NCBI GenBank assembly: GCA_023151185.1
Contig: JAKLJL010000008.1
Span: 79,508 to 143,507, forward strand
DNA length: 64,000 nt
Direction: 5' to 3'
Origin: Bacteroidota bacterium
Lineage (GTDB): Bacteria; Bacteroidota; JABWAT01
Shown: positions 1 through 64,000 of the stretch, one piece after another
How positions within the stretch are numbered: position 1 is the stretch's first letter
Layout: each line of letters begins with the position of its first letter
The notes under the pieces: generated by a model
The model's input: the letters and a program-made list of their open reading frames with translations, nothing else
Database searches by the model: none
What the model was told of the DNA's origin: nothing
Translations under genes and position numbers: made by a program

Positions 1-825
1 ATTTTTAAGTTCCGGCCGTGTGATCACCACCACAGTTCTCTCGAATGTATCCGGAATCAGCCAGAACCAGTTAAACCGATACTCAGACCGGGTTTGAAGT
101 GCCCATTTATCCGGAAAAAACTGAATAGCAGCCGATTTTACCTTCAGCCGGTCTTTTTTCTCAAGTGCTGCCGCCATCTGCCGGGTCAGCCAGGCTTTGC
201 TCAGCACCAGACCCGATCCACCGGGCGGTAAGGCCGTAACATCCGGCGAGTACAGCTGTCCGTCCAGCAGAAGTTCCGCCCGCATTCCGCTTCCCGGAAA
301 ACCGAGTGTTTCCAGAGTCAGGGAAGAAAGGTTCAGGGAAAGATCCATCAGTTTGACTGACCGGGCCAGTTTTTCGAGGTGTTTCTGCAGATCCGGTTTC
401 GTCAGTTCAAGTGTTTCGGGGATGGACTTTCCCGCCAGATCGCTGATGAGGCCGTCGAACAGGGCAAGACCGGAACTGGCGTTTTTAAACCGGACCGATT
501 CCCGGCGGATACTCAGGGAATTTCCGTTCCAGGCAAAGGAAAAAGCCAGTTCCAGAGTACCGGTAACCGATACTTTCATTCCCAGAAACCCGCCGGATGC
601 CGTGTAGGTGACGGTATTTTGGGTCTGAAGCTGATTATTGACCCAGTCGAGGGTGCCTTCCTTAATGGTGAGGGATTCTGAATTCAGTTTTTTGATCTGA
701 TCATTTAAAACCGACTGGAACAGAGATTCAACAGCCGGTTCAGGCAGATCAACTGAAAGCCGGATGGACTGCCCAAAGGCGGTTCCGGCAAAAAGAAAAA
801 AGAAAAGGGGAAGAAACGGTTTCAT
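1..825 (-). CDS. Exported protein of unknown function, 3' end outside window
   Basis: An open frame runs from an ATG at 825-823 to base 1 without a stop, so at least 275 residues are coded and the C-terminus lies beyond the window. The N-terminus MKPFLPLFFFLFAGTAFGQ is a classic Sec signal peptide. The mature part starts with alternating beta-like segments and an amphipathic stretch, with no motif I recognise; it vaguely resembles the N-terminal parts of the exported proteins at 19260 and 21380. Its ATG overlaps the TGA of the upstream haem lipoprotein gene (ATGA), so the two are probably translationally coupled and work together in the envelope. Function unknown. Confidence 0.8.
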   Translation of the reverse strand, partial: MKPFLPLFFFLFAGTAFGQSIRLSVDLPEPAVESLFQSVLNDQIKKLNSESLTIKEGTLDWVNNQLQTQNTVTYTASGGFLGMKVSVTGTLELAFSFAWNGNSLSIRRESVRFKNASSGLALFDGLISDLAGKSIPETLELTKPDLQKHLEKLARSVKLMDLSLNLSSLTLETLGFPGSGMRAELLLDGQLYSPDVTALPPGGSGLVLSKAWLTRQMAAALEKKDRLKVKSAAIQFFPDKWALQTRSEYRFNWFWLIPDTFERTVVVITRPELKN

Positions 826-1580
826 CGGGATGCTGCTGAAGCTGATTTAAGAAAAAGATACGGACCGAAAACCCCGTCCTGTTTCTGAACTTCGGTCAGG
901 TCTGAGAGGCGGTGAGCCGGAATGAATCCGTCATACCGGATTTCCTGCCGGGTGATAGGGTTCGGCTGGTTCAGATATTGGGCAAAACGGTAGTAAGGAT
1001 CCTGGTTTCCCGGTCCGTAATGGCAGGAAATACAGTCCTGGGGATAACGGTACCAGATGGCATCGGATATCGGGTTCAGGCTGTGATCAAAGAGAAGAAA
1101 TTCCCAGCCGGCGGATGTTTTCACCATGACTTCATAAGTCAGCACCCGTTCCGTTCCGGGATCCCGGTTTTCACAGATCAGGACCGATCCCACCGGATAC
1201 TTTCCGTCTTCTGATCCCTGTTCCGCCCGGAAATAAATAGTTTTCAGGCCCGGGCCCGTGCCGGAAGTCAGATAAATCCGGGGAAATTCCTTATAGCCGG
1301 CAGAGGACAGAATCCGGGTAACCCGGTCTGTTGAGGTGAGACTTTTCTGATAGGTTTGTGCAACTGATCCGGCCGGAAGACCAGACCAGAGACGGGTAAG
1401 GCTGTCGGCCTGTTCTTTCAGATAATTCTGCCGGAAGGAAGCCAGAACCGACTTTTTTCCCGCAGAAGTCGAAACTTCAGACGTATCGGGAGGTGCCTCC
1501 GGTTTCTGAGGCGGTTTGTCTGAACAGGAAAGAAATCCGGCAAGGGCCGGCAGCAACAGAAGAATCCGGTATGTCATCAT
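822..1580 (-). CDS. Cytochrome P460-like c-type haem lipoprotein
   Basis: A 252-residue protein with a lipoprotein signal ending in a lipobox (AGFLSC), then a proline-rich linker and a globular domain. The single haem-c attachment site CISCH lies near residue 187, and the preceding segment (YFRAEQG, KYPVGSVLICENRD) is like the P460 domain, in which a small periplasmic haem protein carries out redox chemistry on small nitrogen compounds or has an unknown role. The specific P460 assignment rests on these segments only; a general monohaem lipoprotein is the fallback. Two adjacent ATGs (1580, 1577) could serve as start. It overlaps the following exported protein gene by 4 bp. Confidence 0.7.
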   Translation of the reverse strand: MMTYRILLLLPALAGFLSCSDKPPQKPEAPPDTSEVSTSAGKKSVLASFRQNYLKEQADSLTRLWSGLPAGSVAQTYQKSLTSTDRVTRILSSAGYKEFPRIYLTSGTGPGLKTIYFRAEQGSEDGKYPVGSVLICENRDPGTERVLTYEVMVKTSAGWEFLLFDHSLNPISDAIWYRYPQDCISCHYGPGNQDPYYRFAQYLNQPNPITRQEIRYDGFIPAHRLSDLTEVQKQDGVFGPYLFLKSASAASR

Positions 1581-1643
1581 CTCCGAATTTCGGAAAAATC
1601 CATCCGGAAAGAAAACGGAGTGCCGGTGAAACCTGAGTCCGGA

Positions 1644-2558
1644 TTATTTCTTTTTCTGAGCCCGCTTCCGGTCATCATATTCCGTCCAGACGAAGAACAG
1701 GGCAATTTCTCTGAACCGGCCCCAGGAATCCAGAATGGCCTGGTAGTCCTCATCGGTAAAACCGTCCACGCCGTAAACTTCAGCCAGAACTTTCCGGAAT
1801 CCGCCTTCGACAGGAACGATTGCTTCCATCCGTCCGAACCCGAAAGGCACGGTAAACGTAGCCGTATACCTGCCGACTCCTTTGATTGAGAGCAGGGAAT
1901 CGATCAGGCGGTCATCGTCGAGCGTTTCCCAGTCAGAAAAGCGGAGTTCACCTTTTGCCAGCCTGCCGGAAAGTCCGCCGAGATAGTCAATTTTCTGACG
2001 GCTGAGGGAAAGGTCTCTCAGTTCCTGTGCGGTGGCCCGGGCAAATTCATCGGGGCGGGGGAAACAGAGAAAGTCCATGTTCTGCCAGTCGAGCCGGGTG
2101 CCGTATTTTTCCATCAGGTTTTCGACGATCCGGGTTGCCAGGCGGGCGCTGACCTGGCTGGAGATAATTGAAAAAGCTATGCACTCCCAGGGTGAGGGGA
2201 AAATGACCGGATGAAACCCTTTCCTGCGGGATACCAGTTCCTGAAGTTTTTTATCCGGCACTTCGGTAAAAATCCGGCCCAGTTCATAATCAGTAGAAAA
2301 TTGCCTGCGGATCGTTTTTTCAACTTCGGCAACCTGGGATTTTGAAAGCCCGTCCGGAAGGTCGAGTGCCAGTTCCGGGTGGTCAATGCTTCCGTTCCAG
2401 GTCAGGGAAAAAACGGTCGAGAAGCTGTCGAGGGATACCGACTGGAACAGGGTAGTTCCCGTCCAGGCGAAATAATAGGTCCGTGGCCAGCCTTCGATCT
2501 GTTTAACCGAAAGTGAAAAATCGAAGGGGGCTTTGGGTGATATTTTGAGAGAAATCAT
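1644..2558 (-). CDS. HhH-GPD family DNA glycosylase (AlkA-like)
   Basis: A 304-residue member of the helix-hairpin-helix GPD superfamily, which excises damaged bases, usually alkylated purines in the AlkA branch. The N-terminal ~110 residues look like the AlkA-type extra domain. The helix-hairpin-helix is clear (LLSIKGVGRYTATF, about residue 220-235). No C-terminal iron-sulfur cysteine cluster is present. The catalytic aspartate expected shortly after the hairpin, in a P-x-D or D-x-G-L-R context, is not visible: the stretch reads VPVEGGFRKVL, with Glu251 at the likely site. Next to an AlkD-like gene on the same strand, which fits an alkylation-repair role. Confidence 0.75.
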   Translation of the reverse strand: MISLKISPKAPFDFSLSVKQIEGWPRTYYFAWTGTTLFQSVSLDSFSTVFSLTWNGSIDHPELALDLPDGLSKSQVAEVEKTIRRQFSTDYELGRIFTEVPDKKLQELVSRRKGFHPVIFPSPWECIAFSIISSQVSARLATRIVENLMEKYGTRLDWQNMDFLCFPRPDEFARATAQELRDLSLSRQKIDYLGGLSGRLAKGELRFSDWETLDDDRLIDSLLSIKGVGRYTATFTVPFGFGRMEAIVPVEGGFRKVLAEVYGVDGFTDEDYQAILDSWGRFREIALFFVWTEYDDRKRAQKKK

Positions 2559-2821
2559 AGGTTGGGTTCCGGTAAGTGGACAGGTATCTGAACAGTGAAC
2601 AATTCATAAAAATACATCATTCCCGCTGACGGGAAAACCGGTTTCTTCAATGAATGGTAACTTGAAGATTTTTTTTAGGTTAAGACAGGAATAAAGGTGC
2701 TTTTACCCCGGTTGAAACGAAACCGGTTCACTGGCCCATTAGGCCTCCAGAATTTTCTTTCTCCGGATTCAGGCCAGTGACCGGCAGTTGGTTCAGAAAC
2801 TGGTGCTTCAGAAATGACCGG
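2559..2821. other. Intergenic region between repair genes
   Basis: About 260 bases without a credible gene. It contains a separated 8-bp inverted repeat (CACTGGCC near 2730 and GGCCAGTG near 2772) and a T-rich run, but no clear promoter or terminator that I can assign. Confidence 0.4.
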
Positions 2822-3529
2822 TCAGCACCGGCAGGTTTTCTTTTTCCGCCCAAGTGTTCCGCGGGCAATGGCTTTCTGGATGTAGTCCGGCGAATAGGGA
2901 ACTTTACAGGCTGTTCCGTTCATATCAACCTGAACTTTTCCGAGCGCCGTTCCGGCTTCCGAAGCAACCGAAGTCAGGTCTGCAACATAAGCCCCGGCCG
3001 AAATCAGGAACCCGTTCATGCAGTATTTTACCCGGTTGGGAGCCTGATGCAGGGAAGTCTGAATGCGGGAAATAAGAGTCCGGATTGCCGGAAGGTCCAG
3101 TTCAGAATCCGGCTTCAGGGACAGCCATCCAGCAAGGGTGCACCAGCCTGCCGCGGCGGTTTTTTCGTCATCTGACTCAATCCACTTCACTCCCAGTTCC
3201 CATCCAAACGGAGTTTCGGAGGCCACCCAGGGAACGGCATATTCACTCAGATAGCTCCAGTAAGCTCCAGACAGCCAGGTTTCCAGATCCTGACGGGTCA
3301 TTTTGGTTTCATCCGCAATGAGGCCAGCCAGGTACATCGCATCCGAATTACCGGTTTGGTATAGGCTCAGGCTGAGGTTGTAATCCTTTTTCACCTTTTT
3401 CTGGATTTTCTTCAGGTCCTCAACTTTAACACCGAAAAAGGGTTCCTTTGCTCCATGCGCCATCAGAACCTTTTTAATAGACGGCGAGCCCATCGTTTCC
3501 AGTTCTTTCATAACTTCTTCTGCTGTCAT
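2822..3529 (-). CDS. DNA alkylation repair protein, AlkD-like HEAT-repeat family
   Basis: A 235-residue all-helical protein with the opening layout of the AlkD/AlkC superfamily: a short helix, then KEPFFGVKVEDLKKIQKKVKKDY, typical of the first HEAT-like repeats, followed by repeated helical hairpins. Family members remove N3- or N7-alkylated purines by holding the DNA backbone rather than flipping the base. The C-terminus is Lys/Arg/Cys rich (GRKKKTCRC). The start at 3529 is supported by an AGGAGG Shine-Dalgarno 5 bases upstream. It lies ahead of the HhH-GPD gene on the same strand, about 260 bp apart, so the pair may be a small alkylation-repair unit. Confidence 0.8.
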   Translation of the reverse strand: MTAEEVMKELETMGSPSIKKVLMAHGAKEPFFGVKVEDLKKIQKKVKKDYNLSLSLYQTGNSDAMYLAGLIADETKMTRQDLETWLSGAYWSYLSEYAVPWVASETPFGWELGVKWIESDDEKTAAAGWCTLAGWLSLKPDSELDLPAIRTLISRIQTSLHQAPNRVKYCMNGFLISAGAYVADLTSVASEAGTALGKVQVDMNGTACKVPYSPDYIQKAIARGTLGRKKKTCRC

Positions 3530-3797
3530 TAGTCCTCCTGTTGGGTTAGGTCATTCATCCGGGGGGTGTGCAGGTTATTCACTCCGGTTCTTTCGACCTG
3601 TTCCTGTAAATACTGAATTATTTTAAAAAAACACAAACCGTCAGTCCGGCTGGTAGCCGGGAAAGACCGGTCATTCAGGGCCCGATTTCCGGGCATGAAA
3701 ATGACTCTGGATGAAATAATTTCTACTTTCGGAAATTTTTCGGCCCTGCGGGTCGTTTAGAAACCGTTGGAAACAGAAGCAATAAAGGAAAGTGTGA

Positions 3798-6473
3798 ATG
3801 TCTGATCTGCCGTCCCTGAATCCGGAAGTCAACGAAACAGAGAACCAGGAATGGATGGAATCCCTCGATTACGTGCTGCAGCACGGGGGTCCGCAACGGG
3901 TGATTGAAATCCTCCGGCTGCTCACGATCCGGGCAAAGAAAGCCGGCGTGGAAGTTCCGTTTACCGCCAATACTCCTTACATCAATACAATTCCCCGTGA
4001 AAAGCAGCCACCTTTCCCCGGCGATGCTGAAATTGAAAACCGCATCAGTTCCATTTTAAGATGGAATGCCATGTCGATGGTCGTCAAGGCGAACCGGGTG
4101 GAAGACGGCATCGGCGGACATATTTCGACCTATGCCTCGGCGGCCACTTTGTACGAAATGGGGTTCAACCACTTTTTCAGGGCGAAAACCGACACTTTTG
4201 AAGGGGATCAGATTTTCTTTCAGGGGCACATGTCGCCGGGTGTGTACTCCCGTGCCTTCCTTGAAGGCCGTCTCACCGAACAGCAGCTTCAGAATTTCAG
4301 GCGGGAACTGGCCCCGACCGGCGGACTCTCCTCTTACCCGCATCCCTGGCTGATGCCGGAGTTCTGGCAGTTCCCGACTGTATCGATGGGGCTGGGCCCG
4401 ATCATGGCCATTTATCAGGCCCGGTTTAACCGGTATATGGAAGACCGGGGATTGAAACCGAAATCGGATGCAAAGGTCTGGGCTTTTCTGGGTGATGGCG
4501 AAACAGATGAGCCCGAAACCCTAGGGGCAATCAATCTGGCCAGCCGTGAAAAACTCGATAATCTTATTTTTGTGATCAACTGTAACCTGCAGCGTCTCGA
4601 CGGACCGGTCAGAGGAAACGGAAAAGTTATCCAGGAACTGGAGGCCTCCTTCAGAGGTGCCGGCTGGAACGTGATCAAAGTGATCTGGGGTTCAGACTGG
4701 GATGCCATTCTGGCCAGGGACACCAAAGGAAAACTGGTTAAACGGATGGGGGAAGTAGTTGACGGTCAATGGCAAAAGTTCTCGGTTGAATCGGGCGCCT
4801 ATTTCCGGAAAGAGTTTTTCGGGGCAGATCCTGACCTGCTCGACATGGTCAGTCACCTTTCTGATGAACAGCTCAGAAAACTGAGCCGGGGTGGTCATGA
4901 CATGGAAAAAGTCTATGCTGCCTACCACGCCGCCACCCGGCAATCCGGGCAGCCGACCGTTATTCTGGCCCATACCATCAAAGGATATGGCATGGGTGAG
5001 TCGGGCGAGGGAAAAAATATTTCGCACCAGCAGAAGAAACTGAACGAAGACGAACTCCGGGAATTCAGGTCCCGGTTCGGGATCCCCATTTCGGATGATG
5101 AAGTGGCCAAGGCCCCGTTTTACAAGCCGGCTCCCGATTCGAGTGAAATGAAATATCTGCTCGACCGCCGGGCAAAACTTGGCGGATTTCTGCCCCGCCG
5201 TGTGGTCGACCTCCGCCCGATTAAAACGCCGCCGGTTGATGTATTTAAAGAGTTTTATGCCAGCAGTGACGGCCGGGAAGCCTCCTCGACTATGATTTTT
5301 GTGAGAATCCTTACCAAACTGCTCAAGGATAAGGAAATCGGGAAACTCATTGTCCCCATTGTTCCCGACGAAGCCAGAACCTTCGGGATGGAAGCTCTCT
5401 TCCGCCAGATCGGAATTTATTCCCACGTTGGTCAGGTCTATGAACCGGTCGACCGTGATCAGTTGCTTTATTACAAAGAAGCCAAAGACGGGCAGATTCT
5501 GGAAGAGGGCATAACGGAAGCCGGAGGAATGTCCAGTTTTATCGCTGCCGGGACTTCCTATGCCAACCACGGCCTGAATATGATTCCATTCTTTATCTAT
5601 TATTCCATGTTCGGATTCCAGCGGATCGGGGATCTGGTCTGGGCAGGGGCAGACCTGCAGGTGAAAGGATTTCTGGTTGGCGGTACGGCCGGCCGGACAA
5701 CACTGAACGGTGAAGGACTTCAGCATCAGGATGGGCACAGCCACGTTCTGGCTTACCCGGTTCCGAATCTGAAAACCTATGACCCGACCTATTCATTTGA
5801 ACTGGCGGTTATCATCCGGGACGGAATCCGGCGGATGTATGAGGAACAGGAAAATATATTCTATTACCTGACCATCATGAATGAAAATTATGCCCACCCG
5901 GCCATGCCTGAAGGAGCCGAAGACGGAATTCTGAAGGGGATTTACAAACTGAAACCGGGAAAACCGGGTCTGAAACTGAAAGCCAACCTGCTGGGGTCGG
6001 GAACTATTCTGAATGAAGTGCTGAAAGCCCAGGATCTGCTCGAATCCAAATTCGGGGTTTCTGCCGATGTCTGGTCTGTTACCAGTTACAAGGAACTCCG
6101 GAATGAAGCTCTTTCTGCTGAACGGCATAATCTGCTTCACCCCTCAGAAAAGCCGAAACTGCCCTACCTGACTACCGTTTTTGACGGGAAGGATGACGGA
6201 GTTTTTGTTGCAGCTTCTGACTACCTTAAACTCATGCCGGATATGATTGCCCGCTGGCTTCCAAAACCGCTGACAACTCTGGGTACTGACGGGTTTGGCC
6301 GGAGTGAGACCCGGGAAAATCTGCGGGATTTCTTCGAGGTGGATGCCCGGTACATCACTCTGGCAACCCTGCATGCCCTTGCCAAGGACGGAAAGCTGAA
6401 ACAGGCCGACGTCAGCAGGGCAATCAAGGCTCTGGAACTGAATCCGGATAAACTGAACCCGATGGTTTCTTGA
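3798..6473 (+). CDS. aceE: Pyruvate dehydrogenase E1 component, homodimeric type
   Basis: An 891-residue protein, close to the usual length of single-chain AceE. It decarboxylates pyruvate with thiamine diphosphate and passes the acetyl group to the lipoyl arms of E2. The ThDP/magnesium motif begins at GDGETDE (residues 232-238) and continues to the INCNLQRLDGPVRGN segment about 28 residues later. The start at 3798 follows a GGAAAG Shine-Dalgarno. Downstream aceF begins 16 bp after the stop, so the two form an operon; no dihydrolipoamide dehydrogenase gene follows, so E3 must come from elsewhere. Confidence 0.97.
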   Translation: MSDLPSLNPEVNETENQEWMESLDYVLQHGGPQRVIEILRLLTIRAKKAGVEVPFTANTPYINTIPREKQPPFPGDAEIENRISSILRWNAMSMVVKANRVEDGIGGHISTYASAATLYEMGFNHFFRAKTDTFEGDQIFFQGHMSPGVYSRAFLEGRLTEQQLQNFRRELAPTGGLSSYPHPWLMPEFWQFPTVSMGLGPIMAIYQARFNRYMEDRGLKPKSDAKVWAFLGDGETDEPETLGAINLASREKLDNLIFVINCNLQRLDGPVRGNGKVIQELEASFRGAGWNVIKVIWGSDWDAILARDTKGKLVKRMGEVVDGQWQKFSVESGAYFRKEFFGADPDLLDMVSHLSDEQLRKLSRGGHDMEKVYAAYHAATRQSGQPTVILAHTIKGYGMGESGEGKNISHQQKKLNEDELREFRSRFGIPISDDEVAKAPFYKPAPDSSEMKYLLDRRAKLGGFLPRRVVDLRPIKTPPVDVFKEFYASSDGREASSTMIFVRILTKLLKDKEIGKLIVPIVPDEARTFGMEALFRQIGIYSHVGQVYEPVDRDQLLYYKEAKDGQILEEGITEAGGMSSFIAAGTSYANHGLNMIPFFIYYSMFGFQRIGDLVWAGADLQVKGFLVGGTAGRTTLNGEGLQHQDGHSHVLAYPVPNLKTYDPTYSFELAVIIRDGIRRMYEEQENIFYYLTIMNENYAHPAMPEGAEDGILKGIYKLKPGKPGLKLKANLLGSGTILNEVLKAQDLLESKFGVSADVWSVTSYKELRNEALSAERHNLLHPSEKPKLPYLTTVFDGKDDGVFVAASDYLKLMPDMIARWLPKPLTTLGTDGFGRSETRENLRDFFEVDARYITLATLHALAKDGKLKQADVSRAIKALELNPDKLNPMVS

Positions 6474-6489
6474 GAAAGGAAGAGAAAAA

Positions 6490-8109
6490 GTGCTGAAAGA
6501 ATTTATCCTTCCCGATCTGGGTGACGGAATCAAAAAAGCCGTCGTGCTGAAAGTATTTGTAAAACCGGGTGACCATCTTGAAACTGATGCGCCGGTCGTT
6601 GAAATTGAATCTGACAAAGCCACCATCGAAGTTCCCTCAACTCTTTCAGGGCTGGTAAAAGAAGTCCGGATCAGAGAAGGGGAGGAAGCATCGGAAGGCA
6701 TGGTCCTGCTGATCGTCGAAACAGCCGGTACCGGCTCTGTACCGCCGGCCCCTTCTGCAGCTTCCCAAAAAGCAGAGGAACCTGGTGCTATAAAGGTGCC
6801 GCCACCTGCTTCTGCCGGCACCCCGGCTTTGGTTGAAGTTACCCTGCCGGATCTGGGAGACGGAATTAAAAGTGCCGAGATCCTGAAAGTTCTGGTCAAA
6901 CCGGGTGACCCGGTTCAGGCTGATCAGGGAATTCTGGAAGTCGGCAGTGACAAGGCCACCATTGAAGTTCCGTCGCCGGTAAGCGGAACGGTTGCAGAAG
7001 TTCTGGTCCGGGACGGAGACAAAGCTGAGATCGGCCGGGTTGTGCTCAAAATTGTAGCCGGAAGTCCGGCAACTGCTTCTGCGCCTGTTGCTCCTGAACC
7101 TGCCGCCCCGAAGACCGCTTCGCCCGAAGTCCGGAGTCAGGCACAACCCCAGGAGCCTGCCACCGAACCTCAGCCGGTATCCCGTCAGACTGCGGCCCCT
7201 GCTGCTCCCTCCGTCAGACGGCTGGCAAGAGAAATCGGTGTGAATGTGAATGAAATTTCCGGAACCGGTCCCGGTGGCAGAATTACTCAGGAAGATGTCA
7301 AAGCCTGGTCCAAAAAGCTGCACCAGACCCGTGGATCTTCAGCAGGGCCGGTTTCCGGTCAGGCTGCCGGGATTGCCCAGAAGCCCCTGCCGGATTTCAG
7401 TAAATTTGGTCCGGTTGAACGGAGAAGTATGTCAACCATCCGGTATAAAACGGCTGAGCATCTCAGTTACGCCTGGCAGACGATTCCGCATGTAACCCAG
7501 TTCGACAAGGCAGATGTAACCGTGCTGGAATCCCTCAGAAAACAATTTTCTCCGTCTGTTGAAAAAGCGGGCGCCAAACTGACGATGACCGCCATCCTGG
7601 TCAAAGTTCTGGCTGCTGCCCTCAGAAAATATCCGCAGTTTAACGCATCGGTGGATATGGAATCGAAGGAAATCATCCTGAAGTCGTATGTCAATATCGG
7701 GATTGCAGTAGATACTGATGCCGGACTGATTGTGCCGGTCATCCGGGATGCAGATAAAAAGAATATCAGCACTATTGCCCTTGCCCTGACGGATATTGCC
7801 GGGCGGGCAAGAAACCGCAAAATCACCCCTGAAGATCTGCAGGGTGGCTGTATGTCGATTACCAATCTCGGCGGAATCGGCGGGACCAGTTTTACCCCGA
7901 TTGTCAACTCACCCGAAGTGGCTATTCTCGGCGTTTCACGCGGCTCGATGGAACCGGTTTGGAACGGGTCGGCCTTTGAACCGAAACTGATGCTGCCGCT
8001 GTCACTGTCTTATGATCACCGGATCATTGACGGCGCCGATGCCGCCCGGTTTCTTCGGTGGGTGTGTGAGGCTCTGGAGCAACCCCTAAAGCTGCTGATC
8101 GAAGGCTGA
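6490..8109 (+). CDS. aceF: Pyruvate dehydrogenase E2, dihydrolipoyl acetyltransferase
   Basis: A 539-residue E2 core protein with two N-terminal lipoyl domains (about 1-75 and 115-190; lipoylated Lys43 and Lys155 in the SDKATIEVPS motif of each), joined by Ala/Pro-rich linkers. A peripheral-subunit-binding domain lies at about 240-275 (VRRLAREIGV, GTGPGGRITQEDV) and the catalytic acetyltransferase domain at about 310-539. The active-site motif DHRIIDG gives His510 and Asp514. The start is a GTG 16 bp after aceE, preceded by GGAAGAG. Two lipoyl domains is fewer than the three of E. coli AceF. Confidence 0.96.
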   Translation: MLKEFILPDLGDGIKKAVVLKVFVKPGDHLETDAPVVEIESDKATIEVPSTLSGLVKEVRIREGEEASEGMVLLIVETAGTGSVPPAPSAASQKAEEPGAIKVPPPASAGTPALVEVTLPDLGDGIKSAEILKVLVKPGDPVQADQGILEVGSDKATIEVPSPVSGTVAEVLVRDGDKAEIGRVVLKIVAGSPATASAPVAPEPAAPKTASPEVRSQAQPQEPATEPQPVSRQTAAPAAPSVRRLAREIGVNVNEISGTGPGGRITQEDVKAWSKKLHQTRGSSAGPVSGQAAGIAQKPLPDFSKFGPVERRSMSTIRYKTAEHLSYAWQTIPHVTQFDKADVTVLESLRKQFSPSVEKAGAKLTMTAILVKVLAAALRKYPQFNASVDMESKEIILKSYVNIGIAVDTDAGLIVPVIRDADKKNISTIALALTDIAGRARNRKITPEDLQGGCMSITNLGGIGGTSFTPIVNSPEVAILGVSRGSMEPVWNGSAFEPKLMLPLSLSYDHRIIDGADAARFLRWVCEALEQPLKLLIEG

Positions 8110-8129
8110 TTTCTCCTTTTTCGGGAGTT

Positions 8130-8155
8130 CCCGGCAGGCATTTCGGCCTGCCGGG
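8130..8155 (+). terminator. GC-rich hairpin after aceF
   Basis: A perfect 10-bp stem (CCCGGCAGGC / GCCTGCCGGG) with a 6-base loop lies 20 bp after the aceF stop. It lacks a following T-run, so it may be a weak terminator or a 3'-end stabilising hairpin. Confidence 0.5.
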
Positions 8156-8257
8156 GCTGCCTGCTGCCGGTTTTCTTCCACTCTGCCCCCCGTTCCCGCA
8201 CCTGTTGCACCATCCGTCGCTTTTTTTTACCTTAGAGTAAACTACTCGCTGGGCAAT

Positions 8258-11200
8258 ATGGGCCGTTTCCTGATCTTTCTGCTTGCTTTTCATGCTGTTC
8301 AGGCAATGGCACAGCCTCTCGGGAAAGTCACCTATACCGTCAGTGACAATCTGCCGGGAAATTTTACAAAAACGGTGATCCAGGATCAGGACGGATTAAT
8401 CTGGATCGGGACGGATGCAGGTCTTGCCCGGTTCGACGGAATCCAGATGGTTCCTGTTACCCGTGATCTTCCTTCCCTTCTGATCAAATATCTTCTGCTG
8501 CAGCCAGACGGCTCACTGCTGGTTCTGACCGACCGGGGGTTAAGCCGGATTTCCCGTCGGGGCTATTCCTGGATAACCGAACTGGTCATCGGCGGGTCAG
8601 AAACGGCAACTGATTCTACCCTGCACTTTCCTAAAACCATGTACCTTGACCGGAAGGGGACACTCTGGCTCGGCGAGTCGGATGCAATCGTATCGTGGGA
8701 CGGAAAACAGCTTACCCGGTATCCGCAGGATAAAAAATTTCACAACGACAGTTTCATCCGGTCCTTCGCTTTTTTTGAAGATGACTCAGGCCATCTGTGG
8801 GCTGCATCCTGGGGCGGATTTCTGCTGGTTTTTCATCCGGAAACGAAGCGGTTTAGAGAAATTCCCACCGGAATCGATGAACCGGTTCACCGGTTTTATT
8901 CCGTCGTTCAGATCCAGCCCGGACGGTTCTGGCTCGGCACCAAATTCGGGACATTTGAACTGCTTGCCCGTGAGGGATCCGTCAAACAGATCCGCAGGAT
9001 TTCTGATCTGAAGGGGATCAATTCCTTTTACCGGGATGAGGACGGAACCGTTTTCGCCGGAACTCTGGCGATGGGGGTTTATAAAACGGTAATATCGGAT
9101 CACGATCCGGTTTTTACCAAAATTTCCCAGGCGGGTGAAGCTGCCGTGAACCAGATCCGGAAAGACCGGGAAGGGAAATGGTGGGTTTGTACCGATGAAG
9201 GGGTTCAATTGCTGTACCCGCAGTTTTTTTCGCTGTATTTCGGGTCGGATAAAAACCTCATTTTCAGGTCCGTTTCCTCCGGTAGTTCCAGATCCGTCCT
9301 GATAACCGAATTCAAAAATCTCTACCGGGTCAGGAATGGCCGTCTGGATCTGCCGCCCGAAAAAATTCAACTGCCAAAAGACAAGGATTTGTATGATGCT
9401 GCCGAATTGGGGGATACACTCTGGGTTTCTTTCCGGGATGGTGAACTGATCCGGAAAACGGGCTCTGCAACAGTTACTCTGCTTCCGGTCAATGAAAACC
9501 GGCGGCTCGGGTTGCTGCTGGCAGCCCGGAACGGAGTTCTCTGGGGCCGTGATGAAAACGGAAAAAAAGTATTCCGGATAGATCCGGATGGCGGAATCCA
9601 GTCATTTGGTACCTCCGAAGGAATCCTGTCATCGGTAAACGGAATCCGGGAACTGTCTGACGGGTCAGTCTGGCTTGCCGGATCCGGCCAAAAAACCTCT
9701 CTTTACCGGTGGGATGAATCCACCCAGGCCTTTTCGAATATCAGCCCGGCACTGAAAACAGACTTTCAGGGGGTTCTGGAAGTTTATGATCTGGAAAAAG
9801 GCCCGGATGGGGTCCTTTACCTGGCGACCAATGACGGACTATACCGGGTGACCGGGCAAACGGCTGAAAAATGGTATCCTGACCAGAAAGACCGCCAGAT
9901 GGTCGTCAGAACCCTCAGGATGACCGACAGGGGATGGATGCTGGCGGGAACCGAAAAAGGACTATCGGTTTTCACCGGAAGTGAATGGATCGAATTTGCC
10001 GGGTTTTCAGGGGAAACCAATTCCCCGATGATCATGCACGGACTGATTCCGATGGATTCCGGCCGGGTATTTATTGTAACGCCCCGTCATCTGATTGCCG
10101 GCCGCCTGCCCGTCGCTTTTCCGGAAACCTTACCGCCGCTGGTTACAGCACTTTCTGTGAACGGAACCGACAATCCGGAAGACATTTTTGCCGGTAGTTC
10201 CATTGAAATCCGGTTTCAGGCCCCGGTTTTTCCGTCAGAGCCGGTCAATTACCAGTATCAGATTGCCGGGCATCATGGAAACTGGGTTCAATTGGGAACC
10301 CAGAACACCATTCATCTTTCGGGGCTTGAAGAGGGAATTCACCGGGTTGAATTCAGAGCCCAGAAGGCCGGTGCTGCCTGGAGTAAAAGCCGGGTTTCCG
10401 ACCTGAAGGTTGTAACCCCGTTTTACCTGACTAATTGGGCGAAGCTGGTTTATTTGCTTTTTCTGACTGCCGGATTCTGGATAACGGTTCAGCAGATTAC
10501 CGCCATCCGGACAAAAAAACTGCAGAAACGCCAGCAGGATCTTGAATTTCTCGTATCGGTCAGAACCCATGAACTGGAAGAAGAGAAAAAGAAAACCGAG
10601 GCAGCTTACCGGGATCTGAAGGAAAAGGAATTGCTCCTCGAAACGTCGCTTCATGAGTTAACAGCAGCCAATCAACTGAAAACCGATCTGATCGGGATGG
10701 CGTCTCATGAACTCAGAAACCCGCTTCAGGCTGTTCTGGGCAATATTGAACTGCTCAGAAAAACCACCCTTCCCGAAAAAGAGGCCAGCCGTCTCGAAAA
10801 AATAAGTCAGGCTGCCAGCCGGATGCTGACTCTGGTCAGTCACCTGCTGGATTCGGCCCGGGTAGAGTCAGGTCAGTATGCGCTCCGGTTTTCGCATCCC
10901 GATTTCGCCGAACTGATCCGGTTGGTAATTCAGGCAGCATCCGACCAGACTGAACGGAAAAACCAGACTATCAGCCTGATTCTTCCGCCGGGAGATTACA
11001 CCCTGGAGGCTGATGAAAATGCCCTTCGGGAAATAACAGAAAACCTCCTGAGTAATTCCATCAAATACTCACCTGCCGGTTCTGAAATATCTGTTGAACT
11101 GTCGGGAAATTCAGAAACAATCCAGGTGGTTTTCCGGGATCAGGGTCCCGGGCTCACGGCTGCCGATCTGGATCAGTTATTTCTGAGGTTCAGAAAACTT

Positions 11201-11365
11201 TCCGCAAAACCAACTGCCGGTGAACTATCCTCGGGCCTGGGGCTTTACATTGCCAAAGAACTGACAGAACGGCACACCGGTAAAATCTGGGCCGAATCTG
11301 AACCCGGTAAAGGGGCAGCCTTCTTCCTGCAACTCCCCAAAACCCAGCCACCGGCTTCCTGCTGA
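8258..11365 (+). CDS. Reg_prop beta-propeller sensor histidine kinase
   Basis: A 1035-residue membrane sensor. A signal peptide (MGRFLIFLLAFHAVQAMAQ) leads into a long periplasmic region of Reg_prop repeats recognisable by blades such as GLIWIGTDAGLARFDG (about residues 20-630), a Y_Y_Y immunoglobulin-like domain (about 640-720) and one membrane helix at about 729-750. The cytoplasmic part has a short coiled coil, a HisKA domain with the phosphorylated His817 (ASHELRNP) and a HATPase domain (DQGPGLT, SSGLGLYIAKEL). It has no receiver or DNA-binding domain, unlike hybrid systems of Bacteroides, so it needs a separate partner; no response regulator is encoded in this window. The propeller probably senses an extracellular sugar or other ligand, but the ligand cannot be read from sequence. 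Confidence 0.92.
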   Translation: MGRFLIFLLAFHAVQAMAQPLGKVTYTVSDNLPGNFTKTVIQDQDGLIWIGTDAGLARFDGIQMVPVTRDLPSLLIKYLLLQPDGSLLVLTDRGLSRISRRGYSWITELVIGGSETATDSTLHFPKTMYLDRKGTLWLGESDAIVSWDGKQLTRYPQDKKFHNDSFIRSFAFFEDDSGHLWAASWGGFLLVFHPETKRFREIPTGIDEPVHRFYSVVQIQPGRFWLGTKFGTFELLAREGSVKQIRRISDLKGINSFYRDEDGTVFAGTLAMGVYKTVISDHDPVFTKISQAGEAAVNQIRKDREGKWWVCTDEGVQLLYPQFFSLYFGSDKNLIFRSVSSGSSRSVLITEFKNLYRVRNGRLDLPPEKIQLPKDKDLYDAAELGDTLWVSFRDGELIRKTGSATVTLLPVNENRRLGLLLAARNGVLWGRDENGKKVFRIDPDGGIQSFGTSEGILSSVNGIRELSDGSVWLAGSGQKTSLYRWDESTQAFSNISPALKTDFQGVLEVYDLEKGPDGVLYLATNDGLYRVTGQTAEKWYPDQKDRQMVVRTLRMTDRGWMLAGTEKGLSVFTGSEWIEFAGFSGETNSPMIMHGLIPMDSGRVFIVTPRHLIAGRLPVAFPETLPPLVTALSVNGTDNPEDIFAGSSIEIRFQAPVFPSEPVNYQYQIAGHHGNWVQLGTQNTIHLSGLEEGIHRVEFRAQKAGAAWSKSRVSDLKVVTPFYLTNWAKLVYLLFLTAGFWITVQQITAIRTKKLQKRQQDLEFLVSVRTHELEEEKKKTEAAYRDLKEKELLLETSLHELTAANQLKTDLIGMASHELRNPLQAVLGNIELLRKTTLPEKEASRLEKISQAASRMLTLVSHLLDSARVESGQYALRFSHPDFAELIRLVIQAASDQTERKNQTISLILPPGDYTLEADENALREITENLLSNSIKYSPAGSEISVELSGNSETIQVVFRDQGPGLTAADLDQLFLRFRKLSAKPTAGELSSGLGLYIAKELTERHTGKIWAESEPGKGAAFFLQLPKTQPPASC

Positions 11366-11479
11366 GAGGTAGTTTTCCACTTCCCTTAAAGTCTCGTGAG
11401 AATTGGTTTTGTATTTGGCTCAAAATTTGCTAGTCGGACTTTCCGGTCTTATTTTTCAGCCATTTAAAGCAAAAACAGC

Positions 11480-12085
11480 ATGATTGGAATCAGTGAATAT
11501 CTCATCTCAGACTCGGTAATGTCCACCCGGTTTGCCTGTGATTTGAAAAAATGCAAAGGCGCCTGCTGTGTAGAAGGTCTGGCCGGGCCGCCGGTTTCGT
11601 CCGGTGAAATAGAGGTGATTCAGGACCTGTTTCCGAAAATCCGCCATTTACTCCGTCCCGAAGGACTTGCGGTCATTGAAGAAAAGGGAATTTCAGAAAA
11701 ATGGGAAGGGACTGATGTCCTGACCTGTGTCAATGAAAAGGAATGCGTCTTTGTCATTTTCGAAGACGGAATTGCTTTCTGCGGAATCGAGAAGGCCTTT
11801 TACCAGGGTCTGACCGACTTTAAAAAACCGGTTAGCTGTCACCTGTTTCCTATCCGCGTCCGGGAATTTTTTGGACAGAAGGCGTTAAATGTCGTTGAAA
11901 GCGACGATTGCCGTCCGGCCTTTCTGAACGGAAGGCGTGAAGACATTCCCGTTCACCGGTTTTTGAAAGATGCCATTATCCGGCGGTTCGGCGAGGCTTT
12001 CTACACCGGTCTGGATGATGAAATTGAAAAAAGACGGCAGCACGCTGCTGAAAAGAAAAAATCCGGAAAAACCAGGAGAAACTGA
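11480..12085 (+). CDS. DUF3109 family cysteine-rich protein
   Basis: A 201-residue cytoplasmic protein with the cysteine pattern of the DUF3109/YkgJ-like group found in Bacteroidota: CDLKKCKGACC at about residues 19-30, CVNEKEC, FCGIEK, PVSCHLFPIR and DDCRPAF. The cysteines suggest a zinc or iron-sulfur site; no activity is established that I know of. The C-terminus is a Lys/Arg-rich tail. It lies 6 bp ahead of rpoN, whose Shine-Dalgarno (AGGAGAA) sits inside this gene, so the two are almost certainly co-expressed. Confidence 0.85.
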   Translation: MIGISEYLISDSVMSTRFACDLKKCKGACCVEGLAGPPVSSGEIEVIQDLFPKIRHLLRPEGLAVIEEKGISEKWEGTDVLTCVNEKECVFVIFEDGIAFCGIEKAFYQGLTDFKKPVSCHLFPIRVREFFGQKALNVVESDDCRPAFLNGRREDIPVHRFLKDAIIRRFGEAFYTGLDDEIEKRRQHAAEKKKSGKTRRN

Positions 12086-12091
12086 GAGTTC

Positions 12092-13603
12092 GTGCTTCAA
12101 CTTTCCCAGCAGCAGAAATTACAGCTTAAGCTTTCGCCGCAGCAGATTCAGTACATCCGGCTGCTGCAACTGCCCCAACTGGCGCTTGAGCAGGCGATCA
12201 AGGCTGAGCTGGAAGTGAATCCGGCATTGGAAGAAGGCCAGACTGATGACGATCCTGAAACCCAGGATGACCTTCAGCAGGATCAGGCCGAACCGGTTAC
12301 TGAACCGCAGCAGGAAACCTCTTCCGAAAAACAGGAATCCGATGATTCCTGGCTGACCGAAGATCAGGGCCCGGGAAAATCCGGTTCAGATGATGAATTT
12401 TCCTGGGAAGACTTCATTTCAACAGATGATCTGTACGGATACAAAACCGAAGATTATTACTCGAATACGACCGATGATGACGACCGGCCCGACTACACAC
12501 CGGTCCAGACCTCGAACTTTACCGACAAAATCCGGGACCAGATCCGGCTGCTGAATCTGACCGAAAAGCAGGTATTAATCAGCGAACATCTGCTGGGAAG
12601 TGCCGATCCGGATGGATATCTGCGGGTAGATGCCCAGAAACTGGCCGACGATTTTATTTTCAATTACGGGATGGCTGCAACTGAAGGTGAAATTGAACGG
12701 GTCCGCCGGGCAATTGCCAACCTGGAACCACCGGGTTATCTGAGCCGGAATCTGCAGGAATGCCTGCTGTTTCAGTTGAACAATATGGATCTGACCGAAA
12801 CTTCAGAGAATGCCATTGCGATCCTGACCGACTGTTTTGAAGAGTTTTCCAGAAAGCACTTCGACCAGATCATGAAAATCCTGCAGCTCAACCAGGAGGA
12901 ACTTAAGGATGCCTTTGAACTCATCCGTCACCTGAATCCGAAACCCGGTGAGGATGATTACAACCCGAATTCGAATTACATTACCCCCGATTTTTTTGTG
13001 GAGAATGATAACGGGGAACTGATCATTACTCTGAATGACCGGGGAATTCCCTCTCTCAGAATCAACCGGAAATACGTGGCGCTTGCAGCCTCGAAGGTCA
13101 GCAAAATAGACGACCAGACCCGGCAGTTTATCCGGAAAAAGGTAGAAGATGCCAAGTTTTTCCGCCAGTCCATTATCCAGCGCCGTGAAACCATGATGAA
13201 GGTGATGACCTCCATCGTCGAAATCCAGAGGACCTTTTTTGAAACGGGAGCCGGGCTCCGCCCAATGATTCTGAAGGATGTTGCTGACCGCATTTTTATG
13301 GATATTTCAACCGTCAGCCGGGTGGTGAACAGCAAATACGTGCAAACCGAATTCGGCGTTTTTTCACTGAAGCATTTCTTCAGCGAAGGAATCGAGACCG
13401 ACAGCGGAGAGGAAGCCTCGACCCGGGAGGTGAAGGAGAAAATCAGGGAAATTCTGGAAGCTGAGGATGGCCGGAAGCCGCTCAGCGATGACCGGATTGC
13501 CGAAATCTTAAATGAAAAAGGGTTCAATATCGCACGCCGGACGGTGACGAAATACAGGGAAGCCCTGAACCTTCCCGTTGCCCGCCTCAGGAAGAAAATT
13601 TGA
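12092..13603 (+). CDS. rpoN: RNA polymerase sigma-54 factor
   Basis: A 503-residue sigma-54. Region I is the Gln/Leu-rich start (LSQQQKLQLKLSPQQIQYIRLLQL), followed by an unusually acidic Gln/Asp/Glu-rich region II (about residues 50-140), the core-binding domain, a DNA-binding domain and the RpoN box near the C-terminus (ARRTVTKYREALNLP). The start is a GTG at 12092; it preserves the conserved N-terminus and has AGGAGAA upstream. It directs transcription from -24/-12 promoters with enhancer-binding ATPases, none of which is encoded here. It appears to be the second gene of a run DUF3109-rpoN-hslV-hslU-SDR. Confidence 0.96.
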   Translation: MLQLSQQQKLQLKLSPQQIQYIRLLQLPQLALEQAIKAELEVNPALEEGQTDDDPETQDDLQQDQAEPVTEPQQETSSEKQESDDSWLTEDQGPGKSGSDDEFSWEDFISTDDLYGYKTEDYYSNTTDDDDRPDYTPVQTSNFTDKIRDQIRLLNLTEKQVLISEHLLGSADPDGYLRVDAQKLADDFIFNYGMAATEGEIERVRRAIANLEPPGYLSRNLQECLLFQLNNMDLTETSENAIAILTDCFEEFSRKHFDQIMKILQLNQEELKDAFELIRHLNPKPGEDDYNPNSNYITPDFFVENDNGELIITLNDRGIPSLRINRKYVALAASKVSKIDDQTRQFIRKKVEDAKFFRQSIIQRRETMMKVMTSIVEIQRTFFETGAGLRPMILKDVADRIFMDISTVSRVVNSKYVQTEFGVFSLKHFFSEGIETDSGEEASTREVKEKIREILEAEDGRKPLSDDRIAEILNEKGFNIARRTVTKYREALNLPVARLRKKI

Positions 13604-13637
13604 CCCGAAGTATCCCGTCACTTAAACGGAAGACCAA

Positions 13638-14177
13638 ATGAAACAACCCGAAATCCATTCGACAACCGTCGTCGGTATCATCCGGGACGGCAGGGCCGCT
13701 ATTGCCTCTGACGGACAGGTGACGATGGGCAATACCGTTGCCAAAGCCAATGCAAAGAAAGTCAGAACCATGCTCGGTGGAAAGATCCTGGCCGGATTCG
13801 CCGGGTCTGCCGGTGATGCGTTTACCCTTTTTGAACGGTTCGAAGCCAAGCTGGAGCAATACAACGGCATGCTGGGCCGGGCGGCAGTCGAACTGGCCAA
13901 AGACTGGCGGACCGACCGGTATCTCCGCCGGCTCGAAGCTTTGCTTGTCGTGATGAACGGAGAACAGATTTTTATCGTTTCGGGAACCGGTGACGTGATT
14001 GAGCCTGAAAATCAGATAGCCGCCATCGGTTCGGGCGGGCCGTATGCCCAGGCAGCGGCAACAGCTCTGGTTAAGCATACCAGTCTGCCGGCAGCCGACA
14101 TTGCCCGTGAATCTCTGCTGATTGCCGGTGAAATCTGCATTTATACCAATACTCACGTGACCTTGCTGGAACTTTAA
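13638..14177 (+). CDS. hslV: ATP-dependent protease HslV peptidase subunit
   Basis: A 179-residue proteasome-like threonine peptidase that forms the proteolytic chamber of HslUV. The catalytic N-terminal threonine is Thr9 in the [13 protein letters not shown] context, so the product carries an 8-residue leader (MKQPEIHS) that must be cleaved, unlike E. coli HslV where only Met is removed. No alternative start exists nearer the threonine. The family motif [11 protein letters not shown] and [18 protein letters not shown] are intact. It ends 3 bp before hslU and starts 34 bp after rpoN. Confidence 0.96.
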
Positions 14178-14180
14178 CCC

Positions 14181-15581
14181 ATGAGTGATTTCTTTACCCC
14201 GAAACAGGTTGTTGAAGAACTTGACCGGTTTATCATCGGTCAGGATCAGGCAAAAAAAGCAGTTGCAATTGCCCTCAGAAACCGCTGGCGCAGGCAGAAC
14301 GTCCCCGAAGCTATGCGCGACGAGATCATGCCGAACAATATAATCCTCATCGGACCTACCGGTGTGGGAAAAACGGAAATTGCCCGCCGTCTGGCAAAAA
14401 TGACTCAGGCCCCGTTTATCAAAGTTGAGGCAACCAAGTTTACCGAAATCGGATACGTCGGCAAGGATGTGGAAAGCATGGTCCGGGATCTGGCAGAACT
14501 TTCTGTCACGCTGGTGAAACAGACTTACCTGGCAAAGAACATGGAAAAAGCACGGGAACTGGCGGTCGAACAGGTTCTCGATATCCTGATTCCGCCGGTG
14601 GGCAGAAACAGATCTGAACCGGTCTGGTCGCCTGGTTTTTCTACCGGGCAGGATCCCGATTCCGGAAAACCGGCTGATCAGGAAGCCGAACTGAACGAAA
14701 AAACCCGGAACAAATTCCGGGATAAAATCCGGGACGGCAGTCTTGACGACCGGGAAATTGAAATTGATCTCAAACCCGAAAACCCACCGTTAATGCAGGT
14801 CATGGGAGCATCGGGTATTGAAGATCTGAACCGCCAGCTTCAGGATATGTTCGACGGAATGGGGCAGAAAAAACAGAAACGCCGGAAGCTGAAGGTGAAG
14901 GATGCTCTGGTAGTTCTGGCACAGGAAGAAGCCGGAAAACTGGTCGATATGGAACTCATCCGGAAGGAAGCCATCAGTCTGGCCGAAAACCACGGCATCA
15001 TTTTTATTGATGAAATTGATAAAATTGCGGTTTCCGGGAATCAGGGCTCAGGCCCGGATGTCTCCCGGTCGGGTGTTCAGCGGGATTTATTGCCGATTGT
15101 GGAAGGCTCCTCGGTCTCGACCAAACACGGTGTCGTCCGGACCGATCATATTCTGTTCATTGCATCAGGTGCATTTCATATTGCAAAACCGTCTGATCTG
15201 ATTCCGGAACTGCAGGGCCGGTTCCCGATCCGGGTGGAACTGAAAAGCCTGACAGAGGCTGATTTCGTCAAAATCCTGACGGTACCTGCCAATGCCCTCA
15301 CCCGGCAGTATGAAGCCCTGCTGGCGACCGAAGGGGTTGAACTGGAATTCACTGAAGATGGCATCCGGGAAATTGCCCGGGTTGCAACCGAAGTCAACTC
15401 AGAAGTCGAAAACATTGGGGCCCGGCGCCTTCACACCATTCTGAGCACCCTGTTCGAGGATATTCTGTTCCGGATACCGGACGACCTTCCGGACGGAAAA
15501 GTTAAAGTAACCCGCGACCTCGTTGATGCCCGTCTGTCGGGACTGGTAAAAAACCGGGATCTGAGCCGGTATATATTATAA
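14181..15581 (+). CDS. hslU: HslU ATPase, unfoldase of the HslUV protease
   Basis: A 466-residue AAA+ ATPase that unfolds substrates and feeds them to HslV. Walker A is GPTGVGKT (residues 58-65) and Walker B is IIFIDEID near residue 277, with the variable I domain between them (about 110-240, charged and Gln/Lys rich). The C-terminal tail NRDLSRYIL matches the conserved tail that inserts into HslV pockets. It starts 3 bp after hslV, so the pair is translated together in the expected order. Confidence 0.97.
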   Translation: MSDFFTPKQVVEELDRFIIGQDQAKKAVAIALRNRWRRQNVPEAMRDEIMPNNIILIGPTGVGKTEIARRLAKMTQAPFIKVEATKFTEIGYVGKDVESMVRDLAELSVTLVKQTYLAKNMEKARELAVEQVLDILIPPVGRNRSEPVWSPGFSTGQDPDSGKPADQEAELNEKTRNKFRDKIRDGSLDDREIEIDLKPENPPLMQVMGASGIEDLNRQLQDMFDGMGQKKQKRRKLKVKDALVVLAQEEAGKLVDMELIRKEAISLAENHGIIFIDEIDKIAVSGNQGSGPDVSRSGVQRDLLPIVEGSSVSTKHGVVRTDHILFIASGAFHIAKPSDLIPELQGRFPIRVELKSLTEADFVKILTVPANALTRQYEALLATEGVELEFTEDGIREIARVATEVNSEVENIGARRLHTILSTLFEDILFRIPDDLPDGKVKVTRDLVDARLSGLVKNRDLSRYIL

Positions 15582-15597
15582 TCTGAAAGGGCAGAAA

Positions 15598-16377
15598 ATG
15601 TCAGTCTCATTAAAGGGGAAACTGGCCTGTATTACCGGTGCCAGTTCCGGGATCGGCGAAGCAACAGCCCGTGTTTTTGCTGAAAACGGATGTAATCTGA
15701 TCCTGCTTGCCCGCCGGAAAGCCGTTCTGGATGAACTTGCAGCCTCCCTGATGGAAACAACCGGTGTCAGAATTCTGACGGGTGAACTCGATGTGACGGA
15801 TAAGAACCAGGTCCGGAAGGTAGTTTCCGGATTTCCCGAAGAGTTCCGGCAGATTGATATTCTGGTAAACAATGCTGGTTTGGCTCTTGGCAAGGATAAA
15901 CTTCAGGAGTATAATCTGGAAGAAGCCGAGCAGATGGTTCAAACCAACATTCTGGGTTTGATCTATGTGACGCGTGAAGTTTTGAAGGGGATGACCGAAA
16001 GAAAGTCGGGCCATGTGGTCAACCTCGGGTCAACGGCAGGACATGAAGTGTACCCCGGCGGAAGTATTTACAACGCCACCAAATTTGCCGTCAATGCGTT
16101 GAACCAGGGAATGAAAATGGATACACTGGGGGATAACATCCGGGTAACTTCGGTCGATCCCGGAATGGTCAATACCGGATTCAGTACCATCCGGTTCCGC
16201 GGGGATAAGGCAAAGGCGGATGCAGTTTATGCCGGAATGACTCCGCTGGTTGCCGAAGACATTGCCGATGCGATTCTTTGGGCCGTCACCCGCAAGTCTC
16301 ATGTGAATATCAGCGAAATCATTATGATGCCGGTTGATCAGTCTTCGAACCTGCTGGTTCACCGGAAGCCGGTTTAA
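15598..16377 (+). CDS. Short-chain dehydrogenase/reductase, YdfG-like
   Basis: A 259-residue classical SDR. The nucleotide-binding motif is TGASSGIGEATARVF at residues 13-27, LLARR suggests NADP preference, NNAGLA follows, and the catalytic YNATK Tyr/Lys pair lies near residue 158. The overall sequence resembles serine/3-hydroxy acid dehydrogenases of the YdfG group, but the substrate cannot be fixed. It begins 16 bp after hslU and is probably the last gene of that run. Its stop overlaps the stop of the convergent DUF3078 gene. Confidence 0.9.
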   Translation: MSVSLKGKLACITGASSGIGEATARVFAENGCNLILLARRKAVLDELAASLMETTGVRILTGELDVTDKNQVRKVVSGFPEEFRQIDILVNNAGLALGKDKLQEYNLEEAEQMVQTNILGLIYVTREVLKGMTERKSGHVVNLGSTAGHEVYPGGSIYNATKFAVNALNQGMKMDTLGDNIRVTSVDPGMVNTGFSTIRFRGDKAKADAVYAGMTPLVAEDIADAILWAVTRKSHVNISEIIMMPVDQSSNLLVHRKPV

Positions 16378-17513
16378 AAGTCCCAGGCCAGACCCACTGC
16401 AATCACTTCTTTCATCTGGACGTCCCGTCCTGATGACCCGTCACGGCGGGTAACCTGAACCTTGTCGTCGTAAATCAGACTGGTTGAAATGGTTGTCCGT
16501 AAAAAGGAATTGGCCCGGATTGAAGTCACCGTTTCCCAGTTGACGACCAGATTTTTCATCTTCCGGTACTCCGAAAACAGGTTCAGCTTATTGCTGAACG
16601 AAACGTTTGTTACAAGTTCTGCCTGAAAGGCAGAATTGAAGGTGGCTCCGAAATCATGACGGGCCAGCCGTCCCTTTTCAACCCCGAATGCCCCCTGATC
16701 AGAAAGAGCCCGGTTCAGGACGAAGGTGGTTCTGCCGGTCAGCGGAGTCAGAATCACCGACAATGCAGGTACCGGCTTATATTCAACCCCGACTGAGGCA
16801 GAAAGATATCCCGGGGCTATCCAGTCAGAAATCAAAATCCGGCTTTCCCGGTCAGAACCGGCTGATTTCAGGTATTTAAATCCTTCAGCAAACTGGGTTC
16901 TGAAGTCCACAAGACCCGCAAGGTTCAGATTTTCTCCGATCCGTGCTGACGTTTTGGACAGGAGTATCAGTTTGTCGTCACTTTTCCGGAAGGACCTTGT
17001 TCCCTGTTTCATCTTTCCGTAGGCCATTTCCAGCGAATTTTCTGAAGAAAAATCCATAACCCGGTAATGGGCATACAGATTCTGGATGACGGTTACGGCC
17101 AGGCTGTTTTCACCGCCGGTAGCCCAGTTGCTGTAGGCCGACTGCGAGAACTGAAGCCCGGAAGTACCACCTGGAAGCCAGGCTGAAATATCGAGATGGT
17201 CCAGCACCGATCCGGTTACCTGAAGGTGGTCCGGGTTTATACCCGAAGGCTGCGGAAGGGAGAGGTGTCCGGATTGACGGATTAACTTTTCGGGCTGAAT
17301 AATCAGGTAAACCGTTGGGAGGGAAAGCGGCGGGGTTATCCAGACTGAATCTTCAGTCATCATCAGTGGGGCCGGGATCAGGCGGATAATGGAATCTGCC
17401 GGTTGAACCGGGAACCCGGCAACAGGTACCGAGGCCGATTTAATTTTAACGGATTGTGCCGGTACTGCGGCAGAACAGCAGGTTAAAATAAAACAGCAAA
17501 GAAAAACCTTCAT
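16374..17513 (-). CDS. DUF3078 outer-membrane protein
   Basis: A 379-residue exported protein with a Sec signal ending near CCSAAVPAQS. Residues from about 130 contain the DUF3078 hallmark (FSQSAYSNWATGGENSLA), followed by alternating beta strands and a C-terminal aromatic residue (AVGLAWDF), as expected for an outer-membrane barrel. The family is common in Bacteroidota and its role is not established. It is convergent with, and overlaps by 4 bp, the SDR gene. Confidence 0.85.
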   Translation of the reverse strand: MKVFLCCFILTCCSAAVPAQSVKIKSASVPVAGFPVQPADSIIRLIPAPLMMTEDSVWITPPLSLPTVYLIIQPEKLIRQSGHLSLPQPSGINPDHLQVTGSVLDHLDISAWLPGGTSGLQFSQSAYSNWATGGENSLAVTVIQNLYAHYRVMDFSSENSLEMAYGKMKQGTRSFRKSDDKLILLSKTSARIGENLNLAGLVDFRTQFAEGFKYLKSAGSDRESRILISDWIAPGYLSASVGVEYKPVPALSVILTPLTGRTTFVLNRALSDQGAFGVEKGRLARHDFGATFNSAFQAELVTNVSFSNKLNLFSEYRKMKNLVVNWETVTSIRANSFLRTTISTSLIYDDKVQVTRRDGSSGRDVQMKEVIAVGLAWDF

Positions 17514-17626
17514 GGAAATCCGGTGCGGGTTCAGAAATTACAAATGTCCGAAAATCCTGCACCGGAGTCCACCGGGAATGAAAGTTTGTGAAATCACTTA
17601 ACTTAACCGGATTGTTTTTTACAGAT

Positions 17627-18559
17627 TCAGTTTTCATGTACCGGCGTAATGACCGGTTCTACAATTCCAGTCAGTTCAAGTGCATTGTGGTACACCACCC
17701 GGTGGATGTCCTCCCGGGTAAATCCGGCCCCGGCCATGGCTTTCAGTTGCTCTTCCTGAATGTCTGCCCGGAACCCACGGGGCAGAATCCCGGTATCAGT
17801 TCCGAACAGGATCCGGCGGGATCCAAATACATGCCGGGTTTTCCTGAAAACAGCAGAAAGAGTCAGATCAGATTCCTGATAATCAATCCAGGTATTTGAA
17901 CTGCTCGTATCCACATAAATGTTGGCGGAATTGGCACCCAGCATCAGGGTTTCCCGGAAATAGCCCCCGCCGAAATGCGGAATAATAAACCGGATGGACG
18001 GATGGCGGTCTGCTACTTCAATCAGGTTGATCGGGTTCGAAAACTGCCCGCCGAAAGTCCGGGGAAGCCCGGCAATATCTCTGAGTCTGATCTTCAGAAT
18101 GCCGAAGTGAATCGTAATCAGGAACCCCAGAGCTTCAATTTTCCGCCAGACAGGGTTTAAAGCCGGATCCTGCGGAAAGTATCGGTGCAGAACCGGGAAC
18201 AGAACCAGTCCTGAAAATCCATCCTGCTTCAGGAGGTCAAGCTGATCTTCGGCACCTTCGCCGGCCGGATTGAAAAGGGCAAACCCGGTAACTCTGGGAT
18301 TTGCCGGAAGGAGGCCAGCCAGAACCGGTATTTCGTCGGGTGAACTGGCAAAGGAGACAAACCGGTCAACACCGGACTCATCCAGCTGCCGGTAAAGCAG
18401 GTCCAGATGGGCCTGAGGATCCACCGGGGGCAGTTCAATACCGGACTCCATCAGTTTTTTAAGGAACTGGTCGTGCGGGATGCCTTCCGGACTTTGTCTG
18501 ACGAGTCCGTCAAAGTAGGCGTGACTGAAGAGATGGGTATGGAAATCGAAGAATTTCAT
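17627..18559 (-). CDS. Amidohydrolase-family metal-dependent hydrolase
   Basis: A 310-residue TIM-barrel enzyme of the amidohydrolase-2 group (PF04909). The N-terminal metal-binding motif FDFHTHLF is intact, as are the mid-barrel histidine (IIPHFGGG) and the late aspartate motif (LFGTDTG). Such enzymes hydrolyse or decarboxylate small organic acids; the substrate is unknown. It lies about 110 bp upstream of the DUF3078 gene on the same strand and may not be functionally linked. Confidence 0.85.
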   Translation of the reverse strand: MKFFDFHTHLFSHAYFDGLVRQSPEGIPHDQFLKKLMESGIELPPVDPQAHLDLLYRQLDESGVDRFVSFASSPDEIPVLAGLLPANPRVTGFALFNPAGEGAEDQLDLLKQDGFSGLVLFPVLHRYFPQDPALNPVWRKIEALGFLITIHFGILKIRLRDIAGLPRTFGGQFSNPINLIEVADRHPSIRFIIPHFGGGYFRETLMLGANSANIYVDTSSSNTWIDYQESDLTLSAVFRKTRHVFGSRRILFGTDTGILPRGFRADIQEEQLKAMAGAGFTREDIHRVVYHNALELTGIVEPVITPVHEN

Positions 18560-18804
18560 GGCAGTGTCCTTTCAGTGTCAGTGAAGTTCACTTCGGGAAA
18601 TTTACCATTTTTCTTTGAAATCCGGGGTTAAAAAAGGGTCATTTTGGGGAGAGCCGGTATAACCTATTGGAAACCCGCACCTCACTTCCACAACGAAAGA
18701 CCAACGAAAGAAAGACGTAAAACGGGTACATTCAGGGTACAGTGCAGGTGGAAGTTCCACTCCATTTCCCGCAGTGCTGCTGGCTATACAGGAACTCCAT
18801 TTAC

Positions 18805-18831
18805 CACGAAAAACACGAAAGGCACGAAAAG
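18805..18831. repeat. CACGAA 9-bp imperfect tandem repeat
   Basis: Three units, CACGAAAAA, CACGAAAGG and CACGAAAAG, follow one another with a 9-base period. The phrase resembles the ACCACGAA-type intergenic sequence that I recall from unrelated environmental genomes, where it is often mis-annotated as a Lys/Thr-rich peptide. Its role is unknown. Confidence 0.55.
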
Positions 18832-19119
18832 GGAAAATTTGGATTCTATCCCTTACGCACTCTGATTAGGGGTGCCTTTAGAGCAGGACATTTCATCAGT
18901 AATAAAAGGTTGGGATCTTGTGGAAAATATCACAGAATCGGCCAAACCGCTTTAATAAATGTAATATCATGTCATTGTTTAGGGGGGGGGCTGTTGCATT
19001 CTATGATGATAGGGGGTAGCATTATTAAAAACAGTTAAAACAAGACTTACAAAGTGAGCCTGAAATAAATCGTTCCGGCTCAGGATCCTTAATTAAGTGA
19101 GAGAAATTTTAAGAAAAAC

Positions 19120-19151
19120 CCGGAGTGGCGATTGTTGGGGTGCCACTCCGG
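19120..19151. terminator. Perfect 10-bp inverted repeat upstream of secreted-protein gene
   Basis: CCGGAGTGGC (19120-19129) and GCCACTCCGG (19142-19151) form a perfect stem with a 12-base loop. There is no T-run, so it could be a terminator, a protein-binding site or an RNA hairpin in the leader of the gene starting at 19260. Confidence 0.35.
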
Positions 19152-19259
19152 TCCTGAGTGCAGGGTCATGGTTTTCTTTCCGGTTTAGCGGCCTTGAGAG
19201 AAAACCCGGCCCGTCAGGTTAACCAAACCCCGGCAAAATACGAAAAAAAGGAAAAAGAT

Positions 19260-20246
19260 ATGAACTCTCTTTTTCGTCTTTTGACGATAGTCATAGTGGG
19301 AATTGGCTTTGAAAACGGGTTGGCGCAGACGACCAGAGATGTTTCTTTTACCGTAACAACGGATGAAACATCCCTAAACAGGCTTGTCGCCAATAACTAC
19401 AGTTTAGCCAAGTTTCCTAAGGTTTATAATGGAACCTATAATGGGGCTGCTTTGAAGGTAGAATTTATTAAACGGCCAGTATGTGCAATTCAATCTGACG
19501 TGAAAATGGAATTCAGGTTAAGAGCAAACTATAAAATGGCATCTGCTCCATTCAATTTTACAACTGATAGTGTTCTGATTATTGTTCCGTTTGTAAATAT
19601 GTCCTCAATGATTGTGGATTCAAGTGACAATGATTCAATATGGGTTAAGGTTAATGTGAATGTAGACCGTATTGCTTTAAACCAAATTGTCACCAGTTTG
19701 TCGCTCCCCTCACAGATAAAGGATGGAATATTTGCATTGACGGATTCACTCTCAAGAACAAAATACACAATTTTAAGTAAAGCTTTCAGAAAACCTGATT
19801 TTAAGAGATCAAGCCCATACAATGATTATAAAATTGTGTCCGTTCCTGAACTGAATACAACAATAAATGGAAAAATATTTTCTACAATTAAAATTCCATT
19901 TCAAAGTATAAACCCTACTTATGATTTGCTTATTCTAACAATGGGACCAAGATTTGCATTTCAAGTGCAGCTTTACTCAAATACAAAGTTTTCCGTTTTA
20001 AGAATGAAAACCCTTATCCCGGGTTACTCTGTCTTTGAAACCAATACCTATGCAGAATCTGTACCCTATTCTGATGGCGGATACCTATTGGAAATTTATG
20101 ATTCAGGTTTTGATTTTAATGCGGCAGATGTGCTTCAAAAACTTACTATTACCATTATTCGGGACGGAGTAGAAAGTGATATTGTTTGGGATGCCCAACA
20201 AACCTTTTACAATGCTTATTATGAGCACCCTATTTTCATTGAGTAA
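19260..20246 (+). CDS. AT-rich exported protein of unknown function
   Basis: A 328-residue protein from the ATG at 19260, chosen because it follows AAAGGAAAAAG and begins a signal peptide (MNSLFRLLTIVIVGIGFENGLAQ); an upstream in-frame ATG at 19158 lacks both. The mature part is rich in beta-prone segments and in Asn, Ser and Ile. No family is recognised. Codon use (AAT, ATT, AGA) differs sharply from the CGG/CCG-rich neighbours, which suggests transfer. It is followed 4 bp later by a lipoprotein gene, so the two form an operon. Confidence 0.8.
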   Translation: MNSLFRLLTIVIVGIGFENGLAQTTRDVSFTVTTDETSLNRLVANNYSLAKFPKVYNGTYNGAALKVEFIKRPVCAIQSDVKMEFRLRANYKMASAPFNFTTDSVLIIVPFVNMSSMIVDSSDNDSIWVKVNVNVDRIALNQIVTSLSLPSQIKDGIFALTDSLSRTKYTILSKAFRKPDFKRSSPYNDYKIVSVPELNTTINGKIFSTIKIPFQSINPTYDLLILTMGPRFAFQVQLYSNTKFSVLRMKTLIPGYSVFETNTYAESVPYSDGGYLLEIYDSGFDFNAADVLQKLTITIIRDGVESDIVWDAQQTFYNAYYEHPIFIE

Positions 20247-20250
20247 TTTA

Positions 20251-21360
20251 ATGAGATTTTTGCTTATTCTGTCATTATTTCTTAATTCTTGCAGCAAAGA
20301 TTCAATCCCGTCTGACCCGGGAACTGAACCTGTTTCGGACTGCACTTCCACTTTTACCAGCCAGGAGTATACATGGAGAATGGACACTCTTGGATTAAAC
20401 TTTGGCCGTACACTTTTCCCTGTTGCTTTTTCCGACTCCGAAATTTTCATAATGGGGGGGATTGAATTACTGAACGGCGACTTGGCCTCCGGATTTTATT
20501 GGAACGGAAAAAAATGGTCTCCAATTATTTTTGGATCTGGTTATGAAGTTTATAACTCAAATACTGATGTTTGTAAAAGTGAGAATTTGATGGTAATAGT
20601 AGGAGGAGGCCTTTACAGGGATAAACCTGCAGTTGCGGAATTCAACAATATCACAAAAAAATGGACTGACTATCAGTTGAGTGATTCAGGGAGCTTTCTA
20701 TCGGTTTGGTGTGACCGAAACAGCAACTTCATTGCAGGAGGGAATAATGGTGTTCTGTATCAAAAACTTGGATTAAATGGGAGCTGGACAAAAATAAAAA
20801 GTCCCTCATCGTTTAATATTTCAAGTATAGGAGGAATAAGCAAGGATAATTATTTCATTTATAGTTATAAATGGAATTTTGAAATTGCTGATTTTGAATA
20901 TGAAATATGGGAATATAACTACGGAAAATGGATAAGGCGATACCAGTCTTCAAATCCAGGATTAAGTACAGGAATGCCAGGATTCAGTCCAAAGAAAATT
21001 GGTGGATTCACTTACTTTTATTGTACATTGGATCACTCCAGCAAACTGTTTTTTACCACAGATCCATCCTATTACTATTACCGAACTGAATCCGATTCAG
21101 TGTTCAAAAAGGGAACACTCCCCTTTTTTGGATCCATTGATAGTAAGGAACAATTTCCGCTGGTTTTATCTCCGAACGATATCTGGTTTCCTGGATACAG
21201 ATGGTATCATTGGAACGGGAAAACATTTGCCGAAATTGTTTTGCCAGGAAACTTTAGCCTGTATGCATCTGCCAGAGTAGCAAGAACAAAATCAAATACA
21301 ATGATAATCCCTGCAACCGATTTCAACTATTGGGTTGTGGTTCAGGGAAAACCAAAATAG
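20251..21360 (+). CDS. Lipoprotein with propeller-like repeats, paralogue of the one at 31462
   Basis: A 369-residue lipoprotein (lipobox LNSC in MRFLLILSLFLNSCS). The start at 20251 gives the best signal and lies 4 bp after the previous stop. The mature start contains YTWRMDTLG followed by repeated W-x-x-x-x-P style strands, the same plan as the 31462 lipoprotein (FTWRVDTLG). Relatives in Ignavibacteria-type genomes are often labelled glucosyl transferase without good reason; I see no transferase motif. Probably a surface beta-propeller of unknown ligand. AT-rich. Confidence 0.8.
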   Translation: MRFLLILSLFLNSCSKDSIPSDPGTEPVSDCTSTFTSQEYTWRMDTLGLNFGRTLFPVAFSDSEIFIMGGIELLNGDLASGFYWNGKKWSPIIFGSGYEVYNSNTDVCKSENLMVIVGGGLYRDKPAVAEFNNITKKWTDYQLSDSGSFLSVWCDRNSNFIAGGNNGVLYQKLGLNGSWTKIKSPSSFNISSIGGISKDNYFIYSYKWNFEIADFEYEIWEYNYGKWIRRYQSSNPGLSTGMPGFSPKKIGGFTYFYCTLDHSSKLFFTTDPSYYYYRTESDSVFKKGTLPFFGSIDSKEQFPLVLSPNDIWFPGYRWYHWNGKTFAEIVLPGNFSLYASARVARTKSNTMIIPATDFNYWVVVQGKPK

Positions 21361-21379
21361 AGCATTAAGGATAATAAAC

Positions 21380-24340
21380 ATGAAATCACTTTTAACCGTA
21401 CTTCTTACGTTACTTTTTTTTACCTCCCATTCTTTTGGCGGTGGAATTGAGGTTACCATTCCAAAACAGGACATGGAAAATTATTTTAAGGTATTGGCTC
21501 AATCCGGAAAGCTGTCAAGTGGAATCAGAAATCCGGACTATCAGGAAATTGTACTTTCTGGTTCGTTATACAGCAAAGTTTGGATTGATCTTCGTCAGTT
21601 TTCGGCAGTTGTCCGGGATTGCAATTTGACCTTGATACCTGCTGGAAATTCTTTTAGTTTGCTTTGTCCAAATACCAAACTAACTTTTGAAGCAAGAGCA
21701 CATAGCTGGACTTATGGCATCCCACAAGTCGATTGTAATTTTAAAAGATCAAAAAATACGGATACATTTAAAATTAATGGCAATTTTTCAATTTTCTCAA
21801 GAGGCGATACAGTTTTTTTAAGAATGATAACAAAAAGTGTTTCCTCTGGGTTAATTAAAGATGCATTGGAATGTGCCGAGGATTGGAGTTTTTTGGAATT
21901 GTTTGGTGTCGATTTGACAAAGGATTTGCCAGGGTTTTCGTTTATGGTAAATGATACAACCGATTACCCACTTAACTTTTTAAGTGATCCCAAAACAATA
22001 GATACATCAATACTTCCGGCTTTAACCATTACAGATGAAAAAATCGTGATCAAATTTGGTTTAAAAAACCAACCGCCGGTTCTCCAGGCTGAAAACCAAA
22101 TAAACAACCAACTTGCATCCGGTTTTCTAAATTATAAGAATTCAACCGGGAGCACATGGAGTGCTGGAGTTAGAAGCGGATTTCTGGTTGTTGATGAACA
22201 ACCAGTAACATCATCAATTGATATAAGATCTCAGGATAAAACGTTGGACAAAAATTCTGGTAAGTATTTATATAAGGTTCATTCACTGATTGGATGGCAG
22301 GGTGGGATTTCTAAAATTGCTGTTCCAAATAGTGGAACGAGGCAAATTCAAAGACAAGTTGGAAATGAAGATCAGCGGTTATCTGCAGATTATCTGGCAG
22401 CAAAATATGTTAAAATTGATAACAAATTTGAGGGATTATTTTCAAACTATGGCCTTATCTCCCTTGACTCAAATCCAGGATCAGTCAAATTTGATGATTG
22501 GTATTATTCGAATCAATACCCCTATCCGTTAACATCCACCCACAATGCTTCCCTCGGTCTTTCCTGGCAATTTCTGAACTGGAGTGATGGGGTCACCACA
22601 GCAAACAGAACAGTTTTGGTTAATCAGGATATCACCCTCACTGCCAACTGGAAAGCCATGATGGCCTCCAAATCGTCTGGTTGGGTGCAATCCCCATTGA
22701 TTTATTCCGGGAACGGGACCTCATCAGTGGTTTATTACTCAACCGATCCAACCTACTCGACGGGATTGTGGGTTCACCAGGAATCCGGAACCGGTACCCG
22801 GGAGATAAATGTTTTGGCAGATGGCTGGACGAACTGCCTGGATACACCACCACAATCGGTGGCCGTTTCCGATTATAACCGTCAGAAGACCTATGTCGGG
22901 TATATCAACTTTGAAAGCGGGATCAAAATTGTTTCTGTCCGGGAGTATATCAATGGTATCGAGACCGGGTTCACAACCAATATGGTTAATGAGACGGACC
23001 CGGTTGTTCAGAATCTAACTTCCAATGCCAAACTTTATATCTCCTCTTCACTATCATCAATGGGCGGAACAGCCCCGACCCATGCAAATCTGGTTCTTCT
23101 GACCATTATTGATGGTTCCTCAATCTACTACAAAACAATATCCCTGAGCGGTTCTGATGGCTCTGTGGTGACCAGGAGCGGCTGGACCACCATGACAAAT
23201 GCCTACACGCCTAAATTTGTGACAAACGGAAGAGTTCCGTATCTGGTCTGGCTCGAAAACGGGTCTGTAAAATGTCTGAGGTATAAACCGGGAACAAACT
23301 GGGGAAACCCCTACACCCTGTATTCAAACGGTCCGTTTTACGATGTTGCCGCAGCCGTTACTCCCGGTGATGATCTGGTGCTGATGATGAAACGGATCAA
23401 TTCAGGTGGCCCGGCACTCTGTACCGGAAAGTTTTATGTCAACGGCTCAACAATGCCGTTAACTGTTCTCGAAACCACCACGACCGGGAATTACCTCACT
23501 CATTCCCTTGCGGCCGAAGGGACCAAACTGCTGTCGGTTGTCGGGAAAATGCCATCTGCCGGTCAGCCCTACACCTATAACCTGTGGAAGCATAACGGAA
23601 GTTCGTGGAGCAAAGAAGTCAGCGGGACCTCAACTCCCAAAAAACTGCTGCATAATGAAGTGGATGTCACGGCCTATGAATTTGCCACAGCCACGACCCC
23701 GGTCTTGTATGCCCTGAAAACTACTTCTGTAAACTGGGGTCCGTCAACGGAGAAGGTGGATCAGGAAACCGGACTTTCAGTCGTTGCAGCCCGGTTGGGG
23801 GATACCCTGACCTGGTATACCACCGTTGATCCGGTATCCGTCGATTCCATGCTGGTCGATACCACGGGCCTGTGGCATATTGTTGTGAAGACAGAAGAGG
23901 CCAGAGAAATCCTGATCTCCGGACTGAACCGGTTTGGTTCAGCAGTTTGGGTCGACTCCAGCCGGACGGTTCAGTTTACACCGGCGGAAGCCCGGTACAC
24001 CTTCTGGGTTGTTGATCCAACTGGGAATAAAATGCGGTACGCCAAAGATCAGGCAGATCCTGAGGAAGCTGAGTTTAAACTGGAAGATCAGGTCAGTGTC
24101 TTTCCGAATCCGTTTAATCCGGCCACGGTATTCTCGGTAACGGTTGCTGAACCCTCGCGGGTGAAACTGCATATTTACAACGTCATCGGTCAGCAGGTGG
24201 CAGAAATCGTCAATACCGACCTGACAGCAGGTGTGCATGATTACCGGTTAAATGCCGGAAGCTGGGCCTCGGGCACCTACTTCTACCGGCTTCAGATCGG
24301 TGATAAACTGAAATCGGGTAAGATCCAGTTGGTCAAGTAA
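21380..24340 (+). CDS. Secreted mosaic protein with T9SS type A sorting domain
   Basis: A 986-residue secreted protein from the ATG at 21380, which begins the signal MKSLLTVLLTLLFFTSHSFGG. Residues 20-370 form an AT-rich unknown domain; around residues 385-430 there is an InlB/flagellin-like module (FLNWSDGV, LTANW); then a long beta-rich propeller-like region; and the C-terminal ~75 residues are a T9SS type A sorting domain (FPNPFNPATVFSV, LHIYNVIGQQV, SGTYFYRLQIG, SGKIQLVK). The first half uses AT-rich codons and the second half, from about 22.5 kb, the CCGG-rich host style, which points to domain shuffling. It would be exported to the surface by type IX secretion. Confidence 0.88.
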   Translation: MKSLLTVLLTLLFFTSHSFGGGIEVTIPKQDMENYFKVLAQSGKLSSGIRNPDYQEIVLSGSLYSKVWIDLRQFSAVVRDCNLTLIPAGNSFSLLCPNTKLTFEARAHSWTYGIPQVDCNFKRSKNTDTFKINGNFSIFSRGDTVFLRMITKSVSSGLIKDALECAEDWSFLELFGVDLTKDLPGFSFMVNDTTDYPLNFLSDPKTIDTSILPALTITDEKIVIKFGLKNQPPVLQAENQINNQLASGFLNYKNSTGSTWSAGVRSGFLVVDEQPVTSSIDIRSQDKTLDKNSGKYLYKVHSLIGWQGGISKIAVPNSGTRQIQRQVGNEDQRLSADYLAAKYVKIDNKFEGLFSNYGLISLDSNPGSVKFDDWYYSNQYPYPLTSTHNASLGLSWQFLNWSDGVTTANRTVLVNQDITLTANWKAMMASKSSGWVQSPLIYSGNGTSSVVYYSTDPTYSTGLWVHQESGTGTREINVLADGWTNCLDTPPQSVAVSDYNRQKTYVGYINFESGIKIVSVREYINGIETGFTTNMVNETDPVVQNLTSNAKLYISSSLSSMGGTAPTHANLVLLTIIDGSSIYYKTISLSGSDGSVVTRSGWTTMTNAYTPKFVTNGRVPYLVWLENGSVKCLRYKPGTNWGNPYTLYSNGPFYDVAAAVTPGDDLVLMMKRINSGGPALCTGKFYVNGSTMPLTVLETTTTGNYLTHSLAAEGTKLLSVVGKMPSAGQPYTYNLWKHNGSSWSKEVSGTSTPKKLLHNEVDVTAYEFATATTPVLYALKTTSVNWGPSTEKVDQETGLSVVAARLGDTLTWYTTVDPVSVDSMLVDTTGLWHIVVKTEEAREILISGLNRFGSAVWVDSSRTVQFTPAEARYTFWVVDPTGNKMRYAKDQADPEEAEFKLEDQVSVFPNPFNPATVFSVTVAEPSRVKLHIYNVIGQQVAEIVNTDLTAGVHDYRLNAGSWASGTYFYRLQIGDKLKSGKIQLVK

Positions 24341-24364
24341 CCTTCAAGGTCATGACAATCAAAG

Positions 24365-24402
24365 AAATGGGCTGTTTCTATTTTTTGAGACAGCCCATTT
24401 TC
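24365..24402 (+). terminator. Intrinsic terminator after T9SS cargo gene
   Basis: AAATGGGCTGTTTC pairs with GAGACAGCCCATTT (one mismatch) around a T-rich loop, with TTC and further pyrimidines after it, 25 bp beyond the stop. Confidence 0.75.
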
Positions 24403-24509
24403 TTTACCACAACCCCAAACCTGTCGCTTCCTATTCAAAATGTGGGAAAAATAATCCATTCTTTCAATAATTCCTTCTGGCCTCTGGGGTCTTCATTTCT
24501 CAAAATTCT

Positions 24510-24965
24510 CTTTTTAATTCCTTTGCAGAAGACATGGACCGGGATTTTAAACGCGGTCTCTGGCTTGGGCTTTTTTCCCCGACACCGGTTTTGCCGATGA
24601 GCTGGTGGTGGGAGTTTTTTGAAAACCGGGGTCTCATGACCTGTTTCCGCCAGGTGAGGGAACTGAATGACCGGATGCTGGCAGCCGGCGGGGGACACTT
24701 TCAGGAAATGGAGGTTACGGTTACCGGCGGATCAGGACTGGCAGTCAGGGCAGGAAAAGACCTTTTTATTTACCTGTGGAAGGATAAACCCGGCGCCGGG
24801 CCCCTGTCCTGTTCGGTGCAGGGGAACTGGAAAGAGTGTGAACTGATTGACCCTGAAACCGGCAAAAGCAAGGCCGGGATTCTGGTGCGGGACTCTGTAT
24901 CCCTCCGGACGGAACCGGTTCCGGCAGGGATAAACGGTGACGTGCTGCTGATTCTTACCGACTGA
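24510..24965 (+). pseudogene. C-terminal relic of a GH5-like/DUF5060-type glycoside hydrolase
   Basis: The frame reads about 150 residues that look like only the C-terminal end of a large secreted glycosidase: RGLWLGLFSPTPVLPMSWWWEFF matches the strand-loop with conserved tryptophans at the end of the barrel of the GH5-like DUF4038/DUF5060 proteins, followed by a small all-beta domain (YLWKDKPG, LIDPETGK). The ATG at 24534 lies inside this conserved stretch and has no Shine-Dalgarno. There is no upstream catalytic barrel, so I read it as a 5'-truncated gene. The family link is by recall of the motif and is moderate in certainty. Confidence 0.5.
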
Positions 24966-24999
24966 GTCTGCGGGCCGTTTTTGTTTCAGCGAGGCAGAA

Positions 25000-25434
25000 T
25001 CAGGATTTCAGTTTTTGGATAATCTGATAAACGGCACAGCCAACACAATATCCGAAAACCGATTCGACCACAGCACAGGAAGCAAACAGCACGGCTACCA
25101 CAACGGCAATCCAGGTCAGGCTGAACAGGGTCAGAAGGGTTACAGCGACGGAAAAAAGCAGTCCGAGGGTGGCGGCAAACCGCTTCGGGGCTTCATCAGC
25201 CGGGTCGGGTGCCAGTGCCAGGGAAGTCTGGATCAGCCGGCTGAGGGTGTGGATCAGGCTCAGACGGGGTTTCCGGGCAAGCCGGGCGGCAAAATCCACG
25301 GTCAAAAATGCCGGAATCAGCCAGGAATGGGTGATCAGAAATCCAATCAGCCAAAGGGCAATCTGGCCGGCAGTCAGCCGGATGGTAGTCTGATCAACTG
25401 ACCGGAGGGTCACGGGGCAGGCGGGGGAAGACAT
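25000..25434 (-). CDS. DUF4395 inner-membrane protein
   Basis: A 144-residue membrane protein with about four hydrophobic helices, a CP near the N-terminus (SPACPVT) and the family motif GYCVGCAVYQ close to the C-terminus. DUF4395 proteins are often found beside rhodanese and thioredoxin genes; the CxxC-like pair may take part in sulfur or redox chemistry. The start follows AGGAGTT. It is the last gene of the OsmC-metZ-rhodanese-DUF4395 operon, 15 bp after the rhodanese gene. Confidence 0.88.
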   Translation of the reverse strand: MSSPACPVTLRSVDQTTIRLTAGQIALWLIGFLITHSWLIPAFLTVDFAARLARKPRLSLIHTLSRLIQTSLALAPDPADEAPKRFAATLGLLFSVAVTLLTLFSLTWIAVVVAVLFASCAVVESVFGYCVGCAVYQIIQKLKS

Positions 25435-25449
25435 AAGAACTCCTGTTTG

Positions 25450-25764
25450 TTAATATTTGGGGACGGACGGGTCAATTTCATCTGACCAGCGGAGAATGCC
25501 GCCGTCGAGATTGTAAAGATTGGTGAATCCGGCAGCTTCCAGTTGACTCTGGGCCATACCGCTTCGTTTACCGCTTCGGCAGAGAAGGGCAACCGGTTTA
25601 TCCTTGGAAATCCGGTGAGTGTTCTGAAGCAACGTTCCCAGCGGAATCAGATCGCCGCCGATGTTGCAGAACGTAAATTCCTGGGTTTCCCTGACGTCGA
25701 CCAGTTGAAAGTCTTTTTTGGCATCGATCCAGGTTTTGAGTTTGGTAACGGAAAGTGTTTTCAT
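25450..25764 (-). CDS. Single-domain rhodanese
   Basis: A 104-residue cytoplasmic sulfurtransferase domain. The active-site loop is CRSGKRS, with the persulfide-carrying cysteine, and the fold features VDVRE and AGFTNLYNLDGGILRW are intact. No signal peptide. It sits between metZ and the DUF4395 gene and probably handles sulfane sulfur for, or from, homocysteine synthesis. Confidence 0.92.
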   Translation of the reverse strand: MKTLSVTKLKTWIDAKKDFQLVDVRETQEFTFCNIGGDLIPLGTLLQNTHRISKDKPVALLCRSGKRSGMAQSQLEAAGFTNLYNLDGGILRWSDEIDPSVPKY

Positions 25765-25790
25765 AAGGTGATGAGTCTGGGTGAACCGGG

Positions 25791-26969
25791 TTACCGGATG
25801 GCTGCCAGGGCAGTGGCAATATCCGCCTGAATATCAACGGGATGTTCCAACCCGGCAGAAATCCGGACCAGGCCGGGACTGATTCCGACAGCAAGACGGT
25901 CTGCTTCCGACAGTTTGGAATGAGTCGTCGAGGCCGGATGGGTGGCGATTGACCGGGAATCCCCCAGATTGGCCGTATGAGACAGCATCGTCAGGGAATC
26001 AAGGAACCGCCGACCTGCCGGAAGTCCGCCTTTAACGACAAAGGAGACCAGTCCGCCGCCCAGTTTCATCTGCTTCCGGGCCAGTTTTTCCTGCGGATGT
26101 GACGGAAGAAACGGATAAATCACCCGCTCGACTTCCGGGCGGGTTTCGAGCCAGAGGGCCAGTTCATGGGCCGTCGCACAATGACGGTCCATTCGTACAG
26201 CCAGCGTTTCGAGACTTTTCGATAAAATCCAGGCATTGAACGGTGACAAAGCCGGGCCCGTATGCCGGGCGAAAAACCGGATTTCCCTGATCAGATCCTT
26301 CGGCCCGGTAACCACCCCGCCAATTGTCCTGCCCTGACCGTCGATAAATTTGGTTGCCGAATGAATGACCAGATCGGCTCCCCACTTTGCCGGTTGCTGC
26401 AGATACGGAGTTGCAAAGCAGTTATCTACTGCAAGAATCACGTTGCGGGATCTGCAAATTCCCGAAAGCCAGTCCAGATCAATCAGATCCAGAGCCGGAT
26501 TCGACGGCGTTTCGACAAAACACATCCGGGTTTCGGGCCGGATGGCGGCTTCCCAGGTTTCGAGTGAGGTGATGTCAGCATAGGTATGGGAAATCCCGAA
26601 TTTCGGCAGAATCTGGGTTAAAATCTGGTGGGTGGAGCCGAACACAGACCGGGAAACCAGCAGGTGGTCACCGGCTTTCAGCAGGGCGCCAAAGGTCGTG
26701 AAAATGGCCGCCATTCCGCTGGCGGTGGCGATTCCGTCTTCGGTTCCTTCGAGGGAACAGATTTTCCCGACCAGTTCTGAGTTGTTCGGATTCGAAAACC
26801 GGGTGTAAATTGTTCCCGGAATCTCATCGGCAAAAAGGGCCCGGGCCTGTTCTGCATCCTCAAATACAAAACTGGAGGTCAGGTACAGCGGGGCCGAGTG
26901 CTCCCGGTTTTCCGTCCGGGCAATCTGGTTTCTGACCGCACGGGTTTCGAACCGCCAGTTACTGCTCAT
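25791..26969 (-). CDS. metZ: O-succinylhomoserine sulfhydrylase
   Basis: A 392-residue PLP enzyme of the Cys/Met metabolism family, which makes homocysteine from an O-acylhomoserine and sulfide (MetZ) or the related trans-sulfuration reaction (MetB). The PLP lysine is Lys207 in HSATKFIDGQGRTIGG, the wording typical of MetZ. SVFGSTHQI and ISAGLEHPVDI are conserved. I chose the start at 26969, whose ATG overlaps the TGA of the OsmC gene (ATGA); a longer frame from 27044 would only overlap that gene further. MetZ is favoured over MetB but not proven. Confidence 0.9.
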   Translation of the reverse strand: MSSNWRFETRAVRNQIARTENREHSAPLYLTSSFVFEDAEQARALFADEIPGTIYTRFSNPNNSELVGKICSLEGTEDGIATASGMAAIFTTFGALLKAGDHLLVSRSVFGSTHQILTQILPKFGISHTYADITSLETWEAAIRPETRMCFVETPSNPALDLIDLDWLSGICRSRNVILAVDNCFATPYLQQPAKWGADLVIHSATKFIDGQGRTIGGVVTGPKDLIREIRFFARHTGPALSPFNAWILSKSLETLAVRMDRHCATAHELALWLETRPEVERVIYPFLPSHPQEKLARKQMKLGGGLVSFVVKGGLPAGRRFLDSLTMLSHTANLGDSRSIATHPASTTHSKLSEADRLAVGISPGLVRISAGLEHPVDIQADIATALAAIR

Positions 26970-27394
26970 GCGGTCTCTCCCGGAATGATTTCCCAGGAAT
27001 AGGTGATCACGGCTGTTTTTTCCAGAACACGGGCTACTGAACAATATTTATCCAGAGATAAGGCCAGTGCCCGTTCCACTTTATCCCGATTGAGATTTCC
27101 TTTTAAAATGTACCGGGCATGGATCGTGGTAAAAAGGGAAGGCTCAACATCCGGCTGGCGTTCGGCGTCCAGAATAACCTGCAGGTCTTCGAGCGGTTCC
27201 CTGAATTTTTTCAGGATTGAAATGACGTCAATCGAACTGCATCCGCCAAGTCCTGCAATCAGCAACTCCATGGGCCGCATTCCCTGATTCCGTCCACCGA
27301 TGGCGGGACCGGCATCGAGGTGAACCTGCCGTCCCTGTTCATTCTCGGCCAGAAGGTGGAAGGCGTCATCCAGGCGTTTCAGTGTCAGTTTCAT
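26966..27394 (-). CDS. OsmC-family redox protein
   Basis: A 142-residue OsmC/Ohr-fold protein of the YhfA-like branch. The two reactive cysteines are in GGCSSIDV and DKYCSVAR. Members reduce peroxides or act on thiols; here, first in an operon with metZ and a rhodanese, a role in sulfur or persulfide handling is likely. A sigma-70-like promoter lies about 50 bp upstream, and the stop overlaps the metZ start. Confidence 0.9.
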   Translation of the reverse strand: MKLTLKRLDDAFHLLAENEQGRQVHLDAGPAIGGRNQGMRPMELLIAGLGGCSSIDVISILKKFREPLEDLQVILDAERQPDVEPSLFTTIHARYILKGNLNRDKVERALALSLDKYCSVARVLEKTAVITYSWEIIPGETA

Positions 27395-27742
27395 GGGTCT
27401 TTCCGGTTAATGCCGCACCCGGAGTGCAGCCTGATTGTGAACCGAAGATAATTTGTTGGAATGACGTTGTCAAAAAGAAAGTACGGCCAGGCGGCTTGTT
27501 TAACCGGTCTGCTGTGTATATTATTTCCCGCATAGCTGTTTTATCGGGATATTATACGGTAACCTGATCTGCACTCCGGCTGAAGCAGGGTTCCGGGGGA
27601 GCTGTGAAAAAGAAAAATAATCTTTTTCTTTATCCGGAGTTATGGAAGGGAAGCCGGGTTTTGGGTTCACCGGCCGGTCACCCGGAAGTGGAAGGGCGGA
27701 TCTGTTTTTGGTATATTGAAGAATTGAACAACCGGAGTTTGT
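27395..27742. other. Divergent spacer between sulfur operon and GH13 gene
   Basis: About 350 bases between divergent genes. The minus-strand promoter for the OsmC operon is at 27445-27473; I could not find a SAM or other riboswitch. The GH13 leader has GGAG 5 bases before its ATG and an AT-rich run (GGTATATTGAA) about 20 bp further up that may hold its promoter. Confidence 0.5.
27445..27473 (-). promoter_or_regulatory. Sigma-70-type promoter of OsmC-metZ operon
   Basis: Read on the minus strand: TTGACA (27473-27468), a 17-base spacer and TATCTT (27450-27445), about 50 bp before the OsmC ATG. Confidence 0.6.
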
Positions 27743-30460
27743 ATGATCACCCGCCTGCTGTCCCTGTTTCTTTTATTAACCGGACTGTCTCTTTCTGCTG
27801 CAGCCCAGACTTTTCCTGCTGCCTCGGCGGCCCAGGGTTATGAAGTCCGGGGAGATACTACCTGGTTTTTATTTGATCCGGCCCTGTACAACCGAAAGGA
27901 GGTTGAGCAGGTGGTGGTGACCGGTGCTTTTGCCGGCTGGAGTGCCGACATGAAAGATCCGGCCCGGCAGTTAAAACCGGCTGACGGCGGAAAACTTTGG
28001 GTGCTTCCGTTTCCCAATCCGGAGTTCAGAAACATCGGGGTCTCCTCGCCGTTTAAGTTCAGGATCAACGACGGTGTCTGGCTGGATCCGCATGCCGCAG
28101 CCCCGAATGCCGATGGCGGCAACCTCATTTTTATGCGTGGCATCCGACCGCCACGGCTGACCGCCGAAATCCGGACTGCCAGAGCCATCTGGGCTGATAT
28201 TTCGGGCGACCAGATCACCCGGTCCCTGTCGCCGGGCGATTATCTGCTGAAAGATGCCAAAGGACGCCTTATTCCCGTTGCAGCGGTAAAGCCCAATACG
28301 TCAACCCAAACACTGGTTGTTCCTTCAGAGGATCTGGATATCCGCCGGGTCTATTACCTCAGTCTGCCGAAACAGAATCTGACCTGCATGGTTTCCTTTG
28401 ACGGCTGGTTCCGGGATCTGTATTCACCGAAAGAACTGGGTGCCAATGTGGCTTCAGATAAAAAATCAACCGTATTCCGGATTTTCTCCCCCCGGGCTGA
28501 ACGGGTCCGGCTGTACCTCTACCTGAACCCGGAAGATAAAAAGGCCAGAAAGACAGTTGATATGAAACGGGATGCACAGGGAGTCTGGGAGGCCACTCTG
28601 AAAGGAGACCTGAAAGGCTGGTATTATGATTTTACGGTTCATGGGCCTGATGAGCCGGGAAACTTTTTTTATGAAACCACACCGGTTCACATCAACGATC
28701 CGTATGCCCGGGTCAGTCTGGATACCTGGGGGAAAGCCCGGGTCTGGTACCGGACGGTTCCGGCAACCCCGCTGAAAAACGGAATCCCCAAAATGGAGGA
28801 TGTGGTCGCTTATGAAGTTCACGTTCAGGATTTTACCGAACTGCTTCCGGTATCTGACGACCTGAAACGGACGATTCCAGCCATGACCCTTCCCGGAGTG
28901 CGGAATAAAAAAGGTGAGAAAATCGGATTTGACCATCTGGTTGATCTGGGTGTGAATGTGGTTCACCTGATGCCGATGCAGGAATACCTTCACTATCCCG
29001 ATGAAGAATGGCAGGCTGCATTCGGTCAGGATCCGTGGTTCAAAGAACAGGGCGTTGATCAGGAAAATTATGACTGGGGATACCGGACCACCTTTCCCTT
29101 TGCCGTTGAAAGCCGGTACCGCCGCCGGGGAACCGAACCGGGGGCTGAACGGGACCAGTTCCGGAATCTGGTACAGGCCTTCCATGACAAGGGCATTGCC
29201 GTGGTGGTCGACTACGTCTTTAACCATACCGGCGAAAATATGGACGGCCGCCGGATGTTTTTTAATTTCGCTGCCCTCGATCTGGTTTATCATTACCGGA
29301 CGAAAAACGGAAAACTGATCGGTGAATACGGCAATGAAACCAAATCTGAAAACCGGCCGATGATGCAGCGGTGGTTCAGCGATCAGGCAAAACACTGGAT
29401 TGATGAATTTGGTGTTGACGGATTCCGGATCGACCTGGCCGGGCAGACCGATCAGCAAACCCTGACGGCTTTTACGGAAGCCATCGGCAGGGATAAAATT
29501 GTCTATGGGGAACCCTGGATCGCCAGCTTTGATCCGGATTATGAAGCCAATCCGGATTGGGACTGGTACAAGGTGGATGCCCCGATCACGTTTTTCCAGG
29601 ATGATGCCCGGAACGCATTCAAAGGCCCGGCTTTTTTTGATCCGGCTTCAGGCGCCAATGTAAAGGGATTTTCGGGCGGGGATACCACCTTCCGCCGCCA
29701 GGCCATGCTTGGGCTGACCAATGGGTTCCCCGAAGAGCGTCAGCCCAACCGGGGAATCAACTATCTGGATATTCACGACAACTGGGCACTGGCCGATCAG
29801 TTTGCCCTGACCGGGTTTGATGGCCGCCGCGGGGTGGATGAAGGGGCCGTCCGTATTGCCTCGACCCTGCTGTTGACGTCTCTGGGACCGCTGGTTATTC
29901 ACGGCGGAACGGAATTCATGCGGTCGAAGGGACTTGCTCCGCTGACTGAAAAAGTCGGAGTGACCAGGACAGGGAAAATCTGGCTGAACGGCCGGCGGGA
30001 TACGAATACCCTGCGGCGGGCGAATCTGTTTGTCTGGGATGACCTGGGTAAAACCCCGCAGGATGAAAGTTCCTACTTCCCGGGCGAGAAAGCTGCCAAT
30101 GACTACCTGGCGATGTCTGCCTGGTGGAAGGGACTGATCGGGCTGAGGCTGAGTGATGCAGGGAAAGTATTCCGGCAGGGAACAATGCCACCGGATGGAT
30201 ACTATCAGTTTATTACACCCGCCAATCCGTATCTGCTGGGGTATTTTACCGGCGGTTCAGTTGCTGTTTTTATCAATACCGGAAGTGAAGAGGCTTCGTT
30301 TGGGTCTGTCTCCTTCCCTGCGGGAACCTGGCTCAAGGTTGCAGAGGGCAGCCGGATTGACCCGGTGAACGGCATTGAAGGCAACCAGAACCGCCTGTCC
30401 GGCGGAGCTGTACCGGTAACCGTTCCGCCCCGGTCGGTTAAAATCTGGGTCAAACAGTAG
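27743..30460 (+). CDS. Secreted pullulanase-like GH13 alpha-glucan hydrolase
   Basis: A 905-residue exported enzyme with signal MITRLLSLFLLLTGLSLSAAAQ. An N-terminal starch-binding-like domain (about 25-130) and a CBM48-like domain (about 235-330) precede a GH13 barrel. The four GH13 motifs are present: VDYVFNH (Asp490-His495), FRIDLA with nucleophile Asp564, GEPW with acid Glu590, and IHDN with Asp679. The YNWGY-like YDWGYRTTFP typical of type I pullulanases is present, suggesting cleavage of alpha-1,6 branches of glycogen or pullulan. The start follows GGAG. A strong terminator follows. The link to glgC 7 kb away is only thematic. Confidence 0.9.
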   Translation: MITRLLSLFLLLTGLSLSAAAQTFPAASAAQGYEVRGDTTWFLFDPALYNRKEVEQVVVTGAFAGWSADMKDPARQLKPADGGKLWVLPFPNPEFRNIGVSSPFKFRINDGVWLDPHAAAPNADGGNLIFMRGIRPPRLTAEIRTARAIWADISGDQITRSLSPGDYLLKDAKGRLIPVAAVKPNTSTQTLVVPSEDLDIRRVYYLSLPKQNLTCMVSFDGWFRDLYSPKELGANVASDKKSTVFRIFSPRAERVRLYLYLNPEDKKARKTVDMKRDAQGVWEATLKGDLKGWYYDFTVHGPDEPGNFFYETTPVHINDPYARVSLDTWGKARVWYRTVPATPLKNGIPKMEDVVAYEVHVQDFTELLPVSDDLKRTIPAMTLPGVRNKKGEKIGFDHLVDLGVNVVHLMPMQEYLHYPDEEWQAAFGQDPWFKEQGVDQENYDWGYRTTFPFAVESRYRRRGTEPGAERDQFRNLVQAFHDKGIAVVVDYVFNHTGENMDGRRMFFNFAALDLVYHYRTKNGKLIGEYGNETKSENRPMMQRWFSDQAKHWIDEFGVDGFRIDLAGQTDQQTLTAFTEAIGRDKIVYGEPWIASFDPDYEANPDWDWYKVDAPITFFQDDARNAFKGPAFFDPASGANVKGFSGGDTTFRRQAMLGLTNGFPEERQPNRGINYLDIHDNWALADQFALTGFDGRRGVDEGAVRIASTLLLTSLGPLVIHGGTEFMRSKGLAPLTEKVGVTRTGKIWLNGRRDTNTLRRANLFVWDDLGKTPQDESSYFPGEKAANDYLAMSAWWKGLIGLRLSDAGKVFRQGTMPPDGYYQFITPANPYLLGYFTGGSVAVFINTGSEEASFGSVSFPAGTWLKVAEGSRIDPVNGIEGNQNRLSGGAVPVTVPPRSVKIWVKQ

Positions 30461-30474
30461 AAAAAGTATCCAGG

Positions 30475-30510
30475 AACTAAAAAAGGGGCATCAAAGCCCC
30501 TTTTTTAGTT
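30475..30510. terminator. Perfect 15-bp bidirectional terminator
   Basis: AACTAAAAAAGGGGC (30475-30489) pairs perfectly with GCCCCTTTTTTAGTT (30496-30510) around a 6-base loop. It ends the GH13 gene and, read the other way, the T9SS relic on the minus strand. Confidence 0.9.
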
Positions 30511-30521
30511 TATCAAGCCCG

Positions 30522-30671
30522 TCACTTCAGCAGTTGCAATTTACCGGTTTTAACTTCGTTTCCGATTTCAACCCGGTAGAAATAGGTTCCCGAGGCCAGA
30601 TTCCGGCCATCAAACCGGAAGGCGTAATCTCCCCGGTCATACGTCCCGCTGGCCAGGCCGGCAACCCTGGG
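30522..30671 (-). pseudogene. Relic of a T9SS type A sorting domain
   Basis: The minus strand from 30671 to the TGA at 30524-30522 codes for about 49 residues that match the last part of a T9SS C-terminal domain (LASGTYDRGDYAFRFDG, NLASGTYFYRVEIGN, KTGKLQLLK). A TAA lies directly upstream in frame, and the FPNPFNP half of the domain is absent. It therefore is the end of a deleted cargo gene that once ran toward the shared terminator. Base usage is host-like here and changes at the break. Confidence 0.75.
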
Positions 30672-31461
30672 TTAATAGAAAATCCGTTTCTGATGATTTT
30701 GACCAGTAAATGGCCAGCGTCAACAATTGAAATCAACTTATGAAGAACCAATCTCCCATTGTGTTATCCAAAAAACTGTAAATCGGTGCCGAACATTATA
30801 ACCGGAAAGAAATGTCCCGAATTTGTGATTTAACTTGGAAAGGGGCTGGATTTGGCGGAAAACAAATCCCTCATGGAGGTAGTTTTTTAAAACGGTTGAT
30901 ACAGGCAGGATTAAAACAGTAGAGGCGTAGTTTGACGAATAAAATGGAAGTTACTCAGGTAATTCTGTTTTACACCAGGCCAGAATCTTTTAGGCCTAAT
31001 AAGTGAAAAGATGAGCTAATAACGCAGAAAAATGGCCAAAATGGCTCCAACTTCATATGCAATGGTGGTGTTTACGCCCTCCGAACCTGCCACAAGCAGG
31101 ATTCCCAAAGCAAGAATCAGAACGGTTGACAAGGAAACTCCGGTTTACGGTTTTGGTTCTGATACAAAGGTTTCAGGCTGGGTTGGAGCGTTTTATTCTG
31201 AAAAATTGCAATGAAAAAAGCTAATTCAAAAAGCAGGAGGCGGAAAATTCTCGGCTTACAGGGGTAAGGGAAAAGTAGAGCCCTGATTCATCAGATTCTT
31301 ACCAAAATGGTGAAATGTTAGAATTTAATGAAATATAAAATTGTTTTTAAACAATTGTTGCTTATCCGAAATATATTCTTTACGTTTATTAATATTAGTT
31401 CTGCTTATAAGGAGCAGAATATAATTTTGGCCCCAGATTCAACTAAACCAGATTAATAATA
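30672..31461. other. Gene-free AT-rich spacer with decayed sequence
   Basis: About 790 bases without a credible gene. On the minus strand 31144-31016 an open stretch ends in a hydrophobic 35-residue tail (LILALGILLVAG, IAYEVGAILAIFLRY) without a start, possibly another relic. A plus-strand frame at 31032-31214 is antisense to it and has no support. The last 150 bp are very AT-rich and probably contain the promoter of the 31462 lipoprotein. Confidence 0.45.
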
Positions 31462-32844
31462 ATGAAATCAAGATTCCGGCTTGTTTGGTTACCACTTGTT
31501 ATGTTTTTTGCAGGCCTTTCCTGCCAGGAGCCGGAAGAACCTGCCGGAACAATTCCTGATAACCGGAGGCTGTCACTTTCCCTTGCAGATGTGGATGTCT
31601 TTACGGCAACCCTTTCCCTTGAAACCAAAGATCTGCAGCTTCCGGCGGCTTTAACCCTGACCCGTAACGGAGAACCGGTGCACTCGTTTTCCCTGCACCA
31701 GCCCGATACCAGTCTTTACGATTCTACCTTGACGGCCTCAACGGATTATACCTGGCAGATTCTGCTTAAGAAAGGGGATCAAACTGAAAAATCGAGCAAC
31801 GTTCTTGCCGGCAGAACACTGGATACCACCAGCCACAACTTTACCTGGCGGGTGGATACACTGGGGTATTACCTGAGTTCAGTGCGGGATGTGGCCATTG
31901 TGAATGAAAACAACATTTGGGCTGTGGGTGAATTTTATAAAAAACATGCAGACCGTGACTCAACTGTTGCAGACCGGTACAATGCCGCCCATTGGGATGG
32001 AAAGGCCTGGACTCTGATTAAGATCCCAACCCAGGATTACAGTAACTACATCAACCACCTGCCACCAGGAACCTACCCCTATGACATTACCTGTATATGG
32101 GTTGTTGATGAAAACAACATCTGGGGTTTTTCTGAAGCAGGAAGTTATGTTCATTTTAATGGTAACAGTTGGTCAACTGATTGGGTAGCGAACCGATGGG
32201 GCATGGTTCAAAAAATATGGGGGAGCAGTGGCTCCGATTTGTATTTTGTTGGTACCAATGGGGGTATTTCTCACTTCAACGGGTCCACATTTACCCGGAT
32301 TCCCTACCCGGATGTGGTGGATTTTGTGGATGTCTGGGGAGATCAGGATGGAGTGGTTAGGGCAGTGGGAAATAAACTGAATTCAAGTTATTATTCAGAA
32401 GCAGTAAGAATTACTCCCGCTTCTGCTACTGTCGAATTTACCGGGTTAAACAGGACGGAAAGTGGACCGACAGCACCACCAGATCTCTTCTATTCAGTTT
32501 GGTGGAAAAAATCGAACCAAATATGGTTTCAGGCGGATAACGGTTCTCACTTTTATAAAAAAAATATTTTCTGGAAACTATTCTCAAACGATTACGGAGA
32601 AGAAAGTAACCATGGGATTTTCGTCCGTGGGAATTCAAATCAGGATATTGCCTTTTGTGGCGTTTATGGCCAGGTTTTCCACTATAACGGCTCCACGGTA
32701 AAAAAGTGGCGGGATCCGGGTTCAATCGTCTATTATTTAAAATGTGCAATAAAAGGAAATACCATCGTTGCAGGTGGCTGGGACTTGGGTACATCCTTTG
32801 ATGACCAGACCCGAGCGGTTATCACCATTGGTAAAAGAAAGTAG
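31462..32844 (+). CDS. Lipoprotein with fibronectin-like and propeller-like regions
   Basis: A 460-residue lipoprotein (lipobox AGLSC). Residues 30-125 look like a fibronectin type III-like domain; the rest is a repeated W-G/D strand pattern (NIWAVGEFY, AAHWDGKAW, NNIWGFSEAG, DLYFVGTNGG) typical of a beta-propeller. It shares the FTWRVDTLG entry with the lipoprotein at 20251. Relatives are often called glucosyl transferases by automatic pipelines; no such motif is visible. Probably a surface-exposed binding protein. Confidence 0.82.
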   Translation: MKSRFRLVWLPLVMFFAGLSCQEPEEPAGTIPDNRRLSLSLADVDVFTATLSLETKDLQLPAALTLTRNGEPVHSFSLHQPDTSLYDSTLTASTDYTWQILLKKGDQTEKSSNVLAGRTLDTTSHNFTWRVDTLGYYLSSVRDVAIVNENNIWAVGEFYKKHADRDSTVADRYNAAHWDGKAWTLIKIPTQDYSNYINHLPPGTYPYDITCIWVVDENNIWGFSEAGSYVHFNGNSWSTDWVANRWGMVQKIWGSSGSDLYFVGTNGGISHFNGSTFTRIPYPDVVDFVDVWGDQDGVVRAVGNKLNSSYYSEAVRITPASATVEFTGLNRTESGPTAPPDLFYSVWWKKSNQIWFQADNGSHFYKKNIFWKLFSNDYGEESNHGIFVRGNSNQDIAFCGVYGQVFHYNGSTVKKWRDPGSIVYYLKCAIKGNTIVAGGWDLGTSFDDQTRAVITIGKRK

Positions 32845-32889
32845 AAAAATCCTGTCGTGCACAAATTAGAGTTTAATAAAGGACTCAGC

Positions 32890-33867
32890 ATGAAACTGAT
32901 GATCTGTCTGGTTTTGGCCATTTTCCAATTGAGTCTCCCGGTATTTGCCCAGCCAACCGAAAAAATTGCACCTGAAATCCAAATCTTGATTGAGAAAATT
33001 CAGTCCGGAGATCCCATTTTGAAGAAAATTATGGAGATGCCGGGCGATGGGAAAGTTTTTCCATATCGATATTTTGTCAGCGGAATTCCGAAGGAACTCA
33101 AAGGAAAGGGAATTGATGATGCCTTCAAATGGGATGCCAATAGAAAAGTAAATAAAGAACTAAGTGGTGAGGGATTTCGATTATTTGAAGATGGAACCAT
33201 TTGTTTGCCGGAGACATTTGCCGTTACCAGGAGATTCACAGATATGTTATCCCAGGAGGTAAATCCTAAAATCCAGGAAAATCGAATCTTGGAACGGGAA
33301 GCCTTTATCAAGAAATATGAAGTTTCATGGGTGTCTTTGCATGGTTCTTCAATTGCAATCATACTCCCGGTTAAAAATCTGCCTGCAGCCATCCGTGATA
33401 GTTTAATTCAAAAGGCTGGAAATCACTTAGGATTTTTCATTCCAGGGGAGAGAATAAATGAAAGGGATGTGGCGACTGGGTTTAATAACAATTATATCGT
33501 CAGAAGACGTATACTTTCAAATGAAGATATTGAGAGTGCTTTTACCTTTGATCCAAAATATTCGAACTCAAAAAGCAAAGAAACCTACTTGGATAGGGAA
33601 TTAATATATTTAAACGAAATTCATGTGACATTATTAAGTGGTACTTCCCAACATCAATTGGATCAACTATTAAAAAAAGAAGCAATCTATGAATATAATA
33701 TTTTAAAAATTCGCCGGAATTACTTTATAAGGTTATCCGAAAGAGAGGATGTTTTTTTGCTCATGGCAAAATTAAGGAAGTACAGAGGTGTTTATTTAAA
33801 AACAGTAGATATCAATTTTCAAGGAACAGGAGATGCACTTAATCCAGGACTGACAAACTACTACTAA
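32890..33867 (+). CDS. Exported protein of unknown function
   Basis: A 325-residue protein from the ATG at 32890, preceded by AAAGGA and opening a signal peptide (MKLMICLVLAIFQLSLPVFAQ). An upstream in-frame GTG at 32857 lacks a signal and a ribosome-binding site. The mature protein is mixed alpha/beta and charged, with no motif I recognise; the C-terminal third (HQLDQLLKKEAIYEY, REDVFLLMAKLRKYRG) has the rhythm of a small alpha/beta propeptide-like fold. AT-rich; 45 bp after the lipoprotein at 31462, probably in the same transcript. Confidence 0.78.
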   Translation: MKLMICLVLAIFQLSLPVFAQPTEKIAPEIQILIEKIQSGDPILKKIMEMPGDGKVFPYRYFVSGIPKELKGKGIDDAFKWDANRKVNKELSGEGFRLFEDGTICLPETFAVTRRFTDMLSQEVNPKIQENRILEREAFIKKYEVSWVSLHGSSIAIILPVKNLPAAIRDSLIQKAGNHLGFFIPGERINERDVATGFNNNYIVRRRILSNEDIESAFTFDPKYSNSKSKETYLDRELIYLNEIHVTLLSGTSQHQLDQLLKKEAIYEYNILKIRRNYFIRLSEREDVFLLMAKLRKYRGVYLKTVDINFQGTGDALNPGLTNYY

Positions 33868-33910
33868 TATTCAAGTAGAATAGAGTATCAGACTTAACTT
33901 CCCGACCATA

Positions 33911-34003
33911 CCCCCCGGCTCATTTTTATGAATGGTTGGGCAGGTTTCCCGGCACCCGGATTTTCCCCTAATAAAAAGGCCGTCCTTTTGAGACGGCCCT
34001 TTT
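33911..34003. repeat. Direct repeat copy A (about 93 bp), ends in a terminator
   Basis: The sequence starts with a C-run and CCGGCTCATTTTTATGAATGG, continues GGCACCCGGATTTTCCC and ends in the hairpin GGCCGTC...GACGGCC. It is nearly identical to copy B at 35836-35931. Together they bracket the two lipoprotein genes on the minus strand. The terminator half (33974-34003) serves the lipoprotein gene at 34010, read on the minus strand. Confidence 0.8.
33974..34003 (-). terminator. Terminator of the two-lipoprotein operon
   Basis: The stem GGCCGTC/GACGGCC, flanked by A- and T-runs, ends just after the stop of the 34010 gene and gives CCTTTTTAT on the minus strand. Confidence 0.8.
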
Positions 34004-34009
34004 GTTGAG

Positions 34010-34846
34010 TTAATTTAGCTTCTTCAGTAGCTGACGCTTCAAGCGGAGGACTGGAATATCATCCGGAATTTCCGGGCTCACCTTTTGCAGAAGCCCTCCC
34101 TGAACAGAAATATCAGTCTTAATCCCAGCGACATCCCCAATGTAAAAAAGAAACCCGGAAACCGGATCAGGCCCATGAATATTACCTCTTCCCCCCGGTC
34201 CCGGATAGTTGCCTCCTACCGGAGTAACATTAATCCTGTCAATAACTCCTTTTTCGGGAAAATAACTTGCCGGAATGGTTACCTGGGTGCCGGTGACCAG
34301 GGTATCAAAACCGACCGTGTCAAAAAGCCAGGAGTGTTTTTCTCCTTCCTTCAAATATCCGATATAGACGCTGTAAAAATCAGCGTTTCCCGAAAAGGTT
34401 AGCGTCAGACTTTCTCCTTTTTTTAATTCTGTTGGTTTATCTACCTGCAGATTCTTGACCGAATCGGGCATTGTAACCTGACCGGAAGCAGAGCCCCTGC
34501 TGGTTATTGCAGAAAACTGCACAGTTTTGGATTTAAACGGAATGTAACTCGATTCATAGTACCGATTATCCCCCCAAAATGTGATGTAAAAAGGAGATAT
34601 ATAGTTGAAATGGGTAAAACATACACTATCATCAAACGATAAACTGGTAATGAGATCTCCTGGCTCGGCGATGATGAACCCATCGACAAAACTGATCTGG
34701 GATTTGATTCCGTTATTATTGACACTAGACTGCTGCATGAACAACCGCAGGTGAAAGGTTGGTTTGTCTTTGTATTCAACCGTTGTTTCTTCGGAGCAGG
34801 CGGCTATGCTGAAAAAAAGAAGTAAGCTTTTAAGTAAAGATTTCAT
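34010..34846 (-). CDS. Lipoprotein, paralogue of its upstream neighbour
   Basis: A 278-residue lipoprotein (lipobox SIAAC). The ATG at 34846 is chosen over the one at 34855 because AAGGA lies 9 bases upstream of it. The protein is all-beta; the middle (VTMPDSVKNLQVDKP, KGESLTLTFSGNADFYSV) aligns with the same region of the 34900-35661 protein (LAMPPLVTGLKITPAG, PDEPLVVSWDKPDCDAV), so the two are tandem paralogues. Function unknown; AT-richer than the host average. Confidence 0.8.
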   Translation of the reverse strand: MKSLLKSLLLFFSIAACSEETTVEYKDKPTFHLRLFMQQSSVNNNGIKSQISFVDGFIIAEPGDLITSLSFDDSVCFTHFNYISPFYITFWGDNRYYESSYIPFKSKTVQFSAITSRGSASGQVTMPDSVKNLQVDKPTELKKGESLTLTFSGNADFYSVYIGYLKEGEKHSWLFDTVGFDTLVTGTQVTIPASYFPEKGVIDRINVTPVGGNYPGPGGRGNIHGPDPVSGFLFYIGDVAGIKTDISVQGGLLQKVSPEIPDDIPVLRLKRQLLKKLN

Positions 34847-34899
34847 GTTAGTCATTCCTTAGGGTAACAGGTTCTGTTTAACTGGTTTTTTCAGTTGAA

Positions 34900-35661
34900 T
34901 CAGTTGCTAATGGTTATTAAAGGGTAAAGTTTAACTTTTTTCCCAGTGCAGGCAAATTGCCCTTTTCCGGGGCCCTCAAGATTCCCGGAATAGGTTAACC
35001 GGGGGACCTTGCCATTCAGACCACTCACTTCAAGCACCGTAATTGTTCCGCCACTTTTAAAGCAGGAATGTGGAAAAGAAACGGAATTGCCGGCCAGGAT
35101 CGTGTCAACCTGTGAGCTTGAAAGGACATGTCCGTTCGAACCCCGTTTTTCCCATTCAAGAATCACCCTGACGGCATCACAATCGGGTTTATCCCAGGAA
35201 ACAACGAGTGGTTCATCTGGACCGAGTGTTTTTCCGGCCGGGGTGATTTTTAGTCCGGTGACCAGAGGTGGCATGGCCAGGGTGCAGGTCGTCTTGCCGT
35301 GATTGGTCAGGATTTCAAGATGGACCGGGCCACCCTGATAGGCCAGATAGGTATTCTCAAAGAAACCCGAACCGCCCTGGCTCAGAAGAAAACCGTCAAG
35401 ATCCACAGAGTTAAAAGCGACCGTGCCGTTTAGTTTAACCGCCAAATTCTCTGGAATCGGGTCTGCATACAGGCTTCCTAAAACATCCAGCAAATCTCCG
35501 GTTACCCACTTCCTTTTGTCAGAATTGTAAACCGAATCCGTTCTTTCGGCAAAAATGGCGTACTTTTCATTTGCTTTATCTTCATAGATGACAGATTCTT
35601 TATCACAAGCCGTTAACAGAATCAGCAGCGTGAGTGGACTGAGAGTCAGTTTAGATTTCAT
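34900..35661 (-). CDS. Lipoprotein, first of a tandem pair
   Basis: A 253-residue lipoprotein (lipobox LLTAC). The ATG at 35661 follows GAGGAAAAA and opens the signal; a longer frame from 35685 adds residues that break it. The all-beta body resembles the following paralogue, 53 bp downstream. It has four extra cysteines in the C-terminal half (CTLAM, PDCDAV, HSCFKSG, FACTGK) that may form disulfides. The cassette of the two genes lies between direct repeats A and B. Confidence 0.8.
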   Translation of the reverse strand: MKSKLTLSPLTLLILLTACDKESVIYEDKANEKYAIFAERTDSVYNSDKRKWVTGDLLDVLGSLYADPIPENLAVKLNGTVAFNSVDLDGFLLSQGGSGFFENTYLAYQGGPVHLEILTNHGKTTCTLAMPPLVTGLKITPAGKTLGPDEPLVVSWDKPDCDAVRVILEWEKRGSNGHVLSSSQVDTILAGNSVSFPHSCFKSGGTITVLEVSGLNGKVPRLTYSGNLEGPGKGQFACTGKKVKLYPLITISN

Positions 35662-35835
35662 TTTTTCCTCGATACAAGTTGACACAACCGGGAGACAATA
35701 GTGTGAAGCTAATAAAGTGTTTCTAATATTAAAAATTAATTTATCAAAGTGATGGCAATTTCATGACGGGTATCACGAAACGGTGTAACTGAGACTAAAA
35801 AGTCCCCATAAACGGGACGGTGGATTACCTAATCA

Positions 35836-35931
35836 CCCCCCCCCGGCTCATTTTTATGAATGGCCGGGCCGGTTTTCCGGCACCCGGATTTTCCCTAAAA
35901 AAAAGGGCCATCCTTTTGAGACGGCCCTTTT
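35836..35931. repeat. Direct repeat copy B, ends in the pgk terminator
   Basis: Same sequence and orientation as copy A (33911-34003), with a 9-base C run, GGCTCATTTTTATGAATGG, GGCACCCGGATTTTCCC and a terminator hairpin. It lies immediately after pgk on the minus strand and upstream of the lipoprotein pair. Confidence 0.8.
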
Positions 35932-35935
35932 AAAA
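35894..35935 (-). terminator. Terminator of pgk
   Basis: Minus-strand stem GGGCCGTC.../GATGGCCC followed by a long T-run, about 20 bp after the pgk stop. Confidence 0.8.
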
Positions 35936-35953
35936 TTTCCTGCTCCGGCAGAT

Positions 35954-37147
35954 TTATTTTTCGGTCAGGGCAGCAACTCCCGGAAGAACTTTGCCTTCGA
36001 GGAATTCGAGGCTGGCGCCGCCGCCGGTAGAAACGTGCGAAACCTGGTCATCCAGTCCGGCCTGGGCAATGGCTGCCGCACTGTCACCGCCACCGATAAT
36101 GGTCGTGGCGCCGCCTTTGGTGATATCGGCCAGAGCCTGAGCAATGGCAAATGTTCCTTTGGCAAAATTCGGCATTTCAAACACACCGGCAGGTCCGTTC
36201 CAGACTACGGTTTTGGCTTTCGACAGCACATCCTGAATCTGACGGATGGTTTCAGGACCGATATCCAGCCCCATCCAGCCATCCGGAATTTCAGTTGCCT
36301 TCACCACCTTGTGATCGGCTTCATTTTTAAATTCGCTGGCAACAACCACATCCACCGGCAGCATAATCGTTTTTCCTTTGGCTTTTGCGGTTTCGATCAG
36401 CGATTTGGCCAGTTCGATTTTATCTTCTTCAACCAGCGATTTGCCGACTGTAAGTCCCATGGCCTTGTAAAAGGTGAAGATCATGCCGCCACCGACGAAA
36501 ATGGTTTCAACTTTGTCGAAAAGATTCTGGATAACGTCAATCTTGCCCGAGATTTTGGATCCGCCCAGGATTGCCACAAACGGCCGGACCGGCTTTTCAA
36601 CCGCTTCGCCCAGATATTTCAGTTCTTTGGCAATGAGATACCCCGAGGCATTCTGCTTAAAGTAATGGGTAACACCTTCGGTGGAAGCATGGGCCCGGTG
36701 AGCCGTTCCGAAGGCATCATTTACGTACAGGTCGCCATAGGAAGCGAGGGTTTTGGCAAATTCCGGATCGTTTCCTTCTTCCATTTTATAAAACCGAAGG
36801 TTTTCGAGCAGAAGAACTTCGCCGGGTTTCAGGGCTGCTGCCAGGGCTTTGGCGTCGTCACCGATGCAGTCTTCGGCAAAGTGAACGGTTTGGCCCAGCA
36901 GGCCGGAAAGGTGAACCTGAACCGGTTTAAGGCTGTATTTCAGGTCTTTCTTTTCTTTCGGGCGGCCCAGGTGGCTCATTAAAATAGCCGAGCCGCCTTC
37001 GGCCAGAATTTTCTTAATGGTCGGGAGGGATTCAACGATCCGGCGGTCGTCGGTAATGGCCAGATTTTCATCGAGGGGAACGTTAAAATCCACCCGGACA
37101 AGGACTTTTTTGCCCTTTAGCTGCAGATCATCAATCGTCAGTTTCAT
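35954..37147 (-). CDS. pgk: Phosphoglycerate kinase
   Basis: A 397-residue glycolytic enzyme that transfers phosphate between 1,3-bisphosphoglycerate and ADP. The opening [13 protein letters not shown], the substrate loop [16 protein letters not shown] and the hinge/nucleotide signature with [11 protein letters not shown] and [13 protein letters not shown] are all intact. The start has AGGAGC upstream. Single gene with its own terminator; divergent from glgC with 215 bp between. Confidence 0.98.
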
Positions 37148-37362
37148 AAGTGCTCCTGTTTAATCAACTAAAAAAACCGGGCGTGAAGGTACGGAAAAAG
37201 CCCGAAAAGATAAATACCATGACCTCTTTAAACCGGGTCTTAACAGAAGTCTAATGCGGCAGAACCTTAAGCAACTTTATTCCGGATCCCATTGTATTTT
37301 ATTCGGGTTTCACCTAACTTACCGCAGCACTCTGGCAGAACAACCCGAACGGAGGCAACCCG

Positions 37363-38643
37363 ATGAAAGAGATTCTGGCAGTCATTTTAGCCGGCGGAAA
37401 AGGTGAACGTCTCTCCCCGCTGACCCGTGACCGGTCGAAACCGGCGGTTCCCTTCGGCGGAATCTACCGCATCATTGATATTACCCTGAGCAACTGCATC
37501 AACTCCGAAATTTATAAAATCATGGTCTTTCCCCAATACCGGGGGCAGTCTCTGGTCGATCATATTGAGGCGGGCTGGAATATTTTCAGTCTGAATCTGG
37601 GTCACTTTATTAAAATTGTCCACCCGCAGCTTGCTGAACAGTCGGATATGTACCGGGGAACGGCAGATTCGGTTCGGCACAACCTGAAATTGATCAACCA
37701 TGCCGGGGTTGAGTACATCCTCATTCTCTCGGGTGATCATATTTACAAAATGGATTACCAGCGGTTTCTGGATTTTCACCTGGCGAGTGAAGCCGATGTT
37801 TCAGTTGCCGTGAAGGAAGTCCCGGCTGCCGAGGCGCACCGGTTCGGTGTGGTGGTCACCGATCCGGATTTCAGGGTGACGGGGTTCCAGGAAAAACCGA
37901 AGGACCCGGCAACCCTGCCGGGGAAGCCCGGTTCGTCCCTGATTTCGATGGGCATTTATCTGTTCAGTCTGGATTTCCTCAATAAAATCCTGAAAAAGGT
38001 GGAAGGTCATGATTTTGGCCATGATGTCATTCCGGCGGCAGTTGAGCAGGGATCGGTCATGGCTTATTCCTTCGATCAGTTTAACCGGATCCGGGATTAT
38101 GCCTGGGTTTCAAACGAAGACGGCAGCCGTACCCGGGTTTTGCAGGAGAACACCCAGGATGCCTTTTACTGGCGTGATGTTGGGGATCTCGATTCTTACT
38201 GGCAGGCCAACATGGATCTGACCGGCGTCAGTCCGGGATTCAGCCTGTACGGAACCCGGTGGCCGCTGAGAACCTTTCAGCAGCAGTATCCGCCGGTAAA
38301 GACTGTCTTTAATAACCGCCGGGATTACCGGGTCGGTGCTGTTCTCGACTCGATCATTTCTCCCGGCAGCATCGTCAGCGGCGGGACGGTCCTCAATTCG
38401 GTTCTGTCGTACAACGTGAGGGTGAACAGTTGGGCTCAGGTGGAGGACTGCGTGATATTTTCGGATGTGGAAATCGGGCGGCATACCCGGGTGAGGCGGT
38501 GCATCATCGACAAGCACAACTATCTGCCGCACGGCATATCGATCGGTTACGACGAACAGGAAGACCGGAAGCACTATACCGTCACTCCCGGCGGCATTGT
38601 CGTCATCGGGAAACGGACGTTCAGGCGGCCCGGCGAAGACTAG
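37363..38643 (+). CDS. glgC: Glucose-1-phosphate adenylyltransferase
   Basis: A 426-residue ADP-glucose pyrophosphorylase that makes the precursor of glycogen. The nucleotide-binding motif AGGKGERLSPLT begins at residue 10, followed by YRIIDITLSNCINS and SGDHIYKMDY, and the C-terminal left-handed beta helix (VLNSVLSYNVRV, RVRRCIIDKHN). Family enzymes are controlled allosterically by glycolytic metabolites. No glgA or glgB follows. Confidence 0.96.
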   Translation: MKEILAVILAGGKGERLSPLTRDRSKPAVPFGGIYRIIDITLSNCINSEIYKIMVFPQYRGQSLVDHIEAGWNIFSLNLGHFIKIVHPQLAEQSDMYRGTADSVRHNLKLINHAGVEYILILSGDHIYKMDYQRFLDFHLASEADVSVAVKEVPAAEAHRFGVVVTDPDFRVTGFQEKPKDPATLPGKPGSSLISMGIYLFSLDFLNKILKKVEGHDFGHDVIPAAVEQGSVMAYSFDQFNRIRDYAWVSNEDGSRTRVLQENTQDAFYWRDVGDLDSYWQANMDLTGVSPGFSLYGTRWPLRTFQQQYPPVKTVFNNRRDYRVGAVLDSIISPGSIVSGGTVLNSVLSYNVRVNSWAQVEDCVIFSDVEIGRHTRVRRCIIDKHNYLPHGISIGYDEQEDRKHYTVTPGGIVVIGKRTFRRPGED

Positions 38644-38815
38644 CCCGGTTTTGACCCGTCAAAGATCACAAATTTAACCCTTGTTTTCCGACTTGCATTC
38701 CACTGGCTTTTTTCCTCCTGATTTTTCGTGTACCTTATCCCGATTAATTATTGACCCGGCCGGGACGGATTTCTCCGGCTCCCGGCTGCCGGTTTCATCT
38801 TTTCGCAATTTTCTC

Positions 38816-41800
38816 ATGGCTGCACGAACTCTCCTTTCTGCCCTGATGCTGCTGACCGCCTGGTCACTTCCGGCACAGGAATACACCTTGAACTTCGAAC
38901 GGATTTCGACCAAAGAAGGTCTGCCCCATACCACGGTTTACAGCCTGCTTCAGGATCAGACCGGTTTTATGTGGATCGGAACCGAAAACGGACTTGTCCG
39001 GTATGACGGGCTGAATCTGAAAGTCTGGATTTCGGATCCTGAAAACCAGGACGGTCTTGCCGGATCCAATATTTCCTCAATTGCCCTGGACGGCAACGGA
39101 AATTTGGTTTTGGGATTGTGGGGCGAAGGACTGAATATTTTTAATCCGAAAACCGAAAAATTTACCCGGTACTCACAGGATCCTGCCGACCCGACCTCAC
39201 TGAATGATAACCGGGCCCAGGTGGTCTTTGTGGATTCAAAAGACCGGATCTGGATCGGGACTTACCGGGGCGGACTGAACCGGTTTTTGCCCGATCAGAA
39301 AAAATTCCTGAGCTATATGACACTACCCGGGCAGCACAACAGCATCAGTTCCAACCGGATCTGGGCCATCGGGGAATCTGCAGACGGGATGCTCTGGCTG
39401 GGAACGGATGAGGGATTGAACCGGTTTGATCCGGAAAACGGAACCTTCAGCCAACCGGAACTGCCGAAGGGACCCGCCGGAAAAAGTCTTCAGGTCAGGG
39501 CTGTTTATCCCGAAAAAACCGGACAGATCTGGCTGGGAACCGATAACGGACTGATGCTTTACAATCCGGCCACAGGTGAAACCAAAGTCTGGCTGGCGGG
39601 AACCGGGCGGTCTTCTTCAACCGAAAATGTCATTAACCGGATTCTTGAAGATGCTTCGGGAAATCTCTGGATTGCCACTTATGAACGGGGACTGATCCGG
39701 TTTATCCCCCAGAAAAATAAATTTGTGCCTTACCTTGCCGATCCGGCCAATCCGAATGCTCTGGCATCCAATGACATCCGGTGTTTATATCAGGACCGGT
39801 CGGGTACCATCTGGACCGGCGGCCGTGGGGGCTCACTGGCCCGGTTTAACCTGATTGCCCGCAAATTCAATTACATCAGCACCAATCCCAACAATTCCAA
39901 CTCCCTTACCGATAATAACGTCACCACCATTTCCCAAAGCGCAGACGGTCATCTCTGGATGGGAACCAACGGCTACGGCGTGAATGAATACAACCCGGAT
40001 AAAGATCTTTACACCCATTTTTCCGCAGAGAAATCCGGAATCGGCAGTAATTTCATCCAGACCCTGTACCCTACCGACGAAACCGTCTGGATCGGGACCC
40101 GCAATGGCGGACTGAGCAAACTGGACCGCCGGACCGGGAAGTCCCGGGTTGTCGGCGGGAAACCGGGAGAACCGGTCCCTTTTACCAACAATACCATCCG
40201 GGCAATTCTGCCGGATAAACCCGGATTCCTCTGGGTTGGGACCAAAACTTCCGGACTTCACCTCATGGATATCCGGAAAGAAACCTTCCGGTCATTCCGG
40301 TCGCAGGCAACCATTCCCGGCAGTATTTCGGGAACCGACATCCGGTGTCTGTACCGCACCCGTAACGGTGTTCTGTATATCGGGACGGATGGTGGCGGAC
40401 TGAACCGGTTTAACCCGATGGATTCCACCTTTTCTTCCTGGAAATCCATTCCCGGAAATACCGAAACCCTGACCAATAATGATGTTGTTTGCCTCTGGGA
40501 AGACTCTACCGGCTTTCTCTGGGTCGGAACTGATGGCGGCGGACTGAACCGGTTTGATCCGGTCAGGGAAACCTTTGAAAATATGTCAAGGAAAATCCCG
40601 CTTGCAAGTGCCATTATTTACGGACTTCAGGGGGATGATTCCGGAAATCTCTGGATTCAGACCATCAACGGACTTTCACGGGTTGATCTGAAAACCCTGG
40701 CGGTCAGAAACTATCTGGCCAACGACGGCCTTCAGAGTTCCATGTTCAACCAGAACAGTTGCTATAAGGCGGCCTCGGGTGAGTTGTTTTTTGGCGGAAT
40801 CAACGGAATCACGTCTCTTTTTCCGGGCCAGATCCGGGATAATGCCTTCATTCCGGCCATTACTCTCACCTCTTTCGAGGTGTTCAATAAACCCCTGCAG
40901 ACTGATACCGCCGTTGCCTTTCTTAAAGTCATCACCCTCGATCATACCCAGAATTTCTTTTCCTTCCAGTTTGCCGCCCTCGATTTTGTCAATCCGGAAA
41001 ACAACCAGTTCAGATACAAGCTGGAAGGATTTGACGAAGACTGGATTGACTGCGGAACCCGGAAATTTGCCAGTTACACCAATCTGGACGGCGGTGAGTA
41101 CACCCTTCGGGTTGTCGGGTCGAACAATGACGGACTTTGGAATGAAACCGGCATCAGTGTTAAACTGATCGTGCTGCCACCCTTCTGGCAAACCTGGTGG
41201 TTCCGGCTTATTCTGCTTGCCCTTCTGGCCGGCGGTGTCTGGCTGGCCATCCGGATCAGAACCCGGCTGGTCAGAAATCATAACCGGTTGCTTGAACGGG
41301 AAATCGAAGAACGCACCCGGGAACTGCAGGAAAAGAACCAGACTCTGGAAATTACCCTGACCAACCTGAAAACAGCCCAGACTCATCTGTTTCAGCAGGA
41401 AAAAATGGCCTCTCTCGGAACTTTGGTTGCCGGCGTTGCACACGAAATCAACAATCCGGTTAATTTCATCCATACATCCATCCATCCGCTGAACCGTGAT
41501 TTTTCTGAACTGACCAAAACCCTGCACGAACTGCTTGAACTGCACAATGAACTGATCTATCTGAGGGCAAACGGAACGGCTGCTGACCTGGGCACTGTCA
41601 TCGACAAACTTGGCAACGAAGACCGGATCAGTCACATCCAGGAACTGGAGAATGAAATTGCCATTCTGCTGAAAGGTATTGAAACCGGTTCTACCCGGAC
41701 GGCTGAAATTGTAAAAAGTCTGAGAACCTTTACCCGTCTGGATGAGAATACCTGGAAGCTGTTCAATCTTCATGACGGACTTGACAGTACCATTCAGATT

Positions 41801-42241
41801 CTGACACCGAAATGGAAAAACCAGGTTACCATTCACCGGAATTACGGAGACTTACCCGAAGTGGAATGCTATCCGGGTCAGATCAATCAGGTTTTCATGA
41901 ACCTGCTGGTCAATGCTTTTGATGCGCTTGATTCTGGTGGCGAAGTGACCATTTCGAGCCGGCTTACCGGCGGAAAGGCCGAGATCAGAATCCGGGATAC
42001 CGGATGCGGGATCAGCAAAGAGGCCCAATCCCGGATTTTTGAGCCATTTTTCACCACCAAACCGGTGGGGAAAGGAACCGGGCTCGGGCTGGCGATTTCC
42101 TACAGTGTTATCAGCCGTCATAACGGCGAAATCCGGGTTAGCTCTGAACCCGGAAAGGGAACAGAATTTACCATCCTGCTGCCGGTTATCCAGACCACAG
42201 ACACGAAACCCGGATCCGAAGAAGAAAAGAGCCCCGCCTGA
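38816..42241 (+). CDS. Reg_prop beta-propeller sensor histidine kinase, second
   Basis: A 1141-residue membrane sensor from the ATG at 38816, which begins the signal MAARTLLSALMLLTAWSLPAQ; the frame stays open further upstream but that part is not signal-like. Periplasmic Reg_prop blades (GFMWIGTENGLVRYDG, DRIWIGTYRGGLNRF and many more) fill residues 25-700, then a Y_Y_Y domain (about 715-785), one helix at about 794-815, a coiled coil, a kinase dimerisation domain with His876 (AGVAHEINNPVNF) and a HATPase (RIFEPFFTTKPVGKGTGLGLAIS). There is no receiver domain. The ligand is unknown; a terminator overlaps the last codons. Confidence 0.9.
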   Translation: MAARTLLSALMLLTAWSLPAQEYTLNFERISTKEGLPHTTVYSLLQDQTGFMWIGTENGLVRYDGLNLKVWISDPENQDGLAGSNISSIALDGNGNLVLGLWGEGLNIFNPKTEKFTRYSQDPADPTSLNDNRAQVVFVDSKDRIWIGTYRGGLNRFLPDQKKFLSYMTLPGQHNSISSNRIWAIGESADGMLWLGTDEGLNRFDPENGTFSQPELPKGPAGKSLQVRAVYPEKTGQIWLGTDNGLMLYNPATGETKVWLAGTGRSSSTENVINRILEDASGNLWIATYERGLIRFIPQKNKFVPYLADPANPNALASNDIRCLYQDRSGTIWTGGRGGSLARFNLIARKFNYISTNPNNSNSLTDNNVTTISQSADGHLWMGTNGYGVNEYNPDKDLYTHFSAEKSGIGSNFIQTLYPTDETVWIGTRNGGLSKLDRRTGKSRVVGGKPGEPVPFTNNTIRAILPDKPGFLWVGTKTSGLHLMDIRKETFRSFRSQATIPGSISGTDIRCLYRTRNGVLYIGTDGGGLNRFNPMDSTFSSWKSIPGNTETLTNNDVVCLWEDSTGFLWVGTDGGGLNRFDPVRETFENMSRKIPLASAIIYGLQGDDSGNLWIQTINGLSRVDLKTLAVRNYLANDGLQSSMFNQNSCYKAASGELFFGGINGITSLFPGQIRDNAFIPAITLTSFEVFNKPLQTDTAVAFLKVITLDHTQNFFSFQFAALDFVNPENNQFRYKLEGFDEDWIDCGTRKFASYTNLDGGEYTLRVVGSNNDGLWNETGISVKLIVLPPFWQTWWFRLILLALLAGGVWLAIRIRTRLVRNHNRLLEREIEERTRELQEKNQTLEITLTNLKTAQTHLFQQEKMASLGTLVAGVAHEINNPVNFIHTSIHPLNRDFSELTKTLHELLELHNELIYLRANGTAADLGTVIDKLGNEDRISHIQELENEIAILLKGIETGSTRTAEIVKSLRTFTRLDENTWKLFNLHDGLDSTIQILTPKWKNQVTIHRNYGDLPEVECYPGQINQVFMNLLVNAFDALDSGGEVTISSRLTGGKAEIRIRDTGCGISKEAQSRIFEPFFTTKPVGKGTGLGLAISYSVISRHNGEIRVSSEPGKGTEFTILLPVIQTTDTKPGSEEEKSPA

Positions 42242-42262
42242 GCAGGCAGGGCTTTGTTTTTC
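42230..42262 (+). terminator. Terminator of second sensor kinase
   Basis: AGCCC-C-GCCTG pairs with CAGGC-A-GGGCT (one mismatch) and is followed by TTGTTTTTC. The stem overlaps the stop codon. Confidence 0.75.
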
Positions 42263-42317
42263 AGCCTGATTATTCCGAACTTACCGGTTCATTTTCTTTC
42301 ACCGGACCTGAAAACGG

Positions 42318-43376
42318 ATGAACCACCAAAACCCTCAGAAGACGACTCACCGTTCACCTTTTCCCGAACCGCCGGGCCGGATAGTGATTATTTTCAGGGG
42401 AACCGGTTCTGATCTGCTTCGGGCCGGATTTTTCTTCAAATCCGTCAGAACCCATTTCCCGGATGCCTCCATTCGTCTGATTACCCTGCCGCATCATGCC
42501 GATCTGGTCAAATATGCAGTTTGGTTCAACTCTGTCGGGTTTTACAAAGGCGGTTTTGATTTTTTTCGCCAGATCCGTCTGCTTCGGGCTGAACCGGCAG
42601 ATTTGCTGATCAATCTGGATCAGGGTGCATCCCGGCTGCAGTATTACTCGGCAGTCTGGGGAAAAGCCGTCCGGTCTGCCGGTTTTAAAACGGCGGAGTC
42701 GGGTGAGGTTTTTAACTGGCAGGCAGATGTGACCGACCATCCGGTTTTTTCACTGGCTCTCATCCGGCTGGCAGAAAAGCTGGGAATCGCCATCCCCCGG
42801 TCTGCTTCCCGGCCGCAGCTTACCATCGGCCCGAAAGAGTTTCAAAACGCCCGCAAGCAGCTTGCTCAGGTCAATCCCCTGAAGGCGCCGGTTATTGCTG
42901 TTAACCTGAGTGCTTCAGACAAGGACCGGTACTGGAAAAAGGATCACTGGTGGAACTTTTTGCTCCGTCTAAAAAAAACCGATCTTCAGGTTAAGCTTTT
43001 ACTGCTGTATCAGCCGGGCGATGCCCAGATCTCGAAAGACATTGCCACCCCGTTTGCCCCCGGATCGGTCATTTTTCCGGCGTATTCTGATCCTCAGCAT
43101 CAGGCTGCCTATCTGGTACAGGCTGATCTCGTGATTTCAGCCGATAGCTGGCTGCTCGAAGTTGCCGAAGCCTTCAAAATTCCCGCCATCGGGATTTTAC
43201 CCGAAAGTCACCGGGTGAAGATGCAGGCTGATGACCGTCAGGGAGTTTTTGAAGCCGTTTTTTCGGCGCAGAAGTCCGTTAAGGATATTCCGATCAGTTC
43301 AGTTTACGATGCCTATTGCCGGATCCGGCCAGGAATTCACCGGCTTGTTTCGGGCGGATCAGACCAAGACACTTAA
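42318..43376 (+). CDS. Glycosyltransferase family 9 protein, heptosyltransferase-like
   Basis: A 352-residue GT9-fold protein, with the N-terminal IVIIFRGTGSDLLRAGFFF (the P-loop-like start of the ADP-heptose transferase fold), INLDQGASR and the C-terminal nucleotide-sugar region (ADLVISADSWLLEVAEAF). It probably adds a heptose or related sugar to lipopolysaccharide core. It lacks the C-terminal cysteine motif of its neighbour. Starts a run of GT9-GT9-ABC ATPase-ABC permease, 14 bp before the second GT9 gene. Confidence 0.82.
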   Translation: MNHQNPQKTTHRSPFPEPPGRIVIIFRGTGSDLLRAGFFFKSVRTHFPDASIRLITLPHHADLVKYAVWFNSVGFYKGGFDFFRQIRLLRAEPADLLINLDQGASRLQYYSAVWGKAVRSAGFKTAESGEVFNWQADVTDHPVFSLALIRLAEKLGIAIPRSASRPQLTIGPKEFQNARKQLAQVNPLKAPVIAVNLSASDKDRYWKKDHWWNFLLRLKKTDLQVKLLLLYQPGDAQISKDIATPFAPGSVIFPAYSDPQHQAAYLVQADLVISADSWLLEVAEAFKIPAIGILPESHRVKMQADDRQGVFEAVFSAQKSVKDIPISSVYDAYCRIRPGIHRLVSGGSDQDT

Positions 43377-43390
43377 GCACAGGACCACCT

Positions 43391-44545
43391 ATGTCACAAA
43401 AGTTTCCTGAGTTATACGGAACTCCGGTTCCCGACTGCAAACTCTTCACCGGGTTCAAACCGTGTGAGCCGTATAAGGAATGCAGAACCTGCCAGGATCC
43501 GGTGCCGATCGGAACCCGGATTCTGATCATCAATTTTGAATCGATGGGGGATATTCTCGTTAATACCAGTTTTCTTCCGGCACTGAAGCGGAAGTTCCCC
43601 GAATCACAGATCACCTGGCTGACCCTGACGAAGAACCGGGCCCTGCTGTATAATAACCCGTATATTGATCACCTGAGCCTGTATGATTACGACGAACGGC
43701 TGTTTCTTCTTGCACAGGAATTTGATGTCCTGATCAATATCGACAAATCGGACCGGGCAGCTTCAATTGCGGTGAAAATGAAAGCCCGTGAAAAACTGGG
43801 TTTCGGCCTCAACCGGAACGGGGCCCTGATTCCCCTGAATCCGGAAGCGACGTATCTGTATCAGCTTGGTCTGAGTGATGACCTGAAGTTCAAAAAAAAC
43901 AAGCGGACCATGTCTGATATCCTTCATGAAATGTGCCGTCTGGAATTCCGCCGTGATGAGATGGTGCTGAACCTGACCAGTGAAGAAAAGCAAAAGGCTG
44001 CCCGGATGAAGTCGGAACTGGGGATTAAAGACGGTGAAACAGTTGTGGGGATCAACACCGGGAGCAATGTTCTCTTTCCGAACAAAAAATTGTCGGAAGA
44101 TCAGTATCTGGAACTGATAGAAATGCTGGCCGGAATCCCCAAAGTGCGGGTAGTCCTGTTTGGCGGACCTGAAGATGCAGACCGGAATGCCCGGCTGGCC
44201 GATGCGGTTGGGTATAAAGTGATTTCGACACCGACCAATCTGGGGCTCAGGAACGGAATTGTTATGATTGATATTGCAGATATCGTCATTTCGGGTGATG
44301 CAATGGGCCTTTATGCCGGTATAGCCCTTAAAAAATATGTGATCGCCTGGTTTGGCCCCACCTGCTGGGAAGAGGTGGATCTGTATGACCGGGGAATTAA
44401 AATTATACCGGACGGACTGGCGTGTTCCCCCTGCTGGAAAAAAGAATGCCCTTACGGCACGGAGTGCATTTCGGAAATCCGGCTAACGGCCATAGCTGAA
44501 GCAGTTCAGGCCAGGGTCAGGGAACTGAAACCGGTGAAAGCCTGA
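43391..44545 (+). CDS. GT9 heptosyltransferase-like protein with N-terminal cysteine cluster
   Basis: A 384-residue GT9 protein from the ATG at 43391. RILIINFESMGDILVNTSFLP is the classical start of the fold, and GINTGSNVLFPNKKL, VISGDAMGLYAG and the C-terminal CSPCWKKECPYGTEC are typical. Before the fold it has an extra ~45 residues with four cysteines (CKLFTGFKPCEPYKEC, RTC), which may bind a metal or form disulfides. Likely lipopolysaccharide core or O-antigen biosynthesis. It is followed 7 bp later by the ABC ATPase gene. Confidence 0.85.
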   Translation: MSQKFPELYGTPVPDCKLFTGFKPCEPYKECRTCQDPVPIGTRILIINFESMGDILVNTSFLPALKRKFPESQITWLTLTKNRALLYNNPYIDHLSLYDYDERLFLLAQEFDVLINIDKSDRAASIAVKMKAREKLGFGLNRNGALIPLNPEATYLYQLGLSDDLKFKKNKRTMSDILHEMCRLEFRRDEMVLNLTSEEKQKAARMKSELGIKDGETVVGINTGSNVLFPNKKLSEDQYLELIEMLAGIPKVRVVLFGGPEDADRNARLADAVGYKVISTPTNLGLRNGIVMIDIADIVISGDAMGLYAGIALKKYVIAWFGPTCWEEVDLYDRGIKIIPDGLACSPCWKKECPYGTECISEIRLTAIAEAVQARVRELKPVKA

Positions 44546-44552
44546 GGGACGG

Positions 44553-45470
44553 ATGCTCAAAATTGAGTCAGTCACAAAAAAATACGGGCAGTTCACCGCT
44601 GTTGATTCCCTGTCCTTCTCGGTTGATAAAGGGCGGATTTTAGGTCTCCTCGGGCCGAACGGTGCCGGTAAAACTTCGACCATCCGGATGATTGCCGGAA
44701 TTACCCTTCCGGATTCGGGCCGGATCACCTTCGGCAGCATTCCGGCCGGACCTGCCTCGCAGATGCTGATGGGGTATCTGCCGGAAGAACGGGGACTTTA
44801 CAAACGGATGACCGTTCTGGAAGGAATTCAGTTTTTAGGCGAGCTGAAACAGATTCCGGCACGGGAAGCCCGGAAAAAGGGACTGAACCTGCTCGAAGAA
44901 TTCGGACTGGCCGACTGGCAGAACAAGAAAATTGAAGCACTTTCGAAAGGAATGCAGCAAAAAGTCCAGATTCTGACGACTATTCTGCACGATCCGGACC
45001 TGATCATTCTTGATGAACCCCTTTCCGGGCTCGATCCGATCAACGCCGAACTGGTGAACACCCTGATCATGGACCTTAAAAACAAGGGCAAAATAATTCT
45101 GTTCTCGACCCACCGGATGGAACAGGTCGAAAAAATTTGCGATGATATTGTTCTCATTAACAAGGGAATCGGGGTTTTGAACGGCCCGCTGAATGAAATC
45201 CGGAAAAAATTCGGAACTGATTCTGTAATCATCGGGTTTGATGGCGATGCCTCTGTTTTGAACCGGATAGCCGGAATTACCCTCGCCGATATTCACCCGA
45301 AACATGCCGAAATCAAACTGAACGGAACTCCACTGAAACCGGTTATTGCCTTTCTGAATGAACATCTGGAGCTGCACCGGGTTGAACGGGTAAGTCCGTC
45401 ACTGAAAGATATTTTCATCCGTACGGTGACAGAACAGGGGTTTGATCTTGAAGCAGGAGGGTTGGAATGA
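44553..45470 (+). CDS. ABC-2 type exporter ATPase (NatA-like)
   Basis: A 305-residue ATPase. Walker A GPNGAGKT, the signature LSKGMQQK, Walker B LIILDEPLSGLDP and the switch histidine (FSTHRMEQ) are intact. The C-terminal ~80 residues form a regulatory domain like that of NatA. It overlaps the permease gene by 4 bp, so it powers that permease. Confidence 0.93.
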   Translation: MLKIESVTKKYGQFTAVDSLSFSVDKGRILGLLGPNGAGKTSTIRMIAGITLPDSGRITFGSIPAGPASQMLMGYLPEERGLYKRMTVLEGIQFLGELKQIPAREARKKGLNLLEEFGLADWQNKKIEALSKGMQQKVQILTTILHDPDLIILDEPLSGLDPINAELVNTLIMDLKNKGKIILFSTHRMEQVEKICDDIVLINKGIGVLNGPLNEIRKKFGTDSVIIGFDGDASVLNRIAGITLADIHPKHAEIKLNGTPLKPVIAFLNEHLELHRVERVSPSLKDIFIRTVTEQGFDLEAGGLE

Positions 45471-46801
45471 AAAGTCCGGTCTGGATTATTTTAAAACGGG
45501 AATATACCTCCCGGATCAAGTCGAAGGGATTTATCATCGGGACGATTCTGGGTCCGGTGATGATCCTGGCTCTTGCCTTTTTACCTGCAGTTATTGCCAC
45601 AATGAATCTTGGCGGACCCAAAACGGTGGTGATTTATGATGAAACCGGCCAGTACGGCTCAGAACTTCTATCCTACCAGCCTGAAAGAACCGATCCATCT
45701 GCCCTGAAACTGAAAGACCTGGCTGCAGATAAAGCTGCAGATAAAATTGCGGAAGAGCATGCCGGTGATAAATTGATTCTGGAAATGGCAGATGTTACTG
45801 AACCTGCATCCGGTTTCAGAAAAAGAATGACAGACAGCCTGGCAGCCGGGAAAATATACGGGTATCTGATGATTTCAGCCGATAGTTCTTCCCGTCCGGT
45901 CCTGGAATTTTTCAGTTCTTCGGCTTCCGACTTTTTAGCACTTTCCAACCTGGAAAAACGGGTCAATTCTCTCTTCCGCCTCAAAACTCTGGACCGTCTT
46001 GGGATAACTCCTGAAACGGCACGTGAAATCAATGAAACCGTTTCGATGAAGGTTTTTAAAGTGACCGAGAAGGGCGCAGAAGAGGATTCCGGCTCGTCAC
46101 TGATGCTTGCCTTCGGGATGGGATTTTTTATCTACATGTCCATGTTCATTTACGGATCAATGGTGATGCAGTCGGCAATGGAAGAAAAACAAAGCCGGAT
46201 TGTTGAAGTGATTATTTCATCCGTCCGTCCGTTTGACCTGCTGATGGGAAAAATACTCGGTGTGGGACTTCTGGGCCTGACCCAGTATCTGATCTGGGGG
46301 CTGACGGCAGCCGGAATCGGACTGTATGGCGCTGCGATGATTTCTGCCTTCACAGGTGGCGGGGCTGCCCCGGGGCTGGTAATCCCCTGGTATACCATTG
46401 CCGCTTTTATTCTGTACTTTGTCGGCGGATATTTAATTTTTTCAACAATTTATGCAGCCGTTGGCGCCTCGGTTGACAATATGAACGATGCCCAGCAGAT
46501 TGTGACTCCTATTGCCCTGCTGATCATTATCCCGATTCTGATGATCAGCCAGATTGTTCGGGATCCGAATTCAACACTGGCCGTTGTCCTGAGTCTGATT
46601 CCGTTTTTCTCGCCCATTTTGATGACAGCCCGGATTGCCGTTCAGGTTCCGCCCTGGTACGAAATTGCCGCATCCGGCGTTCTTATGACCGGGACCTTTA
46701 TCCTGATGGTCTGGCTTTCTGCAAAAATTTACCGGGTCGGTGTTCTCATGTACGGGAAACGGCTTACGTTTGCCGAGCTTTACCGCTGGCTCAGATACTA
46801 A
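45467..46801 (+). CDS. ABC-2 type permease (NatB-like)
   Basis: A 444-residue membrane protein with one N-terminal helix (GFIIGTILGPVMILALAF), a large extracytoplasmic domain of about 150 residues and five or six C-terminal helices, the NatB plan. Substrate could be sodium, a drug or a lipid; not readable from sequence. Translation is coupled to the ATPase by an ATGA overlap. A clean terminator follows. Confidence 0.92.
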   Translation: MKSPVWIILKREYTSRIKSKGFIIGTILGPVMILALAFLPAVIATMNLGGPKTVVIYDETGQYGSELLSYQPERTDPSALKLKDLAADKAADKIAEEHAGDKLILEMADVTEPASGFRKRMTDSLAAGKIYGYLMISADSSSRPVLEFFSSSASDFLALSNLEKRVNSLFRLKTLDRLGITPETAREINETVSMKVFKVTEKGAEEDSGSSLMLAFGMGFFIYMSMFIYGSMVMQSAMEEKQSRIVEVIISSVRPFDLLMGKILGVGLLGLTQYLIWGLTAAGIGLYGAAMISAFTGGGAAPGLVIPWYTIAAFILYFVGGYLIFSTIYAAVGASVDNMNDAQQIVTPIALLIIIPILMISQIVRDPNSTLAVVLSLIPFFSPILMTARIAVQVPPWYEIAASGVLMTGTFILMVWLSAKIYRVGVLMYGKRLTFAELYRWLRY

Positions 46802-46832
46802 AAAAGTTGCAGCCGGTTCTGCAACTTTTCTG
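46802..46832 (+). terminator. Terminator of GT9-ABC run
   Basis: A perfect 11-bp stem AAAAGTTGCAG / CTGCAACTTTT with a 6-base loop directly after the permease stop. Confidence 0.85.
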
Positions 46833-46875
46833 AAAATTTCCGACATTTCCGAAAACTGATCCGGAGAAATCCCCA

Positions 46876-47766
46876 ATGATTGGAATTCTGACTGATTCGA
46901 CCTGTGACCTGCCGGCAGATATCCTTTCCCGGTATAACATCCGGGTAATCCCCATGAAAATCCGCCTGAACCAGGAAACCTATCTCGATGGGGTTACCCT
47001 TACCGGCGACATGTTCTACCGGCATATAGCCAATTCAGAAACCCAAACCGAAACCGAGCCGCCCACGGTCGATGAGTTTGTCTTGCTTTACTCTGAAATG
47101 CTGCGGGAATGTGATGAAATTATCAGTATTCACGTCGGATCCTCCTTCTCCAAAACCGTTCAGAATGCCGGTGAAGCAATCCATCAGGGCCATAAGCAGT
47201 TTTTCAATGAACGGCTGAAAGTTAAAAAGTACGAACCGTTCAAAATCAGGGTGATCGACAGCCGGAATGTGAGCATCGGCGTCGGGATTCTGGTTTACAA
47301 GGCCCTTCAACTGATCAGGAAAGGGGTTGAATTCAACACATTGACCTCCCAGCTCCAGGATTCTGCCGCCAAAACCCGCCTGCTCTTTGCACCGAAAGAT
47401 CTGACCTATCTGAACCGGTCGAAACGCCTGACCGGATTTAAGTATCTGGTTGCCAGCCTGGCCGGATTAAAACCGGTGATTGAAGTCTGTAACGGAAAAA
47501 TGGAAAAGGTTTCCACCGTCAGGGGATATGAAGCGGCAGCCGAGTCTATTCTGGATATGATGTACAAGGGAATGGCCAATTCGCCGGATTATCTGTTTGC
47601 AGTGGCTCTGGCCGGGCAAAAGGCAGATCTGGCCGGCAATGTGATCAGTGCACGCCTGCCCGAAGGAGTTAAGGGAAGCACCGGGTATTTTGAATCGATT
47701 ATCGGATCAACCATCGGGGCACACTGCGGGCCCGAAACAGTAGGAGCAGCCCTTCTTGCCGACTGA
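46876..47766 (+). CDS. DegV family fatty-acid-binding protein
   Basis: A 296-residue DegV-fold protein. ILTDSTCDLPADI at the start, the mid-protein VIDSRNVSIGVG and the C-terminal STIGAHCGPETVGAALLAD are the family hallmarks of the lipid-binding site. In Firmicutes relatives (FakB) deliver fatty acids for phosphorylation by FakA; no FakA is seen here. The ribosome site GGAGAAA precedes the ATG. Its last 11 bases overlap the nadK start. Confidence 0.93.
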   Translation: MIGILTDSTCDLPADILSRYNIRVIPMKIRLNQETYLDGVTLTGDMFYRHIANSETQTETEPPTVDEFVLLYSEMLRECDEIISIHVGSSFSKTVQNAGEAIHQGHKQFFNERLKVKKYEPFKIRVIDSRNVSIGVGILVYKALQLIRKGVEFNTLTSQLQDSAAKTRLLFAPKDLTYLNRSKRLTGFKYLVASLAGLKPVIEVCNGKMEKVSTVRGYEAAAESILDMMYKGMANSPDYLFAVALAGQKADLAGNVISARLPEGVKGSTGYFESIIGSTIGAHCGPETVGAALLAD

Positions 47767-48676
47767 TGAGTTGTTTTTTGGAATAACCGGCATCTGGAAA
47801 CCGGAGCTGTGTGATCCGATCCGGGAAATGATGAAACGGACCGCAGCCCGGTTCCCGGTTCGGTTTATGGTGTCTGAAGAGGCGATAAAGGCCCACCATC
47901 CTGTGATTATGGATGATTTCTGCCGTCTGCCCTTTATTACCGTAGCTCCGCTTGAAGCCGTTCTCGATGAAAGCCGGTTTATTCTTTCGCTTGGCGGAGA
48001 CGGAACCCTTCTGAAAACAGCCCGGCAGGTGGGCCGCAGGGAAAAACCCATTATCGGGGTGAATTTCGGAAAACTGGGATTCCTGACTGAAGTTAATCCG
48101 GAAGAACTGGATCTTCTGATTCCCGGCCTTCTGGATGACCGGTTTCTGATTTCAGACCGGATTGCTCTGGAAGGTGAAGTCTTTGATGAAGACGGGCAAC
48201 CGCTTGAAAACGGATATTTCTGGGCGATGAATGACATTGTTGTGGATAAATCGGGGTATTCACGCCTGATCACCCTGAAAGTTAAAGTTGGTCAGGAAGA
48301 TGCCGGAACTTACCGTGCTGACGGGGTGATTATTTCGACCGCAGCAGGTTCAACCGGATATTCCCTGGCCTCGGGCGGGCCGATTCTTCACCCGGCACTG
48401 AATGCAACCGTGATTACTCCGGTTTGTCCGCATTCGCTGACGTTAAGACCGCTGGTCGTTCCGACAAAGGAACTCATAACCATCACTGCAACCACCCAGT
48501 TTCACAAAATTCTGGTATCAGGTGACGGGCTCGGGCATGACTTTGACCGCCCGGTTATTCATGTTACAATCCGGCAGGCTGCCGAGAAAATCAAACTGGT
48601 AAAGCATCCCGGCAGGTCGTATTTCGATGTGCTCAGAGCAAAACTGATGTGGACGACCGACGGCCGTCTGTCCTGA
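47756..48676 (+). CDS. nadK: NAD kinase
   Basis: A 306-residue enzyme that phosphorylates NAD to NADP. The catalytic GGDGTLLKTAR motif begins near residue 79, with NDIVVDKSG and the AAGSTGYSLASGGPI segment conserved. The start is probably the TTG at 47756, inside the end of degV, with AGGAG 9 bases upstream; a TTG at 47771 is the alternative. The ATG at 47766 is out of frame. It overlaps degV by 11 bp. Confidence 0.94.
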   Translation: MPTDELFFGITGIWKPELCDPIREMMKRTAARFPVRFMVSEEAIKAHHPVIMDDFCRLPFITVAPLEAVLDESRFILSLGGDGTLLKTARQVGRREKPIIGVNFGKLGFLTEVNPEELDLLIPGLLDDRFLISDRIALEGEVFDEDGQPLENGYFWAMNDIVVDKSGYSRLITLKVKVGQEDAGTYRADGVIISTAAGSTGYSLASGGPILHPALNATVITPVCPHSLTLRPLVVPTKELITITATTQFHKILVSGDGLGHDFDRPVIHVTIRQAAEKIKLVKHPGRSYFDVLRAKLMWTTDGRLS

Positions 48677-48692
48677 ACCAAACGGAGAGTCA

Positions 48693-49196
48693 ATGAAACC
48701 CTCTTTACTCATGTCCCTGATCCTGACTGCAGCCGGACTTCTTTCCTGCCGGACTGCGCAGGAAAAAGCAGTCATACCGCCCCAGCATTACCCCCACGGC
48801 CGGTTTACCTATCAGCAATTTGCCGACTCGGCCGGCTGGAAACTCTGGATCAATACCGGATATGAAATCAACCCTGCAGATCTGGAAATCCTCAGGCGTG
48901 AACTGCCGGTGATGACGTTCCGGATTTATGCCGGAACCTGGTGCGGAGATTCCAAACATCAGATCCCCGATTTCTTTCACATCCTTGATGAAGCCGGTGT
49001 GCCGAAAGAAGATGCCGGCTATATCCTTTTGAACCGGGACCGGAAGGCCTGGAACGATCTTGCCGGCGCCGATTCCATCAAACGGGTTCCCACCTTTATC
49101 GTTCTCAAAAACGGTATTGAAATCGGCCGGATCACTGAAACCCCCAAATCCCGCCTTGAAACCGACCTGGTTGAAATCGTAACCCAGGCCAGGTAA
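48693..49196 (+). CDS. Thioredoxin-fold lipoprotein
   Basis: A 167-residue lipoprotein (lipobox GLLSC) with a thioredoxin-like domain. The active-site region is GTWCGDSK, a single cysteine in place of CxxC, and the cis-proline loop VPTFIVLKNGIEIGRI is intact. It begins 16 bp after nadK. A monothiol or an adaptor role is more likely than disulfide reductase activity; partners are unknown. Confidence 0.88.
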   Translation: MKPSLLMSLILTAAGLLSCRTAQEKAVIPPQHYPHGRFTYQQFADSAGWKLWINTGYEINPADLEILRRELPVMTFRIYAGTWCGDSKHQIPDFFHILDEAGVPKEDAGYILLNRDRKAWNDLAGADSIKRVPTFIVLKNGIEIGRITETPKSRLETDLVEIVTQAR

Positions 49197-49239
49197 AGTT
49201 AATTCACAACTTTCTGGTACTGAATTTGTTTTATATATA

Positions 49240-49262
49240 CGGATATCCATATATTCGGATAT
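49240..49262. promoter_or_regulatory. Probable ArsR operator overlapping the arsR start
   Basis: ATATCC (49243-49248) and GGATAT (49257-49262) form an inverted repeat with 8 bases between, within an AT-rich run (TATATAC) directly before the ATG at 49263. The unit CGGATAT also recurs directly. The position fits autorepression by ArsR. Confidence 0.6.
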
Positions 49263-49610
49263 ATGAAAACACTCTCTCATTTTTTTAAAGCGCTTTCGGA
49301 TGAAACCCGGCTGAGGATCCTTCATCTGCTGATCCAGTCCGGGGAAATCTGTGTCTGTGATCTGGAGGCAGTTTTAAAGCTGTCACAACCGAAAATATCA
49401 CGGCACCTGGCCTACCTGAGGCTTTCAGGATTGGTTTCCGCCAGAAAAAAAGGGCAGTGGGTGTACTACCGGATCTCTCCTGATCTTCCCGAAAGTCAGA
49501 ACTCATTTCTGATCCAGATTCAGTCCCTTTCGGCAACCGATCCTGTTCTGAAGGGTGATTCAGCAGCACTCCGGGGAGTTTACTGCACGGATACCTGTAC
49601 CACAATCTGA
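49263..49610 (+). CDS. arsR: ArsR-family arsenic-responsive repressor
   Basis: A 115-residue winged-helix repressor. Helix 3 holds the As(III)-binding pair CVCDLE, the recognition helix is QPKISRHLAYLRLSG, and KKGQWVYYRI is the wing. Two further cysteines lie in the C-terminal tail (YCTDTC), which may add metalloid ligands. It heads the operon arsR-acr3-arsC-arsM; acr3 begins 7 bp after its stop. Confidence 0.93.
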   Translation: MKTLSHFFKALSDETRLRILHLLIQSGEICVCDLEAVLKLSQPKISRHLAYLRLSGLVSARKKGQWVYYRISPDLPESQNSFLIQIQSLSATDPVLKGDSAALRGVYCTDTCTTI

Positions 49611-49617
49611 AGGTTTT

Positions 49618-50697
49618 ATGTCTGCACTTACTGAGAAAATGTCCTTTTTTGAACGGAATCTGACCTGGTGGGTGTTTGGCTGCATGGTAGCCGGAGTTGC
49701 CCTGGGATACGGATTCCCGCAGGTAACCGCTGCTGTGCGGGATCTGGAACTGGCCGGTGGGTCTCAGATCAACCTGCCGGTGATGGTCCTGATCTGGCTT
49801 ATGATTTACCCGATGATGCTTAAAATTGATTTCACTTCAGTAAAAAATGCCGGCAGAAAGCCCACCGGGCTGTTGATAACCCTTGCCGTTAACTGGATTG
49901 TTAAGCCCTTCAGCATGGCCTTTCTTGGCTGGCTTTTTTTTAAATGGGCTTTTTCGGGATGGATTCCGGAAAATCTGGCCAATGAGTTTCTTGCCGGGGT
50001 GATCATTCTTGCAGCGGCCCCCTGCACAGCTATGGTCTTCGTCTGGAGCCAGTTAACCGGCGGGGATCCGGCTTATACCCTGATTCAGGTCAGTATTAAC
50101 GATTTGATCATGCTGTTTGCCTTTGCCCCGATTATTTCCTTTCTGGTTGCCGGGGCAGCCGGTATCCAGATTCCGTTCGAAATTTTGCTGTATTCGGTGA
50201 TCGCCTTTATTGTTATTCCGCTGGCGGCAGGAAGTAGTACAAGGTGGATTCTGGTCAGAACCCGTGGACTCGACTGGTTTGAAAACCGCTTTCTGAGCCA
50301 GTTCGGCCCCGTCACCATAACAGCTCTCCTGCTAACCCTGGTCATTATTTTTGCCTTTCAGGCTGAAAATATGATCGAAAACTGGTTTTATGTTGTTCTG
50401 ATTTCCATTCCGATTCTGATCCAGGTCTATTTCAATTCCTCACTGACCTATCTGCTGATGCGGTTTTTCAGGGTGGAGTACACCATTGCTGCACCGGGAG
50501 CCATGATCGGAGCCTCCAATTTTTTTGAACTGGCGGTAGCAACTGCCATTGTTCTGTTCGGACCCGGAAGCGGTGCTGCACTGGCTACGGTAGTGGGAGT
50601 ATTGGTTGAAGTCCCGGTCATGCTTTCTGTTTGCCAGGCCTGCAATTCAACCCGGCATTGGTTTTCTGCTTCCGGGACACAGCACCAGCCATCCTGA
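49618..50697 (+). CDS. acr3: Acr3 arsenite efflux transporter
   Basis: A 359-residue membrane protein with about ten helices. The Acr3 motif AAPCTAMVFVWSQL, with its conserved cysteine, is present in mid-protein. It expels arsenite produced by ArsC. The ATG at 49618 is chosen over the earlier frame at 49555, which overlaps arsR. Downstream arsC begins 30 bp later. Confidence 0.95.
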   Translation: MSALTEKMSFFERNLTWWVFGCMVAGVALGYGFPQVTAAVRDLELAGGSQINLPVMVLIWLMIYPMMLKIDFTSVKNAGRKPTGLLITLAVNWIVKPFSMAFLGWLFFKWAFSGWIPENLANEFLAGVIILAAAPCTAMVFVWSQLTGGDPAYTLIQVSINDLIMLFAFAPIISFLVAGAAGIQIPFEILLYSVIAFIVIPLAAGSSTRWILVRTRGLDWFENRFLSQFGPVTITALLLTLVIIFAFQAENMIENWFYVVLISIPILIQVYFNSSLTYLLMRFFRVEYTIAAPGAMIGASNFFELAVATAIVLFGPGSGAALATVVGVLVEVPVMLSVCQACNSTRHWFSASGTQHQPS

Positions 50698-50727
50698 ATT
50701 TTATTACTGCAAAAAGAGAGACTTCAA

Positions 50728-51150
50728 ATGAAAAAGAAAATCCTGATTTTATGTACCGGCAACTCCTGCCGCAGTCAGATGGCCCACGGTTATCTGCAGT
50801 CGTTTGACTCTGATCTGGATGTTCACTCCGCCGGCACACAGGCCTCAGGGAAGTTAAATCCGGGAGCTGTTCAGGTGATGAGGGAAGACGGTATTGATAT
50901 CAGCCACCATACATCCGATTCGGTAGACAAATATCTGAACGAAGAGTGGGATTATGTCATTACCGTTTGCGGGGGTGCCAATGAATCCTGCCCGGCCTTT
51001 TATGGAAAGGTGAAAAACCGCCTGCACATCGGGTTCGACGATCCGTCGCATGCAGTGGGAACGGAAGCCTTTATAAAAAGTGAATTCGTCCGGGTCCGGG
51101 ATGAAATCCGTGCCGGATTCTGGAAATTTTACACCGAAAATTTAAAATAA
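50728..51150 (+). CDS. arsC: Arsenate reductase, thioredoxin-coupled
   Basis: A 140-residue low-molecular-weight phosphatase-like arsenate reductase. The P-loop CTGNSCRS holds the nucleophile Cys10, and the two resolving cysteines are in VCGGANESCP. It reduces arsenate to arsenite, and Acr3 exports it. The start has AGAGAG before it. Confidence 0.95.
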   Translation: MKKKILILCTGNSCRSQMAHGYLQSFDSDLDVHSAGTQASGKLNPGAVQVMREDGIDISHHTSDSVDKYLNEEWDYVITVCGGANESCPAFYGKVKNRLHIGFDDPSHAVGTEAFIKSEFVRVRDEIRAGFWKFYTENLK

Positions 51151-51163
51151 TCAGGAGTGGTGG

Positions 51164-51970
51164 ATGACTTCAGAACAGCTCAAACAGACCGTTCGGGACC
51201 ATTACGGCGAAATTGCCGCTTCAACCGGCAGGCAGGAATCCTGCTGCGGACCGACTTCCTGCTGCAACCCGGTTGCAGAAATTACCTTCAATGATCCCTA
51301 TACCGGTCTGGAAGGCTATGTTCCGGATGCCGATCTGGCCCTGGGGTGCGGAATCCCGACAGAATTCGCCGGTATTAAAACCGGGGATACCGTTCTGGAT
51401 CTGGGCAGCGGTGCAGGAAACGATGCCTTTGTCGCCCGGTCTTTAACCGGTGAAACAGGCAGGGTTCTGGGAGTTGATTTTACCCCGGCCATGATTGAAA
51501 GGGCCGTTGTAAATGCCGGAAAACTGGGTTTCAGCAATGTTGAATTCAGACTAGGGGATATTGAAAATCTGCCGGTGGAGGATGGATCCGCAGATGTTGT
51601 CATCAGCAACTGCGTTCTGAATCTCGTTCCGGACAAAGTAAAGGCATTCAGTGAAATTTACCGGGTCCTGAAACCGGGTGGTCATCTTTCTGTGTCGGAT
51701 GTGGTAATGGAAGGTAATTTACCCGATTCCCTGAAAAAAGCAGCAGAACTGTATGCGGGATGTGTCTCGGGTGCTCTTGAAAAAACCGATTATCTGGGAG
51801 TTATCCGGGCTGCAGGACTGACCTCTGTCCAAATCCGGAAGGAAAAACCCCTTCATCTCCCGGCCTCCTTTCTGGCAGACTACAGCTCACCGGCAGAAGC
51901 TGAAACCTTCAGGCACTCCGGTGGCCGCCTGCTGAGTATCACCGTTTATGCCGAAAAACCGGCAGTCTGA
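51164..51970 (+). CDS. arsM: Arsenite S-adenosylmethionine methyltransferase
   Basis: A 268-residue methyltransferase. The SAM motif is LDLGSGAGND, and the arsenic-binding cysteines are in ESCCGPTSCCNP, SNCVLNL and YAGCVSGAL. It methylates arsenite to less retained or volatile forms. Last gene of the operon, 13 bp after arsC. Confidence 0.94.
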   Translation: MTSEQLKQTVRDHYGEIAASTGRQESCCGPTSCCNPVAEITFNDPYTGLEGYVPDADLALGCGIPTEFAGIKTGDTVLDLGSGAGNDAFVARSLTGETGRVLGVDFTPAMIERAVVNAGKLGFSNVEFRLGDIENLPVEDGSADVVISNCVLNLVPDKVKAFSEIYRVLKPGGHLSVSDVVMEGNLPDSLKKAAELYAGCVSGALEKTDYLGVIRAAGLTSVQIRKEKPLHLPASFLADYSSPAEAETFRHSGGRLLSITVYAEKPAV

Positions 51971-52009
51971 TTGATTCAGACTCCGGTCCGGATTCACCCG
52001 ATCCCGGGA

Positions 52010-55000
52010 TCAGTCCTCTTTTCTGGCTTCAGTGAAGTATTTTGAAATTGCTTCCAGATCATGACTGGTTTTTGAGATGGACTGGATGGACTGAACCAGG
52101 TGGTTCGACGTATCCGCAATTTCTCTGAGACTGGTTACCATCTGACTGTTGGCTATGGTCTGCTGGGCGGTCGACTTCGAAATACTGGTTGCTGAAGTGG
52201 TCACTTCATTCTGCGACTGGTTCATTTCCCCGATTGAAACCGACATTTCTCTGGTCAGGGAAACACTTTCCAGAACTGCGGACTGGGATTCCCGGCTGAC
52301 TTTAACGGCCGAGTCCATTTCGTCGATCATATCGCTGATGGTCTGTTTGATTTCCCGGGTTGACTGATTGATTTCGTGCGACAGATTCCGGATTTCATCT
52401 GCAATGACACTGAACCGTCGGCCGATTTCACCGGCCAGAGTGGCTTCGATGGCGGCATTGAAGGCGATAAGCTGGGTCTGGTCGTTGACGTTTTCAATGA
52501 ACAGGGAGACTTTTTTAATATTTTCCGCTTTTTCTGCCAGACTTTGAATCCGGTGGACCTGCTCCTCGGTGACTGACCGGATCTTATCCATCTGGGAAAT
52601 ATTCTGTCCGGCCAGGTGGGTAACATTTTCGAGAACCCGCTGGTTATTCAGAGCCAGATGACTGACTTTCATTGCAGAGTCTTCGATGAATTTATTGCTT
52701 TGTGCCAGTTCTTCCATCGTGGCGGTGGTTTCGGCAATGGAACTGGATTGCTGGACGGTTGCAGCCGTCATTGAGGAGATATTTTCGTTCAGGTTCAGGG
52801 ATCCCGAGTAAATCTGTTTGCCTTTGGCATCCATTTCCTGCAGCAGACGGGCCAGGTCGGCATCTTTTTTCAGAATTGCATCTGTCCGCTCAGAAATTGT
52901 CCGTTCCAGTTCGGCATTTTTTTCCTGAAGGGCCCGGGCCCGCCATCCGAAAAAGAGATAGATTCCACCCGATACTGACAGAATGTAGACCAAAATCATC
53001 CACCAGGAATAATACCAGTGGGTTTCAACCCCGAATTTCACTGTCAGTTCAGGGCCCCAGTTGCCAATTTCCTTCGAGGCTCTGACCTGAAATTCATACT
53101 CCCCGCTCCGGCTTATGTTGACCGGGACGATCCGGTTGGTGGTGGGCTCTGACCAGTCTTCACTGAGCCCGAGAATCCGGGTCTGGTAATACAGATCGTT
53201 GGCCGGATAGTCAATTCCATAAAATTCAAACGTAACTGCACGGGTCGAGGCATCCAGATTTCTGAAGTCACCCGTCTTAAATTCTTCATCGCCCGTGCGC
53301 CAGGAATACAGTCTGACTTCCGGTTTTGAATAGGTCATATCCCCGCCGATGGTATAACTGGCGCAGAGGTTTGTTCCCATCCACAGGCGGTTTTTTGAAT
53401 CCACGAAAGAGGATCTGTTTGAAAAACTGGTGGATTCAAGTCCGTTTCTTTTCTTGAAGACCCGGCTGCCGGCCGGATTGCCGTCTGCATCCAGAGAAAT
53501 CAGGAATAAAAACCGGTTGGTTCCAACCCAGACTTCCTTGTCGCCTGCAGAGATAAAGCGGATATTATTCAGTGGGGCTGATGGATCAGACGGAACTTTT
53601 ACCAGAGATTTTCCCGGTTCAAAAATGAACAGTCCCGAACTGGTTCCCAGCCAGATACGGCCACGGCCACCGGCAACTATTTCATCAATCCGGTCCAGGC
53701 TGTCAGGCTGAACCGCATAGGCAGACCAGTCCGTCTCTTTCAGCCGGTTGGTTTCCGGGTCGAAAGTAAACAGTTTCCGGTTATCTCCGCCGACATAAAG
53801 GATTCCGCCGGGACCCTCTGCTGCCGTGTAGACACTGGAAGAAAGTCCCTGTCCCGGACCCAAAATTGTCACCTCAGAAGTTCCGGGAGAGATCAGGGCA
53901 AGTTCATTCAAAGCTGGCAGCCAGATTTTACCGGTTTTGTCGATAAAGAGGTGCTCGGGCTGGCTGGTAAAAGGGAAGTGGATCAGTTTTGACAGGTTCA
54001 GATCAGTCAGGGAAAGGGCATATAAATCGGTCCCGGTCACCACAACGATCCGGTTGTTTTTTTCATCAGGGGCCATGGTTCTGACAAACAGATCGCCGTC
54101 GTTCAGTTTTCTTACTTTTTCCCCTTCCTTCTCCTGCATGAAAAGCCCCTCATAGGTAGAAAAGAAGGCCCGGCCTTTGGCATCCACAATCACTTTTGAA
54201 ATGTACCGGTTCGGCAGCCCGTTACGGGTGGTTACATTTTTAAAAATGGTATGGGGTTTCAGATAAACGCCGTCATCACAGGCAATCCAGACATTTTTCT
54301 GACGGTCCGTTTTGACATCTTTGATGTAGGGAGATTTTAAAACATCCGGCTGGCGTGACGTATTCGATTTTAAGTTATAGATCAGATTCCCGTAGCCATC
54401 GGTTGCAACCAGAAAGGAACCATCATCGAGAGGCGTGATCCGGTTTGCCATTTTGACGGATTTGGTGAGGGATTTCACCGTTGAGGACAATGGAGAGGCC
54501 AGGTTTACCGTTAGTTCATACAATCCGTCATTAGCACCGATCAGAAACCGGTTTTCCTGAAGCGGAAGAACCGTCCGGATGGAGTTATCCAGACCTGGAG
54601 CCGTAAGCCGGGTGAAGGATTTCTGGTCGCCGGAAAGGTACCAGAGACCCTGTCCCAGAGTCGTAATCCAGATTCCGCCGTTTTTATCTTCTGCAAACTC
54701 AAAAGACCGGACGAAATCGACAGAAAATGAAGTTCCGGCCGGGAAACCGAATTTCTGGACTGAACTTCCGTCAATCAGGTAGAAAAAATCATCCGAAGAC
54801 ACCCAGATCCGGCCGCGGGAGTCTTCAAAAAGTGCCAGAACGCGAAGTTCCTTTCGGGTCTGGTCGAGAAGGAACGGCTTAAAACCGTCATTGAGGCTGG
54901 TCCCTGCAGCATAGTTCAGGCCGCCGTTGGTCCCGACCCAGAGTTTCCCTCCGGAATCCAGAAAAACCACTTTAACATATTGACTCAGCAGTCCGTCGGT

Positions 55001-55210
55001 TTGGGAGAAGGTGGTAAAGGTATAGCCATTGAACAGCGACAGACCATTGTCGGTGGCGATAAGCATTTCACCGGTCGGGAGCTGAAGAAGCTGTTTGGTG
55101 AAACTGGACGGAAGGCCGTCTTCAAGGGAATACTGGTAGAGTAAATCTGACTGAGCAGAGGAAATAAAAGACATCAGGCAGAACAGGAGAGAAAAAACGA
55201 AGCGTTTCAT
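52010..55210 (-). CDS. Reg_prop beta-propeller sensor fused to an MCP signalling domain
   Basis: A 1066-residue membrane receptor from the ATG at 55210, which follows GGAGGTGTC and opens the signal MKRFVFSLLFCLMSFISSAQ. Periplasmic Reg_prop blades fill about residues 25-640, a Y_Y_Y domain about 650-725, a membrane helix about 733-755 and then a coiled coil. The C-terminal ~220 residues are a methyl-accepting chemotaxis signalling domain, with the hairpin tip FNAAIEATLAGEIGRRFSVIADEIRNL (about residues 917-943). In this family Reg_prop propellers are normally joined to histidine kinases; the MCP output would signal to CheA. No che genes are in the window. Confidence 0.9.
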   Translation of the reverse strand: MKRFVFSLLFCLMSFISSAQSDLLYQYSLEDGLPSSFTKQLLQLPTGEMLIATDNGLSLFNGYTFTTFSQTDGLLSQYVKVVFLDSGGKLWVGTNGGLNYAAGTSLNDGFKPFLLDQTRKELRVLALFEDSRGRIWVSSDDFFYLIDGSSVQKFGFPAGTSFSVDFVRSFEFAEDKNGGIWITTLGQGLWYLSGDQKSFTRLTAPGLDNSIRTVLPLQENRFLIGANDGLYELTVNLASPLSSTVKSLTKSVKMANRITPLDDGSFLVATDGYGNLIYNLKSNTSRQPDVLKSPYIKDVKTDRQKNVWIACDDGVYLKPHTIFKNVTTRNGLPNRYISKVIVDAKGRAFFSTYEGLFMQEKEGEKVRKLNDGDLFVRTMAPDEKNNRIVVVTGTDLYALSLTDLNLSKLIHFPFTSQPEHLFIDKTGKIWLPALNELALISPGTSEVTILGPGQGLSSSVYTAAEGPGGILYVGGDNRKLFTFDPETNRLKETDWSAYAVQPDSLDRIDEIVAGGRGRIWLGTSSGLFIFEPGKSLVKVPSDPSAPLNNIRFISAGDKEVWVGTNRFLFLISLDADGNPAGSRVFKKRNGLESTSFSNRSSFVDSKNRLWMGTNLCASYTIGGDMTYSKPEVRLYSWRTGDEEFKTGDFRNLDASTRAVTFEFYGIDYPANDLYYQTRILGLSEDWSEPTTNRIVPVNISRSGEYEFQVRASKEIGNWGPELTVKFGVETHWYYSWWMILVYILSVSGGIYLFFGWRARALQEKNAELERTISERTDAILKKDADLARLLQEMDAKGKQIYSGSLNLNENISSMTAATVQQSSSIAETTATMEELAQSNKFIEDSAMKVSHLALNNQRVLENVTHLAGQNISQMDKIRSVTEEQVHRIQSLAEKAENIKKVSLFIENVNDQTQLIAFNAAIEATLAGEIGRRFSVIADEIRNLSHEINQSTREIKQTISDMIDEMDSAVKVSRESQSAVLESVSLTREMSVSIGEMNQSQNEVTTSATSISKSTAQQTIANSQMVTSLREIADTSNHLVQSIQSISKTSHDLEAISKYFTEARKED

Positions 55211-55331
55211 GACACCTCCGGCGTGTTGAGGTAAATGTAATGAATTCTGAGGCACCTAATCAATGCTTTTCAGAATCAGGCGAGTGTATTTTAATTGCGA
55301 TTAACAGCCAGCCGGAAATCCGGCAGTTTGA

Positions 55332-56945
55332 TCAGAACACTTCCCGGATAATCACCGGCAGATTGTCCTGCCAGAGGTGATCGAACTGAAAGGTTTTAAG
55401 ATCTGCTTTTTTGCTTTCCAAAAGGGTTTTTGTTGCAGAAAAATCAGGTTCCTGCTGCCCGCCCCGTTGCTGGAAAAGTGTAAACTGCAGTTTTTCCAGA
55501 ATGTAGGTGGGCATCATGTTCAGGAAATAGGCGGGGTATTTATCCGTCCAGTAGTCGGGGTTTCCGCCGTCAACATGTTTTGCCCGGAGTGATTGGGTGA
55601 GGCGGCCGTTGACACTGGCAGCAGACGAAAACAGGGTCGGGTACTTGAGCAGGTAGTAGAAGGCAGCAAGTCCTCCCTGTCCGAAACCCAGTAACCGGCG
55701 GTTTTCCCGGTTGGGAAGGGTTCTGAGAACCAGATCATAATTCGGGCCCACGTCACCGGTAAAGAAAGATTCAAAATCCCAGCCCTTTTCCTTATCTGCC
55801 GAGGTCATAAAGGCAGAGGGACCGCCATCCATGATGATGACAATCGATGGGTCGGCCAGTTTCTTTTCTATAGCTTCATCCATCATTTCATTGAAGCGGT
55901 ACGCAACAAAATCGGCCGGTTTATCGGTCACATCGGGGAAAACGTAGGTTACGGGATACCGTTTGGTCGTGTTGAAGTAACCGGGCGGCAGGTAAATGTA
56001 GAATTCCCGGTCGGCTCTCATACTTTTTGCCGAAAGAACGGCGGGATAAAACCGTTTTTTATTTCCGGTTTCCTTCCAGATTCCGCCGTTCAGTTCGAAA
56101 TACCGGGTTTCATCACCGGCATCGACCAGCGAATCTCCCTTCCACATATTATACTGGTACATCATCATAACCCGGCCGTCCTTCAGGTCACTGAACAGGA
56201 AATTGCCGTAGTCGAACCGCATTCCCTCCATTCTGGGTGCGATAAACTTGTAAAAATTCATTTTATCAGCTTTGCTGATGCCGTCTTCGAAATAGGTGCC
56301 CGAAATAAAGGAAGAAAAATCCCCGGTTTTTCCCTGAATCAGGAGGGAATCCATTCTCTGCATGGTCCTTACAATCCGGGTATACCGTTCATCCCGGATC
56401 TGGTTTTCTGCACTTCCCGATTTAAATGGCAGCATCCGCTGATCGGGCAGGGTTTCCTTTCCGGGAGGGGCCGGGTTCCGGATGGCGATAAACCGGAGGG
56501 CCGGGTTGTCTTTCAGAAGTTTTTTAAAGGCAATCCAGAGTACTTTTCTGGACGGATCCCAATCCAGTTTGCCGGTCCAGTTTACCTGAACCGGACCGGT
56601 GCTGACCGAGACAGCCGCCGAGTCATGAGTTTCAATCATCAGATCATCGAACCGGAGGTGACTGGCCAGAGACTCAGCCGAAACCGACCAGGAAATCCGT
56701 TGCCAGGGAATTTGCGGAAGGCTGGAGCCGATCCGGAGAGAATCCGGCTTGCCCGAAAAATACACATCCCAGGCAGAATCCGGGAAGGACGGATCAGAAA
56801 AAGCAGATGAATCCCGGTAGGAAAAAGTCCACCTCAGATGATCAGGAGGCGGGGCAGAGTCCGGCCCGGAAGGTTCCTTTTCGGAACAGGAAAAAAACGA
56901 AGCAGCGAGGAAGCATGCAGCGGTTTTCAGAAACGGATTCAGCAC
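55332..56945 (-). CDS. Esterase-D-like lipoprotein lacking the nucleophile serine
   Basis: A 537-residue lipoprotein (lipobox FFSC) starting at a GTG at 56945 that overlaps the end of punA by 7 bp. The C-terminal half (about 300-537) has the alpha/beta-hydrolase plan of esterase D/enterochelin-esterase proteins (FYIYLPPGYFNTTKRYPVTYVFPD), but the nucleophile elbow reads GFGQGG (residues 420-425), with Gly422 where Ser is expected; the late His523 (DHLWQ) remains. The N-terminal half is unknown and beta-rich. It may be a binding protein rather than an enzyme. Last gene of the nucleoside-salvage operon. Confidence 0.82.
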   Translation of the reverse strand: MLNPFLKTAACFLAASFFSCSEKEPSGPDSAPPPDHLRWTFSYRDSSAFSDPSFPDSAWDVYFSGKPDSLRIGSSLPQIPWQRISWSVSAESLASHLRFDDLMIETHDSAAVSVSTGPVQVNWTGKLDWDPSRKVLWIAFKKLLKDNPALRFIAIRNPAPPGKETLPDQRMLPFKSGSAENQIRDERYTRIVRTMQRMDSLLIQGKTGDFSSFISGTYFEDGISKADKMNFYKFIAPRMEGMRFDYGNFLFSDLKDGRVMMMYQYNMWKGDSLVDAGDETRYFELNGGIWKETGNKKRFYPAVLSAKSMRADREFYIYLPPGYFNTTKRYPVTYVFPDVTDKPADFVAYRFNEMMDEAIEKKLADPSIVIIMDGGPSAFMTSADKEKGWDFESFFTGDVGPNYDLVLRTLPNRENRRLLGFGQGGLAAFYYLLKYPTLFSSAASVNGRLTQSLRAKHVDGGNPDYWTDKYPAYFLNMMPTYILEKLQFTLFQQRGGQQEPDFSATKTLLESKKADLKTFQFDHLWQDNLPVIIREVF

Positions 56946-57760
56946 TTTTGGAGAATTCCTTTGATCAGATCAGTAAATTTCTTTTGAACGAGTTTTCCGG
57001 TTTCGGTCACCTCGTCGTGTGACAGCTTTTGTCCGGTAATTCCCGCTGCCATATTGGTAATGCAGGAAATTCCCAGAACCTGGATACCCAGATGGGCTGC
57101 CTGGATAACTTCAGGTACCGTCGACATCCCGACGGCATCAGCACCCAGCAACCGGAACATTTCAATTTCGGCCGGAGTTTCGTAACTCGGCCCGGTCAGA
57201 CCCAGATAAACACCGGTCTGTACCCCGATTTTCAGGTCAAGGGCCACCGTTGCAGCCAGTGCTCTGAGGTCTTTGGAGTAAGCATCACTCATATCGGGGA
57301 ACCGGGGGCCGAAGTCATCCGGGTTTTTCCCGATCAGCGGGTTGCGGAACATGAAATTGATGTGATCCGAAATCAGCATCAGATCGCCGACTTTAAATTG
57401 TTTGTTCAGCCCGCCGGCGGCATTGGTCAGAATAACCTTCCGGATTCCCAGATGCTTCATGAGCCAGATGGGAAGGGCCGTCAGCCGGATGTCATGTCCT
57501 TCATAAAAGTGGATCCGTCCCTGAAAGGCGAGAACGGGAACACCGTTGCTTTTTCCGAAAATGACTTTACCGGAATGCCCGATGACCGAGGTAACCGGGT
57601 AACCATCCAGTTCAGAAGTCGGGATGACGGTTTTTTCGGTGAGTCCGTCGGCAAAATCACCGAGGCCTGAGCCCAGAATGATACCGGTTGTGACAGGAAA
57701 TGGCTGCCGTTTTTTGATCTGTTCCGCAATGGAGGCTGAAAGGTGGGCCAAATCGGTCAT
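56939..57760 (-). CDS. punA: Purine nucleoside phosphorylase
   Basis: A 273-residue enzyme of the trimeric PNP family, which splits inosine/guanosine with phosphate. GSGLG at the start, VIGHSGKVIFG, FQGRIHFYEGH, TNAAGGLN and the late VGMSTVPEV and SCITNMAAGI are the family signature. The ATG at 57760 overlaps the nupC stop (ATGA); the longer frame to 57919 runs back into nupC and is rejected. The final cysteine codon overlaps the lipoprotein start. Confidence 0.95.
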   Translation of the reverse strand: MTDLAHLSASIAEQIKKRQPFPVTTGIILGSGLGDFADGLTEKTVIPTSELDGYPVTSVIGHSGKVIFGKSNGVPVLAFQGRIHFYEGHDIRLTALPIWLMKHLGIRKVILTNAAGGLNKQFKVGDLMLISDHINFMFRNPLIGKNPDDFGPRFPDMSDAYSKDLRALAATVALDLKIGVQTGVYLGLTGPSYETPAEIEMFRLLGADAVGMSTVPEVIQAAHLGIQVLGISCITNMAAGITGQKLSHDEVTETGKLVQKKFTDLIKGILQKC

Positions 57761-59106
57761 ATCAGAACTCCGGCAATGGTTGCAGTCATCAGCGTGGCCA
57801 GGGTACCGCCCAGAACGGCACGGATTCCCAGTGTTGCCAGGTCTCCCTGACGTTCCGGGGCCAGTGGTCCGATTCCGCCGATCTGGATGGCGATAGATGA
57901 TATATTGGCAAACCCGCAAAGGGCAAAGGTGGCCATGATGACAGTTTTTTCACTCAGGGCGCCTGCCTTGACCAAATCTGCAAGATTCAGATAGGCAACG
58001 AATTCATTCAGAACGAGTTTGGAGCCGATCAGAGACCCAAAATGAAGCGCATCAGACCAGGGAACTCCGATACCGGCAGCCAGAAACTGAAGAATCAGCC
58101 CAAGAATCAGTTCCAGTTTCAGCGGTGAATTGAAATTGGCCATGAGAATTGGGTTCAGGCCGGTTATATCCCCAACCCACCCGAACAGCGAGTTGACGAG
58201 GGCAATCAGGGCAATAAAGGCCAGGAGCATAGCCCCGACATTCAGCGCCAGTTTCAGACCTTCGCCGGCGCCCGAAGCAGCAGCTTCAATGACGTTGGTA
58301 GCGGTTTTTTCGACATGGATTTTAACATGGCCCCGGGTTTCTGGATTTCCGTTTTCGGGCATCAGGATTTTGGCAATCATCAAAGCTGCCGGTGCTGCCA
58401 TTATGGAAGCTCCCAGCAACTGGCTGGCAAACAAAATCTGGGCATCGGTGATGGGGATTCCTTTTGCCTGGGCAAATGAGAAGCCGAGCATCTGAACATA
58501 GGCAGCCATTACCCCGCCGGCAATCGTCGCCATTCCGCCGATCATGACTGCAAGCAGCTCAGACTGGGTCATTTTTTTGATAAACGGTTTGATGACCAGA
58601 GGAGCCTCAGTTTGACCCACAAAAATATTGGCCGAGACCGACAGGGTTTCTGCTCCGGAGGTTTTCAGGGATTTGGCAATTACCCAGGCAACAACCTGTA
58701 CAACCTTCTGCATAACCCCGAGGTGGTAAAGAACACTCATGATGGAAGCGAAGAAAATGATGGTTGGCAAAACCTGAAAGGCAAAGAAGAAGCCAAGCGA
58801 ATCAGTAAAACCCGGGCTGACAGCCAGATTGCCGAAAACAAACTTAGCACCGTCTGTTGTAAAGCTGAGGAGTTTCACAAATCCGGCTGAAATGCCCTCA
58901 AAGGCCATTTTCGGCCATTCCAGCGGGGCAAAGTACGTGCCGAGCAGACTTCCCTTGATGATGAAGAAGCCAAAAACGACCTGCATGGTGATGGCTATCC
59001 CCACCAGTTTCCAGTTGATGTCTTTCCGGGAAGCTGAAAACAGCCAGGCAATTCCGATGAGAAGGGCCAGTCCGAGAATGCCTCTGATCAGGCTGAAAAA
59101 ATCCAT
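57757..59106 (-). CDS. nupC: Concentrative nucleoside transporter
   Basis: A 449-residue inner-membrane nucleoside importer of the CNT family. Multiple helices and the substrate motif GQTEAPLVIKPF and GFANISSIAIQIGG are conserved. The ATG at 59106 begins with a helix (MDFFSLIRGILGLALLIGIAW); the frame extends further but into the tdk gene. It feeds the cdd, tdk and punA products from outside. Confidence 0.95.
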   Translation of the reverse strand: MDFFSLIRGILGLALLIGIAWLFSASRKDINWKLVGIAITMQVVFGFFIIKGSLLGTYFAPLEWPKMAFEGISAGFVKLLSFTTDGAKFVFGNLAVSPGFTDSLGFFFAFQVLPTIIFFASIMSVLYHLGVMQKVVQVVAWVIAKSLKTSGAETLSVSANIFVGQTEAPLVIKPFIKKMTQSELLAVMIGGMATIAGGVMAAYVQMLGFSFAQAKGIPITDAQILFASQLLGASIMAAPAALMIAKILMPENGNPETRGHVKIHVEKTATNVIEAAASGAGEGLKLALNVGAMLLAFIALIALVNSLFGWVGDITGLNPILMANFNSPLKLELILGLILQFLAAGIGVPWSDALHFGSLIGSKLVLNEFVAYLNLADLVKAGALSEKTVIMATFALCGFANISSIAIQIGGIGPLAPERQGDLATLGIRAVLGGTLATLMTATIAGVLI

Positions 59107-59125
59107 AAGTTCAGGTCTTTCTGAT

Positions 59126-59707
59126 TTATTTGGGTTGGTCTTTGGGCGGTGAGAAACAATGTCTGCACCGGGGTTCATACGTATCCTGTGCACCAAGCTG
59201 AATCCGGGAGTCGGAGGCAGAAAGCCGTTGGGATCTGAGAGCCGGAGCCCCGCAGACCACACAGATAGCCTGGGTCTTGGTAATATATTCAGCAACTGCC
59301 AGAAGCTGCGGGACCGGCTCAAAGGGAACACCTCTGAAATCCTGGTCAAGTCCGGCACAGATCACCCGTTTTCCCGAATTGGCCAGTTCTTCGACGACCG
59401 GCAGGACGTCCATGCCAAGAAACTGAACTTCATCAATCCCGACCACATCGGCATCCTGGGCAAGAAGAATAATTTCGTGTGCGCTTTCGACCAGTGTTGA
59501 GGGAATCTGCAGGTCAGAGTGGGAGACAATATGGGTAGAGGAATACCGGGTATCGATTCTGGGCTTAAAAATCTCGACTTTTTGCCGGGCAATCTGGGCT
59601 CTCCGCAGGCGGCGGATCAGTTCTTCAGTCTTTCCGCTGAACATACTACCGCAGATGACTTCAATCCAGCCCGACCGGGTATGATATCGGAAATGTCCTT
59701 CGGTCAT
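59126..59707 (-). CDS. tdk: Thymidine kinase
   Basis: A 193-residue type II thymidine kinase. Walker A is GSMFSGKTEEL, IDEVQFL is the Walker B/lasso region, and the zinc knuckle cysteines are CVVCGAP and CRHC. Its start overlaps the cdd stop by 4 bp (59704-59707), and the stop is 19 bp before nupC. Confidence 0.96.
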   Translation of the reverse strand: MTEGHFRYHTRSGWIEVICGSMFSGKTEELIRRLRRAQIARQKVEIFKPRIDTRYSSTHIVSHSDLQIPSTLVESAHEIILLAQDADVVGIDEVQFLGMDVLPVVEELANSGKRVICAGLDQDFRGVPFEPVPQLLAVAEYITKTQAICVVCGAPALRSQRLSASDSRIQLGAQDTYEPRCRHCFSPPKDQPK

Positions 59708-60105
59708 GGTTTCCTGAGATGAGAGGCGTTAAAGCTGAGGGGAAGCAGGTCACCCACGGTTACGGTTTTGAACGTCCCGTTCGAGTGGATCAGGTGGATT
59801 TTTAAATCGGATCCGCCCAGATCAAGAAGAACCTGCCGGCAGGCACCGCAGGGGTAGGTATATTCGGGTGCATCACCGCAAAGGTATAAATCGGTAAATT
59901 CCCGGTCTCCTTCAGAAACCGCTTTAAACATTGCCACCCGTTCAGCACAGCAGGTCAGGCTGTAAGAGCTGTTTTCAACATTGCAGCCCTGATAGGTTTT
60001 TCCGGATGCAGAAATCAGGACAGCACCTACCCGGAACCCGGAATAGGGGGCAAGTGCCCGGGCCTGAGCCTCCTTTGCCAGCTGAATATAATTGGCCGGT
60101 TTCAT
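59704..60105 (-). CDS. cdd: Cytidine deaminase
   Basis: A 133-residue tetrameric-type cytidine deaminase. The zinc site is CCAERVA plus PCGACRQV, and the proton-shuttling Glu is in the first motif. APYSGFRVGAVL is conserved near the start. It is the first gene of the nucleoside-salvage operon and is preceded by AAAGGA. Confidence 0.96.
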   Translation of the reverse strand: MKPANYIQLAKEAQARALAPYSGFRVGAVLISASGKTYQGCNVENSSYSLTCCAERVAMFKAVSEGDREFTDLYLCGDAPEYTYPCGACRQVLLDLGGSDLKIHLIHSNGTFKTVTVGDLLPLSFNASHLRKP

Positions 60106-60197
60106 GGTTTTTTCCTTTAAAAAAGGGCATGAAAGATACCACCTGTCCTGCGGAATTGCAAACCAGGCTTAAATGCAAAAATCACCGGCTGGGCCGG

Positions 60198-60227
60198 TTG
60201 AAAACAAAGGAGGTAAATCGCTATATT
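60198..60227 (+). promoter_or_regulatory. Possible promoter of the WD40 gene
   Basis: TTGAAA (60198-60203), an 18-base spacer and TATATT (60222-60227) lie in the divergent spacer about 65 bp before the start. Confidence 0.4.
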
Positions 60228-60294
60228 TACAATTTAATCCGATTATAATCAGAGGGTTAGCTTCTGATTATCTGTACCTCTTCAGGAGCAAGTC

Positions 60295-62082
60295 ATGATC
60301 ACCCACGAAACACTTTCCGGCCTGTTTGGTTCTGCACCGGGGCTCCGTCTGGGCAGCGGCAGTCAGAAATCCCTCGTCCTGCATCCGAACGGTAGGGAAA
60401 TTATTGCCGGAACAACAGTTGGGCTTGAAATCTGGGATATCGCCACCGGGCAACTGAATTCTGCCTTCGACTGTCATGATGATTTTGTGACGGCTCTGGC
60501 AGTTTCCCGAACCAATAATCAGCTCGCCAGTGCAAGCGACGACCAGACGGTGATTTTGTGGGCACTCAGTGATTTCTCCAAACTCAGAACTATCGAGGTC
60601 GGGCAGGGTGCCATCAATTCCATTGCTTACAATCTGCTGGGGACCCAACTGGCTGTGGCCTGCAAGTCGGGCCGGATCTGTGTTTACGAAACCCGGTCGG
60701 GCAAACTGCTGCATGAACTGGAAGGCCACCGTGATTCGGTTTACTCACTCTCCTATTCGGGAAACGGCAAATATCTGGTTTCCGGATCCCGTGACAGTAC
60801 CGTCAGAATCTGGGATTCCTACGGCGGATCCTGTCTGAAAGTCTGCGAAGGGCATAACGGATCAGTTTATGCCGTTGCCGCCAGCAAAGACGGATCCGTG
60901 GCCGTCAGCGGAAGCTGGGATAATACCCTGAAATGGTGGAATACCCGGACCGGTGACTGCATCCGCAGTGTCGAAGGCAATAAATCGTCAATCGAAACGG
61001 TACTGATCACCCCGAATGATGACCTGGTGGTTGCCGGCGGGTTGGATAAAACCCTGACTGTATGGGATTTTCATGAAGGAGCCCAGCTTCATACCCTTAC
61101 CGGACATGAGTTCGGTGTTTACGGAACCGCAGTTTCTGCAGACGGAAAGCAACTGGTTTCGTCATCGGATGACCGGACGCTGTGTATCTGGGATTTGGAT
61201 TCCGGTGACCTGATCCGGAAAATAGACGGATTTAAAGGGGCAATTGAATCCCTTAATTTCTCTGCGGATGAGCTGACCCTGATTTCTGCCGGAAAAGGCC
61301 GGGAAATTGTATTCTGGGATATCCTGACCCAGTCTGTCCGGAAAACCATCCGTCACCCGTCTCATGTGAAATCCATTGCTGCCGACCGGAAACGGAACCG
61401 GCTGATCGTTGCAGGACTTGAAAAAACCATCCGTCTTTATGATCTCGAAACGGGTGAACCTGCCGGTTCGTTCGAAGCTCACGATTATTATGTCAACGGG
61501 GTCTCCCTTTCTTCTGACGGAGAATTTTTCATTACTTCGGGCTGGGATTCCCTGGTTAAACTCTGGCGGGCTGAAGACTGTTCCCCTGTGCGGTCCTTTA
61601 CCGGACATAAGGAGTCGGTTTATCATGCCGTCATGACGGCTGATAACGAGTGGATCGTCAGTTGTGATGAAAAAGGGGTGATCTGTCTCTGGAATGCCGT
61701 CGACGGAAGTCTGGTTCAGGAGGTTCACGGGCACAGCGGTCCGGTAACGGGACTGGTCATCTCGCAGGAAGATTCGGTTTTATATTCTGCCGGGAAAGAC
61801 GGACATCTGACCGAATGGCGGTTACCGGATATGGAAAAGCTGCATGACATGGTTCCGCATGAGAAGGGAATACTGAGTCTGGCGCTTTCGGGGAAGGGTC
61901 AGTTTCTGCTGACCGGCGGTGCAGATAAAACCATCGGGGTAATCCAGCGGAAATCCCGTCTGAAAGCAGCCCAGCTAAAAGGGCATAAAGGCCGTGTTAT
62001 TTCCCTGCTCAGCGACGAGAGTGAACATCTGATCGTTTCGGGCAATGTGGACGGCACCCTTTACCTGTGGAAAATGATGTAA
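60295..62082 (+). CDS. WD40-repeat protein, probably two propellers
   Basis: A 595-residue protein made almost wholly of WD40 repeats (for example ASASDDQTVILW, VSGSRDSTVRIWD, SSSDDRTLCIWD, SGNVDGTLYLWK), about 14 in all, enough for two seven-bladed propellers. No signal peptide, kinase or other enzyme domain is fused, so it is probably a cytoplasmic scaffold. The start follows AGGAGCAA. It stands alone between cdd and tRNA-Val and its partners cannot be guessed. Confidence 0.93.
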   Translation: MITHETLSGLFGSAPGLRLGSGSQKSLVLHPNGREIIAGTTVGLEIWDIATGQLNSAFDCHDDFVTALAVSRTNNQLASASDDQTVILWALSDFSKLRTIEVGQGAINSIAYNLLGTQLAVACKSGRICVYETRSGKLLHELEGHRDSVYSLSYSGNGKYLVSGSRDSTVRIWDSYGGSCLKVCEGHNGSVYAVAASKDGSVAVSGSWDNTLKWWNTRTGDCIRSVEGNKSSIETVLITPNDDLVVAGGLDKTLTVWDFHEGAQLHTLTGHEFGVYGTAVSADGKQLVSSSDDRTLCIWDLDSGDLIRKIDGFKGAIESLNFSADELTLISAGKGREIVFWDILTQSVRKTIRHPSHVKSIAADRKRNRLIVAGLEKTIRLYDLETGEPAGSFEAHDYYVNGVSLSSDGEFFITSGWDSLVKLWRAEDCSPVRSFTGHKESVYHAVMTADNEWIVSCDEKGVICLWNAVDGSLVQEVHGHSGPVTGLVISQEDSVLYSAGKDGHLTEWRLPDMEKLHDMVPHEKGILSLALSGKGQFLLTGGADKTIGVIQRKSRLKAAQLKGHKGRVISLLSDESEHLIVSGNVDGTLYLWKMM

Positions 62083-62106
62083 CCCCGACTTTTCGCCGGC
62101 GGGTTA

Positions 62107-62135
62107 TTGACAAAAGACCAGAACCGCCGTAACTT
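62107..62135 (+). promoter_or_regulatory. Promoter of tRNA-Val
   Basis: TTGACA (62107-62112), a 17-base spacer and TAACTT (62130-62135) lie 22 bp before the tRNA. Confidence 0.65.
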
Positions 62136-62157
62136 TGCAGTCCCAAGTTCAAAACAG

Positions 62158-62232
62158 GGGCGTTTAGCTCAGCTGGTCTAGAGCATCTGCCTTACAAGCA
62201 GAGGGTCCGGGGTTCGAATCCCTGAACGCCCA
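62158..62232 (+). tRNA. tRNA-Val (anticodon TAC)
   Basis: A 75-base cloverleaf. The acceptor GGGCGTT pairs with AACGCCC, the D-arm is GCTC...GAGC, the anticodon arm CTGC-CTTACAA-GCAG has loop anticodon TAC (reads GTA), and the T-arm holds GGTTCGAATCC. The discriminator is A and CCA is not encoded. A promoter precedes it and a strong terminator follows. Confidence 0.97.
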
Positions 62233-62236
62233 CAAC

Positions 62237-62264
62237 AAAAAGTCAGCCACCGGCTGACTTTTTT
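62237..62264 (+). terminator. Terminator of tRNA-Val
   Basis: AAAAAGTCAGCC pairs with GGCTGACTTTTT around a 3-base loop, ending in a T-run 5 bp after the tRNA. Confidence 0.9.
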
Positions 62265-62402
62265 CGTTTCAGGGGGAAGCCAGAGACCGGTTTCCTTAAC
62301 CCGGAGTGTCTTTTCAGTCCTGCAGTTTTCGTCTTTTCCGGCTATAGTCAAAACCCTTCACAGAACCCCGAAGTTAACCCGAACCGGGTAGTCAGAAATC
62401 AG

Positions 62403-63260
62403 TCAGTTTAAGCGGGTACCGGTGATGTAGTGAATCAGATCCTTTTTATCAGGAAGTGTACTTTTTTGAACTAAACCGGCTATTTTTTCTTTACTTAATA
62501 TTTCATATTTATTTAATTGCATCATTATATAATAAGCTGAATAGGATGGCTTTTTTTGCTTAATTAAGGTATTTACTACTTTTTCGAATATTTGGTTACG
62601 TTTTTCATTAATCTCAGGTAGATCAATTTGTAACAACCTATGAAATAAAAGAACTGAAATTGTTTCAGTGAAGACAGATTTTTGCTTTAATGCAAATTCG
62701 TAAACCAAAACCTTTTCATTGAATGAACCTATTGTTGTTGGCTGGCAGAATACTTTCTTAACCTTATCAAGAATAATTTTTTCATCTGGTCCAGTTAATT
62801 TAGATACATTTAATCGTATTTTATTGGATGTATACAAATTTCCATTTATCTCCACTTGTGCCTGTATTGAGTACTCCCCCTCCTTTATAAAGGATAGATG
62901 GAAATTCTCCTCAAATGAATCACCATACATTGTGCCAATATTTTCAACAATTACGTGTTTTTCGGTTGGTTTTAATTTTATTTTTATATCTGTTAATGAA
63001 TGTGCAGTAACATTTCTTCTTAATCTTTTGTCTGTTAGTAAGTTTTGGATTACAATAGCATTCTTGGTTGTATTTAATTCAATTGGACTGAATTGAATCT
63101 CCTTCCCTGTATTATTTTCAATTTTATATTTTAAAAATAGTACCTGACCAAACAGGAAATTTTCTTTTATCCCGTTAGAGATGTTAATTTCTATTTTCTG
63201 GCCAAATGCGGTGAAATTTAACAAGATTAAAAGAATCAGAGCCGAAGGTTTTTTAACCAT
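62403..63260 (-). CDS. AT-rich exported protein of unknown function
   Basis: A 285-residue protein from the ATG at 63260, which begins the signal MVKKPSALILLILLNFTAFGQ; the longer frame from 63341 is not signal-like. The first half looks like a beta-sandwich resembling bacterial immunoglobulin-type domains (LFLKYKIENNTGKEIQFSPIEL, KPTEKHVIVEN), the second half is helical (ISVLLFHRLLQI, AYYIMMQLNKYEIL). No family is recognised. Codon use is AT-rich, unlike both neighbours, which suggests transfer; it lies 170 bp beyond a tRNA gene on the other strand. Confidence 0.78.
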   Translation of the reverse strand: MVKKPSALILLILLNFTAFGQKIEINISNGIKENFLFGQVLFLKYKIENNTGKEIQFSPIELNTTKNAIVIQNLLTDKRLRRNVTAHSLTDIKIKLKPTEKHVIVENIGTMYGDSFEENFHLSFIKEGEYSIQAQVEINGNLYTSNKIRLNVSKLTGPDEKIILDKVKKVFCQPTTIGSFNEKVLVYEFALKQKSVFTETISVLLFHRLLQIDLPEINEKRNQIFEKVVNTLIKQKKPSYSAYYIMMQLNKYEILSKEKIAGLVQKSTLPDKKDLIHYITGTRLN

Positions 63261-63353
63261 ACCGCCCCACCTTGTCTTAGCCTTCGCAGGTGGCTTTTCT
63301 GTTGAGTTTAGCCGCACGGTTCCGGATCTGTTTTTTCTCAAACTCCGTCTCCT

Positions 63354-64000
63354 TTAATTTTCTTTCCCGTCCGGCCTGTTCTCCAGAGTTTTGGGAACGA
63401 TTCCCGGCCGGCCCCCCATTCCTGAAAAAGTCCCGGCACGCAGATAGGCTTCAGCAAACTGAGCATCACAGGCATACCCGTTTACTACTGCCAGATTCAG
63501 GTAAAGTTCCCACCAGGTTTCCGGCTGCTGCGAAGCGTGCTGAAAAAGAGCCTTTTTTTTCAACTCCATCACAGTGGTAATGTCCACATAATCGGTTGGA
63601 ATAAACCGGAAGGATTTGGTATGAGGGGTGTTGCCGGTTTCATAGAAATACAGGCTGAAAGACACCTTCCGGTCCAGAAAAACCCGCCAGGCCAGCAGTC
63701 CGGCAGCCTGGTGGTCAGAGTGAACATCCAGCGGCCAGGGAGCCAGCACAACCCCGGGGTTGAGCCGGAGGAGAAGCCGGGTCAGCCGGCCGGTCGAGGC
63801 GGTATCCACCGGAAGAAAGGCATCACAGGCACCGAAAAACTCGCAGCGGGCACCCAAGACCCCGGCAGCCGCCACTGCTTCCTTTTCCCGGATGTCACGG
63901 GCTTCAGCAGGTGTCTTTCCGCCGATTCCGTACTCTCCGCCCGTCAGGGTTACAATTACCACCTGCCTGCCCGCTGCAACTGAATTGGCGATCAGTCCGC
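63354..64000 (-). CDS. PIG-L family N-acetylglucosaminyl deacetylase, 5' end outside window
   Basis: An open frame runs from the window's right edge to a stop at 63354; the internal GTG at 63962 is not the true start, because upstream codons read GLIANSVAAGRQ, the usual segment just after the zinc motif HPDDE. The zinc motif itself is off the window. TLTGGEYGIGGKTPAEAR and PLDVHSDHQAA are the family features. This layout is like BshB, which deacetylates GlcNAc-malate in bacillithiol synthesis, but other PIG-L substrates are possible. Confidence 0.85.
   Translation of the reverse strand, partial: GLIANSVAAGRQVVIVTLTGGEYGIGGKTPAEARDIREKEAVAAAGVLGARCEFFGACDAFLPVDTASTGRLTRLLLRLNPGVVLAPWPLDVHSDHQAAGLLAWRVFLDRKVSFSLYFYETGNTPHTKSFRFIPTDYVDITTVMELKKKALFQHASQQPETWWELYLNLAVVNGYACDAQFAEAYLRAGTFSGMGGRPGIVPKTLENRPDGKEN

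Follow-up and report, generated by a model that had tools for sequence, protein, structure and literature searches.

A Reg_prop/Y_Y_Y sensor joined to an MCP output in a Bacteroidota family, and the chemosensory pathway it may serve

The locus and its protein

The window analysed here, 64,000 nucleotides of contig JAKLJL010000008.1 from a Bacteroidota bacterium (GCA_023151185.1), carries a gene whose product begins like a Reg_prop sensor kinase and ends like a chemoreceptor (Table 1). A GTG start at 55255 is also possible and would give a protein of 1081 aa.

Table 1. Features of the Reg_prop-MCP gene and its upstream neighbours (positions in the window)
Feature	Position	Strand	Basis or remark
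Terminator-like hairpin directly past the stop codon	51964..51982	-	Consensus match only
Reg_prop / Y_Y_Y / TM / MCP-signal gene	52010..55210	-	1066 aa; ATG common to its orthologs
MCP signalling domain, residues 878-1033	52112..52579	-	Pfam and PDB sequence search
Hairpin tip with class motif NDQTQLIAFNAAIEATLAGEIGRRFSVIADEIRNL, residues 904-943	52382..52501	-	Ortholog and receptor tip comparison
Kinase-type juxtamembrane coiled coil, residues 758-800	52811..52939	-	WW-to-ERT spacing
Transmembrane helix, about residues 734-757	52940..53011	-	Hydropathy peak in all orthologs
Y_Y_Y domain, residues 670-726	53033..53203	-	Pfam
Periplasmic double beta-propeller sensor, residues 22-630	53321..55147	-	Pfam Reg_prop; AlphaFold and Foldseek
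Signal peptide, residues 1-20 (MKRFVFSLLFCLMSFISSAQ)	55151..55210	-	Sequence; hydropathy peak at residue 1
Putative esterase (PF00756), lipoprotein-like signal by eye	55332..56945	-	Directly upstream in all four family genomes
Purine-nucleoside phosphorylase	56939..57757	-	NCBIfam PRK08202, E 1.5e-110; order kept in all four
NupC-type nucleoside transporter	57757..59109	-	Order kept in all four
Thymidine kinase	59126..59707	-	In place in G001 and G002; an opposite-strand ORF covers the spot in the G003 list
Cytidine deaminase, first gene of the conserved block	59704..60105	-	Order kept in all four

Pfam matched Reg_prop (E 5.9e-25), Y_Y_Y (E 1.5e-7) and MCPsignal (E 2.9e-23, 83 bits against a cut-off of 34.6) in the 1066-aa protein, and the same scan gave no match to HAMP, HisKA or HATPase. 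In a PDB sequence search the N-terminal half resembled BT4663 (4a2l, E 7e-24), and residues 785-1058 resembled the MCP 2ch7 (E 1e-18). An AlphaFold model of the sensor (residues 22-735, with seven window and public relatives as input) reached a mean pLDDT of 84, and in Foldseek its top full-length PDB matches, with TM up to 0.70, were BT4663 and BT3049 (periplasmic domains), the BT4663 structure covering the model over its full length. All structural claims use this sensor model only; a whole-protein model from three sequences (pLDDT 51) was set aside. The hydropathy peak of the transmembrane helix lies at residue 738, and at 748 in the G003 ortholog, a longer protein. QQ or EE pairs are kept at residues 820-821, 833-834 and 1016-1017, plausible positions for candidate methylation sites.

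The protein combines a Reg_prop/Y_Y_Y sensor with an MCP output and lacks kinase domains. An earlier note on this DNA had read the protein as having the periplasmic layout of these sensor kinases, with an MCP hairpin in place of HisKA/HATPase. Pfam, PDB and fold all agree with that reading, the MCP profile fitting the C-terminus far above its cut-off, and the hairpin, put by the note at about residues 917-943, is placed here at about 904-943. Like the sensor kinases and hybrids of the BT4663 and BT3049 type, the protein has the double-propeller plus Y_Y_Y fold over its full length and a single transmembrane helix. Unlike those systems, it has no HisKA, HATPase, REC or DNA-binding domain, and an MCP domain takes their place. 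Because the window sensor is only about 19% identical to theirs, the ligand of BT4663 and BT3049 is not transferable to it.

The other three genomes in the GTDB family each carry an ortholog that is full length and unbroken (68, 68 and 55% identity). Constraint rises toward the output: the three orthologs agree with the window protein at 64/64/50% of propeller residues, 80/78/70% of those in the juxtamembrane linker and 95/95/85% of those in the hairpin (residues 896-960), the best conserved part. The window genome is a draft of 27 contigs, in which misassembly or a frameshift could have fused a Reg_prop kinase to an MCP. We give such an artefact almost no credence, as three further assemblies carry the intact gene, and an assembly chimera in particular is ruled out because two of these relatives are public Bacteroidetes MAGs (JAFLBE, JAIUNL) and the gene is full length in all four family genomes. 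Nor is the MCP assignment due to chance, given a MCPsignal score far over the cut-off and ortholog conservation that peaks at the hairpin. The Reg_prop-MCP protein is neither an artefact nor a chance product.

In all four genomes the gene is the last of a same-strand block of nucleoside-salvage genes and an esterase gene, and the genes beyond its 3′ side vary from genome to genome. The weight of this synteny is limited, since the four genomes are closely related. Sensing of a polymer or sugar, which the earlier note suggested, is not supported beyond an analogy with BT4663. The conserved neighbours offer a weak lead toward a nucleoside or an esterase product as the possible ligand. Window positions 48693-51970 hold an arsenic-resistance-like block, recognized by eye (ArsR-like, ACR3-like transporter, ArsC-like and ArsM-like methyltransferase genes). 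A tie to these adjacent genes was rejected, as they are convergent with the gene and are not kept beside it in the other genomes.

Kinase connector and other fusions

The linker that follows the transmembrane helix has the form ..LERTISERT.., the same juxtamembrane ERT coiled coil as in Reg_prop kinases. WW and ERT are spaced exactly as in the kinase encoded at 38681-42241 of the window and as in Reg_prop histidine kinases from other genomes, and the long Y_Y_Y-to-linker matches retrieved elsewhere were Reg_prop kinases. In profile comparisons of the Y_Y_Y-to-linker region, matches to Reg_prop kinases fade near residue 795, and matches to MCPs start at about residue 785-790, so that the junction lies within the coiled coil, at about 785-800. 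From this alignment of parts, the sensor and connector of a kinase would have been retained and the output swapped. The window encodes two Reg_prop-type sensor kinases besides the MCP fusion (8258-11365 and 38681-42241), with kinase C-termini that look ordinary by eye.

The architecture is not unique to this family. When a second fusion (P0002, from genome G065) served as query with its Y_Y_Y-to-MCP part, and the best five candidates per genome were considered, Reg_prop-Y_Y_Y-MCP proteins were found in at least six of 296 genomes outside the family, G065 included. Pfam confirmed eight such proteins from five of the six; the G005 fusion is represented by one query-spanning alignment in a 1235-aa frame. 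The genomes with these fusions include G065, G274, G282 and Rhodothermus genomes, among them R. marinus DSM 4252 (G009, part of whose second contig is a 100% match to NC_013502.1). Among other long MCP ORFs of the phylum (in G014, G159, G356, G368, G360, G242 and G279), the four scanned with Pfam have HAMP, PAS, 4HB or Cache sensors and no propeller, and the rest were judged by eye. A tblastn search of plasmids with P0002 gave no record spanning most of the query. The R. marinus DSM 4252 ORF (L094:4277-7516) starts inside the propeller and is shorter than its Rhodothermus relative (L100), possibly through a frameshift or a late start in the deposited genome.

These other fusions share the domain order of the window protein. 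They differ from it in their canonical tips, in belonging to a separate MCP lineage, the ones placed on trees grouping with canonical receptors, and, for several, in a weakly detected HAMP-like stretch. The Reg_prop-MCP architecture thus arose at least twice, given the canonical tips and separate lineage of the other fusions. The earlier note knew of no described MCP version of these sensors. Our searches of the open-access literature, subscription papers lying outside them, likewise found no description of a Reg_prop-MCP protein; any sense of a singular protein fell away once the phylum was searched.

Hairpin class and chemosensory clusters

The window genome encodes eight MCPs as well as CheA, CheW, CheR and CheB, and searches for CheW domains and CheA revealed three CheA-containing clusters: a ChpA-like one on contig C11, a small one at C24:84-92k, which within the family was found in the window genome alone, and an operon at C24:34-50k. 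The C24 operon runs CheW, a second CheW-like gene, MCP, MCP, CheB, a CheR-TPR fusion, Hpt, a CheA with three Hpt domains and a C-terminal REC, MCP, a 370-aa REC protein and a 723-aa REC-GAF-cyclase-like protein; CheB, Hpt and the second CheW-like gene were named by eye. The order is identical in the three relatives, which have two CheA genes each by these searches, one ChpA-like and one of the C24 type. There, with only two CheAs, the choice of a partner for the Reg_prop-MCP protein lies between the C24-type operon and the ChpA-like one.

As in canonical MCPs such as Tsr and the T. maritima receptor 2ch7, the window protein matches the MCPsignal profile, forms an antiparallel helical hairpin and keeps N/E/G/R landmarks at the tip. 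Unlike them, it has no HAMP, bears a giant propeller sensor and carries tip substitutions, which make its hairpin non-canonical (NDQTQLIAFNAAIEATLAGEIGRRF). The tip reads D-Q-T-Q-L-I-A-F-N-A-A-I-E-A-T-L-A-G-E-I-G-R-R-F, and that of two C24 operon receptors reads E-Q-T-K-L-I-[AS]-F-N-A-[AS]-L-E-A-S-G-A-G-E-A-G-K-R-F. In an IQ-TREE analysis, 16 rows (the four window-type proteins and 12 operon MCPs) were split from 27 others by a branch with support 100/100. The canonical rows still stood apart (100/99) in a second tree to which a Halomonas receptor of the cluster-2 type and an orphan receptor had been added. Both trees are unrooted, and the branch of the window-type orthologs is long (1.4-1.9), its place inside the hairpin class differing between the two. 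By BLAST, the window protein is 31-32% identical to the C24 receptors, 36% to the Halomonas receptor described below and about 25% to the other receptors of its genome. A degenerate DNA pattern for QT[KQ]LIAFNA occurred at 10 sites in 4 of 394 phylum genomes, every one in an operon receptor or a window-type gene, and a backward-pattern control gave 0. Judged by tips and trees, the window hairpin is shown to belong to the class of the C24 operon receptors of its own genome.

Two further tip types occur among the MCPs of this genome. An orphan MCP (L137:3309-5804, contig C11 at about 765-768 kb) has a strongly altered tip, NENLKLISFNAQLEAAGDRKQILRFQVVAEEVRDL, and is followed by a PhnD-like substrate-binding protein; orphan-type MCPs of similar score are present in all four genomes, and the pairing with a PhnD-like neighbour in the window genome and G003. 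An MCP on contig C20 (L135:5937-9817, about 222-226 kb) has a third type, KQTNLLAVNAAIESALAGQAGRGF; it also matches Tll0287 weakly and contains a Cys-x-x-Cys-His motif of the heme type. It adjoins CheW and REC genes, and no CheA was seen in the 14 kb read around it.

The tip of the window protein is strongly kept among its orthologs, yet it carries class-specific substitutions compared with canonical MCPs. In Tsr numbering, these include R388L (Leu925), L380F and G395R, and F373 is replaced by Asp. Since R388 has become Leu and F373 Asp, activation of CheA by the window protein is not certain. The protein might even fail to activate a CheA and instead be inert or regulatory, an MCP-like protein whose coiled coil serves for dimerisation or CheW sequestration. 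The lost tip arginine, the missing HAMP, the long branch and the position of the gene outside any che operon would all suit this. We nevertheless think it unlikely, because no stretch is more conserved than the hairpin (85-95%) and because most of the tip substitutions are common to the operon receptors and to a Halomonas receptor from a related cluster.

That Halomonas receptor, the nearest one found on a plasmid, belongs to the PA16-9 locus and has the tip AAQTKLIAFNAALEASSAGESGRRF. It shares with the C24 operon both the tip class and the gene order, which in PA16-9 is MCP-CheB-CheR-CheA(REC), CheB being named by eye. The locus resembles cluster 2 of Halomonas titanicae, which has been described as Wsp-like (PMC5907407). 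Fusions of CheR to TPR and multidomain response regulators are marks of pathways with alternative cellular functions (ACF) (PMC3447774). With its CheR-TPR, its CheA with REC, its same-class MCPs, CheB and multidomain response regulators, the C24 operon is best explained as an ACF-like, probably Wsp-like, pathway. Unlike Wsp of P. aeruginosa, it showed no match to GGDEF among the products scanned, and its last gene encodes instead the REC-GAF protein with an apparently degenerate cyclase-like end (L021:17605-19776, contig C24), kept in that place in the relatives as well. Also unlike Wsp-like systems, it has three receptors in the operon and, as we propose, an outlying one that bears a propeller sensor. 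We considered a cAMP output through the cyclase-like C-terminus but did not adopt it: the match does not reach the Pfam cut-off, and at the aligned positions the metal-binding aspartates that would be expected seem to be absent.

Pathway and meaning

The earlier note left open whether the protein would serve movement or a non-motility CheA pathway. The CheA and CheW clusters that it suggested looking for are present, and FlhA was absent from all four family genomes in a search with positive controls. Swimming chemotaxis was therefore rejected as the main reading, and the hairpin class of the C24 receptors, together with the failure to find FlhA, suggests that the protein feeds the C24 pathway rather than swimming. 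The non-motility half of the proposal is thus the better one.

Surface movement is a separate matter. The C11 cluster (L134:2473-12360, about 351-361 kb) encodes a ChpA-like CheA of 1793 aa, an MCP, CheR, a CheB-like protein, two CheW-like proteins and a small Ras/Arf-type GTPase resembling MglA, and each of the four genomes has one PilT-like ATPase. The window protein could signal to this ChpA/PilJ-like cluster and steer pilus- or MglA-type movement. We consider this improbable. The C11 receptor has a canonical tip, lies on the opposite side of the 100/100 branch and is only 25% identical to the window protein; the PilT-like protein is moreover the sole T2SSE-family ATPase above the cut-off in each genome, which falls short of establishing a complete type IV pilus.

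We favor, with reasonable but not full confidence, the view that the protein belongs to the C24 ACF-type pathway as an outlying chemoreceptor, one that carries a transplanted kinase sensor and has a non-motility output. That the window-type gene stands outside the C24 operon counts against this partnership. We infer the coupling to the C24 CheA from the hairpin class, on precedent from other bacteria, where class and gene context have served to assign receptors to pathways, a procedure that its authors call deductive (PMC11253619).

In the proposed mechanism, a periplasmic ligand would shift the Y_Y_Y domains of a receptor dimer. This movement would pass through one transmembrane helix and the coiled coil of Reg_prop kinases and, with no HAMP in between, reach the four-helix bundle of the MCP part. 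Through its special hairpin class, that bundle would join the CheA/CheW complex of the C24 operon, where the receptor would tune CheA autophosphorylation, in one direction or the other, and so control a non-motility response. More tentatively, and with doubts that outweigh our confidence, the whole kinase cassette of propellers, Y_Y_Y, transmembrane helix and coiled coil may have moved in register onto a non-motility array receptor. A signal of a kind that usually goes to a single kinase dimer, perhaps from nucleosides or an esterase product, would then reach a CheA array that is cooperative and adaptable, where it would be combined with the signals of the three operon receptors.

Reg_prop sensors are known mainly as inputs of histidine kinases, and our data suggest that they also feed chemosensory arrays. 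Within one phylum the sensor swap took place on at least two occasions, involving two distinct receptor classes. Since the kinase-type transmembrane helix and coiled-coil connector are kept at their exact spacing, the fusion offers a natural test of whether kinases and chemoreceptors share a conformational code. For this family, in which no gene for flagellar export was detected, it would also place a large periplasmic sensor at the head of a Wsp-like pathway.
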